Source: Allacma fusca (Eukaryota; Arthropoda; Collembola; Symphypleona; Sminthuridae). Taken from it: a DNA stretch of 64,000 bases. A model generated the notes under the pieces. The model had not been told where the DNA came from and made no database searches. It was given only the letters and a program-made list of their open reading frames with translations. Positions 1 to 64,000 of this stretch are shown in pieces. Position 1 is the first letter of the stretch, and each line of letters begins with the position of its first letter. The DNA is taken from the NCBI GenBank assembly GCA_947179485.1, contig OX359249.1:2976001-3040000 (forward strand), given 5' to 3'. A program made the position numbers and the translations under genes.

Positions 1-775
1 CTACTTGCATTGAATTTTAAAAGCAAAATGATCTACATGCAGCTTTTCCTAAAAGCAAAATGATCTAGATACAAATTATAATAAAAACAATATAAGTAAA
101 CACATTCTAATGCCGGCGTACAAAAATGCGAGGTATTCCAAGAGGTATTCAAAATCTTTTATACATGCATTTAATTCCCCAATGCCTCCATTTCTTTCTT
201 TCAGTAACATTGAAAAAAAAAAGTTGTCAATTATGATTTAGCATTTGAAAATGATTCCGAATGTTATGATAATGGTGATGATCGTAAAATACGATTTGAA
301 AAAACTCCAGGTTGAGAATTATTAAAGGGAAAACCAATTCAATGTGCACACTAACACATGAGCTTACTGTGATTTTGATTCGTCTTTTAATTCGTCGATT
401 TTAAAATAAATGAATGTTGCAGTTTTAGTAACTAAAAATGTATTAGATGCAATAAGTGAAATTAACTTTAGTTGCCGGAATGATCCTTAGTAATAGCAAA
501 CCCTTCAGACAATATTAACCCACAACCCTAGGTCAATTACAGTCATGGTTAGCCCTTATAAGCCACGTGTCCTCCTTACAGATGCTATTTTTCTCACAAA
601 AAAAAATTGACCAGCACTTAGATCATTTTGCTTTTAAGGAAAATTGTATGTAGATCAGTTTGCTTTTAAAGAGGCTTGCACCCAGTTCATTTTGCCTTTA
701 GGGAAAAAGTTATGTAGATCATTTTGATTCTAATCGATTATGCACCTAGATCATTTTGCCTCTTCACCGACGATA
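1..775. repeat. Fold-back repeat built on an AAAAGCAAAATGATCTA word (left end cut by window)
   Basis: The word AAAAGCAAAATGATCTA occurs twice near the left edge (about 26-45 and 52-68). It recurs in opposite orientation, as variants of TAGATCATTTTGC, four times between about 615 and 760. The right boundary is near CTTCACCGACGATATAA at 763-779, and a related end is seen again at 21300-21318. Inverted arms with a repeated end sequence suggest a non-autonomous transposon. The class is not determined because no target duplication can be tested at the truncated left end. No coding potential is seen inside. Confidence 0.55.
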
Positions 776-3700
776 TAAGCTTTAAGTGTCAGGGATTCCA
801 TATATGAAGTCTGTCTCGGTGGAGTCGCTAATCCAGTTTAATGGAAAAACTAAATCGGTACTTTCAATTACTCGTTAAATACTTGCGTACACAGTAGGAA
901 TTTCGACGGGAAGATTTCTGGCGCTGCTTTGATGGACAACTTGTGTGATGCCTATTGGGGCATAAAGGATCAGCTCAAATGTGTATCTAATCTACCATCA
1001 AGTAATATGCATATACAGATATGGAGCTTGAGACTTAAACCTAGTCCCTCACAGCTCAAAAATCTGTTGCGGAAGTTAATTCCGGAATTATAAGTTCATT
1101 CTACTAATTTTATTTAATGCCAGTAGAGTAAGTATAGGTATAAACATTGTTACATATATCGCGTATTCTTTCTACAAGGAGCAAGATTTGAGTCTTACAG
1201 TGACATGCACTTTTGAGAAAAATTGACTTTGTGGGAAATAGGAATATACCCAAAACTTTTTACCCCTAATGCTGATATACGTATGTACACAGTTTTTTGA
1301 ACTGATTTCCAACGATAGATAATATAAGGGGGACTCTTATAGCTATAGAGCACATTGAATAAGTAGAGTATGCTATTTTAGCATGATATTGTCGGTATGA
1401 GTTGGAGTTAATTTGTAATCTGCATTGTAAACCCAGTCTTACAGGTATGTAATGCACATACATGACATATCTATGTGTTGGTAAATGTTTGTCAAGTTCA
1501 CTTTGAATACAAGCTATTTATAGTTTTATGCTTCTGTCAAAAAAGAAACTTGCTGTTTGGATTATATTCCAAGACAAATAAACTTGATGCTTAAATTCAT
1601 TTTCAGTGACTCATAAACCCCCATTCCAGTTAGCCTAAATTAGAAGTCTTGCAAAAATAAGGAATATAATATTGTAACTATACAATAGGCATTGTTGGGG
1701 AGAGAGATAGAGAGGAGAAATTAGCACATCTGCACCTGGGACTAGTGACAATGGAACTCTGCATAACACTCTGATTATTTTTGTTTACTCATTTTACTTT
1801 TAACTTTTACCAGATTTTATGGGCACCCAAAATATTTCAACCTTACAGTTTATGTGATTGGAAGTCGTTGCTAATTTGGGATTGTAAGCCCCAGTTGGAA
1901 TATAAATGAATAGTGAATGTACTTACATAAATGGCAATAAAAATACATACATTTAGCTTCCAATAATTGCAAGCTAAGCATATGAGCAGTAAAACTATAT
2001 ATCTAGTAATAAATATTGTAGCTAATATCATTGACAGTGAGAGACGTCCTTCCGGAATCCGGACTAACCTTAGTAAGTACAAGTACCACCCTCGAAGTTT
2101 CTTGTTAATCCAGTTTATTGGGACTGTATTTATGTACATACATAAAAGGCATCCAGCAGGCTCCAAACACTCAGTTAGTTAAAATTCATCGTAACTATAA
2201 ATGTGGGTTGGTGTAAGTGCATGATGAGACCTTGAATCTAGGATATGCTTCTAGAAATGATCTACACACATACATATATGGATGGGACTAAACATATAGT
2301 TAGACCTATAGACAATTTTGTATTTATACATTGGAGTAAGGATTAGTAAGTTGTGCTTCAAAAGGAGTAGCCTCCCTCCGTACTTAATAACCCCTCAAGA
2401 GTTGACATTCATGAGTAACGGCTGCTAGGATTGGTGCGGCCTTCCTGGAAACGTACAGGGGCTATAAATATACTCTATCTGTTAAATACAGTAATATACT
2501 AATCACTGTGAATAAGTAAAAGTTTGAAATTTCTGAATTTTTTCGGGCAAAATTTCAGTTTGAGGGGAAAAGTTACCCGGTCAGTTACCCCTTTTCAATG
2601 CTCATAATCAGTGTTGTTTTTAAATATACACTGTTCATAACCTGTTGTAAAATTCTATTAATTCGATGTATGTATGTACGTAGGTGTGCACACATGTGCA
2701 ATCTTGGCTTGAGTGATACCTCGCTGGAACTTCAATAGATCAGCACCCCTGAAAGTAAGGAATAATGATTCTGATGAATCAATTATGTTACAATAATAAA
2801 AATACAGTTCACTCTGACAGTAGGAACACCCCCTAGAAGAAACAAATGTGACCCTCGAATAGGGATTTGCTCTTACAATGAACAAATTTAGTGCTACATT
2901 AGTAAAGGGGAAGGAACATAAATGTTTTTCCTTGCGGGGAAACGGCTCTGGGAGACCTTTTACAGCGGGATTTTACTGTAGTATTTTGTGTTTTGTTGTG
3001 CGATCGTAAGTTAATTCAATGTATGCCTTTATATATCTATTAAATATTATTTTACCTCCAGTTTAAAAAGATGTACTATTGTCGTGAAAGACAATGCCTG
3101 CCAAAGGATACTGATTACCTTTGAAAGCTTCCGAAAAATAATAAGAATTTACTTATGAATATCCTTCTAAACCGATAGATTGTCTCCTTATTGCCTCCAG
3201 ATATTTATTCTAGAGTAAATACGCGTTAGAGATTGTGCAGAGATCTCCTGTCGTAAGAATCATTGTACTGCATTTATCCCTTGATTCAATGCTATTTTTT
3301 TCTTGAAATTGCCTCTCGCCTCCTACCAATTGCAGTGCATCTTACAGGAGTTTACTCATTTCAATTATTCCAACTTTAATACTTAATCTATTCCGGACTC
3401 TACATGATATAAACATAACATGGTGGACAAACTGAGCATACTTTCATCCTAATTGTAAGACTACCCAGTCGGAACACATTCTCTATACAAGAATTGAATT
3501 TCTCGACGCACTGCCGTTTATTAACATTTTATTTTTCTCAATATTAGACGACGAGGATTCTATAAGATGATAAGACTCATAAGAGCCTGAATTGCCAGAA
3601 GTAGACCCACTTCTGCAGAAATAGTATGCTCACATTCAGTACAGTGAGAGAGTGAAAAAAGAGTTTTCATTGGAAACTGGAAATGTCCAAAAATGGTACG

Positions 3701-5602
3701 GTACATGCTACAAGTAACCCCAATCGGGAAGTAGGATATGGGATAATCCAGAATTTACCAGTTTTACCAGAAAGTGCTATTTTACCCAAACCTTCAAGAG
3801 CTCGACTCATCTTGATCCTCAACGTACTTACTCTAATATAAGTATGTAATGTATACCGTTACGAGTGCTACCCTTGACAATGAATCGGTAAATACATAAT
3901 GAGTGTTTATGAATAGTCATTTATGATGATGATCAAACAACATGCAAAAGAGTACATCGAATTTCAAAGGATCTTAGACAGACATCGGAACCATACAGTT
4001 ATGAACCATAAATTTGAATCATTCTTCCTTCATTATGTGATTATACGCATCATTTGTGTTCCACAAATCTGTTTATTACTCTTAACAACCTAACGTCATC
4101 CAAAACTCTCCTCAAGCAACTCCTTCAATGAATGCAGAGGTTTGAGACTGAGACATAACGTGAGGGATACCTTTATGTTGCTCCAGTCTGTCTATATTTA
4201 GTAGGTCATTGGCGTAGCCGCAGCCAGTTATTTGTGTGCATGTCAATTATGTATCTGCTCGACAGGTCAAACTTCGCAAATTACTTTTTAGTTGTGCGGC
4301 AAATACCATTTCCTTGTGGAGGTTACACCTTTGCTTTAATGTGCTAGGAAATCCTTCCAAGTGAAGGATAATGCTTTTAAAAATCCCATGACAGAGAAAA
4401 ACCCTCGATTTAGAGACACAATTATGGACAAATCGTCCGACACAGTCAATCTTTCTGGAAATCTATACTCAGGTGTATTTAATGAAATATGGGTGGCAAC
4501 ATTTTGGTGCTGTGCTTACGATATTCGTGTATAAAAGCACATACACATCGATCTACAAATAAGAAATGCCCGTAAATGAGAATTTACTGTTATAAACTAA
4601 CCATACCAACCCAGTAGTATCTCCTGAACAGTTTTTCTGACATTCTAATTGTGTTAATATAAATATTATTAAAATGGTTACGTGAAAAAAATAATTGAAA
4701 CAGTTTCTCAACATTTACTGCTCGAAATATTATTTATATTAAATATAATTGATTTTTGTGAATGAGATGAGATACTACCTATACAACTATACCCTATACT
4801 CATGGTGCTCAAAGGAGCAGTTTTTACAAAGATTGAATGAAACAAGCAGTACAGATGTACAGATGCATAATTATTTTGATACCTTCATGGGTGTTATTAT
4901 AAGCATGTTTAATTGTGTTGTGACTCCCAAATATGCATGTATGAGTACAAGCTTGAGTGCAGTCCAAATAAATATAAAAACTCTCACTATATTGAAAGTT
5001 TCAGGCACTATGAAACTATCTGGCCGATTGCATATTCGAGGTTCCTAGGTTGGTCTAACAATAAGTCTGAGTACCTCCACTAATTTGAAATATGTATTCC
5101 ACCGGTCCTTTGAATAGAACTACTGAACACACTAATCGCTAGCTCGTACTTCAAAATACCCCTAAATAAGAAAAAATAATACTTTATCATTTAAACGAAT
5201 AGTAGATATAACAATGGATTGCATTGATTGTAACCTCCAAGTTCAATAGGTACTTACAGTAATTATACGGGGTTATTTTGCATAGCAGAAATATAGGTCA
5301 ATTCAAAATTCAAAATTTTAACCCAATTATCTCAAACATAAAAATTTTTCCTAAAACAAGCCTAATTTTGAGTAATTGTAGGAATGACTGTGTAGTAGAT
5401 AATAAATTACAACCTTAAATTAAATGAATCCTAGTAACTTCGACAATTTTGAGTGAAATCTTGTCTTGATAAACTACTCGCTAAATTTCCTTTCCTCTTG
5501 TGGGCCTCATTGTGACCCCAAGATTCAGTGCTCTCAGTTAGACATCATTACTTACTCTTTACTCATAATTTTGTGTCTCATGATGTCCAGTCTTTGTTAT
5601 TA
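776..5602. other. Long non-coding stretch, no gene recognised
   Basis: Only short open frames of about 100 codons or fewer occur on either strand. They have no recognisable domain and no plausible splice-linked partners. The sequence is AT-rich unique-looking DNA with scattered CATACATA-type microsatellite tracts (for example near 2270 and 2665). I see no RNA gene or clear transposon ends here. Confidence 0.5.
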
Positions 5603-6215
5603 AATCCAGAACGCTGTCAATGCATGATACCTTCATCAGTTTAATTAATTGTATGTCTGAAATGTGTTGGTGCACCCCAAAGTTACACATACTCTACTTA
5701 CTCTCCTACCCAAAGTTAGAATTTAATCGTGGCAGTTAAAAGATGATGCTGACCATATTAGCCAAACTGTACTAATATTCAAAGGCGTACGCAATAAGCA
5801 AGTGGTAGTTGATTCGAATTAACCATACATATTCCAGTATGTCAGACAGTAACTTGTTGGTAACTTGTTTAACATTACGGTATTTCTTTTTTAATTTTTT
5901 CTGCTTTGTAATCTAAAATGGCATTTGATTTTTACATAATTAATTTTTAATAATTAAAATGTTTAATAATTAAAAATAAAATTGTAAAAGGATTAAGTTG
6001 CAGTAACACTTGGTTACTATAACTTAAGCCTGTCCAAGTAAAAAAAAGAATAGAGGTTCATATTTCTTTCATTCAAGCAAAATAATAATTGCTTTAAAAT
6101 AAAAATCAAAGCATTTTTTTGAAGAATGAAAAAAATTAACCTTCATGCTTCAACAACTACTGTCATACGTAAGTGACGAATGCCATCAAGACGACCTATT
6201 TCAAATCAGTATATA
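5603..6215. repeat. Dispersed repeat X, copy 1
   Basis: This segment shares a long ordered series of landmarks with copies at about 7775-8330 and 9023-9540. The landmarks are a GCTRTCAATGCATGATA start, an ATTAATTGTATGTCTGA block, CATATTAGCC, the 15-mer TATTCAAAGGCGTAC (5776-5790 here), a TTGTTTAGCATT-type block, GCCTGTCCAAGTAAA, and a short AT-rich hairpin flanked by TTCATTC and GAATGAA. Divergence between copies looks substantial. No open frame is conserved, so this is probably an old non-autonomous element. Class unknown. Confidence 0.65.
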
Positions 6216-7137
6216 GGATGTGACAATATAAATTGTACTAGCAATCAAGCCATCCGCCAAGGCGGATGGGATGTCTCGCAGCAATGAATTTTAATAATAA
6301 TTTGAATGAAACAATAATGTTAATATACAAATACCCTAGAAGTTTAATTTTTTATTACACAGAATTATTACATAAAATCCCAAAATAGGTAAATAATCTT
6401 AGCATGAATACGATAAATAAAGGTTATACAGGGTGGTTTGAAACGGTAATAATTATTAAATTTTACGCTGATCAAATGTTTGTCAGTCTTTAAATTTAAT
6501 AAGTTGTTTTAAATTTTTGGCTTTGAAATTGTCCTTGGCAACTTTGCTAAAATTATTAGAATTGATTTCAAAATATTTGAATGAACGTTTTTATTCAAGG
6601 AAAACAAATGTTTCTGCATTATGTCGCTAATATTTTTTGCAAGAAAGGATGTAACTACTTCTTTAGCGTTTCAGTCTTCCAGTGTAATTTCAATATATTC
6701 ATAACAGCGACACTTTCTCGCTAAAGTAGAGCACCGGTTACGAATTATTTTTATAATCGTATATGTTAATTATTAGTACGGTTAAATGAGCCAGTCAAGA
6801 ACATGCACGTAAGTTTAGGCTACCTTTTGGAGGTCTGTTCACATGGACGTGAAACATTAAAATTTAATAATTAATTACTTGCTCCATTTTTTACCACGAA
6901 AGGGTAAAATTTTTTGAACCATCCAGAACGCTATCAATGCATGGCAGCTACATTATTTTATCGTTAGAATTGGCCACAAAATAATTGAATGAACGCTTTG
7001 ATTCTAGGAAAAGACGCGTTTCAACTTCAACATTAAATTTTATACATTACGTTGGACGCTATGGGTTTCGGGATGAAAAATCATCTCATTCCCAGATACA
7101 AACAATGAACTATTTCGAGCAGCAGTTGAAGTAGAGA
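6216..7137. other. Diverged repeat-like DNA between repeat X copies
   Basis: Part of this stretch (about 6790-6950) resembles 7640-7800: both have a block like CATGCACGTAA, then GGAGRT, then a GGACGWGAAACATT block, then AAGGGTTAAAA, then TTTTGAACCATCCAG. The region is therefore a partial, older duplication of what lies left of repeat X copy 2. A short perfect hairpin CCATCCGCC/GGCGGATGG lies at about 6249-6268. No gene is seen. Confidence 0.45.
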
Positions 7138-7573
7138 AAATTAATAGCTAAAAAAGCTTAAACAGAGAAGTCGCTTTTGCGCCCTCAAAAGTTGAAAACA
7201 AGTTTACTGGTAGATGCTGTCAGAATAAATCAAACTGGTTTATTGAAAATGATGAAAACTCTTGAAATGACGAAAAGCAACGCCACGATGGATACTTTCT
7301 CCTTGAATACTCTTTCAATAGTATTATTAATTAACCATTTCCATCTTACATCTCAAATTTGATAGTAATAATAATTGCAAACCAACTTTTTCCCGGCTAT
7401 TTCTGCATCAGTGACAATTATGTGGTGGCGTTGCTTTTCGTCATTTCAAGAGTTTTCATCATTTTCAATAAACCAGTTTGATTTATTCTGACAGCATCTA
7501 CCAGTAAACTTGTTTTCAACTTTTGAGGGCGCAAAAGCGACTTCTCTGTTTAAGCTTTTTTAGCTATTAATTT
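7138..7573. repeat. Perfect 149-bp inverted repeat with 138-bp spacer
   Basis: The left arm (7138-7286) and right arm (7425-7573) are exact reverse complements by eye over all 149 positions. The spacer is 7287-7424. Any transcript crossing the region would fold into a long, fully paired hairpin. The arms show no protein domain and their ends lack an obvious target duplication. The lack of any mismatch points to a very recent inverted duplication, ongoing gene conversion, or selection on the hairpin. An assembly artefact from a single-molecule palindrome is also possible. Confidence 0.85.
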
Positions 7574-8330
7574 ATTTCGACCTTTTGGACTTGTGAAACT
7601 AGCCTTGCAGGAAGATTTCAGACAATAATGATTTTTGCCAGTGAAGTATATGCACGTAACTGTTGGCTAATTTTTGGAGATTTTGTTTGCTTGGACGAGA
7701 AACATTCAAACTTGGCTTATAAAAATTGATTATTTACTTGAATTTAATCCACAAAAGGGTTAAAACGTTTTGAACCATCCAGGGTGCTATCAATGCATGA
7801 TAGCTACATCATTTTAATTAATGTCGGACATATGTTAATGGACCCCAAAGGAAATCTTATACTGTACTTACTCTCTTATCCGAAGTTATAATTTATGCTT
7901 GGTGGTTAAAAGTTAATGACTGATCATATTAGCCACACTTTACTAAATATTCAAAGGCGTACAAAAAAAGTTAATTTATTCGAATTTATTTACCATTCAA
8001 ATTACAAGATGCAAGATTTGCTAACTTGTTTAGCATTGCAGTATTTCTTTTCTATCTTTTTTCTTTTTTGTACTCTAAAATGGCATTACTTTTTGTTGAC
8101 TTGGACAGGACTAACAATAAGTTGTATAAAACTTGGTTACTGTAATTTAAACTTACCCAAGTAAACAAAAAACGAATGTTAAAAAAGAATAACGATTCAT
8201 TGTTTTCTTGCATTCGTGCAAAAAATTCTTAATAATAAAAATAATTTTTTTTGCACGAATGAAAGTTGAAAAAATGAACCCGTATGTTTAACATGTCATG
8301 TACACAGGTGACCTGTAATCCAAATCAAGG
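7574..8330. repeat. Dispersed repeat X, copy 2, with left-side extension
   Basis: The copy proper runs from about 7775 to 8330 and carries TATTCAAAGGCGTAC at 7948-7962. Its left extension (about 7640-7774) matches 6790-6930, so the repeat unit may be longer than the part shared by all three copies. A small hairpin near 8205-8270 (TTGCATTCGTGCAAAAAA against TTTTTTGCACGAATGAAAG) is the same feature seen in copies 1 and 3. No conserved reading frame. Confidence 0.6.
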
Positions 8331-9022
8331 GTTCAACTAATATTTAAGGGGTGATCCCTTAAAGATCGCATCACCAAAATTTTACAGTAACATCCTAGTT
8401 CTAAAAAGCGTCTCACAATAAGTTTTCATGCGTTTCTGATTAGCGGAACACCCTCAAATATTTTCCAATGTTAAATGAACGGTCACCATGCAACTTAAAT
8501 TCGCCATTTGCCTCCAATTTTTGTTTATTTTTCCGAAGCGCTCTTCGACTTCAAGTGTTACAGGAACACAAAAATTCATGGAGATTCACAATGATCTCCC
8601 ATTGACTTTAAGCTTTTGATATCAGAAATACATCAATCTGTTCAGGAGATATCCAGGAAAGCCACTTTTTGAGGTATGGGTGAAAGCATAGAGGTTGCTT
8701 TTTTAAGGATTCTGGACAGACCTGGGCATGCACGCAGACATGGGCGCGTAACCTTTAAAAGCAACTTCTCAAAAATAATAATTTTATTTTCTACATCAAT
8801 CTTCAGTCTGCAACTGACCATTCACACAGTCAGTCGCGAGTCATCTTTCGTTGTTTGCGCTGCACTGACGAGTCCCAACTAGGACGAAACACCGGTGTCT
8901 GCAGCTAACAAGGTTCTGGTTTTGACCACTGATTGTGAACTCCAGATTTCAACCATTTTTGGAAACAGTTGTTTCTATAATTCTATCACATATTCAGTTT
9001 AATATTTAAATTATTATTACAT
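8331..9022. other. No gene recognised
   Basis: Only a 68-codon open frame (8676-8882) without recognisable features is present. No repeat boundaries are visible. Confidence 0.4.
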
Positions 9023-9540
9023 TTTAATTAATTGTATGTCTGACATATGCTGATGGACGATTCACCCAAAGTTAGAATTTAATCGTGGTGGTTAAAAGAT
9101 TATGACTGATCATATTAGCCTGGCTGTGCTAAATATTCAAAGGCGTACATAATAAGCTAGTCGTAATTGATTTAAATTAACCATACAAATTCCAAGATGC
9201 AAGATAATATCTTTGTTGGTAACTTTTGTTTAGCATTGCGGTATTTCATTTCTCATTTTATTTTTTGCAATCTAAAATGGAGTTATTTTTTGTTGACTTG
9301 GACAGGATGTAGAAGCACTTGGTTACTATAACTTAAGCCTGTCCAAGTAAACCAAATAAAGAATTATTGTCAATTTTTTCTTTCATTCGAGCAAATAAAT
9401 GCTTTAAAATAAAAATCAGACTTTTTTTTGCTTGAATGAAAAAAAATGAGCCGCTATGCTTCAACATGTCATGTACATAAGTGACGACTGCCATCATCGC
9501 CATCTTGACAATCACTTTCAAATTAGTATAACGGAAAATC
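9023..9540. repeat. Dispersed repeat X, copy 3
   Basis: Landmark order is the same as in copies 1 and 2, with TATTCAAAGGCGTAC at 9133-9147, GCCTGTCCAAGTAAAC near 9335 and the TTCATTCGAGC/GCTTGAATGAA hairpin near 9390-9445. It ends about 400 bp upstream of the Cys-rich gene, so it lies in that gene's 5' flank. Confidence 0.6.
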
Positions 9541-9931
9541 AGAGTCTTCAACATTTTGAACTTTGGCTTTGAAAGAAACAAATTCGGCTATTTTAGTATA
9601 GGTTACTGTACACTGAATTCTCAACTCACCAATGTTACCATGAACTAATATTTGTGCTTGGTGCTTGGTGCTGTTGGTTATTAAAAATGAAGATCTAAAA
9701 GCGAAATTTTTGATGGAAACCCTGCGTGTGAATGTAAATATGAGCCGATAAGATCAAAGAATATTGATACTACTAAATTTTGTGTGGATATAAATGTAAA
9801 TTATAGCTGGATAATTCTACAGCACATGTAAATCAATATTAGGGTTGTCTCTATTTAATTGAAAAAATTACGATTGTGGAACATTTTGGTGGGATAATAT
9901 AAGTACAGTAGTTTATAAGCAAGATTCCGAT

Positions 9932-12900
9932 ATGGCGAATACCCAGAAAAGAATTATAATGCCGCCACTCTGCTTGCCGCCAGGGTGTCCACCTCCATGT
10001 TGTCTGCCGCAGTGTTGCCCTCCTCAATGTTGTCCGCCTCAGTGCTGCCCTCCTCAATGTTGTCAGCCTCAATGTTGTCCGCCCCAGTGCTGCCCTCCAC
10101 AATACTGTCCGCCACAGTGCTGCCCTCCGTGTTTCCCACCACAATGTTGTCAACCGCCAGGCTGTCCATCGCCACCATGTTGTCCCAAGGGCCCGTGCTG
10201 TCCACCCCCACCACCCTGCTGTCCACCTCCCTGTTGTCCTCCAAGCTGCGACCCTTGCAAGTCAAAGTGTGGTTGTTGTGGGGGAAGAAATACGATAATT
10301 TGTGTACCGAAGTAAAGAACAAATTAGCATTGTAAACCATTTCTTCCAACTGTTTAAATAACCAGTAGCCATTGCTAAACCAAATATATTAAAGATATTT
10401 GATTTTGCGGTACTTCCAGAGGTTGCCCACCACCATGCTGTAACCCATGCTGCTCACCATGTTGCTCTCCGTGCTGTCCTCCCTGTTGCTGCTGTCCCTC
10501 GCCATGTTGTAACCCTTGCGACCCCTGTTGTTCGGACAAGCCCGCTTCCTTTAACAACTGCAACTTTTACTGTTCTGAACTGCCGAAAGGTTTCGGAGCA
10601 AATGGCGGATGCAATAACTTCTACAAACATCCGTGCTGCCCTCCAACAGATGATTGTTGCCCACCTGACGACTGTTGTCCACCTGACGACTTCTGCCCTC
10701 CAACCCCACCTTTTTGCAGCGGAAATAACCGCGCCGCAGGAGATGATCAGATGGCTCCAGTTCCCAGAAGAGATCGCAAGCCTGGGAGGAAGGGAAGAAC
10801 AAGCGGTTGGCATTCCCGTCAAAGAAGTCCTTATGGTCAGTCCAGATCACCCACCCCCTATAGGCACCACTCCTTATGTAACCCCTACTACGGAGAGCCA
10901 GGGTTGGGCAAGGTTTGCAAAGGTGCGTCCGGTAGCGGCCCCATCTATAATGAAATTAGTCACAGGAACATGTCAGAGCGGTCGTCTCCAAGTTTCACAA
11001 AATCTAGGAGCGGTCACCGACATTCCGGGCATAGGAAAAATGGTCATAGGTTTTCGAAAAGGAAATCTAAAGAACTGAAAGAAATGATAGAAGACTTCTG
11101 TAACGAGTCAGTATCTGGAAGACTAGCACTCCCACAGACCAAAAGCGCGGGGCAGTGCACCTCTCCAGAGCGCACGGCAGTGCGTAGTGCAGGTGTGGAA
11201 GCGCGTTTGTCAGAGCATTTAGAATGCATGAAGTGGACAGATGGAGCTTCAACTCCTTTGAAAATAACAGGCAAAGGTCAAAAATCGCACAGTAAATCAA
11301 AACATGACCCGTACGCGTGTCAGAAACTAAAATCCCCGCTTCAGATAAAAATCATTGGGACACATGGTGATGGATCAGAAATAAAAAGATTGCAAATAAA
11401 AACTATTGAGCGCTTGGTCTTTCCAGTGCGCAGGGGACGGAGCACAGCTCGAAAACATATGCGTGACTATGGACAAAAACTAGACTGCAGCACAAGAGAT
11501 GACGATGCTAAGCAATCAAGTTCAAGATCGGATTATAAAGACAGGCAAAAGCTACCCCATTCAGAGCCTTGTCCAGGAAATTTAGCGCTACTTGAATGCC
11601 TGCCAGAAATGACTGCAAAGAAAGAAACCCCAGTTAGTACGCTTCAGTTATTTGGACCACATTGCCCCCAAACAGCCAGTAGCTTCATGGTTAGCTTACC
11701 CGTGACAGTGACACCTGGTGGCGATGGCCTTACCCATGCTCGAAGTGCCGATGGTCGTCTGGATAAGAAATCATCTATTATTAGAAGAGCTCGGTCATTT
11801 GAGTCCGTTAGACAAATCGAAAATTTTTATAGATTAATTAAACGCGAAAGTAAGATTCCCCCGAAAACGGCAGCTGACTGTAGCATGGAGAAGTCTCTTA
11901 AACCGATTTACCAGACCATGAAAAATTCAAGAATCGATAAGATTATTCAGCAACAATTCTGCGTCATGACGGTGCAAATCGACAAGCCCAAATCAAAAAA
12001 ACAGACCACAAATCCGAATCCAGTCATTACGGTTCCCCCAGTATCTGGAACAGCACCTGAAAATATTAGCAACAGATCAGAAAATGCTAACCCTCTAATT
12101 CTAAGAAATACGGATCGATACATTAATGATTCCATACCATCAAATCAAGAGAGGGAAAGTAAACTTCAGACACCAGTGGGTAATCCCAGCCCTTTCGGGA
12201 GAGGTATCACTTCTGGCTTGGACTCGAATTCGTCAACCCCTAATGTTTCTCCCTCATGGGAATCCTATCCATTCAAATACCAAGATGATGACGATGGAGC
12301 TAAATTTTTTCCTAAATATGACTACGGAGTCACTGGATCACCTTCCCCCACACCATCTTCAATTCAGCAGTATCGTTGTAAATCTCGCAACCAAGCTAAT
12401 AATAAGCATCAGACCAAAACGGAGTCAACTTCTGATAATTATCCTGAAAGTACAAGTAATACACCTACAAAGCCCCTGACCGTTAATAATGATCCCCCAG
12501 TTAGTTCCAGGAGGCCAGGGACCTACGTTTTAAATGAAACAGAATCTTTTCTTTCCACCGAACAGAAATTATACGAGTCATTCAAAAATACATCAACAAA
12601 AAATGATGACCCATATATTAAAACTACTAATACTGGAAGTACTGTCCCTAGCACGACTTATGCAAAATTTAAGCCTCCAAAATCTGCCAGGCTGAAAATC
12701 GCCCCACCGCGACCACCACCCCCAATGTTACCAAGATATAATACTAATCTTCAGCTTAATAGACCTGATTCAAATGTCAACAGAAATGACCCGCAAAATA
12801 ACGATACTTTGCCAACCATTAATAATCATCTCGAGTCTGAATTTAGATACCCCGAAATTAGTAGACAGTACCTTCAAAGTGAGAACCGATTGCCACAAAT

Positions 12901-13768
12901 TAACACTCAGCCCATAATAAACTATTCGACAGTCAACTCCTACCAAGCTGACCAAAATTCCGTTGGTAGCAGGCTTCCCCCAATAACTTCTCCCAATACA
13001 TCTTACCCTACTTCCACTGCGAATCCTAATTTTCTCAACTCATATCCTTATGTTCCACCCTATCAGTTTACAATGAGTAGCTCTTCTGGGAGCCCGCAAT
13101 CGTTCTCTATAAATACCTCCAGCGGAGACCCCCAATCGTACGCTATAAATACCTCCAGCGGAAACCCGCAATCGTACCCTACAACTACCTCCAGCGGAAA
13201 CCCTCAATCGTACCCTACAACTACCTACACCGGGAACACCCAAGAGTATTCTACAAATAGCTCCAGTTGGAGCACCCAAGAGTATTCTATAGATAACTCC
13301 AGCGGAAATCCCCAACAGTATTCTACAAGTTACTCCAGCGGAAAACCCCAACCGTATTCTACAAGTTACTCCAGTGGGAACAATGGTACGATGTTTCCAC
13401 CAATAACTCCGCCGCAACCCCCGACCATAATTAAAGTGGTTCACTACTCCGACTGCTGTTCACCATGCAATACTGCCCTGCCCTGTACACCTTGTCCACA
13501 ACCCTGCTTGATCTGCCGACCCGTTTCAAGACGATGCAGAAGAAAGCGGAAATGTAAACGGCGAGCCCCACGTTGTGCGGACTGTTGTAGTGTATGTAAA
13601 TGCTGTGGTTGTGTACCCTGTTGTTGCTCCAAATGCGAAGAACCACCTTTCCCCCAATTACCCATCCGAAAAGTTTCTTGCTGTATTCCTGACCCTTGCT
13701 GCAGAAGTAGCTGCTGCTGCTGCTGCTGCGACTGTGATTGTTGCTGCGATCAGGATTGCAACGTTTGA
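9932..13768 (+). CDS. Cys/Pro-rich basic protein of unknown function, two exons (predicted 1242 aa)
   Basis: I do not recognise this gene. Exon 1 (9932-10311) encodes about 126 residues dominated by CCPPQ repeats. The GTAAAG donor at 10312 and the acceptor TACTTCCAG ending at 10419 define a 108-bp intron that joins exon 2 (10420-13768) in phase (2+1 nt, giving Lys). Exon 2 opens with a second Cys block (CCNPCC, CCSPCC and DDCCPPDD units). A long basic, Ser/Arg/Lys-rich and then Asn/Pro/Ser-rich low-complexity region follows. About eight 12-residue repeats of the type SSGNPQSY lie at 13078-13380. The C-terminus is a third dense block with a basic patch (SRRCRRKRK) and runs of Cys. There is no signal peptide and no transmembrane segment. 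Similar compositions occur in disulfide-rich structural proteins (sperm, cuticle, keratin-associated type), but that is analogy only. The two exons could be separate paralogous genes; the phase match and short intron favour one gene. Confidence 0.7.
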
Positions 13769-13774
13769 AATAAA
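13769..13774 (+). terminator. AATAAA polyadenylation signal abutting the stop codon
   Basis: AATAAA begins at the base after the TGA stop (13766-13768) of the Cys-rich gene. Another AATAAA lies near 14202. If the first is used the 3' UTR would be only about 20-30 nt. Confidence 0.45.
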
Positions 13775-14242
13775 TTACTGAATTTAACTAAAGTTGTCGC
13801 TTCTTGCAATTCTAGCGTTTTATTCTCACGTTAAAGAAATTATAAGTTTATATAATTATTACATAAGTAGATATAACGTAAACGTAAAAACAATGTATCA
13901 GCTGCTCGTAAATCGCTCACAGCTATAACATATAACCAAAAATAACAATACAATCAACAATATGTACTGCTCACCCTGTTAACTAAACTCATTCGAAAGT
14001 GAACTAGAAAGTTAGAAACTAAATACCGTCCCACCTTTACTAACTTAAACATTGGGTTCGGGTTTGGGATTAATGACTAATACTTTTAAAAAAACATTTA
14101 AAAAAAATAATTTGATGCGCAGAACAGTTGCTAATATAATGTAACAAGTAACAAAATATAATGGATTAATAACTGCCCAGCTTCACACCCTGAAAACATT
14201 CAATAAACTTTAAATTAAACTACATCATACAAGAAAAACTTG

Positions 14243-14569
14243 TTATTTACAATTTCCGTGATCTTTTAATATGGGCATACCGAAAACAGTACTGCGAAAA
14301 CCGTTGGGTAAATACAATTCAGGTATATACGTAAGTACATGTATGGTTGCATTGCTACGGTCTCCTGCGTGTGAGTGCAGCGAAATATTTGTTTCCAGAA
14401 CAGCACTACCCGGGGTGGGAATCTTAAGCTTTTTAAGTGCGCCAGTCAAAAAATTTAGATACAACGACCACCCGTAAGAACTTGTGAAGCTTTTCAAAAA
14501 CGTCTCCAAAGTAACCATCCGCACTTCAAAAAGACAGGGGTGAGTAGTCGGGACTTTTAGATCCGCCAT
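14243..14569 (-). CDS. Possible small protein of unknown function (108 aa)
   Basis: This is a minus-strand open frame whose internal ATG (14569) has a strong animal start context (AACATGGCGGAT). It reads MADLKVPTTHP at the N-terminus and ends at a TAA near 14243. A start 18 nt further upstream (14587) is also possible. Composition is protein-like (mixed hydrophobic, Gly/Pro turns, few low-complexity runs), but no family is recognised and no cross-species support is available. It lies tail-to-tail with the Cys-rich gene. It might be a first exon of a longer gene or chance. Confidence 0.25.
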   Translation of the reverse strand: MADLKVPTTHPCLFEVRMVTLETFLKSFTSSYGWSLYLNFLTGALKKLKIPTPGSAVLETNISLHSHAGDRSNATIHVLTYIPELYLPNGFRSTVFGMPILKDHGNCK

Positions 14570-14599
14570 GTTTCCGTGCCTTTTCAAAACTTCCTACAA

Positions 14600-16080
14600 A
14601 TTTATAAAATCTTAAAACACGATCCACAAAAATGATTTAACAGCCCAAAGGAGTAACAGACACATTTCATCACAAAATTTTCATCTCAAAATCACTAGCT
14701 TTTATGAGGGGGTTTTCATAAGGGGCAAAAATTCCCAGTGCCTAGTGAATCCCTTATAATGACATTTGACTATACACGCGAATACGTGCACTGCATTCGG
14801 ACATACATACGTAGATACTGATAAGTGAACAAGAAATAATTAGTTAAGTTACGGTACAGGATTAATACACACAATTACTTACTTGATTGTGATTGATACA
14901 TTGATGGTTTTCAGTTTGTCATTTGTTACGCATTGATGTGCGCGTGCATAGCAATGGCTGTTGCAGATTGCAGAGCAAGCACCAGGAGAGTTGGCAGAAA
15001 CTTCGTCTGATATCCCCAGTGACGAAATCGTGGTAAATGTTGTTGCAGCGATTATAAAAATTTGCAAAATAATTAATTCAGGGGTGGTAGTTTATTGCAA
15101 CTATTTTCAAAATAATATTGAACCCTTAATTATTACAGCTGCCGAATGGTAGAGAAGGTCGATTCTTCTGGGGATATCATCATCAGTACCGTCACCACTA
15201 TCATCACCATCACCATCGTTTCGGCTGGTGGTAATTTTGCAATTAGATTGACGAATTTGAAAGCTTCGACTGGTTGAAATTCTTTTTATGGACTTTTCTG
15301 AGTATCTACACTTGCCTAATTTGATTTTTCTTTTTGAATTTGTATTATTTCCAACACTAGATACATATGTCATATACCAAGTAGTCTTGGTCTTGTGGTC
15401 AGTGTGAAATAAGGATTTAAAATGCAGTTGGAAGTATGTGGTGTACATTTTATGTGAATATTAGTATTTTGATAACAAGTCCTTGTCAAGATTGAGCATT
15501 GTTGTAAGCGCTTAATTTTGCATATAAAAATCGATGTTTGAAGAAAGCCAGAAACACCAGACGCTACACCTGAAATGCATGTATACAAAAAATCGTCGAA
15601 TTATTACGAAAGTAGCGATGATGCGTATCGTTGATTTGACCAGTAACTAAAGTAAACTTTGGTATTTTAAGCATGAGAATTGTATGTAATTTATATTAGC
15701 GATCAGATTGAGTCACTAACAAGCAGTCTTTTGAAGTAAACTTTAGAACTGATTAGATCTTGGTGGGATTATGGCTACTCGTAAGTGTACTCACTGCTCA
15801 CACCAACCATAGACTTGATTGGTTGACTCCTCTTGGTTTGTGCACTAGGACGTCTGAAATATTTTCAATTTTGATATTTTTCACAGGGGGCCATTTGCAA
15901 TTTGAAAAATTCAAACAAAACTCAGAAATAGCACCATACAGAAGGATAACATTTCCTAGAATTGGCCCGCAGTGAGGAAGTGCTTTGTTTACCAACCAGA
16001 GGGTTGTCTAAATATGTGTTTCCTTACTTTTGACATGTGATTTAACGAGTAAAAGCCAACAAAATGCCTGTATATTTTTA
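14600..16080. other. No gene recognised
   Basis: Several frames of 60-110 codons overlap one another on both strands without domains. One (15107-15448, minus) contains a run of Asp/Gly from a CATCACCAT-type microsatellite at 15175-15215 and is not credible. I see no transposon ends. Confidence 0.4.
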
Positions 16081-16242
16081 GACACACATAAAGAAGCCTT
16101 TTTAAAAAGCTGGGTACAGGCTCAAGCCAAGGCTAAACTCGGAAATCATAATCAACCTAATGCTGGGAAGATATACCAGAACTGCAGTGAGTTTTACAAG
16201 AACGCTACTCAACACGGTTACATAAAAGTCATTGAATTTTGA
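16081..16242 (+). CDS. Possible terminal exon, gene unidentified
   Basis: A good acceptor (TATATTTTTAG, ending 16080) precedes an open segment of about 53 codons that ends in a TGA at 16240-16242. It is rich in Lys/Ala/Gln/Asn and reads like a soluble protein C-terminus (THKEAFLKSWVQAQAKAK at its start). I could not find an upstream exon with matching phase: the nearest open segment (15886-15971) ends at a GTGAGG donor in the wrong phase. It converges with the 3' end of the WDR1 homologue. Weak candidate. Confidence 0.25.
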   Translation, partial: DTHKEAFLKSWVQAQAKAKLGNHNQPNAGKIYQNCSEFYKNATQHGYIKVIEF

Positions 16243-16849
16243 CTTTCAACTCTTTGAGTTTTAGACGCCGACAGCACTGAACATGAAAACAGTTAAATGT
16301 AGGTAATTTCTGGGTAATGTAAAAGTAAAAACATGAGTTTGTTTACACGGTCTCCATTACTCCAATTTAATTAAAAATTAACAGCTCAACCTTATTTAAA
16401 AATAATAACAGCAGAAATACTCAAACAAGACCAAACTTTGAAGTTATTTTGTGACTTAAGATGTCAAATTTTGATTTATTGAAGTTAATTACGGCGATAA
16501 GGGCTAGATTACAAATGACGGAACTACCCTTAATCGGTTGGTCATAATTGTTTTTTATCAAAACTCTGATTATAGAAATCACAACTGTTACATAGATTAG
16601 TACATTATTTAAATAATTGGCAGATATACGTAATGTAAAAATAAGTGTGAACAGAAAAAATGACTTTGAGTTTCGACTTTCATGTATAAATAATTCCTTT
16701 GTCGGCATGAAAAAGTCTTTAGGTTGAATTTTAGGTTAGTAGTAGCATTGGCCAATCACGAAGAAGACTTGTTTCCCTGGTAATTTGAATCATCTTTTAG
16801 ATTATAAGGTACACTTCCCAGAATACTGACGGATACTCTTGTGGCTTGA

Positions 16850-19800
16850 TTAAGGAAATCCAGTGACATCCCAGACTTTCGTATTTGCATCTTGGCCAGT
16901 GGAAACAAGTGTTTCATTGCTCAGCCACACTATCCTTGTAATCTGGCTCTGTGGATGTGCATCTACAATTTAAATATAATAGTTAGTCGGCTCATGTTCA
17001 ATATTAAAAAAATAGTTGTATGCTGTTTGTTGCTATAAACGAACGGACAAACCCGTAGATACATCTAAAGGATGAGAATAAACCAAAAACCTACTTTTGA
17101 TGGTAAGATGTTTGGCAGGTTGATCCACACTCCATACAATAATTGTTGTGTCCAAGCTTCCAGACGCAACTAACTTAGAATTTGGAGACCATGCCACACA
17201 ATTGACGCGGGCATTGTGGAAGCCCCATTCTTTGTTATGAGCCAACTGCATATAATTGGATCAGATATTAAGACAATTAATTACATGTGCATTTTAGAAA
17301 AAAGGACAGCTTTTTTGAATTGCATTTCCTCAACAAACCTCATAATTAGGTAGAGAGTACAGCACTACTTTTCGATGGGAGTCAGATGCTGCTAAGTACT
17401 TGCCGTCAGGAGAATATGCTACATCCGTTACGGCCCCCAAGTGATCTAATTTTGCTTTTTCGGAGAAAGATGAACCGGCCACCAAATAAATATGGACCTA
17501 TATAGGTTATAATATCGAAATCATTACAAATCATACTAACAATGCGTGTTCAAATTAGAAATAAAGAAAAAAATAGACACTACATATTTACTTAAAGCTG
17601 GAATACCAAAAAATTACCTTATTATCCATGGATCCTCCAACTGCTACATCTCCATCGGTGTTGATCGAAAGACTTGATGGCTCATAATCTACTTTTAGTG
17701 TTGCTACTTTTCGCCCTCCTTCCAACACTTGCAACTATCCACACAAATGACAATTAGTGAAGATGACACTTAAACCTAATAACATGGCTCATCTAATCAT
17801 AAAATCACATCAATTTCACCAACCTCTTTTACAGTTGCAATGATAACTTGATTATCTCTAGTATCCATTCCTCTAGGTTGTGATCCCAATTTGACATCAT
17901 TGACGTTTGTGTAGGTGTAAGTGTTAAGATCCACGAGACGAAGATTATCGTCGATTCCGCATGTATAGAGCGTATCACCAACCACTTTCATTCCATTGAT
18001 CTGATTACCATGACCAACGCCGTTCACACGGTCATTTACTCCAGTCGAAGCATCCCAATGCGTGACCCAGCCATCGTGAGATCCAGTAAATATTCGACTT
18101 CGGTCTTCGTTGACAGTCAAGACGGTAATAGGTTTATTGTGGCCCTTTATTTCAAATAAAACTTGTATACTGAGGCAAAACCATTATTTGAACTTTTAAT
18201 ATTAATTTTACTTTCACTGATACCAGCTGCATAATTACCTTAACTATCCTCAAAGGTTTAGTAGGGTTATTCACATCCAAATAACTAATGAATCCACTCA
18301 GCGAAACGGTGAGCAAATGTGGACCTTGCCATATGCATGAAACCTGTTTACAGTACAAATAAAAACAAATGCAATTATTACAATTTTGAACAGACAAGTT
18401 TGAGTAAATAATAGACTTAAAATTACCTGCTGATCATCAACTTGGGATCCCATAGGAAATTCCGAGATCAATTGTTTCGTTTCAACGTCCCACAATCGAC
18501 AAGTCTTGTCACCGGATGATGTAAGGAGTTGCTTGCTATCAGGGCTCCAAGCCACCTAGTCAAATTTACACACTCCATTAAGTATTACAAAAAACTAATG
18601 TTTGATAGGCTATGGTAAAATCATTTATTTTTCATATATGAATTACTCCGTAAACTCCTCCATTGTGTGCAGGTGATCCGATTTCTCCGATAAGTTCCGA
18701 ATCTTTTCCACTGTATAGGAAGACTTTTCCATCAAATCCACCAGACGCAAACTTTTCTCCATCAGGGGAGTATCTAACCGCTTGAACAAATCTACCGTGA
18801 TCCTATGTGTTGAAAAAAAAAGTGAATCAGTACGAACGCTTTCTGAGCTAACTAGAACGAGACTAGCTACAAAACGCACACCTTTTTGGTCATTTTGAAT
18901 TTAAATGGAGGTCCCTCGAAAATTCCGATAGTGTTGTCTTCACTACCGGTTATAATTCGGAAAGGCCGTGTTGGACGGAAGTCACATGAATTGATGGGCT
19001 TGGATTGGCCTGAGATCTCCCCAACTGAGGTTCCAGTGTCAGCCATGAAAACATGGCCAAATCTGAAGCAAATATTTAAAATAGTTAAATACTCTAATTA
19101 TTTAGAGTTAATTAGAGTCTATTAATTAGACAATATTCATCGTTCCATCCTTCAAGAATGTATGTTTTTCGTAGTTAAAACCTACCTTTCCCTGCCTTCA
19201 CCAACCACCACCATTCTTTGACTGTCAGGTGACCATGCAATATCCTTGATGGGCCCACCGAATGGTTGGTATTCATTCTTTAAAATATGTTCCTTATTTA
19301 CAGTATCCCAAATCCGAACTTTCCCCGTCTGGTCTGCGAAACAAAAGATTACAGTAGCAAATAGAAACTTGTCACACATACGTAGCATGCAGCATACCAC
19401 AGGTCTGTTTTTGTAACCTTCACGGAAATAAAAATTTTAATTTGGCTAAGATCCCACAGTCATATAGTTAGTTACCTGCGGAAGCAATATAAAATCCACT
19501 GGGAGAGTACTTAGCGACAATGACACTTGATGAATGCTCCGTGTACACATCGGATATAGCAGGGTTCTAAAAATACAGAAATAAATCAATTTAATTACAC
19601 AGTATTCCTCAAATGCTCCGGCTTAAATTCAAAGTCCTCCTCGTGTGTCGTGCCACCAACTCTACACTCTACAAACAACGCCCACTCAAAAATTCTGACT
19701 AGAACATATTTGTGTGTGCGTTACTGCACTCATTTTTTGCAACAACAAACCTCAATATTTCGGATGATGACACTGTTCCCATTCGTGTAAAGGAAGTTTT

Positions 19801-20757
19801 TGCCTTTTGGATCACCCCCTAAAACAATAGGATTGCCTCGCTGCGTTCGGGGCAAAGTAGCAAAAATATTTCCTGCAAGCCAAATACAACAGTTACAAAA
19901 TTAATCAAATCATTGCTAAAATCAAGTCAAACCAAAATACGAATCCTTCCCGTCTTCACAATAGAAAACATGACACCGATCAAAATACACACAACTTATT
20001 CCAGTCCGACCCAGACAAGAAGTCCCTTTCTACATTTGTTTTTTCTACCAATTGTATTCCCATTGGAATCAACAATATTGAATCTCCGACCGCAGATGAT
20101 TCCCCCATCAAGTCAATTTCCGAAGAGCTCTACTACACATAATTATCACTACGAACCGTTCTTCACACTTGAGACTCAACAATCTTGCACTAGTTCCTAC
20201 TTCACATCTCACTGTTTAACCTTTGGACGTCGGGAAATGAGAATGACATTAACTGGAACTGGAACAATTAGCTTATTCATTGTACCGGAAGAATCTGATC
20301 TCTTAAAAAATAACGCAAACTCTCAAGTGGCTCACGTCAAGTGTACTTAAAAGGCAACAAAAGGAACTGAAAGGAACAAAACAAAATGAAACAACTAACA
20401 TTATGTAGAAATAATCAACTCAGCTACAATAATTACTGAAGTGAAGCAAGTCATCAGCAATAATGACACAAAAACTCTGGATATATTCCCACGAAATCCA
20501 ATTGTTGACAACCACAACTAAGGCCCAATTTGAATTCCAATTAACTTTTACCGGGTCATAAGTACACCCGGCAGACGGAGGACTAAATTTATATTTATAA
20601 ATAACTGAAATTTCGAAGTGACCCAATAATTTGGAGAGAATGTAGTGGAAGATAGCCGGTTCGGATACAAATGTGCTAATGCCATTGGGAAATTACGAAG
20701 AGACTAATAATTTCGATGAATTTTTGAAATGAAGCACTTACGGTTGGAATATGACAT
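16850..20757 (-). CDS. WDR1: Actin-interacting protein 1 / WDR1 homologue (602 aa, 13 coding exons)
   Basis: This WD40-repeat protein enhances cofilin-driven disassembly of actin filaments in the cytosol; the fly orthologue is flare. Exons, 5' to 3' on the minus strand, are 20757-20742, 19872-19751, 19566-19476, 19333-19186, 19062-18882, 18802-18647, 18555-18427, 18343-18239, 18144-17824, 17734-17618, 17497-17339, 17245-17095 and 16962-16850. All junctions are GT-AG and the phases close to an open frame of 1809 nt, close to the roughly 606-aa human protein. Sequence signs include the conserved N-terminal block ([10 protein letters not shown] then LGGDPKG), repeated blade endings of the GH/WD type ([23 protein letters not shown]), a [11 protein letters not shown] blade and a C-terminal TKVWDV. 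The first coding exon is only 16 nt. The acceptor of the ninth exon (ATAAAG) is the least certain. Introns are mostly 50-200 bp, the first 869 bp. No UTR exon was assigned. Confidence 0.95.
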
Positions 20758-21237
20758 TTTGATGACGAGCACTCTCTGTGTTGGTTTGTGTCGGACTATC
20801 CTTGATTTAGTGTTGAATGAGGGAAATGGTGAGACAAAATTGGAGTTGGTATTATAGGAAGAATTGGAAGGAAGAAGGTAAAAAGAGATGCAGAAAGTGC
20901 TGTGGTTCCGTTGACTGAACAGAAGAGTGAAGAGAGGATAGGAGTGGCTCCTTTAATCTAAAACTCCTATCTTCCTTCTTTTTTGGCTACGGTGAATAAG
21001 CGAGGGGAAAAATTCCCCAATATTTATCTTCGGCCTCACAGAGCTTTAACAGAACCGTCCTCATATGTAGTCCCAGCTCCACTGTTCTAGCTCGTCGTCA
21101 CTTATTCTTCTTCCTGCAAGTAAGTATGCTACATTGACAGCAGCCTGACGACACACCATTCCTGGGCATCCAGTCCAACCCCTAATTCTACTCAGCAACC
21201 ACCAGACGCCGTATTAAAAAAAGTATCCTTATACAGC
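20758..21237. other. 5' flank of the WDR1 homologue
   Basis: This stretch should hold the 5' UTR and promoter of the minus-strand gene. No TATA box or initiator is convincing, and no other gene is seen. Confidence 0.35.
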
Positions 21238-21665
21238 ATATCGTCACTGAAGAGCAAAATGGTCTACGTGCGCATGCTTTTGTACAGAACTTAGACCATT
21301 TTCCCTCATCACCGACGATATAAAGTATCCTTTCGATCCAAGAAATGTACTTTTCCAAGAGCATTTCATTAATTACGAGATGGACAAGATGCGAATTGAT
21401 CCCAAGTAGGAATTGTACTTTTTACGCAGTTTCATTGAATGCAAAAGGGACGAAGTGTATTCAAAATTAAAAACAAAATAAACTAGGTGCAAATTTTAGC
21501 CGAATTGCAAAATCAAATACTTGCATCATCGTATATATTTTTATTGTTGTTTAGTTTCCAGTGAAAATTTGCATGTAGTTTATTTTGCCTCTATAAGAAT
21601 GTCCTTTTGACCAGTAAATGAGAATGAGAATGCATCTAACCCATTTTACCTCTTCAACGAGGATC
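21238..21665. repeat. Inverted-repeat element related to the repeat at 1-775
   Basis: The left end, ATCGTCACTGAAGAGCAAAA, and an inverted counterpart ending CATCACCGACGATATA (about 21290-21318) bound a compact palindromic unit of about 85 bp. A further related end (CCATTTTACCTCTTCAACGA) lies at about 21640-21660. The same end word closes the repeat at the left edge of the window. Probably one or two short non-autonomous transposon copies. Class and exact ends are unresolved. Confidence 0.55.
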
Positions 21666-24600
21666 CCCGAAAATGATTGCCTCCACGGAGAAAAAGGAGT
21701 TGTACTTCCCAAAAATGATTGAGAGGGTCTTTTACCCCTATGTAACAGAGTTATTAGAATATGCCACGTACAGTCGGTTTCTCAAGCCATAACCGATGCT
21801 CAAGCTAGGATTTGTGCAAGAAAAATGCTTTACATCAAAATATATAAGGGAATTTCCGAATAACACAATTTCGGAGGGCACAGAACGGAGCCTCACATTG
21901 AGTTAAATGGGAGACAAGTTCTCTTTTAAAAATTCGTTGCTGACTAGTGCATAATGTGTATATAGTGTTTAATTGTTGTAAGTTGTAAGCGGAAGAAATA
22001 TAGATACGCCAAGCTTTACTAATTTTACTAATAATTATTTACCTCTATTGAGATAATTTCCTGAGCAAGTCATTTATTGAAAGAATATACACAGTTTTCT
22101 ACATTACTACTTTAAGACCACACCTAAAAGAAGCAAGTACATTGTACTGCATACATTTTCCCCAACTATGTACATAGTTCATTACTGGAGGGTATTTGAT
22201 GGAAATCCTATGTTTGCCAATGGACACTGCTTACCATAGCACTCTGGACGAAGGAGGAAATAACTCCCCATCTATGAATTACAGACACTGCCATTCTATG
22301 AGTCATTCCACTCTATTCGCTCCTGTGAATCACCCTGCCCTAATCCGATATATCCTTATTAATTTCAGCTCCCGTTTGCATTAAAAACAAGCCTTTCCTC
22401 TATGTCCTATCATAGAGAAAAGGCTCCCTATGTATGCGTACCGTAAATGTTCCATTCCTGCCCTCTCAACTGAATTTTAGTCCACAATTCGTCATGTATT
22501 AATTTTATAGAAAACTAAGAGTTATACTTAGTAGTAAATGGTAAATCAGTCGCTCACCACTCACCGCAGATATTTTTAAATCGCAGTTGGTACTTACAGA
22601 GTCGTAGCTTGTGCTCGTACTCCTTGCACAGTCAATGTGAAGCCTTTAATGGGCAAAAACACATTGCATCTATTCCTTTCATGGTAATAATACTTACCTG
22701 TGAGGTGGGCCATGCATTACTAAATACAATGTGCATATACTCGCGTATCATTTTGATTCATGACAGATCGACAGATGTTCCTGCCGCCCCTGCTGGCTAA
22801 GAGTACGCTGTAGTAAATGGTACGTACGTAGATAAGTACTTGCCATAATATCAAATTCATTCATTGTTGGAAGTTGGAACTGTGGAGCTATCGTGATGCA
22901 ATGCAGCTAATGATATTGGGCTCTGAAAAGAAAACAAAAACAAAGTGTACATTTAAAAGGTAATTTAAATCCCCCAAAACGGAGAATTTTTCTTGTTTTT
23001 TATATTTTATGTGGCAGCAAAAATTAATTGGATGTGCTTGTGTTTGAAAAACGGAAACCAGCGGTAATTAGCAAATTAATCCTATTCATTTAAGGAACTA
23101 TGCTGTTGCTGTGTTGTATGTTGTCTCATTATAAGATACTCATCCTTTAGAAGTGTACTGTCTCTGTAGGGGCAAAAATATTCGGGGATATTCACCATTC
23201 CCATGAAGTTGATTAAGAGCATTTATTCCATTACAAGCATTAAATTTCCTGTGTGTTTTCTTATAAAGAGTTAATGTACATGTCTCTTTCTCATCCAGCA
23301 GAGCAGCAGTTTTATTTAAACAATTAAATAGTTCAAGACTACAGACTTGGAAATTTCTTCCTTAATTTTAAGTCATAGGGTTTCCGGACTATAGATACTT
23401 ACAATTAGAAAGATGAAAGGGAAAAAAGTAAAATCTGCATCCGTAAAAACAAGACCCTAATTAAATCAAACACCAATAAAATGCTCCGAGCACCCAAACC
23501 CAAACCAGCAGATTCTGTAAAATTCAACTTCTATATACACACCCGAAATATTTCTTAAGATATTGTAGCTTAATTTGACGTCTTCCTGAGCTCTGGAAGA
23601 TTTATAGCTAAAATAAAAAATATTGTCTTAGTTGACAACCTGATTTATCTACATGGAATTATTCTATAATGTGGACAAATAGCAGAAAGCATGACATGGG
23701 GAAAATGTATCATTTAATTCTCCCTGGACGTTGAAAATTAGCAAGATTATTTGTGGTCTAGTCAAAAGTTTATTATAATACACACTGACACAAGTAACTA
23801 AGTATATTCAATATTTGTAAGTTCCTGCACATGTACATTACACGCTTTATACTATTACTCCGGCAACATTGAGTTCAACTCAGCATGTACTGTATTGTAT
23901 GCAGCCTAGCCTGGAACTGTATATTAAGTATTTAGAACTTTAATGTTTTCTTCAGAACTCAACTCTTGTACCGAGACTATATATGCTATAAGGACAAAAT
24001 GTGTTAGTCTAAAATTATCCGCGCTCATACGGGTTGATAAATTAAAATAATTCCAGGACCTCAGGGATAAAGGGAAAACATGATAGCAAAAATAATATTA
24101 GGATAGCTCGAGTATGTCCAACCTACCTACATATGTACACACGTTAAATTGTAAACACTACAGTATATTATCAGCAATTGGTAAATACAAGAGATGCTGC
24201 AGACTCTATACACTCTCGCTCAGGCTATTAGAGCCCATGTTCTAAAATATTTTCTATGCAGTGGCAAGTGACAATTATATTTTGACACATACTGCTCTGT
24301 TTCTACAATGTTAACTTTTCTCCTTACAAGAGCCAATCTTCCAAGAGTCAATCTTACAAGAGCCAATCTTCCAAGAGCCAATCTTACAAAAACCAATCTT
24401 ACAAGAGCCAAATATTCTGTCAATGTCGCTCTTATACAGAAGCGGACTTTGAACGTAAACTAACAATATACGACAATTTTAATATCCATTCGCCACATTC
24501 TGCTGCCCTCTAGTTGCCGAGAGACATTAAAAGATTAAGATCAAGCGCAACTCTAATGAACTTTTACACTAGATACAAACTCTGATAGGGAGTCTTCACT

Positions 24601-27047
24601 TAATTATTTCCTGTGCTTTGCTGTAACGTTATTTGAATTCAATTCTCACGACATTCTTGCCAATTTTTTATTTTCTGATAAGAAGCAATGGTGGACATCT
24701 GCAAACATTTATAGAGGATGAAGTGGATACCTGGCAACTTTAAAACAAAAGAGAAACGAACATATTTGACTAATATCGTAAAAAAAAGTTCATCTTCGCG
24801 TCTGAAATAATTTCCTGATACTCATTTATATTTTGAACGCCCATTGCAGATGCTCAATACTTCTTAGCCCCCGACTATACGGTCCCACTTCCACTCCAAC
24901 TAGTAAAATTACATCTACACTCACATTGAGACGATTGTATGGCTCCGAAGCGGATCTGTGGCTACGGAATTTAGTACTACTTAGGTGCAGTTTAAAGGGA
25001 AGATAACATTCAATAAAATTGCATGTTTTCAACAGAAGCACAGGCAAAATTCGAGCCAAGTTTCGACCAGCAGTCACAAGTTGTTGCCCTTTCGTATTTA
25101 GTAATTCGTACCCAATCGCAGCACCCTCATCATTTTGTGTGTAGAGAAACTATGCCAAATGCAAAATTACATATGTACATACTTCCCATCACTTATGTAT
25201 ACAAGTCGGGCAGATGCTCCGACTTACATTTAGAAAGTTGACTTTAAAGTGAGGACGGTGCGCCTATGAGTCTAGGTTTGGCATGTATGTGGCTTCTCCA
25301 GATTATACAAACTGATACAGCTCTCTCACATTCATGCATACATACTAATGACATTTGGCATGGTTCACTGTTTCGAGCGTGGGACCCATCCCGAAACGTG
25401 GTCCCAGGTTTTTCACCCGGTCGTTCCACTCATTCTTCTTGAGGTAATCGGGAAACCGGGGAAAAGGCCAGGATGAAAAAAAAATCTGTGAAAAGCTTCA
25501 TAATATCTTCCTCTCTCCAAGAAAACCTCCAAACATTCCTTCCCGTCTTCTATACACACACGAAACTGGTCGTTCATCTTCGGGAAGTGAGCAATTTAGG
25601 CCAATACCATTTCAACCACCCATATGTACAGGTATATGTCTGAGTATAGGAATTCTTAATTATTTCTTCAGTTTCAAAAGTAATAGCCAATGACTGTCCA
25701 AGTTCTACCTCGTTATTTGAATACTTCCCATCCTTTTAAAGGAAATCGCTGAAATGCTTCCTTTTATTCCGCATGTATATAGATATCTCGAGCAATTCAT
25801 GTTTACCTTAGGCGTCCTATGTTTAGCCCATTTTATTTTTAAAAATGTTCATCCAAATATTTCCTATGCGCTCCCTTATCATCTACGGTCGACTCTCACT
25901 ATACACAATCTTCACTGGATCATGCAGTGACATCAGAAACGATATATGTAGTGCTGTCGTAGGAACTACTTCGTCAACTCATTCTTATTAATTTTAGGAG
26001 ATGCAGAGTATTCCTAACAACTTGAACTATCACTGAGTGAAAGGAAAAATTCACAGAGCTATTTCTTGGCCTAAATAAGCTGTTGTAGAAATTTTAGCCA
26101 AATTGAGATGGTAAAACATTTGGGCAACAATTAAATACATAATTCGGGCAACGAATTACGGACATTTTTGGACATTGTTTAATATGTATAGAGTTGGGAG
26201 GGATGTTGTATAGACTCATGCCATAGGGGCATAATTATAGCTTTTGACAGCCTCGCATAAGGTATTTCAGAGGAACTGTAAGGTCCAGGGGTAGGTTTAG
26301 GTAGACAAGAGAGACGTGATTAGGAGAGTGGACTGTAGTATTATTTCCCCATATTTGAATAGCGTAGCATTGGCCTATTATGTTATTTATCTGAAGCCTA
26401 TATAAGTATTATGTAGTGAGTTATTAAAATTAGATATGTTTTGTTAATGCATACGAAATACTGTATAAATACACTGTACAGTCATAATAATATTAGTTAT
26501 AATTGCTTAGATGGCTTGTTGACACGCACTTATGTGAAAATAAGGCGACCACACAGTCAATCACTCTCCAACCCAACTCACAATCAATTTGGCTCTATAA
26601 CAGTGATCTCAATTTCCCAGCGTTTTTGCTTAAAATTTCATTCTCTTCAAGTTTTTGACCTCCTTCGAACACACGTCCTGGGACAACAATAAATAAAATA
26701 TTACTAAAAGTGCTAAATAGGAATCTATAATAATTATTATTTAGTTGTCGAAAATTAAAAGTGGTAATAATAAGCAAAATATTTTAAATCTTAGGATACG
26801 TTAATATAGGCGCATTTGTTCATCAGAATCGGCAGAGAATAATTTGGCTAGTTAGGTCGTTATAAAGTCATTAGGAAATCTTACGTCGCCTCTACAAGCT
26901 AAAAGGGGAAATTGTCCAAGGCAAAATCCATTTCGTTTTTAGGCAGTTGCTCTAGAAACTGTGGGTAAATAAGATTAGAAGTAATTTCCAATTATATAGT
27001 TTCTAGAAGTATCTTCATATTTAAGAAACATTAAGAAATAACTTTCG
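21666..27047. other. Long non-coding stretch between the WDR1 and cyclin J genes
   Basis: No gene, RNA or complete transposon is recognised. Open frames are all under 85 codons without domains. It contains a short decayed tandem repeat (24327-24411, listed separately), a small hairpin at 22386-22421 and ATGTACATAC microsatellite tracts. The segment just upstream of 27048 should carry the cyclin J promoter. Confidence 0.45.
24327..24411. repeat. Short tandem repeat, about 15-bp unit
   Basis: Five to six imperfect copies of AAGAGCCAATCTTMC occur in a row. The open frame across it (24220-24423, minus) is just the translated repeat and is not a gene. Confidence 0.75.
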
Positions 27048-29329
27048 ATGGCTGCGGTAGCTTCGAGTTCGCATAGTAGCACAGCCGACTCCCCACTTTT
27101 AATGGTCAAATTTGGAGGTTTTAAGATGCCCGGATCTTCAAGTCCAAATATCCAGGATTCTTGCTGTTTTGAGGGTTTGTATGCCGGTTTTCAAGAGGTG
27201 GTCTACAGAGTTCATGAAATGAAAAATGCCTTTGGAACCAATGATGTGGACCATTTTTGTGTTCAAGTTCAAGACTACGTTAGTGTGCTTATGGATCGGG
27301 AAAAGAACCGATTGAAGTATCAAGGAAATTCACCGGAGGTTAGTGACTGCAATTTTTTACAAATACTTCCTTACTTTTCCTTTCCGTTCACCAATCAATT
27401 TAAACCTTGGCTTTAAAATTTAGAGAGCAGCCAGGCCCACGATGGTGAAGTTCATGATGCAAATTGCTGAAGGCGAAGAACTTACCAGAGCTACGCTTCA
27501 TTTAGCTATGTATTTGTACGATCGTTTTGCAGACTGTCACTCCATCCCCATCACTCAACTCTGGTTGGCAGCATTATGTTGTCTTGTTATTGCGGGTAAG
27601 GACCTTCCCGGGATTTTAGTATGTTCGGGTAATGTCTGCACTATGTACGACGGATAAGTTGGGCTCCTGCCCTAAATTACGAGTTCTTTTAAGCTCCGTA
27701 CTTATAGGCTAGACCTAGAGTTTAGACTGAATATTGAATTAGTTGTTGTTTCCTAGATAAATACAAATATCAATAATAACACGCTCTGTCTGATCCGTAT
27801 CAAAATTGAGGGAATCTGTTTCAGGAGTGGGTTTCTGAGTAACAAATATAAAATGTTCTTCTTGTAAAAATGAATTATTCCATTCGGAATTCAAATGTTG
27901 AATGGGGGAACACTGAGGTTTATGTGCACAACTTCTACATAATCTAGCCGTTGTTTACATAAATAAATACTATTTTATAAAAGGGGTCCCCAACAGCAAG
28001 ATTGGATATCATGGAATACTCTAATGTAAGACTATGTGTAGGAGAAGGCAAAATTTTATCTGTAATAGTGAAATATTTATCTCTGGTTGTCATCAATAAA
28101 GGTATTCGTTTTTTACGGAATAAAGTGCTTCCAATAGATAAATTGTTCAACTTTCAGGAAATTTCATGTAAAATGAACAACATCAGTTAATTTTTCCCAT
28201 TTAAAAACGTTTTTTTTGACGACACTGCCCTTAATTTTTTTTTATGAAGTACTAATAATGCAATCATTAATAATTGATTAATACGTGTTCCACGAAATCC
28301 AAAGATATGTCTACCCACTACCCACATCGTCAGTCTTGTGATTGCAAATATTAGACAGTTAAGTAATAAAATATTTTAAATGATGGATTGAGATTTGAAA
28401 CAGTTACAGAATATATTTTCAAGCACTTACTTACTTAGAATATACACACAGAATATTCATAATGCGTCATGTCTTTTATTATAAGGTACTTACTTACAAT
28501 CAGAGAAGCAAAGGCAAGTAAAATCATTTAAAATAAGCTCGCATTAGGTTTAGTAGAATAATGAGACGATTTTGGTGATGTTCTTTAAAGTAGTTTTCCG
28601 ATCGAAAATTTATTGCCATAAATGTGTAAGCAGTTCAGTTTAATTCATTTTAGAATTAATTATATTTGGAGCAGGAAAGCTGGAAGAAAGAGATGCGAAA
28701 ACTCCGAAGGTGAGAAAGCTACAAGCGTACTTACCAGCCGCAGCAACTTTTTCCACTCGCTTGTTCACCGAACTTGAGAAGTATATATTGGATTATTTCA
28801 AATGGTCCTTACTCCTCCCCAACGCTTACACCTTCTTGGAGTTCTTTGCTCTCTTCATTATTGACGCTCATGAAGAACGAAATCTGAGGGAAATAGAAAG
28901 CAATAACAATAATAACTTTTTGTCATTCTCACTCCAAGACGGGCACTTCTCGACTCGGAACGTCAACACTATTCGCTTTTTCGCCGTGGAAGTTCTGGAT
29001 ACTCTGCTATGTGGTTAGTGTGGATAATAATACATTTTTGCTAGTAACATTGCGGCGTATGGTTTATAAAGAAAGACATGAGACATGTTATTGTATTGTT
29101 TTTAATAGAGGAACCCAACGACGATTTCCCCCCATCTCTAGTCGCAGCAAGCACTATGATGCTCTCCAGACGGGTTCATGGTTATTGTGACTGGTCTGAA
29201 CGCCTTCAGTTCATAACAAAATATTCAAAGGCTCAAGTTTTGACCTGCTGTCAAATGTACATCCAGAAGATTTACGAATCTCAGTCTACCAAATGTTGTT
29301 GTTCAGACTCATCATATCCTAAACTGTGA
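27048..29329 (+). CDS. CCNJ: Cyclin J (340 aa, 4 exons)
   Basis: Cyclin J is a divergent cyclin that partners a Cdk in the nucleus; in Drosophila it is prominent in the female germline. Exons are 27048-27338, 27424-27595, 28675-29013 and 29109-29329, with GT-AG junctions and phases 0, 1 and 1 closing at a TGA. The cyclin box N-lobe spans exons 2 and 3: a helix with ATLHLAMYLYDRF, the ITQLWLAALCCLVIAGK segment, then LEERD where many cyclins have the K-E pair. Exon 3 continues with FKWSLLLPNAYTFLEFF, matching the WNLCLPTAAHF position of vertebrate cyclin J. Exon 4 carries SLVAASTMMLSRR and a WSERLQFITKYS helix, as in the C-lobe. The start is the first ATG of the open frame. Its 97-residue first exon is less conserved and holds an unusual Ser-rich N-terminus. 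Length is slightly shorter than fly and human proteins (roughly 370-390 aa). Intron 2 is 1079 bp. Confidence 0.92.
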
Positions 29330-30529
29330 CGTCAAGGGGTTGTGTTGTGATACTTGTGATCGATAAAGAATAGTCTCAAACTGCAAAATTAGGTTACGTA
29401 AATTAGTTTACTATATACTCAAAATATTCATGTTGCATCCAATGCAGGATATTATGAGTGTGTGTAAGGTTATGTTCAGTCCAGACATTTTTAGTACAGT
29501 TGTTTAGTGTACTTATATCTTATATATATTATAGTATATTGGATATACTGTAACCGACTGTTAGCCGGCGTTAGAATGAAGAAGGCTGAAGTTTTACAAT
29601 GATGGATCCAATGTACTGGAATAGTTATTTGTTCTATCGATTATTACACGCATTTAATTTGTATATATGGAAATAATATTGTATAACGATGTGATCATGT
29701 TTAACAGTAGAAATAATTCTCATCAGGTCTAGCCTGTTGTGATTTCAGGGGATTTTATCGAAGATACTAGAGCGATTTTTGTTTTGCATTTAGCTATATT
29801 TCAAATCATTACTATTACTTATTGATCAATTTGTTTTGTATTTCTGCATGTACTGCTATCATTAAGGTTATTTTATGAAATTCCATGAGTAAAACCGTTG
29901 AATTTTTATTTTACTTAAAATTGTTTATTAAAATGTATACGACGTGTATAGCCGTCAATTGGTTTGGATAACGCCCATCAACATCTTAGAATCTAGATGT
30001 TTCCTAAACTGGCGAGTTTGAAGTCCCTCTCATTAATACAGATCTGTATCTGTATATATGAGTAGAGGCTTCAAAATGCCGTCAAGAAACTAGATAAAGG
30101 AAATAGGTTTAGTATTTTTAGTATTTCGTGACATTTTAAAAAAATCTAACAATGGATTTTAAGGCGTGGATTTGATATTTCCCATAATATACCATGGTGT
30201 AGAAATTACGAAGACCTATAGCAAGCTGCACATGCGTATATGGTAGGTATACTATTGTACAGAATTTTATTAACAATCGAATGATATTCTTTTCAAAGCA
30301 ATTGTTTCATTCATATAGAAATTATGAGATATTTTTTAAACTATGTCAGAAATAAGAGATACTGAAGAGGAGTGACTTCTTCATGGAGTACGGACCCTTC
30401 TTAACTTGATTGAACCGTGAGAACAGGATGTAGCTTATGAATATTTTGCGATTATGGACGGAGAAAGATTTCCTGTAAGTACCTCTGCTGCGAAATATCA
30501 TCCTGGGGCAACATGTGATTCTATTCAGA
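29330..30529. other. 3' flank of cyclin J, no gene recognised
   Basis: AT-rich sequence with the expected 3' UTR of cyclin J at its left. No repeat boundaries or domain-bearing frames are visible. Confidence 0.4.
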
Positions 30530-30790
30530 CGAAGTCACCAGTCACCAATCTCCATGACCAAGCCCTGTGCACGAAAGCAAAAGTGACCCAAAAACATTTG
30601 CTAACCAACAAAATTGATGTTTTCGGGAATTCAGAATGACCTGGAAACTCTCCAGATTTCCGTCTGTGCGAGAACTTATGAGCCAACTTAAAATGGAACG
30701 TCGTAAGGTTTGGAACGTCGATGATTTCTGATTTCCCACCAAGGACTGTGGATAAGTGACAGTGACTTTCACGATGTCACGAAGCAATAG
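30530..30790 (+). pseudogene. Tc1/mariner-type transposase remnant
   Basis: Plus-strand translation gives HDQALCTKAKVTQKHLL, then a stop (probably an old Trp codon), PGNSPDFRLCENL, another stop and ANLKWNV. This is the second half of the DDE catalytic core of Tc1-like transposases, which have a D-x-APCH-KA motif and a later WPGNSPD-x(3-4)-ENLW motif. The second Asp (in HDQA) and the Glu (in CENL) are both still visible with 37 residues between them, suggesting a DD37E-like spacing rather than DD34E. Two stops in about 60 codons show it is dead. Terminal repeats were not found. Confidence 0.75.
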
Positions 30791-31039
30791 TTCAAGTTCT
30801 GGAAGATAGGAAAAATGGCAGGTGAATCTGATAAGCTGATAATTATTCCAAATTCAATTTATGTCATCAAAATCAACCACGGTTACGCGACACCTATTTG
30901 ACCTTTCAGAAATTGGCATGTATGCTAACTGGGGAAAAATTTCAGATGTAGCTGCTAGCGTTAACCGTATAGGTCATACAGCTGCATTGTTTTCACGCGA
31001 TGTGCAGGGTATGAAGTAAGGATTGATAATACCGCATTA

Positions 31040-31460
31040 GGGACTGTGTACTAATGACGTCATACATTTAAGGGGAGGGGGAGTAGCAGAATGAGTGACT
31101 TCGGGTGACAGGAGGAGGGGAGGGGCGAGTGGTGTCTGACGTCATACAAAAATAACGAGGGTTTTTTGTACTACATAAAAGCAGTAATCTTAGATATTTT
31201 AGAATTCAGTTACAACAAATCATTTTGATGGCTTTCACAGACATCGGAATCCAACCACACAATATGCACAAATTATTAATATTTTACTAAATCCCGCTTT
31301 AATCAAGGATGCAGTCTTTATTGTATTAATGAATACATGAGTATTACACATGACGTCAGATGGTGGGGGTGGGGTTGACAGAATATGATTTGATGTGATT
31401 TTGGGGGAGGGGGTGTTCAAAAGAGGGCAATTTGGAGTGACGTCATTAGTACACAGTCCC
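31040..31460. mobile_element. PIF/Harbinger-like MITE, family H1, copy 1 (421 bp)
   Basis: The terminal inverted repeats begin GGGACTGTGTACTAATGACG and end in the exact complement (...TAGTACACAGTCCC). The element is flanked on both sides by TTA (31037-31039 and 31461-31463), the TWA-type 3-bp duplication typical of PIF/Harbinger elements. Internal sequence has GGGGAGGGGG stretches near both ends and no transposase. A second copy of identical length lies at 40778-41198. Confidence 0.88.
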
Positions 31461-32137
31461 TTAGCCAATATTAGGGGCAATGATAAAAAACTATGTATAT
31501 TATTCCTCTGCTTCATCTTGTTACTGAAAAACTTTGAAGGTAATGGAAAGTGGAGCAACTAGATTGTTTTGAAAAGATCAAACTTTGGATGTTCTAAATT
31601 GTTTACTCAAGCTTGAAAATTTATTTCAAAATATATTTTGATGTTTTGGTGGCAAATTTTATGGGCTTGCAAGGCAGCTATCATACAGTTTTATTCGTTG
31701 AAAATGGTGGACATGAAACGTTAAACCCGAGAACAACGTTGGGAAAATTCACCTTTAGATGCAAAGATGGGAGAGAGGAGAGGTTCTGATCTGGCCAAAT
31801 TTTCGTAGACGGTCTGTCAGTTATATAAATATTTCATAACGTTGGGGTTGTACAAAATTTCATGAGAACCTATTTGAGCCTAATATGATCGTCCCCAATC
31901 AACAATTACGGTATCCCGCAAAGGTGTCCGCCTATCCTACATATAGGCCTATTTGTAGGCTATTTATAGGCTGCGAGGATTTTATTAAAGAGGCTTGTAG
32001 GCACTAGGCACAATAGGGTGCAAGAGTTTACGCTAAAAGCTTAGCCTACAAAATAGGTACGCTAAGGCATCGTAGAATTATAAGCATATATGTAGGCTAT
32101 TGATACATGTCATTTTCATTTAATGGTATATGGAACG

Positions 32138-32436
32138 AATTGTGATTTTTGGTGGTGGAGAGAGAACTTCAGTCTGGGAGAGATGCTTTTCAACTAATTA
32201 ATGTTTTATTCAGAGTCATTGGTATTTATACATTTTCAAATTACATGTTCATGAATGTGGGTACTTAAGTCAATAGTATGAGTCCCTGTGACATCAAAAC
32301 ATGTTTTGATGTAGGCCTTATCATGTTATTCGATTACTCATGTGTACTTAGCTTACATGTGAACTTCATGCGATTCAACTATTGAGATTACACGTACACA
32401 ATATACAAAATAAGGCATGGGGCCCTTATTACAACA
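32138..32436 (-). repeat. 3' LTR of the copia-type element (299 bp)
   Basis: On the element's strand it starts TGTTGTAATAAGG and ends TCACAATT. It lacks a 5-bp AGGAC present in the 5' LTR and differs from it at about three further positions. Confidence 0.92.
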
Positions 32437-32454
32437 CTCTCCCTTAATCTCAAT
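32437..32454 (-). other. Polypurine tract
   Basis: On the element strand, AGATTAAGGGAGAG lies directly upstream of the TGTTG start of the 3' LTR, the expected place for the plus-strand primer. Confidence 0.75.
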
Positions 32455-32483
32455 CTACATACATTTTATGAAACATAAAACAC

Positions 32484-34043
32484 TTATGCTTGATCAATGG
32501 TAACCAATGGGATTGCAGTAGTTGTGGTCAGGATAACTCGACGTTTGAGTATGACGAACAGGCTAAGGATTCCCAGTAACACGGCAAGGGTTGCTCCTAC
32601 ACCGATGACGGACCATTGGATTGTCTCTAGGCTGCTTTCCGGGTTGGTGGCAGGAATAGGGCTTTCCACGCTGTCTCGGAGATTCTTCCAGTCTATTGAG
32701 GGGTGAAGGTGCCAATTCATTCTGACAGTAAACATCGGGTCCAGAGTCTCTTTGTGGGTAAGACTCATGGCGACTCCTTCAAAATCCATGTTATTTAGTT
32801 TGAAGCTTGCTGTTAGGGGCAAAGTGAAGACTTCAGAGGGACACGGAGTTGGTTCCCGGTTCTTCAGGGTGTAATTTGAATCAGCACAATAGATGTAGTA
32901 CATACCATTGTACGGGTTGATCTGAACGAATTCGTTTTGATCATTTTGATATGTCTTCTGGCATCTTGAGATAGAAAAATATCTTCCACGCTTGCTGAAA
33001 CTGGCTCCTGGTTTACATCCGGTGAATGGGGAAGTAACAAGATTCTGTGAAATATGTTGCCTAACGTTGATCCCATACAGGCAATCTTCAGATTCTGACA
33101 CTATGGCGTTGATGGGACCATTGTATTTAACTAGACACGTCTTGTTCTTTTCTCTTAACATGAGGTCGAATGGGTCGGCTTCTACGACAATCAGTGATTT
33201 ACTGACTGTAGGGGCCAAGAAATCCAAAAATATCTTGGTTCGGTCATGTAACATTCTACATCCTTTCGGTTGAGCAAATTGGATGGGACAATTATCTCCG
33301 CATGGCATACTGAAGTTGAGGTAGTCAAGAAATGCTCTAGACAATTTCCCCTGGTTCCATTGGCGATTTGTTTCTTTCAAGGTGGATCGTCCTAGTAATA
33401 ACCTGCTCGTTATATACGATATGGCGTAATTCAACTCTATGCTCTGGGATTTGAAAGATTTTAGATCTTCTTGGACAACTTCCATGGTTTTCACAGCTTC
33501 TCGGAAACTGTTTTGGAGACGAAGGATGTTTGCAGTGTTGTTCTTTACTTTTGCTTCCAGTTCATCTAGCTTTCCTTCGATTTGCTGTTGCGTTTTTGTA
33601 ATCTCCTTGATCTCTCCTTTATTTGTGGAAGCCATGGCAACACCAGCAATGCCAATCCCGGCGCTTACAACGATTGCACCAATTAGTAGTGTAATCAGTG
33701 TGATAGGCTCACGCTTTTTTCGTTGAATTTCAGACCATTCTTTTCGGACGCACATTTTCTCAAGCTCATTTAGGAAATATTCATTATACAGTTTTTCACA
33801 TTTTGCTCGGGCTGTAGCAAGAAGGGGCGTATTCGGGCCTCCGGATGATATTAACTCGCATGGTGACACAAACGAGATGAGCAGGTTAACGCTGTTGTAA
33901 CCTGTGGTGACCGGCAGTGGACTTTTCCTCCACAGAACATTGCTTGGGGTCCTTTCGATTCGGGCTGAACTGTCACAGCACAGGGTTAGTATCGTGAGTG
34001 CTGCTAACATAACTGCATTGATTCCTTTTATAGGATGTCCTTT
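32484..34043 (-). CDS. Envelope-like class I fusion-type glycoprotein region
   Basis: Numbering follows the 887-codon frame. A leader-like hydrophobic stretch with Met380 spans 375-391, followed by a short N-terminal subunit (about 396-479) with several Cys. RKKR at 476-479 (33711-33722) is a furin-type cleavage site. It is followed by a 27-residue Ala/Gly/Ile-rich hydrophobic segment (481-507) resembling a fusion peptide, then a heptad-patterned helix (about 509-575). A Cys-rich ectodomain follows (Cys at 616, 620, 630, 671, 689, 711, 729, 754 and 769; N-glycosylation sequons at 536, 611, 668 and 758). A transmembrane segment (846-867) and a 20-residue tail complete it. Architecture matches F-type or retroviral-type class I fusion proteins. 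The family of origin cannot be told by eye. No stops or frame breaks were found. Confidence 0.82.
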   Translation of the reverse strand, partial: KGHPIKGINAVMLAALTILTLCCDSSARIERTPSNVLWRKSPLPVTTGYNSVNLLISFVSPCELISSGGPNTPLLATARAKCEKLYNEYFLNELEKMCVRKEWSEIQRKKREPITLITLLIGAIVVSAGIGIAGVAMASTNKGEIKEITKTQQQIEGKLDELEAKVKNNTANILRLQNSFREAVKTMEVVQEDLKSFKSQSIELNYAISYITSRLLLGRSTLKETNRQWNQGKLSRAFLDYLNFSMPCGDNCPIQFAQPKGCRMLHDRTKIFLDFLAPTVSKSLIVVEADPFDLMLREKNKTCLVKYNGPINAIVSESEDCLYGINVRQHISQNLVTSPFTGCKPGASFSKRGRYFSISRCQKTYQNDQNEFVQINPYNGMYYIYCADSNYTLKNREPTPCPSEVFTLPLTASFKLNNMDFEGVAMSLTHKETLDPMFTVRMNWHLHPSIDWKNLRDSVESPIPATNPESSLETIQWSVIGVGATLAVLLGILSLFVILKRRVILTTTTAIPLVTIDQA

Positions 34044-35147
34044 TGGCTCAACTGATATTTTTTGCTTCTTGTGTTGAACGTCATTTGATGTTTTAATCTG
34101 GGAAGGTTGATCGTTTCGTAACTTCATCTTCTTTGGAGGTGGGTCCTCTCTTGAATCTTCAGAAACCGCAGAGGTCGTAAGGGACATTCCTATTTTCCTC
34201 ATGCTGTCTTCAAACTTGGTCTTGGGAAGTGGCTTAGTCAAACCATCTGCTGCTTGATCCTCAGTTGGAGTATACTTAATTGCAATTTCTCCATTTTCTA
34301 CTTGTGTTCGGGAGAAATGGTATTTAACATCGATGTGTTTGGTTCTTTTGTGCATTTCAGGATTTTTCACTAAACGGATAGCACTCTGGTTATCTACTTC
34401 GAGCAGGGTTGGTTCTCTTTGGGGATTTGAGAGTTCCTTCAGAAATCTTCTTAGCCAAACTGTTTCCCTTGCTGCAGACGCCAGAGCTATATATTCTGCC
34501 TCGGTGGATGATATAGCCACGCATGATTGTTTTTGGCTGCACCAGCTGATTGGGGTTTCGTTTAACTTGAAGAGAAATCCAGTTGTCGATTTTCTTTCTT
34601 CCTCATCGCCGGCGTAGTCTGAGTCACTGTGGCCGGTGAGGATGCAAACTTTATTTCTTGTGAAAGTGAGTCCAATGTTGGGGGTACCTTTAAGATATCT
34701 GAGAATTTCTTTTGCTGCCTTCCAGTGTGATGCATCGTAGCACGTCAAATATCGTGACAGTTTCGACACGGCAAACGCAATGTCTGGTTTTGTAACTCGG
34801 GCTAGGAACAGTAGCGCACCAATGAGTTCTCGATAGGGTAGGTTGGTGACTGAATTCTGGGCTGGTTGTAAGTTCACGTACGGTTGCATGGGTACACTTG
34901 CTGTTTTGCAGTCTTCCATCTTGAATTCTTGCACGAGTCGATGAATGTAGTGTTCTTGTGAAAGTGTGATGGATCCAGAATTGTTTCTTCGAATTTCAAT
35001 TCCAACGTATTCATCTGGGTCATTAATTTTTATATCAAATTGCTTCTTCATCATCTGTAGGAGATACTCAATGGATTCTAAGCAGGGTGAGACGATTAGT
35101 CCATCGTCGACGTAGAGAGAGAGATGCACTTTATGGTTCCTTATCAT
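32484..35147 (-). CDS. Pol C-terminus (RT end, RNase H) continuous with env-like glycoprotein, 887 codons
   Basis: One uninterrupted frame. Residues 1-110 are the end of the reverse transcriptase with YVDD at 12-15. Residues about 160-300 are the copia RNase H (D175/D177, E216 in STEAEY, D252). After residue 320 the copia polyprotein would normally end. Here a basic linker (326-372) leads into a hydrophobic leader (375-391) and an ectodomain. The frame continues upstream across an in-frame stop at 35313-35315 into the rest of RT. Which ATG is used in life is unknown; the first Met of the open frame is not a biological start. The env part could be made by cleavage of a Pol-Env precursor or from a spliced RNA. 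Confidence 0.88.
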   Translation of the reverse strand: MIRNHKVHLSLYVDDGLIVSPCLESIEYLLQMMKKQFDIKINDPDEYVGIEIRRNNSGSITLSQEHYIHRLVQEFKMEDCKTASVPMQPYVNLQPAQNSVTNLPYRELIGALLFLARVTKPDIAFAVSKLSRYLTCYDASHWKAAKEILRYLKGTPNIGLTFTRNKVCILTGHSDSDYAGDEEERKSTTGFLFKLNETPISWCSQKQSCVAISSTEAEYIALASAARETVWLRRFLKELSNPQREPTLLEVDNQSAIRLVKNPEMHKRTKHIDVKYHFSRTQVENGEIAIKYTPTEDQAADGLTKPLPKTKFEDSMRKIGMSLTTSAVSEDSREDPPPKKMKLRNDQPSQIKTSNDVQHKKQKISVEPKGHPIKGINAVMLAALTILTLCCDSSARIERTPSNVLWRKSPLPVTTGYNSVNLLISFVSPCELISSGGPNTPLLATARAKCEKLYNEYFLNELEKMCVRKEWSEIQRKKREPITLITLLIGAIVVSAGIGIAGVAMASTNKGEIKEITKTQQQIEGKLDELEAKVKNNTANILRLQNSFREAVKTMEVVQEDLKSFKSQSIELNYAISYITSRLLLGRSTLKETNRQWNQGKLSRAFLDYLNFSMPCGDNCPIQFAQPKGCRMLHDRTKIFLDFLAPTVSKSLIVVEADPFDLMLREKNKTCLVKYNGPINAIVSESEDCLYGINVRQHISQNLVTSPFTGCKPGASFSKRGRYFSISRCQKTYQNDQNEFVQINPYNGMYYIYCADSNYTLKNREPTPCPSEVFTLPLTASFKLNNMDFEGVAMSLTHKETLDPMFTVRMNWHLHPSIDWKNLRDSVESPIPATNPESSLETIQWSVIGVGATLAVLLGILSLFVILKRRVILTTTTAIPLVTIDQA

Positions 35148-35312
35148 ACCAGTGTAGACGCTGGGATCGCTTGCAATTTTCTTCAGTTGAACACTGGCTA
35201 GAAATTCGCTGAATCGCTTGTACCAACATCGTGGGGCTTGTTTGAGTCCATAAATGCTTCTGTTGAGTCGGCAGACTGATTCCTTGTCTTGATTCTGAAA
35301 TCCATCAGGTTG

Positions 35313-35690
35313 TTATATGTAAAGAACTTCTTCCAGTTTTCCATGGAGAAATGCGGTCTTGATATCAAACTGTTTTATGTGCATTTGCTTTATGGCAGCT
35401 AATCCAATCAGCATCCTAATCGACTCGTAGCGGCATACGGAAGAGAAGGTTTCTCCATAATCCATTCCTCTTTGTTGCTTGTAGCCTTTGACTACTAGTC
35501 TTGCTTTGAATCGGTCTACAGATCCATCTGGGTTTCTCTTCAGTTTGAATACCCATCGGTTTCCAAGTATCTTCACGTTGGCAGGTCTCTTTACAACAGT
35601 CCAAGTATTGTTGATGAGATGGCTCTCCAGTTCCTCTTTTATGGCTTGTTTCCACTCTTGATGCTCGTTAGAGGTAGTCGCTTCTTTATA
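35313..35690 (-). pseudogene. Reverse transcriptase N-terminal half (copia), ends at a premature stop
   Basis: It contains the copia RT signature stretch NRWVFKLKRNPDGS, then FKARLVVKGYKQ, ETFSSV and FDIKTAFLHGKL (first catalytic Asp). A TAA at 35313-35315 interrupts it exactly where copia RTs read E-Q-P-x-G-F; QPDGF follows directly in the same frame. A frame change separates it from the upstream linker near 35650-35700. Confidence 0.85.
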
Positions 35691-35986
35691 TTTTTTGGGT
35701 TCTTCAAGCAGAATGTTGACTTTTCCAAAAAATGCGCCTTCTTTCGTTCTCGAAGACGGCTTTCAAGAACTTCGGGTTGAAAAAATGCTGAAGGCTTCTT
35801 TTTGGGTGCTCTCTTGGTTGGGATTTTAAACGGTGAAGTGGATGAAAAAGGATCAAGTTTGTATCGAAAGGTTCCGTCTGGGGTTTGTAACGTTAACTTA
35901 TTTTTATCTGAGCTAGAACTCGTGCCAGGTCTGGGGTCTTCATTTTTCTCTCCGTCAGTAATTGATCCATCTGCATGAAGATTCAA
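35639..35986 (-). pseudogene. Integrase-RT linker segment of copia Pol
   Basis: This is an acidic and then Lys/Pro-rich linker with no catalytic motif, in a different frame from both neighbours. The frame break at its 5' side coincides with a small local duplication: the sequence encoding SYSVTED occurs twice between 35990 and 36065. Confidence 0.7.
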
Positions 35987-36750
35987 GATGTCGTCATCGT
36001 CTTCGGTAACTGAATAGCTGAGAAGCTGAGATGACCGTCTTCGTCTTCTGTAACTGAATAGCTGGGATCGCTGTCATCATCTCCGGAATCTTCGCTAGGA
36101 GGTTCTTGTGGCTTTGCAACTTCTTCTTTAGACTTGAATACTGGGTCGTCTTCTTCATGGAAGTTTACATTTCGGGCTTCGATGATCTTGCCACTGTCTT
36201 CATTATACAGACGAAATTTTCTAGTGACATGGGGGTCATATCCTACTAAAATCAATGTTTCTCCTTTTGGTTGAAAACCTGATCTCTTGATTCGAGGGAT
36301 TTGTAAGTAAGCAGTGCACCCGAACTTTCGGATGTGCTCCAACGTGGGTTTTTTCTTAAAGATGATTTCATATGGGGTGATTTCAGGACATTGGCTGCTT
36401 AGTAGGCGATTAAAAATGTAAACAGCCGTGGCCACCGCTTCCCCCCAAAGTTTATCTTCACAATTTGCATCGTTGAGCATTGTCCTAACGCTGTCTTTGA
36501 CTGTTCTGATTTCGCGTTCAATTCTTCCATTGGTCTCCGGACAGTATGCAGCGCTGGTTTCGTGTACAATTCCTTTTTCTTCAAAAAACGTCTTCGTTTC
36601 ATTGTTGATGATTTCAGTCCCGTTGTCACTTCTTACAAATTTGGTCTTTCTTCCTGTTTGGGTAGCCATGAACGTCACATAGTTTTGAATACATTTCTTC
36701 GCTTTATCTTTCGTTCTTAATGGGTACTGTTCTGAGTCCGGTTGCATCAT
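35983..36750 (-). pseudogene. Integrase catalytic core, second part (copia)
   Basis: It carries the second catalytic Asp in VRSDNGTE, the catalytic Glu in NGRIERE, and the downstream copia-specific GYDPHVTRKFRLYN region (GKGYRLY-type motif). It overlaps the previous frame between 36704 and 36750, which locates a frameshift just after the first integrase Asp. Confidence 0.88.
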
Positions 36751-37669
36751 CCTTGAACAACAAGAAATAGATGGCTCCGCTTAGAGATGGCGTGGGCACT
36801 GGTCCAGCGAGATCCACGTGGAACATTTCTACGGGCTTCATGTTTCTTCTGGTAGATGAGGTGGGGAATGAATTCCTTGTTGCCTTTCCAAGATGACATG
36901 GTTCACAATGAAATGTATCATCCAGTTCATTCTCTTTGATTCCTCGTGCAGCTCCTTTGCGAATTGTATTCTTCAGATACTTGATGTTGACATGAGCAAG
37001 GCGTTCATGCCATAGTTTGGCATTTGCTGCTTTTGCAGCGGTAGGGATCCGTCGGAACTGCATGGAGTAGCTCCGATCTTGGTATTTTGCTGTAAGGGTC
37101 AGTTTCCTCATGTCGTCGTCTTCGTAGAAACGAGTTTCCTTTGCGTTTCGTATAATCGTGAAACCTTTTTGGGCTAGAACGACTTCTGAAAAGAGATTTG
37201 CTGCACCCTTTACGTACAGGACTTCAAATAAATTGATAGGCATCCATTGGTTCTTCATAAACGCTTCCAATTCGATTCTTCCTGTTCCTTTTGCTAAGGC
37301 AGTTTTACCATCGGCAAGTTCGACCTTCTTCGGGGTTGGGAAATCTTCATATTCGGAGAACCATGTAAGGTCTCCACACATGTGCTGTGTAGCTCCGGAA
37401 TCACTTGTCCATTTTTCTTTGGTCCCTGTGTGTTCCTCTTGTTTTCCCATGAAGGCCCTTGGGGTGTCATCACGGCTGTCTTCTTTGTTCGGATTCGAGT
37501 CCTTCTTCTTGCTTCTGCATTCCCGCTTCCAATGTCCAAGCTTACCACAGTTGTGGCATTTGGTCTTTTTCTTTAATGCGTTGATTTTCGTAGTCTTGCT
37601 GCTTCCATCAGACTTCTCAGGTTGTCTGTAGTTACTTCTTGATTGGAACGCCTTAGTAATCTGCTGATA
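36704..37669 (-). pseudogene. Zinc knuckle, aspartic protease and integrase N-terminus (copia)
   Basis: In order on the minus strand: a CCHC knuckle (C-HNC-GKLGH-WKRE-C, about 37512-37553), a protease active site WTSDSGATQH (about 37400), the HHCC zinc-binding domain (LWHERLAH, then CEPCHLGK), and the first integrase Asp in FHVDLAGP. It is in the same frame as gag, separated from it only by a TAA at 37670-37672. Readthrough or a late mutation are both possible. Confidence 0.88.
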
Positions 37670-38263
37670 TTATTCGGCGGGTGCATTTGGTCTTGAAAGT
37701 TCCAGTTTCTTGAGTCTTGCCAGGAGGTTACTCATCGTTTGTGCTTGGTGATCGACACTGTCCCATGCGTCCTTGAAACTTTGATACTTCTCTTCGGGAA
37801 GGCTTTCTACAATTTTCGTTACAATAGAAAGTTCCCCCATAGGAATTCCCATTGCTTCCAAACTTCTTGCGAGGTCTTCAATCTCCACGTAAACTTGTAC
37901 CAAGGATTGAGATTTCGAGATTTTATAGTTATAAAATCTTGCCATGGTCTGCTGGATGTTGAGTTGACTGGTGTCCGAATTTAGACTCGTCAATTTTTCG
38001 TAGATGTCTCTTGACGTCTGGCATCGATGGACGTGAATTAGTTGCGATTTGCTGAGGCTGAGAAGCAAAATGGCTTTTGCTTCATTATCTAGCTTGTCCC
38101 ACTCGGCTTGTCTTGCTGGTTCGGCTGCGTCCCGTTGGGTGTTCCCGCTGACCACATCATAAACTCCAGCGGCTCTTAGAACGACCATGATTTGCATGTT
38201 CCATAGAGAGTAGTTCGTGTCGTCTAGCTTCAGCATAGATCCATATTCCAGTTTCTTCGCCAT
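37670..38263 (-). CDS. Gag (copia UBN2 type), 197 codons
   Basis: The N-terminus LDDTNYSLWNMQIMVVLRA matches the copia-type Gag start (L-x-G-x-N-Y-x-x-W). It is followed by WDKLDNEAKAILLLSLS and later FYNYKISKSQSLVQVY, as in UBN2-family Gags that form the particle shell. Start ATG at 38263 follows the tandem-repeat leader. The frame stops before its own zinc knuckle, which lies further on in the same frame (see next segment), so Gag here is shortened unless the stop is bypassed. Confidence 0.88.
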   Translation of the reverse strand: MAKKLEYGSMLKLDDTNYSLWNMQIMVVLRAAGVYDVVSGNTQRDAAEPARQAEWDKLDNEAKAILLLSLSKSQLIHVHRCQTSRDIYEKLTSLNSDTSQLNIQQTMARFYNYKISKSQSLVQVYVEIEDLARSLEAMGIPMGELSIVTKIVESLPEEKYQSFKDAWDSVDHQAQTMSNLLARLKKLELSRPNAPAE

Positions 38264-38289
38264 TTCTTCGGTATGATTTCTTCAATCTT

Positions 38290-38985
38290 CCTTCTGGGAT
38301 GGTTCCTCTGCTAGACTTGACAATGTTTCGTGATCGGTTGGCTTGAATTGCTAGCGTGACTTCGGCGGTCCTCTGCTAGGTTTGACAATGTTTCGTGATC
38401 GGTTGGCTTGAATTACTAGCGTGACTTCGGCGGTCCTCTGCTAGGCTTGACAGTTTAGAGATCGGTTGTCTTGAATTACTAGCGTGACTTCGGCGGTCTT
38501 CTGCTAGGCTTGACAGTTTTGTGATCCGTTGGCTTGAATTACTAGCGTGACTTCGGCGGTCCTCTGCTAGGCTTGACAGTTTTGTGATCCGTTGGCTTGA
38601 ATTACTAGCGTGACTTCGGCGGTCCTCTGCTAGGCTTGACAGTTTTGTGATCGGTTGGCTAGCGTGACTTCGGCGGTCCTCTGCTAGGCTTGACAGATTT
38701 GTGATAGGTTGGCTTGAATTACCAGCGTGACTTCGGCGGTCCTCTGCTAGGCTTGAAAGATTTCTCCAGGACTGATCGGCTAACTTGACGTCTGTTCCAG
38801 GGTTACTCGGCTAGTTTAGTGTCTTCTCCAGGATGCTTGGTTTCTGCTCCGGGGATGATCGGCTAGCTTGATGTCTTCTCCAGGATGCTTGGTTTCTGCT
38901 CCGGGGTTGATCGGCTAGCTTGATGTCTTCTCCAGGATGCTTGGTTTCTGCTCCGGGGTTGATCGGCTAGCTTGATATCTTCTCC
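38290..38985. repeat. Tandem repeats in the leader of the copia-type element
   Basis: Two arrays stand side by side. At about 38300-38755, six to seven copies of a roughly 60-bp unit contain GCGTGACTTCGGCGGTCCTC and TGCTAGGCTTGACAG. At about 38790-38985, three to four copies of a 54-bp unit contain GATCGGCTAGCTTGATGTC and CTCCAGGATGCTTGG. They lie between the 5' LTR and the gag start, where packaging signals are expected in retroelements. Confidence 0.88.
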
Positions 38986-39162
38986 AGGATGCTCGTCTTC
39001 TGGTCCAGGGATGATCGGCCAACTTGTCTGCTCAAGGGTTGTTCGTGCTAGCTTGACTTCTTCTGCTGGGCTGCTTCTCCAGGGCTCTTTTTGCAAGCTT
39101 GATTTCTTCTCCAGGACTTCTTCTCCAAGGCTCAGGCTCCAGGGCTGCTCGTTTTGATAACG

Positions 39163-39466
39163 AATTGTGATTTTTGGTGGTGGAGAGAGAACTTCAGTCT
39201 GGGAGAGATGCTTTTCAACTAATTAATGTTTTATTCAGAGTCATTGGTATTTATACATTTTCAAATTACATGTTCATTAATGTGGGTACTTAAGTCAATA
39301 GTATGAGTCCCTGTGACATCAAAACATGTTTTGATGTAGGCCAGGACTTATCATGTTATTCGATTACTCATGTGTACTTAGCTTACATGTGAACTTCATG
39401 TGATTCAACTATTGAGATTACACGTACACAATATACAAAATAAGGCATGGAGCCCTTATTACAACA
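39163..39466 (-). repeat. 5' LTR of the copia-type element (304 bp)
   Basis: It pairs with 32138-32436. The inner side is followed on the element strand by CGTTATCAAAACGAGC, where the primer-binding site should be. I could not match it to a specific tRNA by eye; copia-type elements often use an internal tRNA segment. Confidence 0.92.
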
Positions 39467-39929
39467 GAACGGCCAAATGAAAATTAAAGAATAATCCGCG
39501 ACTGGTACTTGCAGATTGTATGATTCATGGTGCGGTTCAAGCATGAAAAGTCTACTATATATATATGAGATAGTGACTATATATACTAGTCACTATCTCA
39601 CCTTAATATGCGCTAGAACTTCACCAAAATTAAAACTTCAAAATACTTGGTAAAGTGGAAACTGTATAAACTCGACCACTGAAACGAAAAAATGCGCTTG
39701 AACACAATTCAAATTTCAAACAGGATTTACTGAGATATGTTGGTGTAGAATTAGAGTAGAACGCCCTTAAATAGTCTGTCAGTAACGAAAAGCATATAAA
39801 ATGTAGGAAGGGTGTAGAATTGGTTGATCTAATTTGCCAATGAAATGTAGGCTAATATGTAGGCTTGGTGCTCCCCATATAGGAAGGATGTAGGATAGGC
39901 TGAGCCATTTGGACACCTTTGGTCTCCCG

Positions 39930-40777
39930 AATTGAAGATGTAAAATTGTTTCAAAAAAGCTTTTTCCTTTGTTTCATTCTTGCTTCATATTTTCAATAAT
40001 GAATTCCCCATACATTGCTGTCTGTTTGTGCGTTTCATGTCATGGCCACAATGCTCAAGATAGGAACTTCCTAAAAGTCCCATAAACTTTCAAAATTTAC
40101 TTTTTCCTTTGTCCGACTTTTTGCCTATGATATATACGAAGTTTTTGGAATAGTGAGATGAACTGTGGTAAAATGTTGAAACAATTCATAACAGAATTGA
40201 TTTTTTTACCATTGCCCCTTAAATGGGCTGGAGTATGAGCAAATTGTATCTTGGTACCTTTCACTGAACAATAGCACAGGAAGTGCTATTGTCTCATCCT
40301 ACACTACCCTAAAGTCCAGTTATTTTCAAAGAAATGAATAGTAAATCACTTTAATACATCAAATTGTGAGGTTAGATGAGGTTTTTTACATGCATGAATA
40401 AATCTTGCAATGATTTGGGAGCCTACAATTTTGCTCGTCAGGATCTGGCAGCTTTTTGCATACTACGTAATTATATAAAATCGAATATTCACATTGTATT
40501 TTAGGTTTAAAGCTGATGTTTCAAGCTTAGTAGAATTTTGTTCACTTGAATTAATTCACTATTATAAATCATGAACCATAATTATTTATTTTACGATGAT
40601 CTGCTACAGAGTCAGGATAATGACTTTGGAACCTGAATAATTCTTCCAGATGAGGTTCATAAACCTCTGAGTCTCCTTGAGTTTATAAATATTGTACCAA
40701 AACCCACTGTACCGCCAATTATGGCCAAAAAGCGCAGGGGTAAACCAAGCACGAGACGAGTCAAGCATTTCACATTG
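39930..40777. other. No gene recognised
   Basis: AT-rich sequence between family A and the second H1 element. No repeats or domain-bearing frames stand out. Confidence 0.4.
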
Positions 40778-41198
40778 GGGACTGTGTGCTACTGACGTCA
40801 TACATTTAGGGGGAGGGGGAGTAGCAGAATGAGTGACTTCGGGTGACAGGAGGAGGGGAGGGGCAATTGTTGTCTGACGTCATACAAAAATAAGGATGGT
40901 TTATTGTACTACGTCAAAGCAGTAATCTTAGATATTTTAGAATTCAGTTGCAACAAATCGATTTGATGGCTTTCACAGACATCGGAATCCAGCCACACAA
41001 TATGCACAAATTATTAATATTTTACTAAATCCCGCTTTAATCAAGGATGCAGTCTTTATTGTATTAATGAATACATGAGTATTACACATGACGTCAGATG
41101 GTGGGGGTGGGGTTGACAGAATATGATTTGATGTGATTTTGGGGGAGGGGGTGTTCAAAAGTGGGCAATTTGGAGTGACTTCATTAGTACACAGTCCC
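40778..41198. mobile_element. PIF/Harbinger-like MITE, family H1, copy 2 (421 bp)
   Basis: It has the same length and nearly the same sequence as the copy at 31040. The left end GGGACTGTGTGCTACTGACG differs at two bases. Flanking TTG (40775-40777 and 41199-41201) is a 3-bp duplication that deviates from TWA. Confidence 0.87.
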
Positions 41199-41201
41199 TT
41201 G

Positions 41202-42983
41202 TGATAAAATGGCAAGGATCCAAATGAACCCTTCCCCAAAGACTAAAATATATTCAAACAGGGCTCTCTTAGAGATGCACCATTAAGTCACTACTGAAAA
41301 CTAACACCCCTAGAAAGTCCAGTTTGCTTAAGGGGGATATTTTTGTTCCTATGCATTGTGGCCGATTCTTTTAAAATTAGCGAAATAAGTATTGACAACA
41401 AAAATTCTATTATTAAAACATACTATTTGTACTACTACTTTTTGTGCTACGGAAAAAAATTTCGTATAGATACACATGTTAAAGTTGATGTTACTATGTG
41501 GGATGATCTACGCAGACAAACTGTAAAATAAAGAATAATCCATGATTTAGTTGCAGAGATTTACGTCTAGTACAAAATCTACTTTTCACAAATTTAAATC
41601 TTACCTATTGACTAGTTATCTATATATACAATAATTTTTTTTTATAGAAGAGGAAAATCATACCATTCCTATTACTACCCTACCCTGACATTATCTGGAA
41701 CCTAAAAAGCTCCACGTACTCCTAATTCATGAAGCTAACCAAATATGTCACCCATAAGTTCTCCTTAAAACCATAAAACCCGCCCTATCCGTAACCTAAA
41801 ATGTGTCTAGTTGGACAGGAAAAAAAGTATGACGGACGGACGCACGTCGCCCGCATTTTATAATAGAACAAAAATGACGGCTTCACATTTATTCATTTTA
41901 CTTTACTAAATTAGGAACATCAATATAGTTTCTTCGTAATTCGATGGCCTGTCTCGCTTCCGGTTGTCCTACAGGAACAAACTTGACCTTACTGATGAAC
42001 TTCGATTAGCAAGACCAGCGAATTGCTTGCATATGTAACATGAAAAATGACGTGTTTGCCGTTACCTGACTTACAGTTCAGGGACCACATACCATATGCC
42101 AAATGATTTCAAGAATTCGTCGGTAGTCACAACCTGATCAAACGATGTCCAGCTGAGACAAGACATTTTCAAACCACCCATTAATTGTTGCGAGAAATCC
42201 ATCATTTTTGTTTGGAGACTCCGCTAATCTTTGACTTGTGACATTGTTAGTCTCCTTGTCCTACAATTACGGTCCAACACTAACTTTACTCATATTAAAA
42301 TATATAAAAATTAAATAAAGAAATTGTTCATTTACACTATTACTATATACAAATGATGCCTAACAATTAACACTAGGTGATTTCAGCCATAATGTAGTTC
42401 TTTTATTCTGCATTACCACTAGCCATTTTTTCCACGTTTACAAATAACGAAGTGTATTGGCAACACTGCATTTTTTGTGACTGCGGTGAATATCTATCAT
42501 TGATAGCAAATAGCAAGCCTCCCCCAACCTCAAATCTTGTATCTCGGAAAGGATAAAATCATGTATCCTGCTGCAAGTTCAGATATCTGCTGTAGGTTCA
42601 GATGTTCCACAGCAAATTGATTTATATTTTGTAGGTTCAGATGATCTGCTGCAGGATCGAATGTACTGCTGAATTTAGGATATTCTGCTGAAATATTTTA
42701 AGCTGAAAGAAAATATATTTGGAAGATGTAATAAATTATTTTCCCTGGTAACACCTCTTGTAACGAGGTTTTTTTATAACAAGATTTCACAGACTTTGTG
42801 TAGTTATTTTTTCTTTAATAACATCACACTACTTTAGCAGTCAGAAGAAACTTTAAGGCTTGCTCTTGTAGGAACCGTGCACTGTACTTTCATTGCTATC
42901 CGCAGACTGTTACCACATGTAATATAGAGCATGCTAAAGATGATAGCTACTTGATTTTCCTTCGGCTCCAATGTTCTGATCAA
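41202..42983. other. No gene recognised; contains a decayed short tandem repeat
   Basis: No open frame of interest. At about 42555-42680 a degenerate repeat of TCTGCTGYAGGTTCAGATG-like units (four to five copies) is visible. The rest looks like unique AT-rich DNA and includes the 3' flank of NOA1. Confidence 0.4.
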
Positions 42984-45900
42984 CTAACTCGGCACGTACA
43001 CTTGATGTTTGCCATAGGAAACAGATTCCCTTATTCGTTTTCCTTTCAGCCGGATCATATTTGGTAAGAGTGACTGCTGGCGACAAAATATCCCTGCACC
43101 ATTCGGTGTATGAACTTTCAAATGACAAATATCATCTTTTCCAGCAGTAACAGCAACCCATCCTGTAAAGAAGATGAACGAATCCTTTTCACAACTATAC
43201 AAGACAACAGTACACAATTACTGTAATAACAGTTTTTTTAATAAACGTACCTGCTCCAGAAATAACGATGTCGTTACAACTATATTTTACACTGATTCCT
43301 TTCAATTCAAAATCTCGGGCTTTAAGGGGAGGGAGTTGATTCAAGCGTTCTTTGTTACCCATTGGAATGCCAAAAACAGGTGTACCCAGAGCCTGAAATA
43401 TGACATAATTAGAATTTGGTAATTTATAAACAATCAGTAAACATCTCGGAGTTCCAAGTTAAAATTCTAGTGTTCTAGCATTAAGGGAGCGTTCACAAAT
43501 GATGTCATCCAAAGTACTGGCTTTTAGGCACCCAGTCACACACTTGTCATCACACATCATCATAAGATGAAACGACCCACCCACCCCATGTAATGACGTC
43601 ATCATCATCAGGGTTGCACAATAGAAAATGCCCTGGGTTTTATGCCTGCCCACTTGAAAATGTCCTGAAAATGCCCTGATAATGTCTTCATTTTAAAATG
43701 CTAGCATTTTGGGCACGCATTATGGGCATATTCGGCTGTTTGACAAAAACATACATTATGACCATTATTGATCGTCTTGCGTAAACATTGGAGTTGTTAA
43801 TGACATATTCAAGCCCATCCAGTTATAATGTTGATTTTATAATAAATTGAATTGTCCGAATTCATTATTTATGATCAGTGGTTTAAAAAATAAAGAAAGA
43901 AAATATTTCAAAACTTGGATCACGTATCTAAATACTATAATTTGAAGATGATGAGGGAAGAGGGGTATTTTTAAATCTTCGCTCCCTCCTCAACGCGCCT
44001 TTTAGGCTTGCGAGTACACAATGCCATAAAGCGCTTTTGCTATAAGTAATGCAATGTACAAGCACAAGCCACGCAACGCAGAACGCTTTGGCTTTAGCAA
44101 CAATTGCCGCTCCGCGTCCTCTCCCATTCCATTACATAGCATGCTTCCACCGACGCAGGCGGTGGCTATGCTGCTCGTAGAAATTATATTGGCCCAAGTA
44201 AAACATTGTAATTCTAGGAGTTCAAAATTTTGCAATGCAAAAATAACGTCGGTGACCAGTTTTAAAACTATGGAATTGTTGGTAACAAACGTCGGTTGAT
44301 GACATCATCATTTGGCCAAATCCACCCTACCACTGCGTCATCAACATCATCATCTCCCGTTAGCACCCACTAGTGATGGCAAATGGCGATATGGCGACAC
44401 GATATATCGAAAATATCGCCACAACGAGTGGCGATATTTAAGGCGATAAATCTCGCCAAGTGGATCGATAATATCGGCTTATCGCACAATTACTACGGTT
44501 AAATAGCTCACGACTTTTGTGCGAGAGCGTGAATGTAATAATTACATACTCTTTAAAAAAATGGTAAAAACTCTTTAATTATTAAAGAGTTTCGTACCAT
44601 GCATATTTCTTTTCCATCATTTAATGCAACCTTTGATCATACCTACTATTACTCACTACATCAATCCTCGTTGTTACATTATTTATATGGTGGGTAGCAG
44701 GTATTCCGGATTAACGGTGAGCAGATTATATTTAAATTTTTAAGTAGTCCTTTTAATATTCGTTTAAAATGAATAAAATTAAAAAAACTAATTTGACCAA
44801 AAAAGATTGACATCGAAAATATGGACAAAGTATTCACAACAGTAAATGTATTGAATACAGTGGAAGGGCAGGGCGACGGGCTGTTGCTTGAAATTATTTT
44901 TTGAGACGAAAAGATTGTTTAAAAGCAAAGTGCAACTACTGTAAGGAAAATACTCAAAATATTCGCATTAATAGTAACGGATCTGCTCCATTTACAAATA
45001 TTTGACGAAAAAATGGTCTTTGAATGGGATAACATGACTGATATTGAATGGGGCATAAACTTGGCGATATATCGGCGATATGGGATATATCGCCAAATCT
45101 GTTTTTGGCGATAACGATATTTCCGATATGGGTAATGTGGCGATATTTTCCATCACTAGCACCCACCCACTATCTTGATAACATCATTTGTGAACGCTCC
45201 CTAATTTTGTGGAACAAGTAGAAATAGAGAATTTTTACTTTCTCATAAATTTCATCAGCATCCTTCGTCTCAACAACAGTAATTGGTACATGCTGCGATA
45301 CGTAAAAAGTAAGCCTTATGGGATTGCATCCGCCGGTGTAATCTATCCTAGCTATCCCACCGACAAAGACTGTCCTTCCAAGCCTGATAAAAAAACTGCG
45401 AGGTTCAAGTGGTTTCTTGGGTAACATTTTCATCAATTCTGGAAGTAGCAGTTTATCCAGGATCTGCAGAGAATGTTTCACATCTACTTATTAACTTCGT
45501 AATTTTCAAATTTTCTATCGATTGCTATTTGTGTTAATGCAAGCATGTTTAGACTAGATAAACTGCGCATATACGCGCATGAACTAACTTGATTTTCATT
45601 TATAGCGCCGGGAGTGTCGTAGCACCATTTACCACGAGAATAATCATTGCTATCCGGATTCCAACTGCCTGGTTTTGTTAGCTTGGGTAACTGAAAAGTT
45701 TTCGCGTTTACTTGAAACACATCTTGTGTGTTGTTCAACCAAGCCATCTTCTCGTCATCGTCAGCCATCCTGTAGCTCCTGCCGACTCGGCCGATCAACG
45801 AAGCATATGCAGAATTTCCTGTTTCTTTTAAGTGAAATTCTCTTAATTTCTTTTCAGCAGCCTCTTCCTCCTTCCACGACTTCAGTCTTTCATTGCGTAA

Positions 45901-47796
45901 ATGAATCCTCCAACCGTCCCGATTCATGATGGGAAACTAAAATACAAAATGATTAGCAAGAAGCATTAGCAAAGTCTTGATAAAACATAAAACCATTCAA
46001 ATCATTTCTACTCAACTGTAAAACCTTGAAATAGTTTCTGTTTTAACCTTTAGCAAATTAAGAGTAGTGCCAGGCCACTGAGAAACAGTTGCCCGTTGAA
46101 CTAAATCCACGGCTTGAATTTTGCATAAATCTGACTGAAGAAAAGTATTAAACAAGGTAGACTTTCCCACATTTGTACATCCCATTATATAGATGTCATC
46201 TGAAATCAGTTTAAAAATTAGAAGCATTAAAATAAGGGTAACATTACTTACTCTTTGCATATCACATTCCAGTTTAGCTTACCCTTATACTCCCACAAAG
46301 AATGCACGCTACTAATTAAGTCTTCGACTCCGTAGCCAGAAGAAGCACTGATTAATGCAGTATGAATGATTCTACATTTATCCAGACCCATATCTTCAGC
46401 AGCATACCGTAAGCATGTTTTAATGTGCTCTAAATAGCCTTTTGAATCCCGTGGAATCAAGTCAACCTTATTTCCCACCAAAATCACAGGTCTTTTGCTA
46501 CCTATATATCAAGAATTTTAGAGAACACAAAATTCCATGTAAATTAATTAAGTATTTACTGAAATGAGCATTTACCAATGATGTCCGCAATTCCCGGCCA
46601 AATACTACATGGGAAATCAATTAGATCCACAAGCAGGAGAACCAGCCCTCTTTTGCCTTCAATTTCTCTAAGAATTTTCGGATAAGCAGCTGGTGAGACG
46701 TTCACATTTAACGCAGCATTATGAACTTTTAGGAAAAAACAACGCTGACAAATTTCACTCCTCAAATCCCACGGCTTCATGTTTGTAAATCTTTCACTCG
46801 GTATAAACCTTCAAAAGAGTTTTAAGGCACTGTTTAATTTCACCATCAACAAGTAATTTTAGCTGAATCATAATTAACAATACATTTCATAATGCATACT
46901 GTCAACTCTGAGGATTTTTTTACGTTGGAAACTAATTATTTCTGTAATACATCAAACTGACAATACGAAAGGTGTCAACCTAATACAGTGAGTTATACGT
47001 AAGGGATTCCCTAATAAGAGCACTTGCTCTATACATGGAAAATGGCAATAGTTTTTTGACAAAGAGAAATCTTCTTTCCCTTCTTGGGGAAATTCTTCTT
47101 TGTTAATTTTTTTCTCGTTACAAGAGCTAACCATTTGAGTATCTTGTACCTTTTCGGGGTACTATATTTTGAGAGTTTATTAGTAAATTAAACTTAATTA
47201 TACCCAGGGATCCCAGTATCCTGGCACTGTAACAAGGCTCCACAACCTCCACATGGAATCTCACTAGCCGGGATGTTAGGGTTGGGGGTTCCATAGTCAT
47301 GAATCCACGTCTTGGAGTCTGCTTGTTCAGAAAATTTGGAAGGATCCACATTTTCAGAATCTTCCTTCCCAGACTGATCCTTGAGTTCCTCCTGCTTTAC
47401 TTCCAGTTCCTTGCTACCGTATTCTGTCACGATCTGGTACGGATATTGTACCATTCCATCGTATCTATTACCATCGATGTCCTCTTGAAATACGCCGCTT
47501 TCATCAGCTTCTTTGGTTTTGGCCAAGTCCAAATCCAAGTATTTTAAGGCAATGCTATTTAAAGTCTCATGCTTCTTCTTCAAATCAACTACCCTCGTTT
47601 TTTTATCCTGTGCTAGAAGGAATAGACGCTGCTTGAAGCTAGGTCTGAGAGTGTACTTCTCCAGGAAACAATTATGTAAGAGTTTTTCCACCCAATGTCC
47701 TTCCCCCTCCGTGGACTGTATCCCTTCTTTTTTAATTGATTTGGTGGATGTTGACAAGTAACGATGAAGTCTGAGTCTAGTGGAATATGTGCACAT
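42984..47796 (-). CDS. NOA1: NOA1-type mitochondrial circularly permuted GTPase (696 aa, 8 exons)
   Basis: NOA1 is a mitochondrial matrix GTPase of the YqeH/YlqF group, needed for mitoribosome assembly and respiration. Exons (minus) are 47796-47204, 46808-46576, 46501-46283, 46199-46048, 45936-45589, 45463-45239, 43392-43251 and 43162-42984. All are GT-AG, all phases close, and the total of 2091 nt is close to the roughly 698-aa human protein. The N-terminus ([16 protein letters not shown]) looks like a mitochondrial presequence. A CX2C pair at residues 182-185 and another (CQRC) at 218-221 form the zinc-binding domain. The GTPase motifs are permuted as expected: NKVD (G4, about 285), SASSGYG (G5), GCTNVGKST (G1, about 355) and DTPG (G3, about 506). 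After DTPG comes the PG-x-L-F-x-G-x-I-x-RID region (here [11 protein letters not shown]) and a C-terminal domain. Intron 6 (1846 bp) hosts nested transposons. Confidence 0.95.
43485..45201. mobile_element. PIF/Harbinger-like MITE, family H2, copy 1, in NOA1 intron 6, split by a hAT-like element
   Basis: The ends are GGGAGCGTTCACAAATGATG and its complement (...CATTTGTGAACGCTCCC), flanked by TAA at 43482-43484 and 45202-45204. The left subterminal part matches, in inverted orientation, the right part of the copy at 50690-51111, including TTTTAGGCACCCAGTCACAC. Subtracting the inner insertion leaves about 920 bp, longer than the 422-bp relative. It therefore carries about 500 bp of extra internal sequence. 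Confidence 0.85.
44371..45158. mobile_element. hAT-like non-autonomous element with GGCGATAT arms (788 bp)
   Basis: The termini are TAGTGATGGCAAAT on the left and ...ATTTTCCATCACTA on the right. The flanking 8-mers are identical (GCACCCAC at 44363-44370 and 45159-45166), a perfect hAT-type duplication. The outer 100 bp of each arm repeats GGCGATAT/ATATCGCC words. The other H2 copy (50690) has the uninterrupted GTTAGCACCCACCCACTA region in inverted orientation, confirming the insertion point. No transposase inside. Confidence 0.9.
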
Positions 47797-48883
47797 CCTG
47801 AATATAAAAATCTAAATCTTAATCACCAGAACCAACAAAGCCAAGACTCGCCGGTTGAAAAGTTTTTAAAATCAATTCATTTCTTGTCTGATAATTGTAG
47901 TCTCAAAACTCACTCTTTTTCAACTCACTCTTAAACTTTCTCACTCCAATCAATCAGTCATTGAAAGACGTAGAATGTACACGACTTATGAATGTAACTG
48001 ACTTATTCTTAAGGATTAGTCAGGAACCATGAGGAGTTAGCAGGTCGATCACTGAATATGTATGTATGTACATACGATGATACGATTCCCGTTTACTGAT
48101 TCTATTCGGGCCATGCAAATGTTTAATTTTCGCGCTCTATGTTTAAGCTAATTAAATCCATGGATTGATCGATGGTTCTGGTTCTGAAGATTTCAGATTT
48201 CAATGGGTAGCTATTTGTTAGCTTAGCAGAGCAGTTAATCACTCTTCTATATCGTTCACTTCCACATCTCTGTGTGCATTCAAATTATGCCGCGCTACGC
48301 TCGCATGAAATAGTCTTACTTTTCTACACCGTTCACTTCCTCATCGCTGTCTGCATCCTGAATAATCAAAATCAATTCCAGGATCCAGATCGTGGTGCGT
48401 GTAAACAATTTAAACTACGCGGCATAGCCCAGGTACCATAGAGTTTATGCGCTACTACTCGATTGGGCTTTCAACGTACTTCAGAAACTTCCACAGTATA
48501 ATCTCTAATAATTCCAGACCGACATCTCTCTCTGTGCTCATATCTGCAACGAATGCTGTCTGCTAAGGAATTCAATTCTATCTCCATGCATTCCAATTGC
48601 AATCTATTTACTCTTCGGAGGACTCTTCGACTGTTCACATACTTCGTCTTTCAATCTAATATGGATCTATTACTTCCTGTTCAGCAAACAACGTACACGA
48701 ATTTTTCTGCAAGTGGGGCAAAACACAATTTGTTATTTGCGAAACCCATACTTCGGAACATCGTGTTCGAACTGATGAATGGCTCCTTAGGAGCTTGCAT
48801 GTTATTGCGTGTAGTCAAGTATGAATGTTTTTGTGTAAAGGTTCGAAAACTAAGTCATCTTCATTTGCTTAATTGACAATACG
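47797..48883. other. 5' flank of NOA1, no other gene recognised
   Basis: It should include the NOA1 promoter. A 107-codon open frame (48553-48876, plus) shows no domain or start context worth noting. Confidence 0.4.
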
Positions 48884-49256
48884 TAGGTCTTCTGATCGGG
48901 ACGGGACAATTTCGAAACATAAATATTGGTCCCATATTATTTCGGGACAATTTTGGATCACTAATATTGATCCCATAATATTTCGGGGCGAAATCGGTAC
49001 AAATATTTTTGCCCCGAGTCATTGCAGGTTAGGATTGGCATAAATATTGTATTCAAAGGATTTCGGGACTTGGAGGAATTTTCTGCGGGATAAAATTTGT
49101 TATTTCAAGGATTTCGGGTTGGGACGGAATTTTCGGCTGGAGAAGTAGAAACCCAAAAACATTTTGTATAAAAAACAAAGCTGCTCCGAATACCGAAATA
49201 CCACGGGGACGATATTTGTGCCATCGAATTATCCCGTCCCGAACAGATACCCAGTA
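48884..49256. mobile_element. hAT-like element with CGGGAC words, decayed copy
   Basis: The left end TAGGTCTTCTGATCGGGACG and right end ATCCCGTCCCGAACAGATAC are imperfect inverted repeats. Inside, TTTCGGGAC and GTCCCGAAAT variants recur throughout. The end sequence resembles the fragment ending at 60873 (complement TAGTGCTTCTGTTCGGGACG). Flanking 8-mers do not match, so the boundaries are approximate. Confidence 0.6.
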
Positions 49257-50689
49257 CCCACAAAAACACTCCAAAATGTGATTTATATGTGGCATTTTCT
49301 AGAGCTACGTCGGGGAGTAAAGTAAAAGTGAAAATTGGTGCTACCGACCAGCAAAGAATATTAATTGAGGGGAGTAACTCAATATATACTACCAAAGTTT
49401 TTTAAGGTTTCTAATGGTTAAGTTCAATGAATTCGCTTCATGAGGGACTAACTCCTAGCCACTATCAATGGGTCAAGCGTAGTGCATGTACAGGGCCTTG
49501 GTGGAAAGTTTGCCAAGAGCCCTCAACCATGATTTTTTGATCTAATGTAATGTATTGTAAACTATTTGAAATAAGTTATTTTACTCAAATGCAATCCTGT
49601 TATACTAAATTACATTGCCCTGCGAAGCGGGCTACCTTTCTAGTAGCAGAATGTGCACCACCATAAGTGGTTCCTCATTGTCAGCTTGACGCTTGACTTG
49701 TATTGCAGGATAGACCAGTTATAGACTGATGCTGAAAGACTGACTGCAACATTGAGTGACTGACTGATGACTGACTGAGACTGCGACTGATAAATCTAAC
49801 TATTGCTTATGACTTTGACTGACTTAGACTTATTTCTGGTTCAGCGGGACTGACTGAGACTGAGACAAACGCGTAAACCAATGTATGAAACAATAAAATT
49901 ATAAAGCATACATGCGGAACAAAGATCTACATTTTATTTTTCATTTCTTGCAAGGCATGTTTTTGAATGGAAAATGACTGACTTTTGTCCTTTTACGGAA
50001 TTTTTAAACGACGGCATTTACACAAATCAATTCCTACGTCTCTAATACAGCTATCACTTTACCAAATTTTTAGCGTCTTCTAACACCTTAGAACAATACA
50101 ATAAGGTTTGTACAAAAACAAGAAGTCTGATAAAAGTACAAACCAAAATAAAACTATCTTAGTTGCCCTACCTTTGTACTTTTCACCAAACTACAAAACA
50201 AATACAAAAGTACAAATTACAGCAATAGTAACATGGTACTTGAAACAATAAATACATTGAAATAAAAACTATTTCATGAGGACTGTATTGCACCACTTTT
50301 GCAGATTTTGTTTGTAATGTATAGCTCCAGGCATGTCCTTTTTATCCTTTTAACTACGTCTGCATAATTAAGGTAAAGATAAATTTATTCTCCTTAAAAT
50401 CTTGCAATAATTGTAGTTCACATGAACAACAAGTATTACAAACACGAAATGGATTCTGCATGCTTAGTTAGGCATTTTGGAAACTGCCTTCTGCGACTGT
50501 GACTTATTTCAGTGACTCTGATAATGACTGTGACTGACTGGGACTCATGGGAAACCATAAACAGACTTATGGACTGACTGACTGATCGGAAACTTAAGAC
50601 TGATTTTGACTTGGACTGAAAAAGATAGGGACTGGTGCATCCTGTTGTATTGCATGAAGTTGTTCGTATGTCCGCGGCTTGGCCAATAA
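49257..50689. other. Non-coding, with GACTGACTGA low-complexity patches
   Basis: Degenerate (GACT)n/(GACTGA)n tracts occupy about 49725-49865 and 50495-50625. No genes. Confidence 0.5.
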
Positions 50690-51111
50690 GGGAGCGTTCA
50701 CAAATGACGTCATCAAATTAGTGGGTGGGTGCTAACGGGAGATGATGATGTTGATGACGCAGTGATAGGGTGGATTTGACCAAATGATGATGTCATCAAC
50801 CAACGAATGCTACCAACGCTTTTTTTGCTTAACCGTTAACAGTTTTGGTAGTTTGATTCAACCTGCTTCGACTTGCTTACTTGCCGAAAATGCCCTAAAT
50901 GCCAGGCATTTTTAAATTAAGACATTTTCAGGGCATTTTTAGGTAGGCAGGCATAAAACCCAGGGCATTTTCAATTCTGCAGCCCTGGTGATGATGACGT
51001 CATTACATGGGGTGGGTGCGTCGTTTCATCACATGATGATGTCTGATGACAAGTGTGTGACTGGGTGCCTAAAAACCAGTATTTTGGATGACGTCATTTG
51101 TGAACGCTCCC
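50690..51111. mobile_element. PIF/Harbinger-like MITE, family H2, copy 2 (422 bp)
   Basis: The ends are GGGAGCGTTCACAAATGACG and ...GTCATTTGTGAACGCTCCC, flanked by TAA (50687-50689 and 51112-51114). Its left subterminal half holds the intact site that is split by the hAT-like element in the copy at 43485. No transposase. Confidence 0.88.
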
Positions 51112-51131
51112 TAATTTGCATTGTAACTATT

Positions 51132-51960
51132 GCAAAGAAGCTAGCCTATCCTACGTGCAGGCCTACTTGTAGGCCTATTTATAGGGTGCGAGCTATTTTC
51201 AGAAAAAATTATAGGCAAAATAGGGTGCACTGATTTTCGCAGACGAGAGCCTATAAAATAGGAAATGCACGCCTGCATACACGCGGTCATATAGGCATAT
51301 ATGTAGGCAGCACGAGAACACGCTTGTAAGAAGGCAAATATATAGGATATATACATAACTATTGTCACATTATGGAAGTCTTATCTCAATGCAAGCCAAA
51401 CCGATTTTTGAACGTTGGAATATCAGGCTACTGCAGGGACATCTGAGATTTCCCATTCAAAATCAAAATAATATACATACATAACTAATTGTAAGTACAT
51501 ATAGGTACATATATTGTATGTGATTGCTAGATGGCTTATACTTACTGTAAGGTGGAATACTCAATACAACCGATCAATACGAGGTTTTACATAATGCACG
51601 AGTAACATTAATTTTGAAGAAGTACTCACAATCAGTTTGTTTAAGAATATGATACATATGAGAGTAACAAACAATTGCAAGTCTTTGCGAATAATTGTTG
51701 CATATGAGGGATAGCCTAAATTTTGTATAAACTAATGTTCTATGTCGTAAATAAATTTGCTAAAATAAAAACAGCAAAATGTATATAATTATGAATTTCA
51801 ATAAAAATATATAATTTAATTCTACAGTATAGGATCCCATGTAGGAAGGGGTTAACACTTTCCGTTATCCTATATAGGCAGAAATGTAGGCAGCGGCAAA
51901 TGCCTACTTGTAGGCAAGGATATAGGCCCAGCAATTGCACAAATAGGGGAGAAGGAAGGC
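51132..51960. repeat. Decayed relative of hAT-like family A
   Basis: The left part (CCTATCCTACGTGCAGGCC, then CTTGTAGGCCTATTTATAGG) and the right part (TATAGGCAGAAATGTAGGCAG and so on, about 51870-51935) carry the TAGGC word in opposite orientations, as in family A. Clear ends and duplications are lost. Confidence 0.55.
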
Positions 51961-52082
51961 CCCTCCTAAACTAGATGTATAGATAAGCGTCAAAATATCC
52001 GGAGATCGCATGTATCCGGAGGTCGCCAAGTAACCAACCCACCACACAATATGTACATAACTTGCACTTACAATAATGATTT

Positions 52083-52927
52083 GGGAATTCTCAAAGTCTA
52101 CAGCTGGTAGAGAAAAAGCTACAGATTGACCTTCAAATACAATTACACGCTAGAGTTTGATGCGGGGAATCCGAATCTGAACTTACTTTTGACCTATAGG
52201 TACGCGTTTGGAAATTAAACTATGGACATGGTCAGAATTTGAAATTTCGGGAATTTTCAAAGTCTATAGCTGGTCAGGGAAAAGTCACAGAGTGACCTGA
52301 AAATACATTTACACGCTAGAGTTTGATGCGGGGAATCCGAATCTGAACTTAGTTTTGACCTATAGGTACGCGTTTGGAAATTAAACTATGGACATGGTGA
52401 GAATTTGAAATTTCGGGAATTTTCAAAGTCTATAGCTGGTCAGGGAAAAGTCACAGAGTGACCTGAAAATACATTTACACGCTAGAGTTTGATGCGGGGA
52501 ATCCGAATCTGAACTTACTTTTGACCTGTAGGTACGCGTTTGGAAATTAAACTATGGACATGGTCAGAATTTGAAATTTCGGGAATTTTCAAAGTCTATA
52601 GCTGGTTAGAGAAAAGTCACAGAGTGACCTGAAAATACATTTACACGCTAGAGTTTGATGCGGGGAATCCGAATCTGAACTTAGTTTTGACCTATAGGTA
52701 CGCGTTTGGAAATTAAACTATGGACATGGTCAGAATTGGAAATTTCGGGAATTTTCAGTCTATAGCTGGTCAGGGAAAAGTCACAGAGTGACCTGAAAAT
52801 ACATTTACACGCTAGAGTTTGATGCGGGGAATCCGAATCTGAACTTAGTTTTGACCTATGTCATCTCGTTTGGAAATTAAACTATGGGCATGGTCAGAAT
52901 TGGAAATTTCGGGAATTTTCAAAGTCT
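52083..52927. repeat. Satellite, 166-bp unit, five copies plus a partial
   Basis: GGGAATTTTCAAAGTCTATA-type unit starts are found at 52083, 52249, 52415, 52581, 52747 and 52911 (spacing 166, 166, 166, 166, 164). The unit includes GTTTGATGCGGGGAATCCGA and GGTACGCGTTTGGAAATTAA. Copies 2-5 are very similar; the first and last are diverged, typical of an array's edges. Confidence 0.95.
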
Positions 52928-53846
52928 GTTGCAAGTAGGGTATACATACCAGCCGTATATTCATAACTCGTTGATTCACTTTGTTTTCCAGGGATACTCT
53001 AGTAGCAAAAACGTGAGCGACATGTTTTTTCCCTTGCAAAAATTAGAACCCTTTTTTTAATTCGGAAAATTACTGACAAATGAATTCATTACTTACAGAT
53101 TATAGCAAATTTATTTCCAGAAAAAAATTAGTATCGTTGCTCTGCGTCATTTGGTGGAGTCGAACGTTATCCTAAATTTTGTATTCAATTCAGTTGTTTG
53201 AAAACGTCATGTATCGGCTGACTGAAAACTTGTTTTGTTGTTTGAATTTACTTCACAATTTCACGGATTTTTCAGATATCTAGGCGTTGGATACAGTATT
53301 CAAATATATTTTGAATACTTATTCGAATACAGATATTTCATTTCGATTCAAATATATTTAAAAATACCAATTCCGATAAAAATACCAACAAAAAGGAATG
53401 AAATACCGATTCCGATTTGAATGACCAGCCCTTTTTATCGCTCGCAATTAAGGGTTTACGTTTAAGGAGAAGGATTCGAAGCAATGTGCACGACAATTTT
53501 TATACACGACAATATCCACCCCCTTGTCTTAGTCAACATTTTATCAGGTGGAAATCAGGTGATGTTCTGACTACAGACAAACAGTCCTTTAGAGATTTAG
53601 GCAGCATGTATGCCTCTAAAAATCATCGATGTGTTGTTCGTTGAACATATTGAAGCTTTGAAATAACGCTTACTGAGCATTCTGTTTTCATTTACCTTCC
53701 ATTTTTTGCATAAGGAAAAAAAGCAGTACAAATAAATAAGGAGTTTATCTACGACCCATATTTGATTTAACTGCAAGAAGAAAAGAAGCGCTAGAAAAGC
53801 AATGCCACAGTCAAAGTATTAAACGTTGTATTTATATACCACACAA
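52928..53846. other. No gene recognised
   Basis: About 53280-53430 has ATTCGAATACAGATAT / ATACCAATTCCGAT words that look like half of another word-iterated element. No other structure is seen. Confidence 0.4.
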
Positions 53847-55308
53847 CAAAGGTATCCGCTAGTGCCCCTCATGGGTACAGGTTTTACCCGGGTATTTGGG
53901 TACAGGTTCAGGTACAGGTAGGTATCAGGTACATACTTCTTGTACCCATCCAATTTGGGTACAGGTCCAGGTTCAGTCGTTAGATACCTGAAAATTCAGG
54001 TTCAGGTTCAGGTATGGGTTCAGGTTCAAAACCCAATATTTTGGATATAAACCCATCAGGTACGGGTACGCACTGGGTAAATACCTGAACCTGAATGTAA
54101 AATACCTGAACTTTCAGGTACTTCACAGTGAATAATAATTTCCAAGTAACTCCTGTAAAGGTATTGTTGAGCTTTAAAAACTCCTCTGAATTTTTTACCT
54201 TGAAACATTTTGCATTAAAGTTTATACGTCAGTAATATAAGTATAACAGTATACAGTAAATATAAGCTCAGTCAGTTTTTGTCTCAAAGCTTGGCTGAAG
54301 TTAAAATCTGAGGAGTTTGAATCTAAAAAAATGTTTTCCTTTGCGAAACCAATTGCAGGGTGCAAAACAAATTCTTAATCGTCTAATTTCTCGCCATTAT
54401 TGAACGTTTAGAATATATTACACTGCATTTGTATTGTTGGATTGAACTTATTCATATCGTAGATTTTGCTATCTATTATCCTTTTCAACCTTTATGTAAT
54501 GTATACCTATTGATAATTCCAGTACGTAGTCATGCTTTCGAAGAATAAGTAATAAAAATAAATCTAATCTGATAAATAAATTTATTAAGTCAAAATGTCT
54601 TGGTCGCAGATATTTTAATGCTTTATTTCGTGCAATGTATTTGGTAATCATTTAAATTATTACAATGGAAAATACCCGGGTAGGTTCAGGTACTTTCAAA
54701 ATATACTCGGGTACAGGTACTTTTTGGGTACCGGTACTTTTTTGGGTACTTTTTGGGTACAGGTAATTTTCAGGTACAGATACTCTTGATTTAGTTTGAG
54801 TACAGGTACACGTTCAAGAGAATTGAACGCAGGTATTCAGGTACAGGTTCAAGAGAATCGAACCCAGGTATTCAGGTACAGGTACGGGTATAGGTTCAAA
54901 AAATACACGTACCCATGATTCAGGTACAGGTACAGGTTCAGGTACAACATTTTTGTACCCATGCGGGGCACTAGTGTCCGCCTATCCTACATATAGGCCT
55001 ATTTGTAGACTATTTATAGGGTGCGAAGATTTTATTAAAGAGGCTTGTAGGCAAAATAGGGGGCAAGAATATACACTTAAAACCTAGCCTATAAAATAGG
55101 TAGGCTCAGTCATCATAGAATTGTAGGCATATATGTAGGCTATTGAAGCACATCATTTTCAATTAATGGTATATGGAACTGGTAAAATGGAAATTAAAAA
55201 ATAATCCGCGACTGATAATTGCAGATTGTATACCACTGAAATAAATAGTTGCGTTTGAACACAATTCAAATTTCAAACAGGATTTGCTGAGATATGCTGT
55301 CAGTCAGC
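53847..55308. mobile_element. hAT-like family A, copy 2, interrupted near its tip and truncated on the right
   Basis: CAAAGGTATCCGC (53847-53859) is the family A left tip. The rest of the same end (GTGTCCGCCTATCCTAC) resumes at 54974 after the inserted element. It then matches copy 1 through ATAATCCGCGACTG and up to AACAGGATTTGCTGAGATAT near 55300, where similarity stops. The region equivalent to the copia insertion site is uninterrupted here (about 55160-55180). Confidence 0.75.
53860..54973. mobile_element. hAT-like non-autonomous element with GGTACAGG arms (1114 bp)
   Basis: The termini are TAGTGCCCCTCATGGGTACA and ...TGTACCCATGCGGGGCACTA. Flanks GTATCCGC (53852-53859) and GTGTCCGC (54974-54981) match at 7 of 8. 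Each arm is several hundred bases of iterated GGTACAGG, GGTTCAGG and GGGTAC words, inverted between arms around a unique AT-rich core. It landed 13 bp inside the tip of a family A element. Confidence 0.85.
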
Positions 55309-55534
55309 ACATAGATTTCCGTTGTCATAATAGTTTTATTGTTCAGCTAAGTTTGAAAATGTTTCTTTGTAGTATTTAATTTGTGAAATCTAAAGTAAGA
55401 CATCGCTTTTGACCAGCGTTGCAAAATTTGGGCACTATTTATGCATAACATTTATAGTATAATTAAAACTACTACTAAAATTATGTTGGAAACACTCTCG
55501 TACAATACACCGTACAAGCCTTTATTTTTTAGAC

Positions 55535-55692
55535 TTTGAAAATTCTAAAAATTTCAAATTCTCACCATGTCCATACTTTAATTTCCAAACGCGTACCTAT
55601 AGATCAAAAGTAAGTTCAGATTTGGGTTCCCCGCATCCAACTCTAGCGTGTAAATGTATTTTCAGGTCACTCTGTGACTTTTCCCTAACCAG
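55535..55692. repeat. Single inverted monomer of the 166-bp satellite
   Basis: The complement of this stretch matches the 52083-52927 unit (CTATAGCTGG end replaced, ACGCGTTTGGAAATTAAA and GAGTTGGATGCGGGGAACCC recognisable). It is in opposite orientation, about 2.6 kb from the array, with mobile elements between. Confidence 0.85.
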
Positions 55693-56520
55693 CTATCAGA
55701 GCTGCGCACAAGTACAAGTAGTACACGAGTATTTCAAGTCAAGTTCGCGTTCGGGTCGTGGTCAAGTAAATAAATTTAAAACCATGAACGGTTCGGGTCG
55801 TGTTCAGGTATTTCATCGACTTGACCATGATTTCTTACCTCAAGTCAAGTTCGTGGTCAAGTATAATTATTTTACTTGAACCATAGTACCTGGTCATGTT
55901 CAAGTAAATATTAAAAAGTACTTGACCACGAACTTGAGTTTTTCGTGTACAAGTTCAAGTAATTTTGTTTGTGCAATTCTTCATGGCTGAGGGAGTTTTC
56001 AATTCACTTACGATTCACTGTACTAAATGAAACTTAAAACGGCATTTAATACATCACTTTAAGCGGCATTTGTTAATTTGTTCGTGTACACAAATACAAA
56101 AGAAAGCTCAACATTCATATGGCTCCGTGGAAATTGATTTAAAAATGTTAGCACCCATGTTTATAATAGTATGTGACAACAAAACCTAAAAGGAGTTCTG
56201 TGTCCCCGAAAATGTCAACTGAGTCACCAGACCCACCCGGTACACGAAATCAGAGTAGATCTGCAGTGTACAATCGTTCTACATTCATTGAAAGGAACCA
56301 AAAATACAACTATTATTTTTAGAGGCGGTTGCTAGCAAAATGCTGGGTGAAACCTAGTGTGTTAGAAGCCCAGGTTCGCTTTCATTAGAAATATAAATTC
56401 AATAAAACTTAAGTATTTTGATGTCCAATGGATTACTTGAAAGTACTTGAAAGTTCAAGTTCATGGTCAAGTTCGGGTCATGGTCAAGTCAAGTTGAAGT
56501 TGGACCCGAAACGCGCGTAT
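55693..56520. repeat. Word-iterated element with CAAGTTCAAGT / GGTCAAGT motifs
   Basis: It begins CAGAGCTGCGCACAAGTACA, a hAT-like CAGAG tip, directly inside the satellite monomer. Both ends of the region carry TCAAGT and TTCGGGTCRTGGTCAAGT words. The right terminus complementary to the left tip is not found, so this may be two fragments. The 85-codon frame 55622-55879 is translated repeat. Confidence 0.55.
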
Positions 56521-57307
56521 AAAATCATGGTCAATGTTGGGGCACAGACTGAGTACACATTACTATACGCACAACAGTCTGGCTCAACAACAATTTCTGT
56601 TGTCTCGCGCCTCAGCCAGAGCCTCAGAAAGCTCATTGCTGAAGCTAAGCAGAGGTTTCTCCTCGCCTCATCGGCTTCGGAAAATCCACTCCAACGGCCA
56701 GCGAGAAACCATTCAACGCCTCACTTCTCATCACCAGTACGATCGAGGCTCTCACTCCGTAAGCACATAATCACTGTTTAGTGCTTTTTTTATCTGAGGC
56801 CATTTACAGGTTTTCTCTGGAAAGTGACATTTTCTCTGAACTAAGTTATTTTATTTAATTGCAGACTGACCCTGGTTCAGACCCACAGCAGTTAATTACT
56901 TATAACCCAGATTAAATCAAGTGTGCACAGTCATCTGGACTAAGTGCTATTATAGGAATTATTTATGCAATAAATAATTACTGATTGATTCACCTTCTCA
57001 CTCCAGTCATTTTAGTAGCGTACTCACATACATACCCATTGGGGCCCTTGCTTCACGCACATACATACATACTAGGTATTACTTGTGCCAGTAACTGTTG
57101 CCGTCAAGTTTGTATCTCATCTTTTTGAGAAAAGCTCAAGAAACCGAACCAGCATCACATCACAGCTCTCTCTCCTAAAATCACTAACAACGCCCAACCC
57201 GTTCTCATCCGAACATTTGGTCCTTCTCAAACCGGATTCTGATCCTGCACTTCGGCGAAAAGTGATTTTATTGTTGCAATTCATCCTCCAGCCTTTCCAA
57301 CCTAATC
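56521..57307. other. Leader and possible 5' LTR of the BEL/Pao element
   Basis: TGTTGGGGCACAGACTGAG near 56534 resembles a BEL/Pao LTR start, but the matching 3' LTR is not in the window, so the LTR cannot be delimited. No other feature. Confidence 0.3.
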
Positions 57308-60300
57308 ATGCAAGCGTTGAAATTGAAGCGAGGAACTCTCAAGTCGAGCTTAACCAAGCTCAAGAACACTGTAGATGGCTACACGGACGCCATTAATCAA
57401 GGATACGTGGAAGCTCACCAGAGACGCCTGGACGGCTTATGGGCGGAGCTACAGAAAAACCACGATGAAATCATCGCAGCTAGCGCTGATGACAATGAGC
57501 GGGACGCTCACCAATTAGACTTCGATGAGGTCGATAGCAAGGTAATGGAAATTCAGTGTTCATTGAATAATGCTATGCTACTACTGACACGACCTCCGAC
57601 ATCTTGTCAGAACACTTCTGCACAGACTCAGGATCTTCTCACGCCTAATTTGTCAGTCAATCTTCCCAAGTTATCCATTCCCACATACTCCGGGGAAGTT
57701 CATGAATGGCTTGGCTTTAGTGACATGTTCACTACAATGGTTCACAACAACCAAACGCTACAGGATGTGAACCGCTTCCAGTATTTGAAGCTTGCTTTGA
57801 GGGGAGATGCTGCTCGCCACTTGAATTCCATCCCCGTAACTAATGCAAACTACCAGAAAGCTTGGGATATGCTTGAAGCTAGGTTCTCTCATGAACGAGT
57901 TATGGTATTCTCGCACCTGGACCGCCTGTTTAACAATCAATCTCTCCCTCAAGAGTCTGCTGTCGGTCTGAGGAAGCTCATTGACAACACAATGGAATCA
58001 GTTCGAGCTTTGGAAAATTTAAAGCGTGACACTGGTCACTGGGATGATATTCTTGTGTATGTGACAATGCAAAAATTGGATCCCGAAACTCGTCGAAGGA
58101 TTGAACTTTCATTAACTGACAAGAAGGTACCTGCGTTTGATCAGCTAATGATTTTGCTTGAACAACATTCAATTGCTCTGGACACCATGTCTAACTCCAA
58201 GGGGAAGGGAAATTCTGCAAATGACTCTCCTAAGAAATTCTTCGGCATGAATGAGAAGCCAAGACCTGCTCCAGGAAATGTCAAAAGCCATGTTGTTTCA
58301 GCTCAAGACAAGAATCAATGCAGCTTTTGCTCAGAGAGTCACAATATTTTTCAATGTCCAATTTTCAATGGGAAATCTATACCCGAACGGCTGCAAACAG
58401 CTAAGGAGAAAAAGCTTTGCCTCAACTGTCTAAGGACCGGCCATTTTGTGTCCTCTTGTCCCTCAACTTTTGTCTGTCGCGTGTGCAAACAGAAACATCA
58501 CTCTCTTCTTCACCAAATTCAGAGTAGTGACAGTGTAGTAGTTACTAACCACGCTAGTAATGACGCAAGACCTGCAACTCAAGTCCTCCTTGGTACCGCT
58601 GTTGTACACGCAAATGACCATCACGGAGCTTTACAAACTTGCAGGGTACTATTAGACACGGGATCACAGGTCAGTTTTATAACCTCCGCCTGTGTGAATC
58701 GGCTTGGGCTCCGACTTGAAGCCACTTTCTGCCAGGTAACGGGCATTGCATCTTGCGGAGGACCCACTGCGGATAGTCAAGTCAATGTCCAGCTTGTATC
58801 GCGCTTTGAAGAAGCCACATTCGCTGTCACCGCTCTTGTGGTAAAGCAAGTCACTGGTAACCTACCAACATTTTCATGCGACCCCAAGATATGGAAGCAT
58901 CTAAATGGGCTTAGATTGGCCGACCCAATGTTTCATAAGCCTGGATGTGTAGATATACTTCTGGGAGCTGACATTCTACCTGAAATTCAACGAGCAAATC
59001 TCGTTCGTGGTGAGAAAAACACACCAACTGCCCAAGAGACTGCCTTTGGTTGGGTTATATATGGTCCAGCATCTGTCAACCGTGAACCTCAGGTCTTCAC
59101 CCACGTCGCTCAATTTAATTTAGAGTCCACACTACAACGATTCTGGGAAATCGAGGAAATCTCGGAGAGCAGAAAGCTTACTGGGGAGGAGAAGGCTTGT
59201 GAAACTCACTTCGCAGAGACACATGTCCGTAACTTAGATGGAAGTTACACGGTACGACTTCCATTCAAAGAGAAGACCGAGTCACTTGGGAACTCCTATA
59301 ATGCAGCCTTACGGAGGTTCACACAGCTTGAACGCAGGCTTCAGTCAAACGCTCAACTACACCAGCAATACTCCGATTTTATGGACGAGTATCTTGCCAT
59401 GGGACATATGGAGCTTGTGCCTGACAGTGAGTTGGAGAAAGATACGAGCAAGTGCTACTATCTCCCACATCATGCTGTCATAAAGGAGGATAGTACCACG
59501 ACAAAACTTCGAGTCGTATTTGATGCTTCTGCAAAGACGACTACAGGGATCTCACTAAATAGCCTGCTGATGGTAGGTCCCACCCTTCAGGATGATTTAT
59601 TTTCCTTGCTTGTGCGCTTCAGAAGTCACGCTATTGCTCTAAAGGCCGATCTGGAGAAAATGTTTCGGTTCATCCAGCTGGATCACCGCGACAGGGATTA
59701 CTTCCGTATATTCTGGAGGGAGAAACCAGATTGTCCACTCCAAGTATATCGCCTTACAACAGTGACGTTTGGATCTTCATGCGCTCCCTATCAGGCTGTG
59801 AAGACAGTTAGACAGCTTGCATCTGACGAGATGCAGAACTTCCCTGAGGCCTGTACAATCATACTAAGGGATCTCTATGTAGACGATTTAATGAGCGGGG
59901 CATCATCGGAAGACCAAGCCATAGACCTACAGAAAGGTATAGTAGCTGTAATGAAAACGGGGAAATTTAACATTCGTAAATGGTCTTCAAACAGTAACAA
60001 GGTACTTGAAAACATTCCTATCGAACTCCGTGAAACCCAGCATCCACTAAAACTCGACCCCGATGAAACAGTGAAGACGTTGGGTCTAAAATGGCACCCA
60101 GCTCTGGATTCATTCTCATTCTCAGTTCAACCATTCTCTCAGGAAATTCTAACCAAACGAATTATTCTGTCGGATATCGCTAAGCTCTTTGATCCGCTTG
60201 GACTGTTGGCTCCAGTGACCATCACTGCCAAACTATTTATGCAGCAGCTCTGGAAGGTAGATTTGGGTTGGGATCAAGCTCTACCACTACAACTCTCAGA

Positions 60301-60478
60301 ATCTTGGTTGTCGTTCCGAAACTCACTCCACAAAATCCAATCTATACAAATACCCCGGTACATTGGAAGTTGTAAGGCACGAAACTTCCAACTGCATGGT
60401 TTCTCGGATGCATCGGAGAAAGCTATTTCAGCGGTTGTATACCTTCGAACTTCCTCAGCAGCAGGCAATATAACTTGC
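57308..60478 (+). CDS. BEL/Pao retrotransposon Gag-Pol, 3' part lost in an assembly gap
   Basis: One open frame of about 1057 codons before the gap. Residues 1-100 are a helical Gag N-terminus. At about 115-265 is the DUF1759-type Gag domain (LPKLSIPTYSGEVHEW, later YLKLALRGDAARHLNSIP). From about 337, Cys/His knuckles of the BEL type (CSFC.., then LCLNCLRTGHFVSSC and CRVCKQKHHSLLH). At about 447 the aspartic protease VLLDTGSQVSF. RT begins about 730 (VVFDASAKT), with LKADLEKMFRFIQL and YVDD at about 856. RNase H begins with GFSDASEKA at about 1031. Integrase and the 3' LTR are absent. No stop or frameshift is seen up to the gap, so the element may be recent. The ATG at 57308 follows the LTR/leader region. 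Confidence 0.93.
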
Positions 60479-60480
60479 AA

Positions 60481-60680
60481 NNNNNNNNNNNNNNNNNNNN
60501 NNNNNNNNNNNNNNNNNNNNNNNNNNNNNNNNNNNNNNNNNNNNNNNNNNNNNNNNNNNNNNNNNNNNNNNNNNNNNNNNNNNNNNNNNNNNNNNNNNNN
60601 NNNNNNNNNNNNNNNNNNNNNNNNNNNNNNNNNNNNNNNNNNNNNNNNNNNNNNNNNNNNNNNNNNNNNNNNNNNNNNNN
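60481..60680. other. Assembly gap (200 N)
   Basis: A run of exactly 200 N, a typical placeholder. Any open frame that crosses it is artificial. Confidence 0.99.
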
Positions 60681-60873
60681 ATTTTCTCAGCAATAGTACA
60701 CTGTACAGGAATTTTTTCCGGTCCCGATCTATTTTTCGGTCCCAAAATTCTCGGGACAAAAATGTGCGTCCTCACTCCGTCCCGAAAAAACATGAGGACA
60801 AACATTTTGTCCCGAAACTTTCCCGATCCAGTCCCGAAAAACTCGGGACGTCCCGTCCCGAACAGAAGCACTA
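60681..60873. mobile_element. Right end of a hAT-like element with CGGGAC words
   Basis: TTTCGGTCCC, CTCGGGAC and GTCCCGAAA words recur. The sequence ends ...CGTCCCGTCCCGAACAGAAG CACTA, whose complement begins TAGTGCTTCTGTTCGGGACG, a TAGTG hAT-like tip. The left part lies in the gap. It is the same word family as 48884-49256. BEL coding sequence does not resume after it. Confidence 0.7.
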
Positions 60874-61671
60874 GAATGAAGGTTGTTCTAATAATTCTAA
60901 AAATTGACCTTTAAAATCATACAGAACGAAAATTCAATTTGAACAAATGTGATTCTAAGGAAATAAATTAAAACGTTAAAATGTTAAGTATTTCTGTTAA
61001 TATATAAATGCCTTCTTAGAAATGGGAAATATTTTTTTCAAACAATGAGTGTATGAGTTTTTTCACGTAAATCCGAATAGGAAGGCCAAAAAACCGAGAT
61101 AATCCGAAAAATTACAGTAATTTATTGTAGCCGTATCAATTTGAATATTAGAATATGAGCTATCTCAAAGATGAATAGCTGCTGCACTCATCATTTTTTC
61201 CCCATCCTGGAATCAAAACTTCGGATTTTTTAGAAAAATCACATGCACATTTTTGAAACTGCGGGATTTTTTTTTGACTGCAAGCACGTTCAAATCTATA
61301 CTTTTTTAAATATCTCAACTCAAGGCAAGCATAAACACTACATTATAAAATTTTGAAAAAGTGCAGATTTGAACGTGCCGGCAGTCAAATCGGGAGAAAT
61401 CCGAAACGGGTAATTTATATACATAGCTACGTCAGGCGTTGTGCTCATTTTACGTTGTTATGTATGACGCAAGGATTTGTATGCGTGTACATACAGCCAG
61501 CATGCAAGCATTGCTTGCTCCCTGTACGTTCAATTGTTTTAATTGTTTAATTTTGAACGTTTTTTCGTACTGTTCAAAATTACAATACCAGTGACTGACA
61601 TACAAATACCAATAACCTTTAATCCTACTAGATGCAGTAAAACAAATGCATGAAGTTTTGCTACTCCACGT
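60874..61671. other. Non-coding, with a 38-bp inverted repeat
   Basis: TTGACTGCAAGCACGTTCAA (about 61275) and its inverted counterpart TTGAACGTGCCGGCAGTCAA (about 61367-61386), each extended by a few bases, form arms around about 50 bp. Possibly a short MITE relic. No gene. Confidence 0.5.
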
Positions 61672-61741
61672 GCCAACGGCCATACCACGTTGAAAGCACC
61701 AGTTCTCGTCCGATCACTGAAGTTAAGCCTGTTAGTACTTG
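61672..61741 (+). pseudogene. Truncated 5S rRNA sequence
   Basis: The first 57 nt (GCCAACGGCCATACCACGTT..., ..TCTCGTCCGATCACTGAAGT, TAAGC) agree with arthropod 5S rRNA from its 5' end. An internal block of about 11 nt (normally between TTAAGC and GGTTAGTACTT) is missing. Similarity ends after GTTAGTACTTG, so about 45 nt of the 3' end are absent. It cannot form the full 5S fold. It is a pseudogene or the head of a 5S-derived SINE; no SINE body was recognised. Confidence 0.88.
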
Positions 61742-61753
61742 CACGGTATAAGA

Positions 61754-62554
61754 TAGTGGTCGGACCAATTCAGTTTAAATTGCAATTTTACAATTCAATT
61801 CAATTCAGTTAAATTCAATTCAGGGATTTTTCAATTCAATTCGACCGTTTACTGAATCGAATAATTCAATTCACCTGTTGAATCGAATTGAATTGTATTC
61901 TTTGAATTCCAATTCAAAACAATTTCAGGCTGAATCAAAACCGATATTGTAAGGATAAGTTTAGCACCAACTTTGTGTCAATATAACCAGCATTAAAACC
62001 TGTTAATATTTTTAGGGTGGCGTCAGCCCCCTTATAAGAAAGTGTTGTCCGTGGATGCTTGGGACTGTTTTCCTCCAAACCAATTTTGTTCACACTTTTT
62101 GTGTACATTCTTTAGGCCACTCTCTTGGAGGAGTTCGTTATTAGTTGAAATCGTAATGCGTGTTCGTACGTAAAAACAATTAAAAACGACAAACTGCCCC
62201 ACCGATTTCAATGGATTTTTTTACACTTACCAGTCAGTACTACTAGCCTAATTTTTTCAAAAATTATCAAAATTTTATTTTTTCTAATTTTTGCATTTTT
62301 TAAATGAGCATAATACTATAAAAAGGGTAAGGAGAGATGGCCTTAGCTGACGTGCCACCCCAGCCACCTTTGCAGTATGCTAATATGCCCGGCGAACCAA
62401 ATGGTTTACAATTCAGTTCAGTTCATGTAGTAAACTGAACTGAATTGAATTGTTTTTTACTGAACCGAATTGAAACCCAAATTTTAATCCAGTTCAGTGT
62501 TCGAACTGGATTGAATGGTAAATTTTGAATTGAATTGAATTGTTCCGACCACTA
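61754..62554. mobile_element. hAT-like non-autonomous element with AATTCAATTC arms (801 bp)
   Basis: The ends are TAGTGGTCGGACCAATTCAG and ...AATTGTTCCGACCACTA. The flanking 8-mers are identical (GTATAAGA, 61746-61753 and 62555-62562). Each arm of 150-200 bp iterates AATTCAATTC/GAATTGAATT. The core (about 61930-62390) is unique and non-coding. It sits between the 5S fragment and the start codon of the THAP frame, 13 bp upstream of the latter. Confidence 0.92.
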
Positions 62555-62567
62555 GTATAAGATAAGA

Positions 62568-63310
62568 ATGGTAAAAGCACAACTCAATTGTAGAGCCAAG
62601 GCGGTCAAAGCATTATTCTGTAACCTTGCCGAAGATGGCAGCACTGCATATGTCGTAAGATTTCCCAATCGAAATACCATTAAAGGTGGGATTATAAAAC
62701 GTTAATGCAGTTTAAGTACTTTAACAAACTTAACAAGCTACTTTCAAACGTCCGGGAGTTGTTATCACACAGGTTGTGATTCCGGATATGTTAAAGGGCA
62801 AGCTGTGCATTCGTTGTTAGGTTCGAAGGACTTACAATTAAAGCAGCAATGGAAGAAAAATATTCCTCGTGCAGATAAACAGTGGGATGACAAAATGTCT
62901 CGATTGTGTCATTTACATTTTGACGACCGGTATCTAATTAAAGAATATAATGTACAATTAAATGGTCAAATAATTGTCAGAGATGAAAGAAAGAGGTGGA
63001 AGCTTTCTACAGATGCAGTTCCTACAATAGTCTCGAATAGACTTGTCCCGAAGTATTTCGAAAACCAGATCAGAAAGTGGAAGAACCCTGTAAGTCGAAA
63101 CCAAGATATGAGCTCGTCGAAGGTGTTGAAGAATAAGGTAGGTTTATTAATAAAATTTCTGAATGTAAAACGGTATTCAAAAAATATTATAACTTTGTAG
63201 ATTCTCCACCCTTGAGATTCAATGCGTGAGTTGTGTTTTATTTCGGATCCTTCTCATCTGATAAAATGTATCCGCAATAACATGCTTAATAAAGGCAGCG
63301 TAAAGGTAAT
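62568..63310 (+). pseudogene. THAP-domain / P-element-type transposase remnant
   Basis: Exon 1 (62568-62685) and exon 2 (62821-63137) join in phase (G|GT) to an open frame of 145 codons. It has an N-terminal Cys pair, VVRFPNR, then CHLHFDDRY (the C-x2-H of the THAP zinc finger) and LSTDAVPTI (the AVPT motif ending THAP domains). About 100 bp further on, another frame from 63222 reads LCFISDPSHLIKCIRNNML. This resembles the D-x-x-H-L-x-K-x-x-R-N block of P-element/THAP9 transposases. The two parts do not connect in frame: the short intron 63138-63200 leads to an early stop. Most of the catalytic domain is missing. It could be a dead transposase or a surviving THAP-only gene. Confidence 0.65.
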
Positions 63311-63368
63311 AAATTTGAAATGATATTTTGTCTTACAGTGATCTAATTACAATTTTTGTATATTAGTT

Positions 63369-63940
63369 TAATGGGACAGACGTAAAAATCGGCAATTATA
63401 GTATATTGTATTTGGAGGACATGTTCAGAGACACGGACAAACAAGAAAACGAGATTCATGTCATATATAAGATTCCATGCAAATCCTGTGACAAAATTTA
63501 TTACGGTGAGACTTATCGTCCTTCCTAACACATGGACCATGTTCGATTGAAAAACCGTGAAAAATCAGCAGTTGCCCGACATATTTTCAACAATAGAAAG
63601 CATGCCATCGATTGGGACAGCGCCAAATCAATTATAAAGAACCTAATCAATTTTTGAGGAAAATTAAAGGATTAATAGTTCAACAATCCGACAAGAAATT
63701 GATGAACGTCAATGATGGTTTTTTATTAGACGTTGCTTGGAAGCCTTTGGTTCAGAAAATTATAACTACTAATTTTAAAAAAAAATGCGAACGAAAATAA
63801 TCTTTTTAGAAATAATTATATTTTTCTCAGTTGTGCAAATTTATCTATCACTTGCTTGTTAGTGCCTGAGGATTACAGTCTGTTAGATGTCGAAAGCTTG
63901 CAATTAATTTAGCTTGTTGAATAAAGTGAACCACGTAAAG
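63369..63940 (+). pseudogene. Penelope-like GIY-YIG endonuclease remnant
   Basis: Translation from about 63440 gives NEIHVIYKIPCKSCDKIYYGET, corresponding to the GIY...YIG core. It then has a stop at about 63526, HMDHVR, KSAVARHIF and HAIDWDSAK, in the order seen in the GIY-YIG domain at the C-terminus of Penelope-like elements. Several stops follow. Downstream (about 63860-63920) GTGCCTGAGGATTACAG and GTCGAAAGCTTGCA resemble 3' sequences common to such elements. No RT is upstream, so only a 3' fragment inserted. Confidence 0.7.
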
Positions 63941-64000
63941 ATATGGATTCCATTATGCTTCCCACTTTTTTTAAGTTACTTTGACACTTGAAGTGAGAAC

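What the first reader, a model, noticed from the sequence alone, without database searches (positions are those of the whole stretch)
32138..39466. Copia-type element whose pol frame runs into an envelope-like fusion glycoprotein
Seen: the 887-codon frame passes from RT (YVDD) and RNase H directly into a leader, an RKKR site, a fusion-peptide-like segment, a coiled coil, a Cys-rich glycosylatable ectodomain and a C-terminal membrane anchor. Known: env genes are common in gypsy-type errantiviruses and occur in BEL/Pao and plant Sireviruses, but typical animal copia elements end at RNase H. Inference: an animal copia lineage captured an env and may be, or recently was, a retrovirus. The in-frame Pol-Env join without a stop is itself unusual; Env normally comes from a spliced RNA.
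Basis: partly seen in the sequence, partly recalled or inferred. Interest (0 to 1): 0.88.

Follow-up and report, generated by a model that had tools for sequence, protein, structure and literature searches.

The report
Springtail copia element carrying viral envelope
A jumping gene of the copia type in a springtail genome has its polymerase joined, in one reading frame, to a virus-type membrane-fusion protein, and related elements in other springtails keep the same join, which suggests that animal copia elements too took a step towards becoming retroviruses.

Summary
Window 32138-39466 (minus strand) is a copia-type LTR element: LTRs about 99% identical, 5-bp target duplication, copia gag, integrase before RT, RVT_2. 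RNase H reads straight into a signal peptide, RKKR, hydrophobic segment, long helix, 12-Cys ectodomain and membrane anchor. It is not a one-off. Of 13 RNase H loci found in the same genome (window included), 12 carry env; in 11 the end of RNase H and the start of Env share one unbroken frame; the thirteenth is cut inside RNase H. Pol-Env proteins occur in Folsomia candida, Orchesella dallaii, Allacma fusca and unnamed records, and form one supported RT/RNase H clade. Env is under purifying selection (dN/dS 0.14 and 0.29 in two pairs). A model of moderate confidence (pLDDT 74) matches paramyxovirus/pneumovirus F and lispivirus/baculovirus glycoproteins. Best reading: a springtail lineage of Pseudoviridae that captured an F-type class I fusogen, probably once, and perhaps makes it as the tail of a Gag-Pol-Env polyprotein. 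Infectivity, expression route and trimerisation are untested; the linker itself shows no constraint beyond staying open. The window copy is broken in gag-pol. Ten searches of an open-access library listed no earlier report.

The parts
39163..39466 (-). 5' LTR (element on minus strand)
   Evidence: 97% identical to the 3' LTR over 308 columns including a 5-bp gap; 3 mismatches in 299 aligned sites
32138..32436 (-). 3' LTR
   Evidence: LTR begins TGTTGT on the element strand
32133..32137 (.). target-site duplication GAACG, left copy
39467..39471 (.). target-site duplication GAACG, right copy
38304..39043 (-). leader with tandem repeats (63-65 bp and 52 bp units)
37670..38263 (-). gag (Retrotran_gag_2, PF14223, E 1.8e-25); ends at an in-frame stop at 37672-37670
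36704..37450 (-). Pol beta-barrel domain (Pol_BBD) and GAG-pre-integrase, start of integrase; same frame as gag
35983..36750 (-). integrase core (PF00665 weak, 22.2 of 32.6 bits) and SH3-like domain (6.1e-21), in another frame (frame change near 36725)
35313..35723 (-). N-terminal RT in the frame of the 887-codon ORF, closed by a stop at 35315-35313 (RVT_2 E 6.1e-26 on 35313-35576)
32484..35147 (-). 887-codon frame: C-terminal RT (YVDD) - RNase H - linker - Env
34173..34655 (-). RNase H region, ending after DGLTKPLPK
   Evidence: limits set by hand from the homology range and motif
34020..34172 (-). basic Pol-Env linker, no stop
33969..34019 (-). internal signal-peptide-like hydrophobic core
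33711..33968 (-). F2-like subunit ending in RKKR (33711-33722)
33630..33710 (-). fusion-peptide-like hydrophobic segment
33354..33569 (-). long helix (HR1-like)
   Evidence: model H134-205; coordinates
32778..33302 (-). Cys-rich beta domain, 9 of the 12 conserved Cys
32541..32642 (-). C-terminal membrane anchor, followed by an 18-residue tail
   Evidence: model H443-476

Best explanation
A Ty1/copia-type (Pseudoviridae) LTR element of a springtail (Allacma fusca or a very near relative) belongs to a collembolan lineage that gained, most simply once, an F-type class I viral fusion glycoprotein behind RNase H. Env is kept in the pol reading frame. The likeliest working (I give this step about 0.55) is that Env is made as the C-terminal part of a Gag-Pol-Env polyprotein: an internal signal peptide sends it into the ER, signal peptidase frees it from Pol, a furin-type protease cuts at the K/R-R site to expose the fusion peptide, and the anchored trimer lets particles fuse with another cell. 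Shown: the element, the join, its conservation, purifying selection on Env, the cleavage/fusion-peptide/Cys pattern, the fold resemblance. Inferred: polyprotein expression, processing, trimerisation, infectivity.
For: Copia domains and order, LTRs, 5-bp duplication. Two further copies with flanking 5-bp repeats of their own (AATTC, TCTTC, read by eye). Env relatives; the env profile is found in 19 of 127 proteins held, the window's own included. The 13 env-bearing rows that reach RT/RNase H, plus truncated P0021, form one clade, SH-aLRT 100, in a tree of 121 rows. 12 of 13 genomic RNase H loci carry env, 11 with RNase H end and Env start in one frame; over those 11 the distance from the RNase H motif to Env varies from 39 to 99 codons, so length changes have kept the frame. 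Env dN/dS 0.29 (window vs C1 copy; P 0.002) and 0.14 (L018 vs L021; P 6e-14). 12 Cys kept; K-R (R-R in P0011) before a hydrophobic run in 16 of 16 rows that reach it, window included. Foldseek: hPIV3 F 2.0e-9, Canya virus glycoprotein 1.9e-11 and a baculovirus F 1.1e-10. No Met between RNase H end and signal core in 3 of 15 fused records and 3 of 11 loci, so a private Env start codon is not conserved.
Confidence: 0.77

Rival explanations
1. The element and Env capture are real, but Env is translated from a spliced RNA (as in errantiviruses and retroviruses), and the continuous Pol-Env frame is inherited or serves only a minor product.
For: Env comes from a spliced RNA in many env-bearing elements (recalled; predicted for plant BAGY2 and Athila in PMC2829016, passages seen). 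8 of 11 loci have at least one Met between RNase H end and signal core. The linker upstream of the signal core shows no amino-acid constraint; the bias to synonymous changes seen when the signal peptide is included (9 and 9, P 0.008, L018 vs L021; 9 and 8, L019 vs L021, not independent; 19 and 28, P 0.015, L020 vs L022) therefore comes from the signal peptide, which a spliced Env would need too.
Against: Linkers of 39-99 codons stay in frame and stop-free in 11 of 12 env-bearing loci, in seven groups whose synonymous sites are saturated against each other in most pairs; a purely spliced Env would not need that. Three groups (L015, L017, L020) lack any Met there. (The 15 fused database records also agree, but a protein record shows only what lies in one frame, so they are a biased sample.)
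Confidence: 0.35
2. The C-terminal part is a membrane protein of host or other origin (for example an adhesin) that merely resembles a fusion protein through its coiled coil and anchor.
For: No Pfam match of the Env part above cut-off. Coiled-coil proteins appear among weak PDB sequence matches. TM-scores are low.
Against: Basic site directly followed by a hydrophobic run in 16 of 16 rows, 12 conserved Cys, and nothing but paramyxovirus/pneumovirus F in the 50 rows shown by each of two structural comparisons (the second re-aligns the first one's candidates).
Confidence: 0.08
3. Chance juxtaposition or assembly artefact: a copia element inserted next to an unrelated env remnant.
For: None found.
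Against: Env lies inside the LTR pair, the same join occurs in 10 further loci of this genome, and in records of two other springtail genera.
Confidence: 0.01

Closest known systems
Ty1/copia elements of animals (Pseudoviridae)
   Same: gag PF14223, integrase before RT, RVT_2, RNase H, LTRs, 5-bp duplication; RT/RNase H groups within the copia hits
   Different: Env behind RNase H in the same frame; the env-less hit P0022, for example, ends shortly after RNase H
Sireviruses of plants (SIRE1)
   Same: copia pol followed by an env-like part; [quoted passage not shown]
   Different: here no stop at all between pol and Env, an animal host, and an Env with F-type features; no sequence comparison with Sirevirus ENV was made
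Errantiviruses (gypsy-type, Metaviridae)
   Same: LTR element with an envelope gene likely from a baculovirus (PMC12440569, passages seen); baculovirus F is among the structural matches
   Different: here copia-type pol with integrase before RT, and Env fused in frame with pol
BEL/Pao elements with a chuvirus glycoprotein
   Same: capture of a negative-strand RNA virus glycoprotein by an LTR element: a mosquito Pao element (PMC10084718, passages seen); Anakin (PMC12440569, passage seen; its superfamily is recalled)
   Different: other superfamily; those glycoproteins are called type III fusion glycoproteins (PMC13172572, passage seen). PMC10084718 reports no clear capture of Jingchuvirales glycoproteins by Copia
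'Spiretroviruses' (retrovirus-like sequences with a nidovirus-like Spike)
   Same: chimeric retrovirus-like sequences with a spike-type protein (PMC11071296, passage seen)
   Different: the passage does not tell the pol type; found by a nidovirus Spike screen, no link to copia seen
Fusion glycoproteins of paramyxoviruses, pneumoviruses, lispiviruses and baculoviruses
   Same: F2-cleavage-fusion peptide-long helix-Cys domain-stalk-anchor order and fold match
   Different: sequence identity only 5-13% in the structural alignments; encoded as the tail of a reverse-transcribing element

Membership tests
Ty1/copia (Pseudoviridae) | copia-type gag | tested here: met
   PF14223 E 1.8e-25
Ty1/copia (Pseudoviridae) | integrase upstream of RT | tested here: met
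   integrase SH3 within 35983-36750, RT from 35723 downwards on the minus strand
Ty1/copia (Pseudoviridae) | RVT_2-type RT and copia RNase H | tested here: met
   RVT_2 in two pieces, 6.1e-26 and 4.8e-13; groups with copia hits (no gypsy or BEL rows were in the tree)
Ty1/copia (Pseudoviridae) | LTRs and short target duplication | tested here: met
Class I viral fusion glycoprotein, F type | signal peptide, basic cleavage site, hydrophobic fusion peptide, anchor | tested here: met
   by sequence pattern and hydropathy only
Class I viral fusion glycoprotein, F type | F fold | tested here: inconclusive
Class I viral fusion glycoprotein, F type | Pfam Fusion_gly above curated cut-off | tested here: not met
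   best 24.7 bits against 29.8 (P0017); no PF00523 match of the window protein
Class I viral fusion glycoprotein, F type | trimer; fusion activity | not testable with these tools
   only monomer predictions were run
Sirevirus | pol and env-like part separated by a stop (the SIRE1 arrangement) | tested here: not met
   no stop between RNase H and Env in 11 of 12 env-bearing loci
Sirevirus | RT groups with plant Sireviruses | not tested
   no Sirevirus reference in the tree
Errantivirus / Metaviridae | RT upstream of integrase | tested here: not met
Retrovirus (as a way of life) | infectious enveloped particles | not testable with these tools
   no expression or particle data

The most novel reading that the evidence does not exclude
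An independent origin of retrovirus-like life within animal Pseudoviridae: a long-lived springtail lineage of copia elements that carries an F-type fusogen as the tail of one Gag-Pol-Env polyprotein and still spreads, or recently spread, between cells or individuals.
Probability: 0.43. Interest if true: 0.92.

Novelty: new variant of a known kind. Interest (0 to 1): 0.84.

Why it matters
Env capture is the step that turns a retrotransposon into a retrovirus. It is documented in gypsy-type and BEL/Pao elements of animals and, as an env-like gene of unproven role, in plant copia elements. A conserved case in animal copia would mean that the third large LTR superfamily took the step too, with an F-type protein, and perhaps with an unusual solution: no separate env message is needed if Env rides on the Pol frame. 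The lineage has relatives in Folsomia candida, a springtail kept in culture (recalled), so expression and processing could be looked at directly.

Tried and rejected
Chance join or artefact: rejected by conservation in 11 loci, window included. Constraint on the linker as proof of a polyprotein: one search seemed to show it, but with the signal peptide left out it is gone, so I dropped it; with that, and because the fused database records are a biased sample, I lowered the main reading from 0.80 to 0.77, the novel case from 0.45 to 0.43, and raised the spliced rival from 0.30 to 0.35. Env from a chuvirus or phlebovirus: not favoured, since the top structural matches are F-type, although chu-related glycoproteins also match (rank 11, 2.3e-8), as do an abalone herpesvirus protein (rank 3, 1.2e-10), a torovirus S protein and walleye retrovirus and foamy virus Env; the donor is open. 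Env relatives in IMG/VR and in prokaryote genomes: none confirmed; short patterns only. Sequence search of PDB with the single env protein: nothing significant; with the alignment, hMPV F at E 0.01 together with coiled-coil proteins, so weak. First structure model (6 sequences, pLDDT 50) was not used. NCBIfam: weak matches to unrelated families, for the window protein largely coiled-coil ones. P0020 (Populus alba) is a pol-only hit. Precomputed PF00523 on P0017 looked decisive but is below the curated cut-off. One search was a crude motif script that misplaced several features; one search replaces it. In one search the labels 'cleavage 474-477' and 'FP 478-' were typed two residues off; the motif search in the same call (RKKR 476-479) is what I use. 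A count of env loci by protein search of the genome did not complete.
Full report
WHAT IS THERE. On the minus strand, 32138-39466 is a copia-type LTR element. Its LTRs (32138-32436, 39163-39466) differ at 3 of 299 aligned sites plus one 5-bp gap and the insertion is flanked by GAACG on both sides. Pfam finds copia gag, the Pol barrel domain, GAG-pre-integrase, the integrase SH3 domain and RVT_2 (the integrase core itself only below cut-off), with integrase before RT. A leader with tandem repeats lies between the 5' LTR and gag. The 887-codon frame (35147-32484) runs from YVDD through RNase H (DGLTKP at residues 301-306) into a basic linker, a hydrophobic leader at 379-391, RKKR at 476-479, a hydrophobic segment, a long helix, 12 Cys, 4 N-glycosylation sequons and a membrane anchor. 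This copy cannot make the full gag-pol: there is a stop at 37672-37670, a frame change near 36725, another between about 36124 and 35723, and a stop at 35315-35313.

HOST. A 198-residue Allacma fusca protein is 99% identical to the frame over its matched part and changes frame just behind RKKRE; the C8 copy has an insertion there. Allacma is a springtail, class Collembola. The window's assembly has 392,743,791 bases in 91 contigs. The host is therefore Allacma fusca or something very near it.

OTHER COPIES. DNA search with the env region gave 5 matches at 4 places: the window, C1 (98%), C8 (97%) and a second place on C5 about 53 kb away (93% and 91%, in two pieces). The C1 copy keeps all 887 codons with no indel or stop; the C8 copy has 4 indels and 3 stops in the aligned codons; the second C5 copy is degenerate, with several indels, stops and a 436-base insertion. 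LTR pairs of the C1 and C8 copies differ at 2 of 296 and 4 of 304 aligned sites, with flanking repeats TCTTC and AATTC (for C1 the LTR end is altered, so that boundary is read by eye). A search with the RT/RNase H region, which does not presuppose env, gave 13 loci. A profile of Env finds env in 12 of 13. In 11 of these 12 the end of RNase H and the start of Env share one frame without a stop: L010 (the window itself), L011, L012, L014, L015, L017, L018, L019, L020, L021, L022. In six of the 13 (L010, L011, L014, L018, L021, L022) one frame covers RT/RNase H from near its profile start and Env up to near its end; the others have stops or frame changes elsewhere in RT/RNase H or Env. L013 is the degenerate C5 copy. 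L016 stops matching inside RNase H, so it says nothing about env. The search scores only its best candidates, so 13 is a lower bound. By Env identity of 60% or less (L012 and L013 are placed by DNA identity) these loci form seven groups: the window family, L014, L015, L017, L018/L019/L021, L020, L022. Downstream pieces of seven loci show Env running on to a stop; a hydrophobic 19-residue window (mean hydropathy 2.0-3.2) lies near the end in all seven, though in L017 and L020 its place, 19 and 72 residues before the stop, is unlike the others (38-54).

RELATIVES ELSEWHERE. The env part alone finds 5 proteins, all at E <= 1e-90, among 7995 candidates scored; the alignment adds only the Allacma record. 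The whole frame finds 491 proteins at E <= 1e-10 among 7995 scored, of which the best 120 were listed; 12 of those 120 carry env (P0008-P0019); the other 371 were not seen. Counting everything held, 19 of 127 proteins have env, the window's own included. Of the 18 others, 6 bear an organism name: Allacma fusca (3), Folsomia candida (2), Orchesella dallaii (1); all three are springtails (Orchesella from the title of PMC12693562). Twelve bear none. In a tree of 121 RT/RNase H regions the 13 env-bearing rows that reach this region and P0021 are one group with SH-aLRT 100. P0021 is a 508-residue record that ends about where the signal peptide would be, so I count it as truncated, not as env-less; that is a judgement. 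The tree is a quick one, without bootstrap, and holds no gypsy, BEL or Sirevirus reference. An Env tree of 17 rows agrees in the sets P0012-P0014 and P0008/P0011. It differs elsewhere: P0017 stands with P0008/P0011 in the Pol tree but not in the Env tree, P0009 and P0016 pair only in the Pol tree, P0018 stands by the window in the Pol tree and by P0002 in the Env tree; those Pol branches have support 84-93, not starred. So Pol and Env have travelled together at least in part, and one gain of Env is the simplest account; exchange of Env between lineages is not excluded.

SELECTION. Window against C1 copy: Env has 13 synonymous and 13 non-synonymous changes, dN/dS 0.29, P 0.002 against neutrality; Pol 6 and 15, dN/dS 0.71, P 0.31 (slightly other limits give 0.23 and 0.66). 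L018 against L021: Env 44 and 23, dN/dS 0.14, P 6e-14; Pol 43 and 11, dN/dS 0.06. L019 against L021 gives 0.12; L018 against L019 gives 0.5 with hardly any changes; most other pairs are saturated at synonymous sites. Env has therefore been kept as a working protein while these families spread. The P values come from a simple binomial count and ignore transition bias.

HOW IT LIKELY WORKS. In the 11 loci with an unbroken join the distance from the RNase H motif to the Env profile ranges over 39-99 codons, so the linker has changed length in steps that keep the frame and has stayed free of stops. The 15 fused protein records, window included, range over 42-132 codons, but protein records show only what lies in one frame and some are gene models, so they are a biased sample. 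In 3 of 15 records and 3 of 11 loci (L015, L017, L020) there is no Met at all between RNase H and the signal core (P0019 and L015 look like one family); the core is simply the most hydrophobic 12 residues. Together this favours translation of Env as the tail of Pol, with release by signal peptidase. Against it: the linker upstream of the signal core shows no amino-acid constraint (3 synonymous and 6 non-synonymous changes, P 0.30, L018 vs L021; 4 and 18, P 0.77, L020 vs L022), and the bias seen when the signal peptide is included is due to the signal peptide. The two young pairs of the window family have too few changes to tell (0 and 1, 0 and 4). Polyprotein expression, furin-type cleavage, trimerisation and fusion are inferred. 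[quoted passage not shown] A spliced Env message is not excluded.

KNOWN OR NEW. Ten searches of an open-access library turned up no env-bearing copia element of an animal that I could recognise in their listings. Troyka (PMC12440569, passages seen) names Errantivirus and Anakin as env captures; PMC10084718 (passages seen) found no clear capture of Jingchuvirales glycoproteins by Gypsy or Copia; Kuafuorterviruses (PMC11673190, passages), the insect piRNA paper (PMC13172572, 12 of 17 places), the HGT preprint (PMC11071296, 12 of 14 places; it does report retrovirus-like sequences with a nidovirus-type Spike), the crustacean GalEa paper (PMC3587641, 12 of 13 places; its 'env' hits shown are 'environment', 'envelope' occurs 0 times) and the Orchesella dallaii genome (PMC12693562, one passage) do not mention one in the passages seen. 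No paper was read whole. Most subscription journals, most preprints and repeat databases were out of reach. I place it as a new variant of a known kind: env capture is known, its occurrence in animal copia elements and as a stop-free Pol-Env frame is what seems new.

Noticed in passing
window 57308-60874 (+): A 1188-residue BEL/Pao polyprotein frame (DUF1759, Peptidase_A17, RVT_1), another LTR element in the same window.
   Followed up: no
window 10751-13768 (+): A 1005-residue open frame in a comparatively G+C-rich stretch with no Pfam match at 0.01, overlapping a 158-residue frame at 10602-11078.
   Followed up: no
window 31035-31462 and 40773-41200: A direct repeat of 428 bp, 95.8% identical, on both sides of the copia insertion; the element may have landed inside an older element of about 2.4 kb (inference).
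   Followed up: partly
window 38304-39043: Tandem repeats of 63-65 and 52 bp in the leader between the 5' LTR and gag.
   Followed up: no
window about 39141-39162; L007 and L009 at the same place: Sequence after the 5' LTR (CGTTATCA...ACGAG) looks, reverse-complemented, like the anticodon arm of a tRNA-Ile (recalled, untested), which would fit copia-style priming by an internal tRNA piece.
   Followed up: no
P0018 (Allacma fusca record): An annotated partial protein runs from gag into Env but skips most of RT, perhaps a false intron of the annotation.
   Followed up: no
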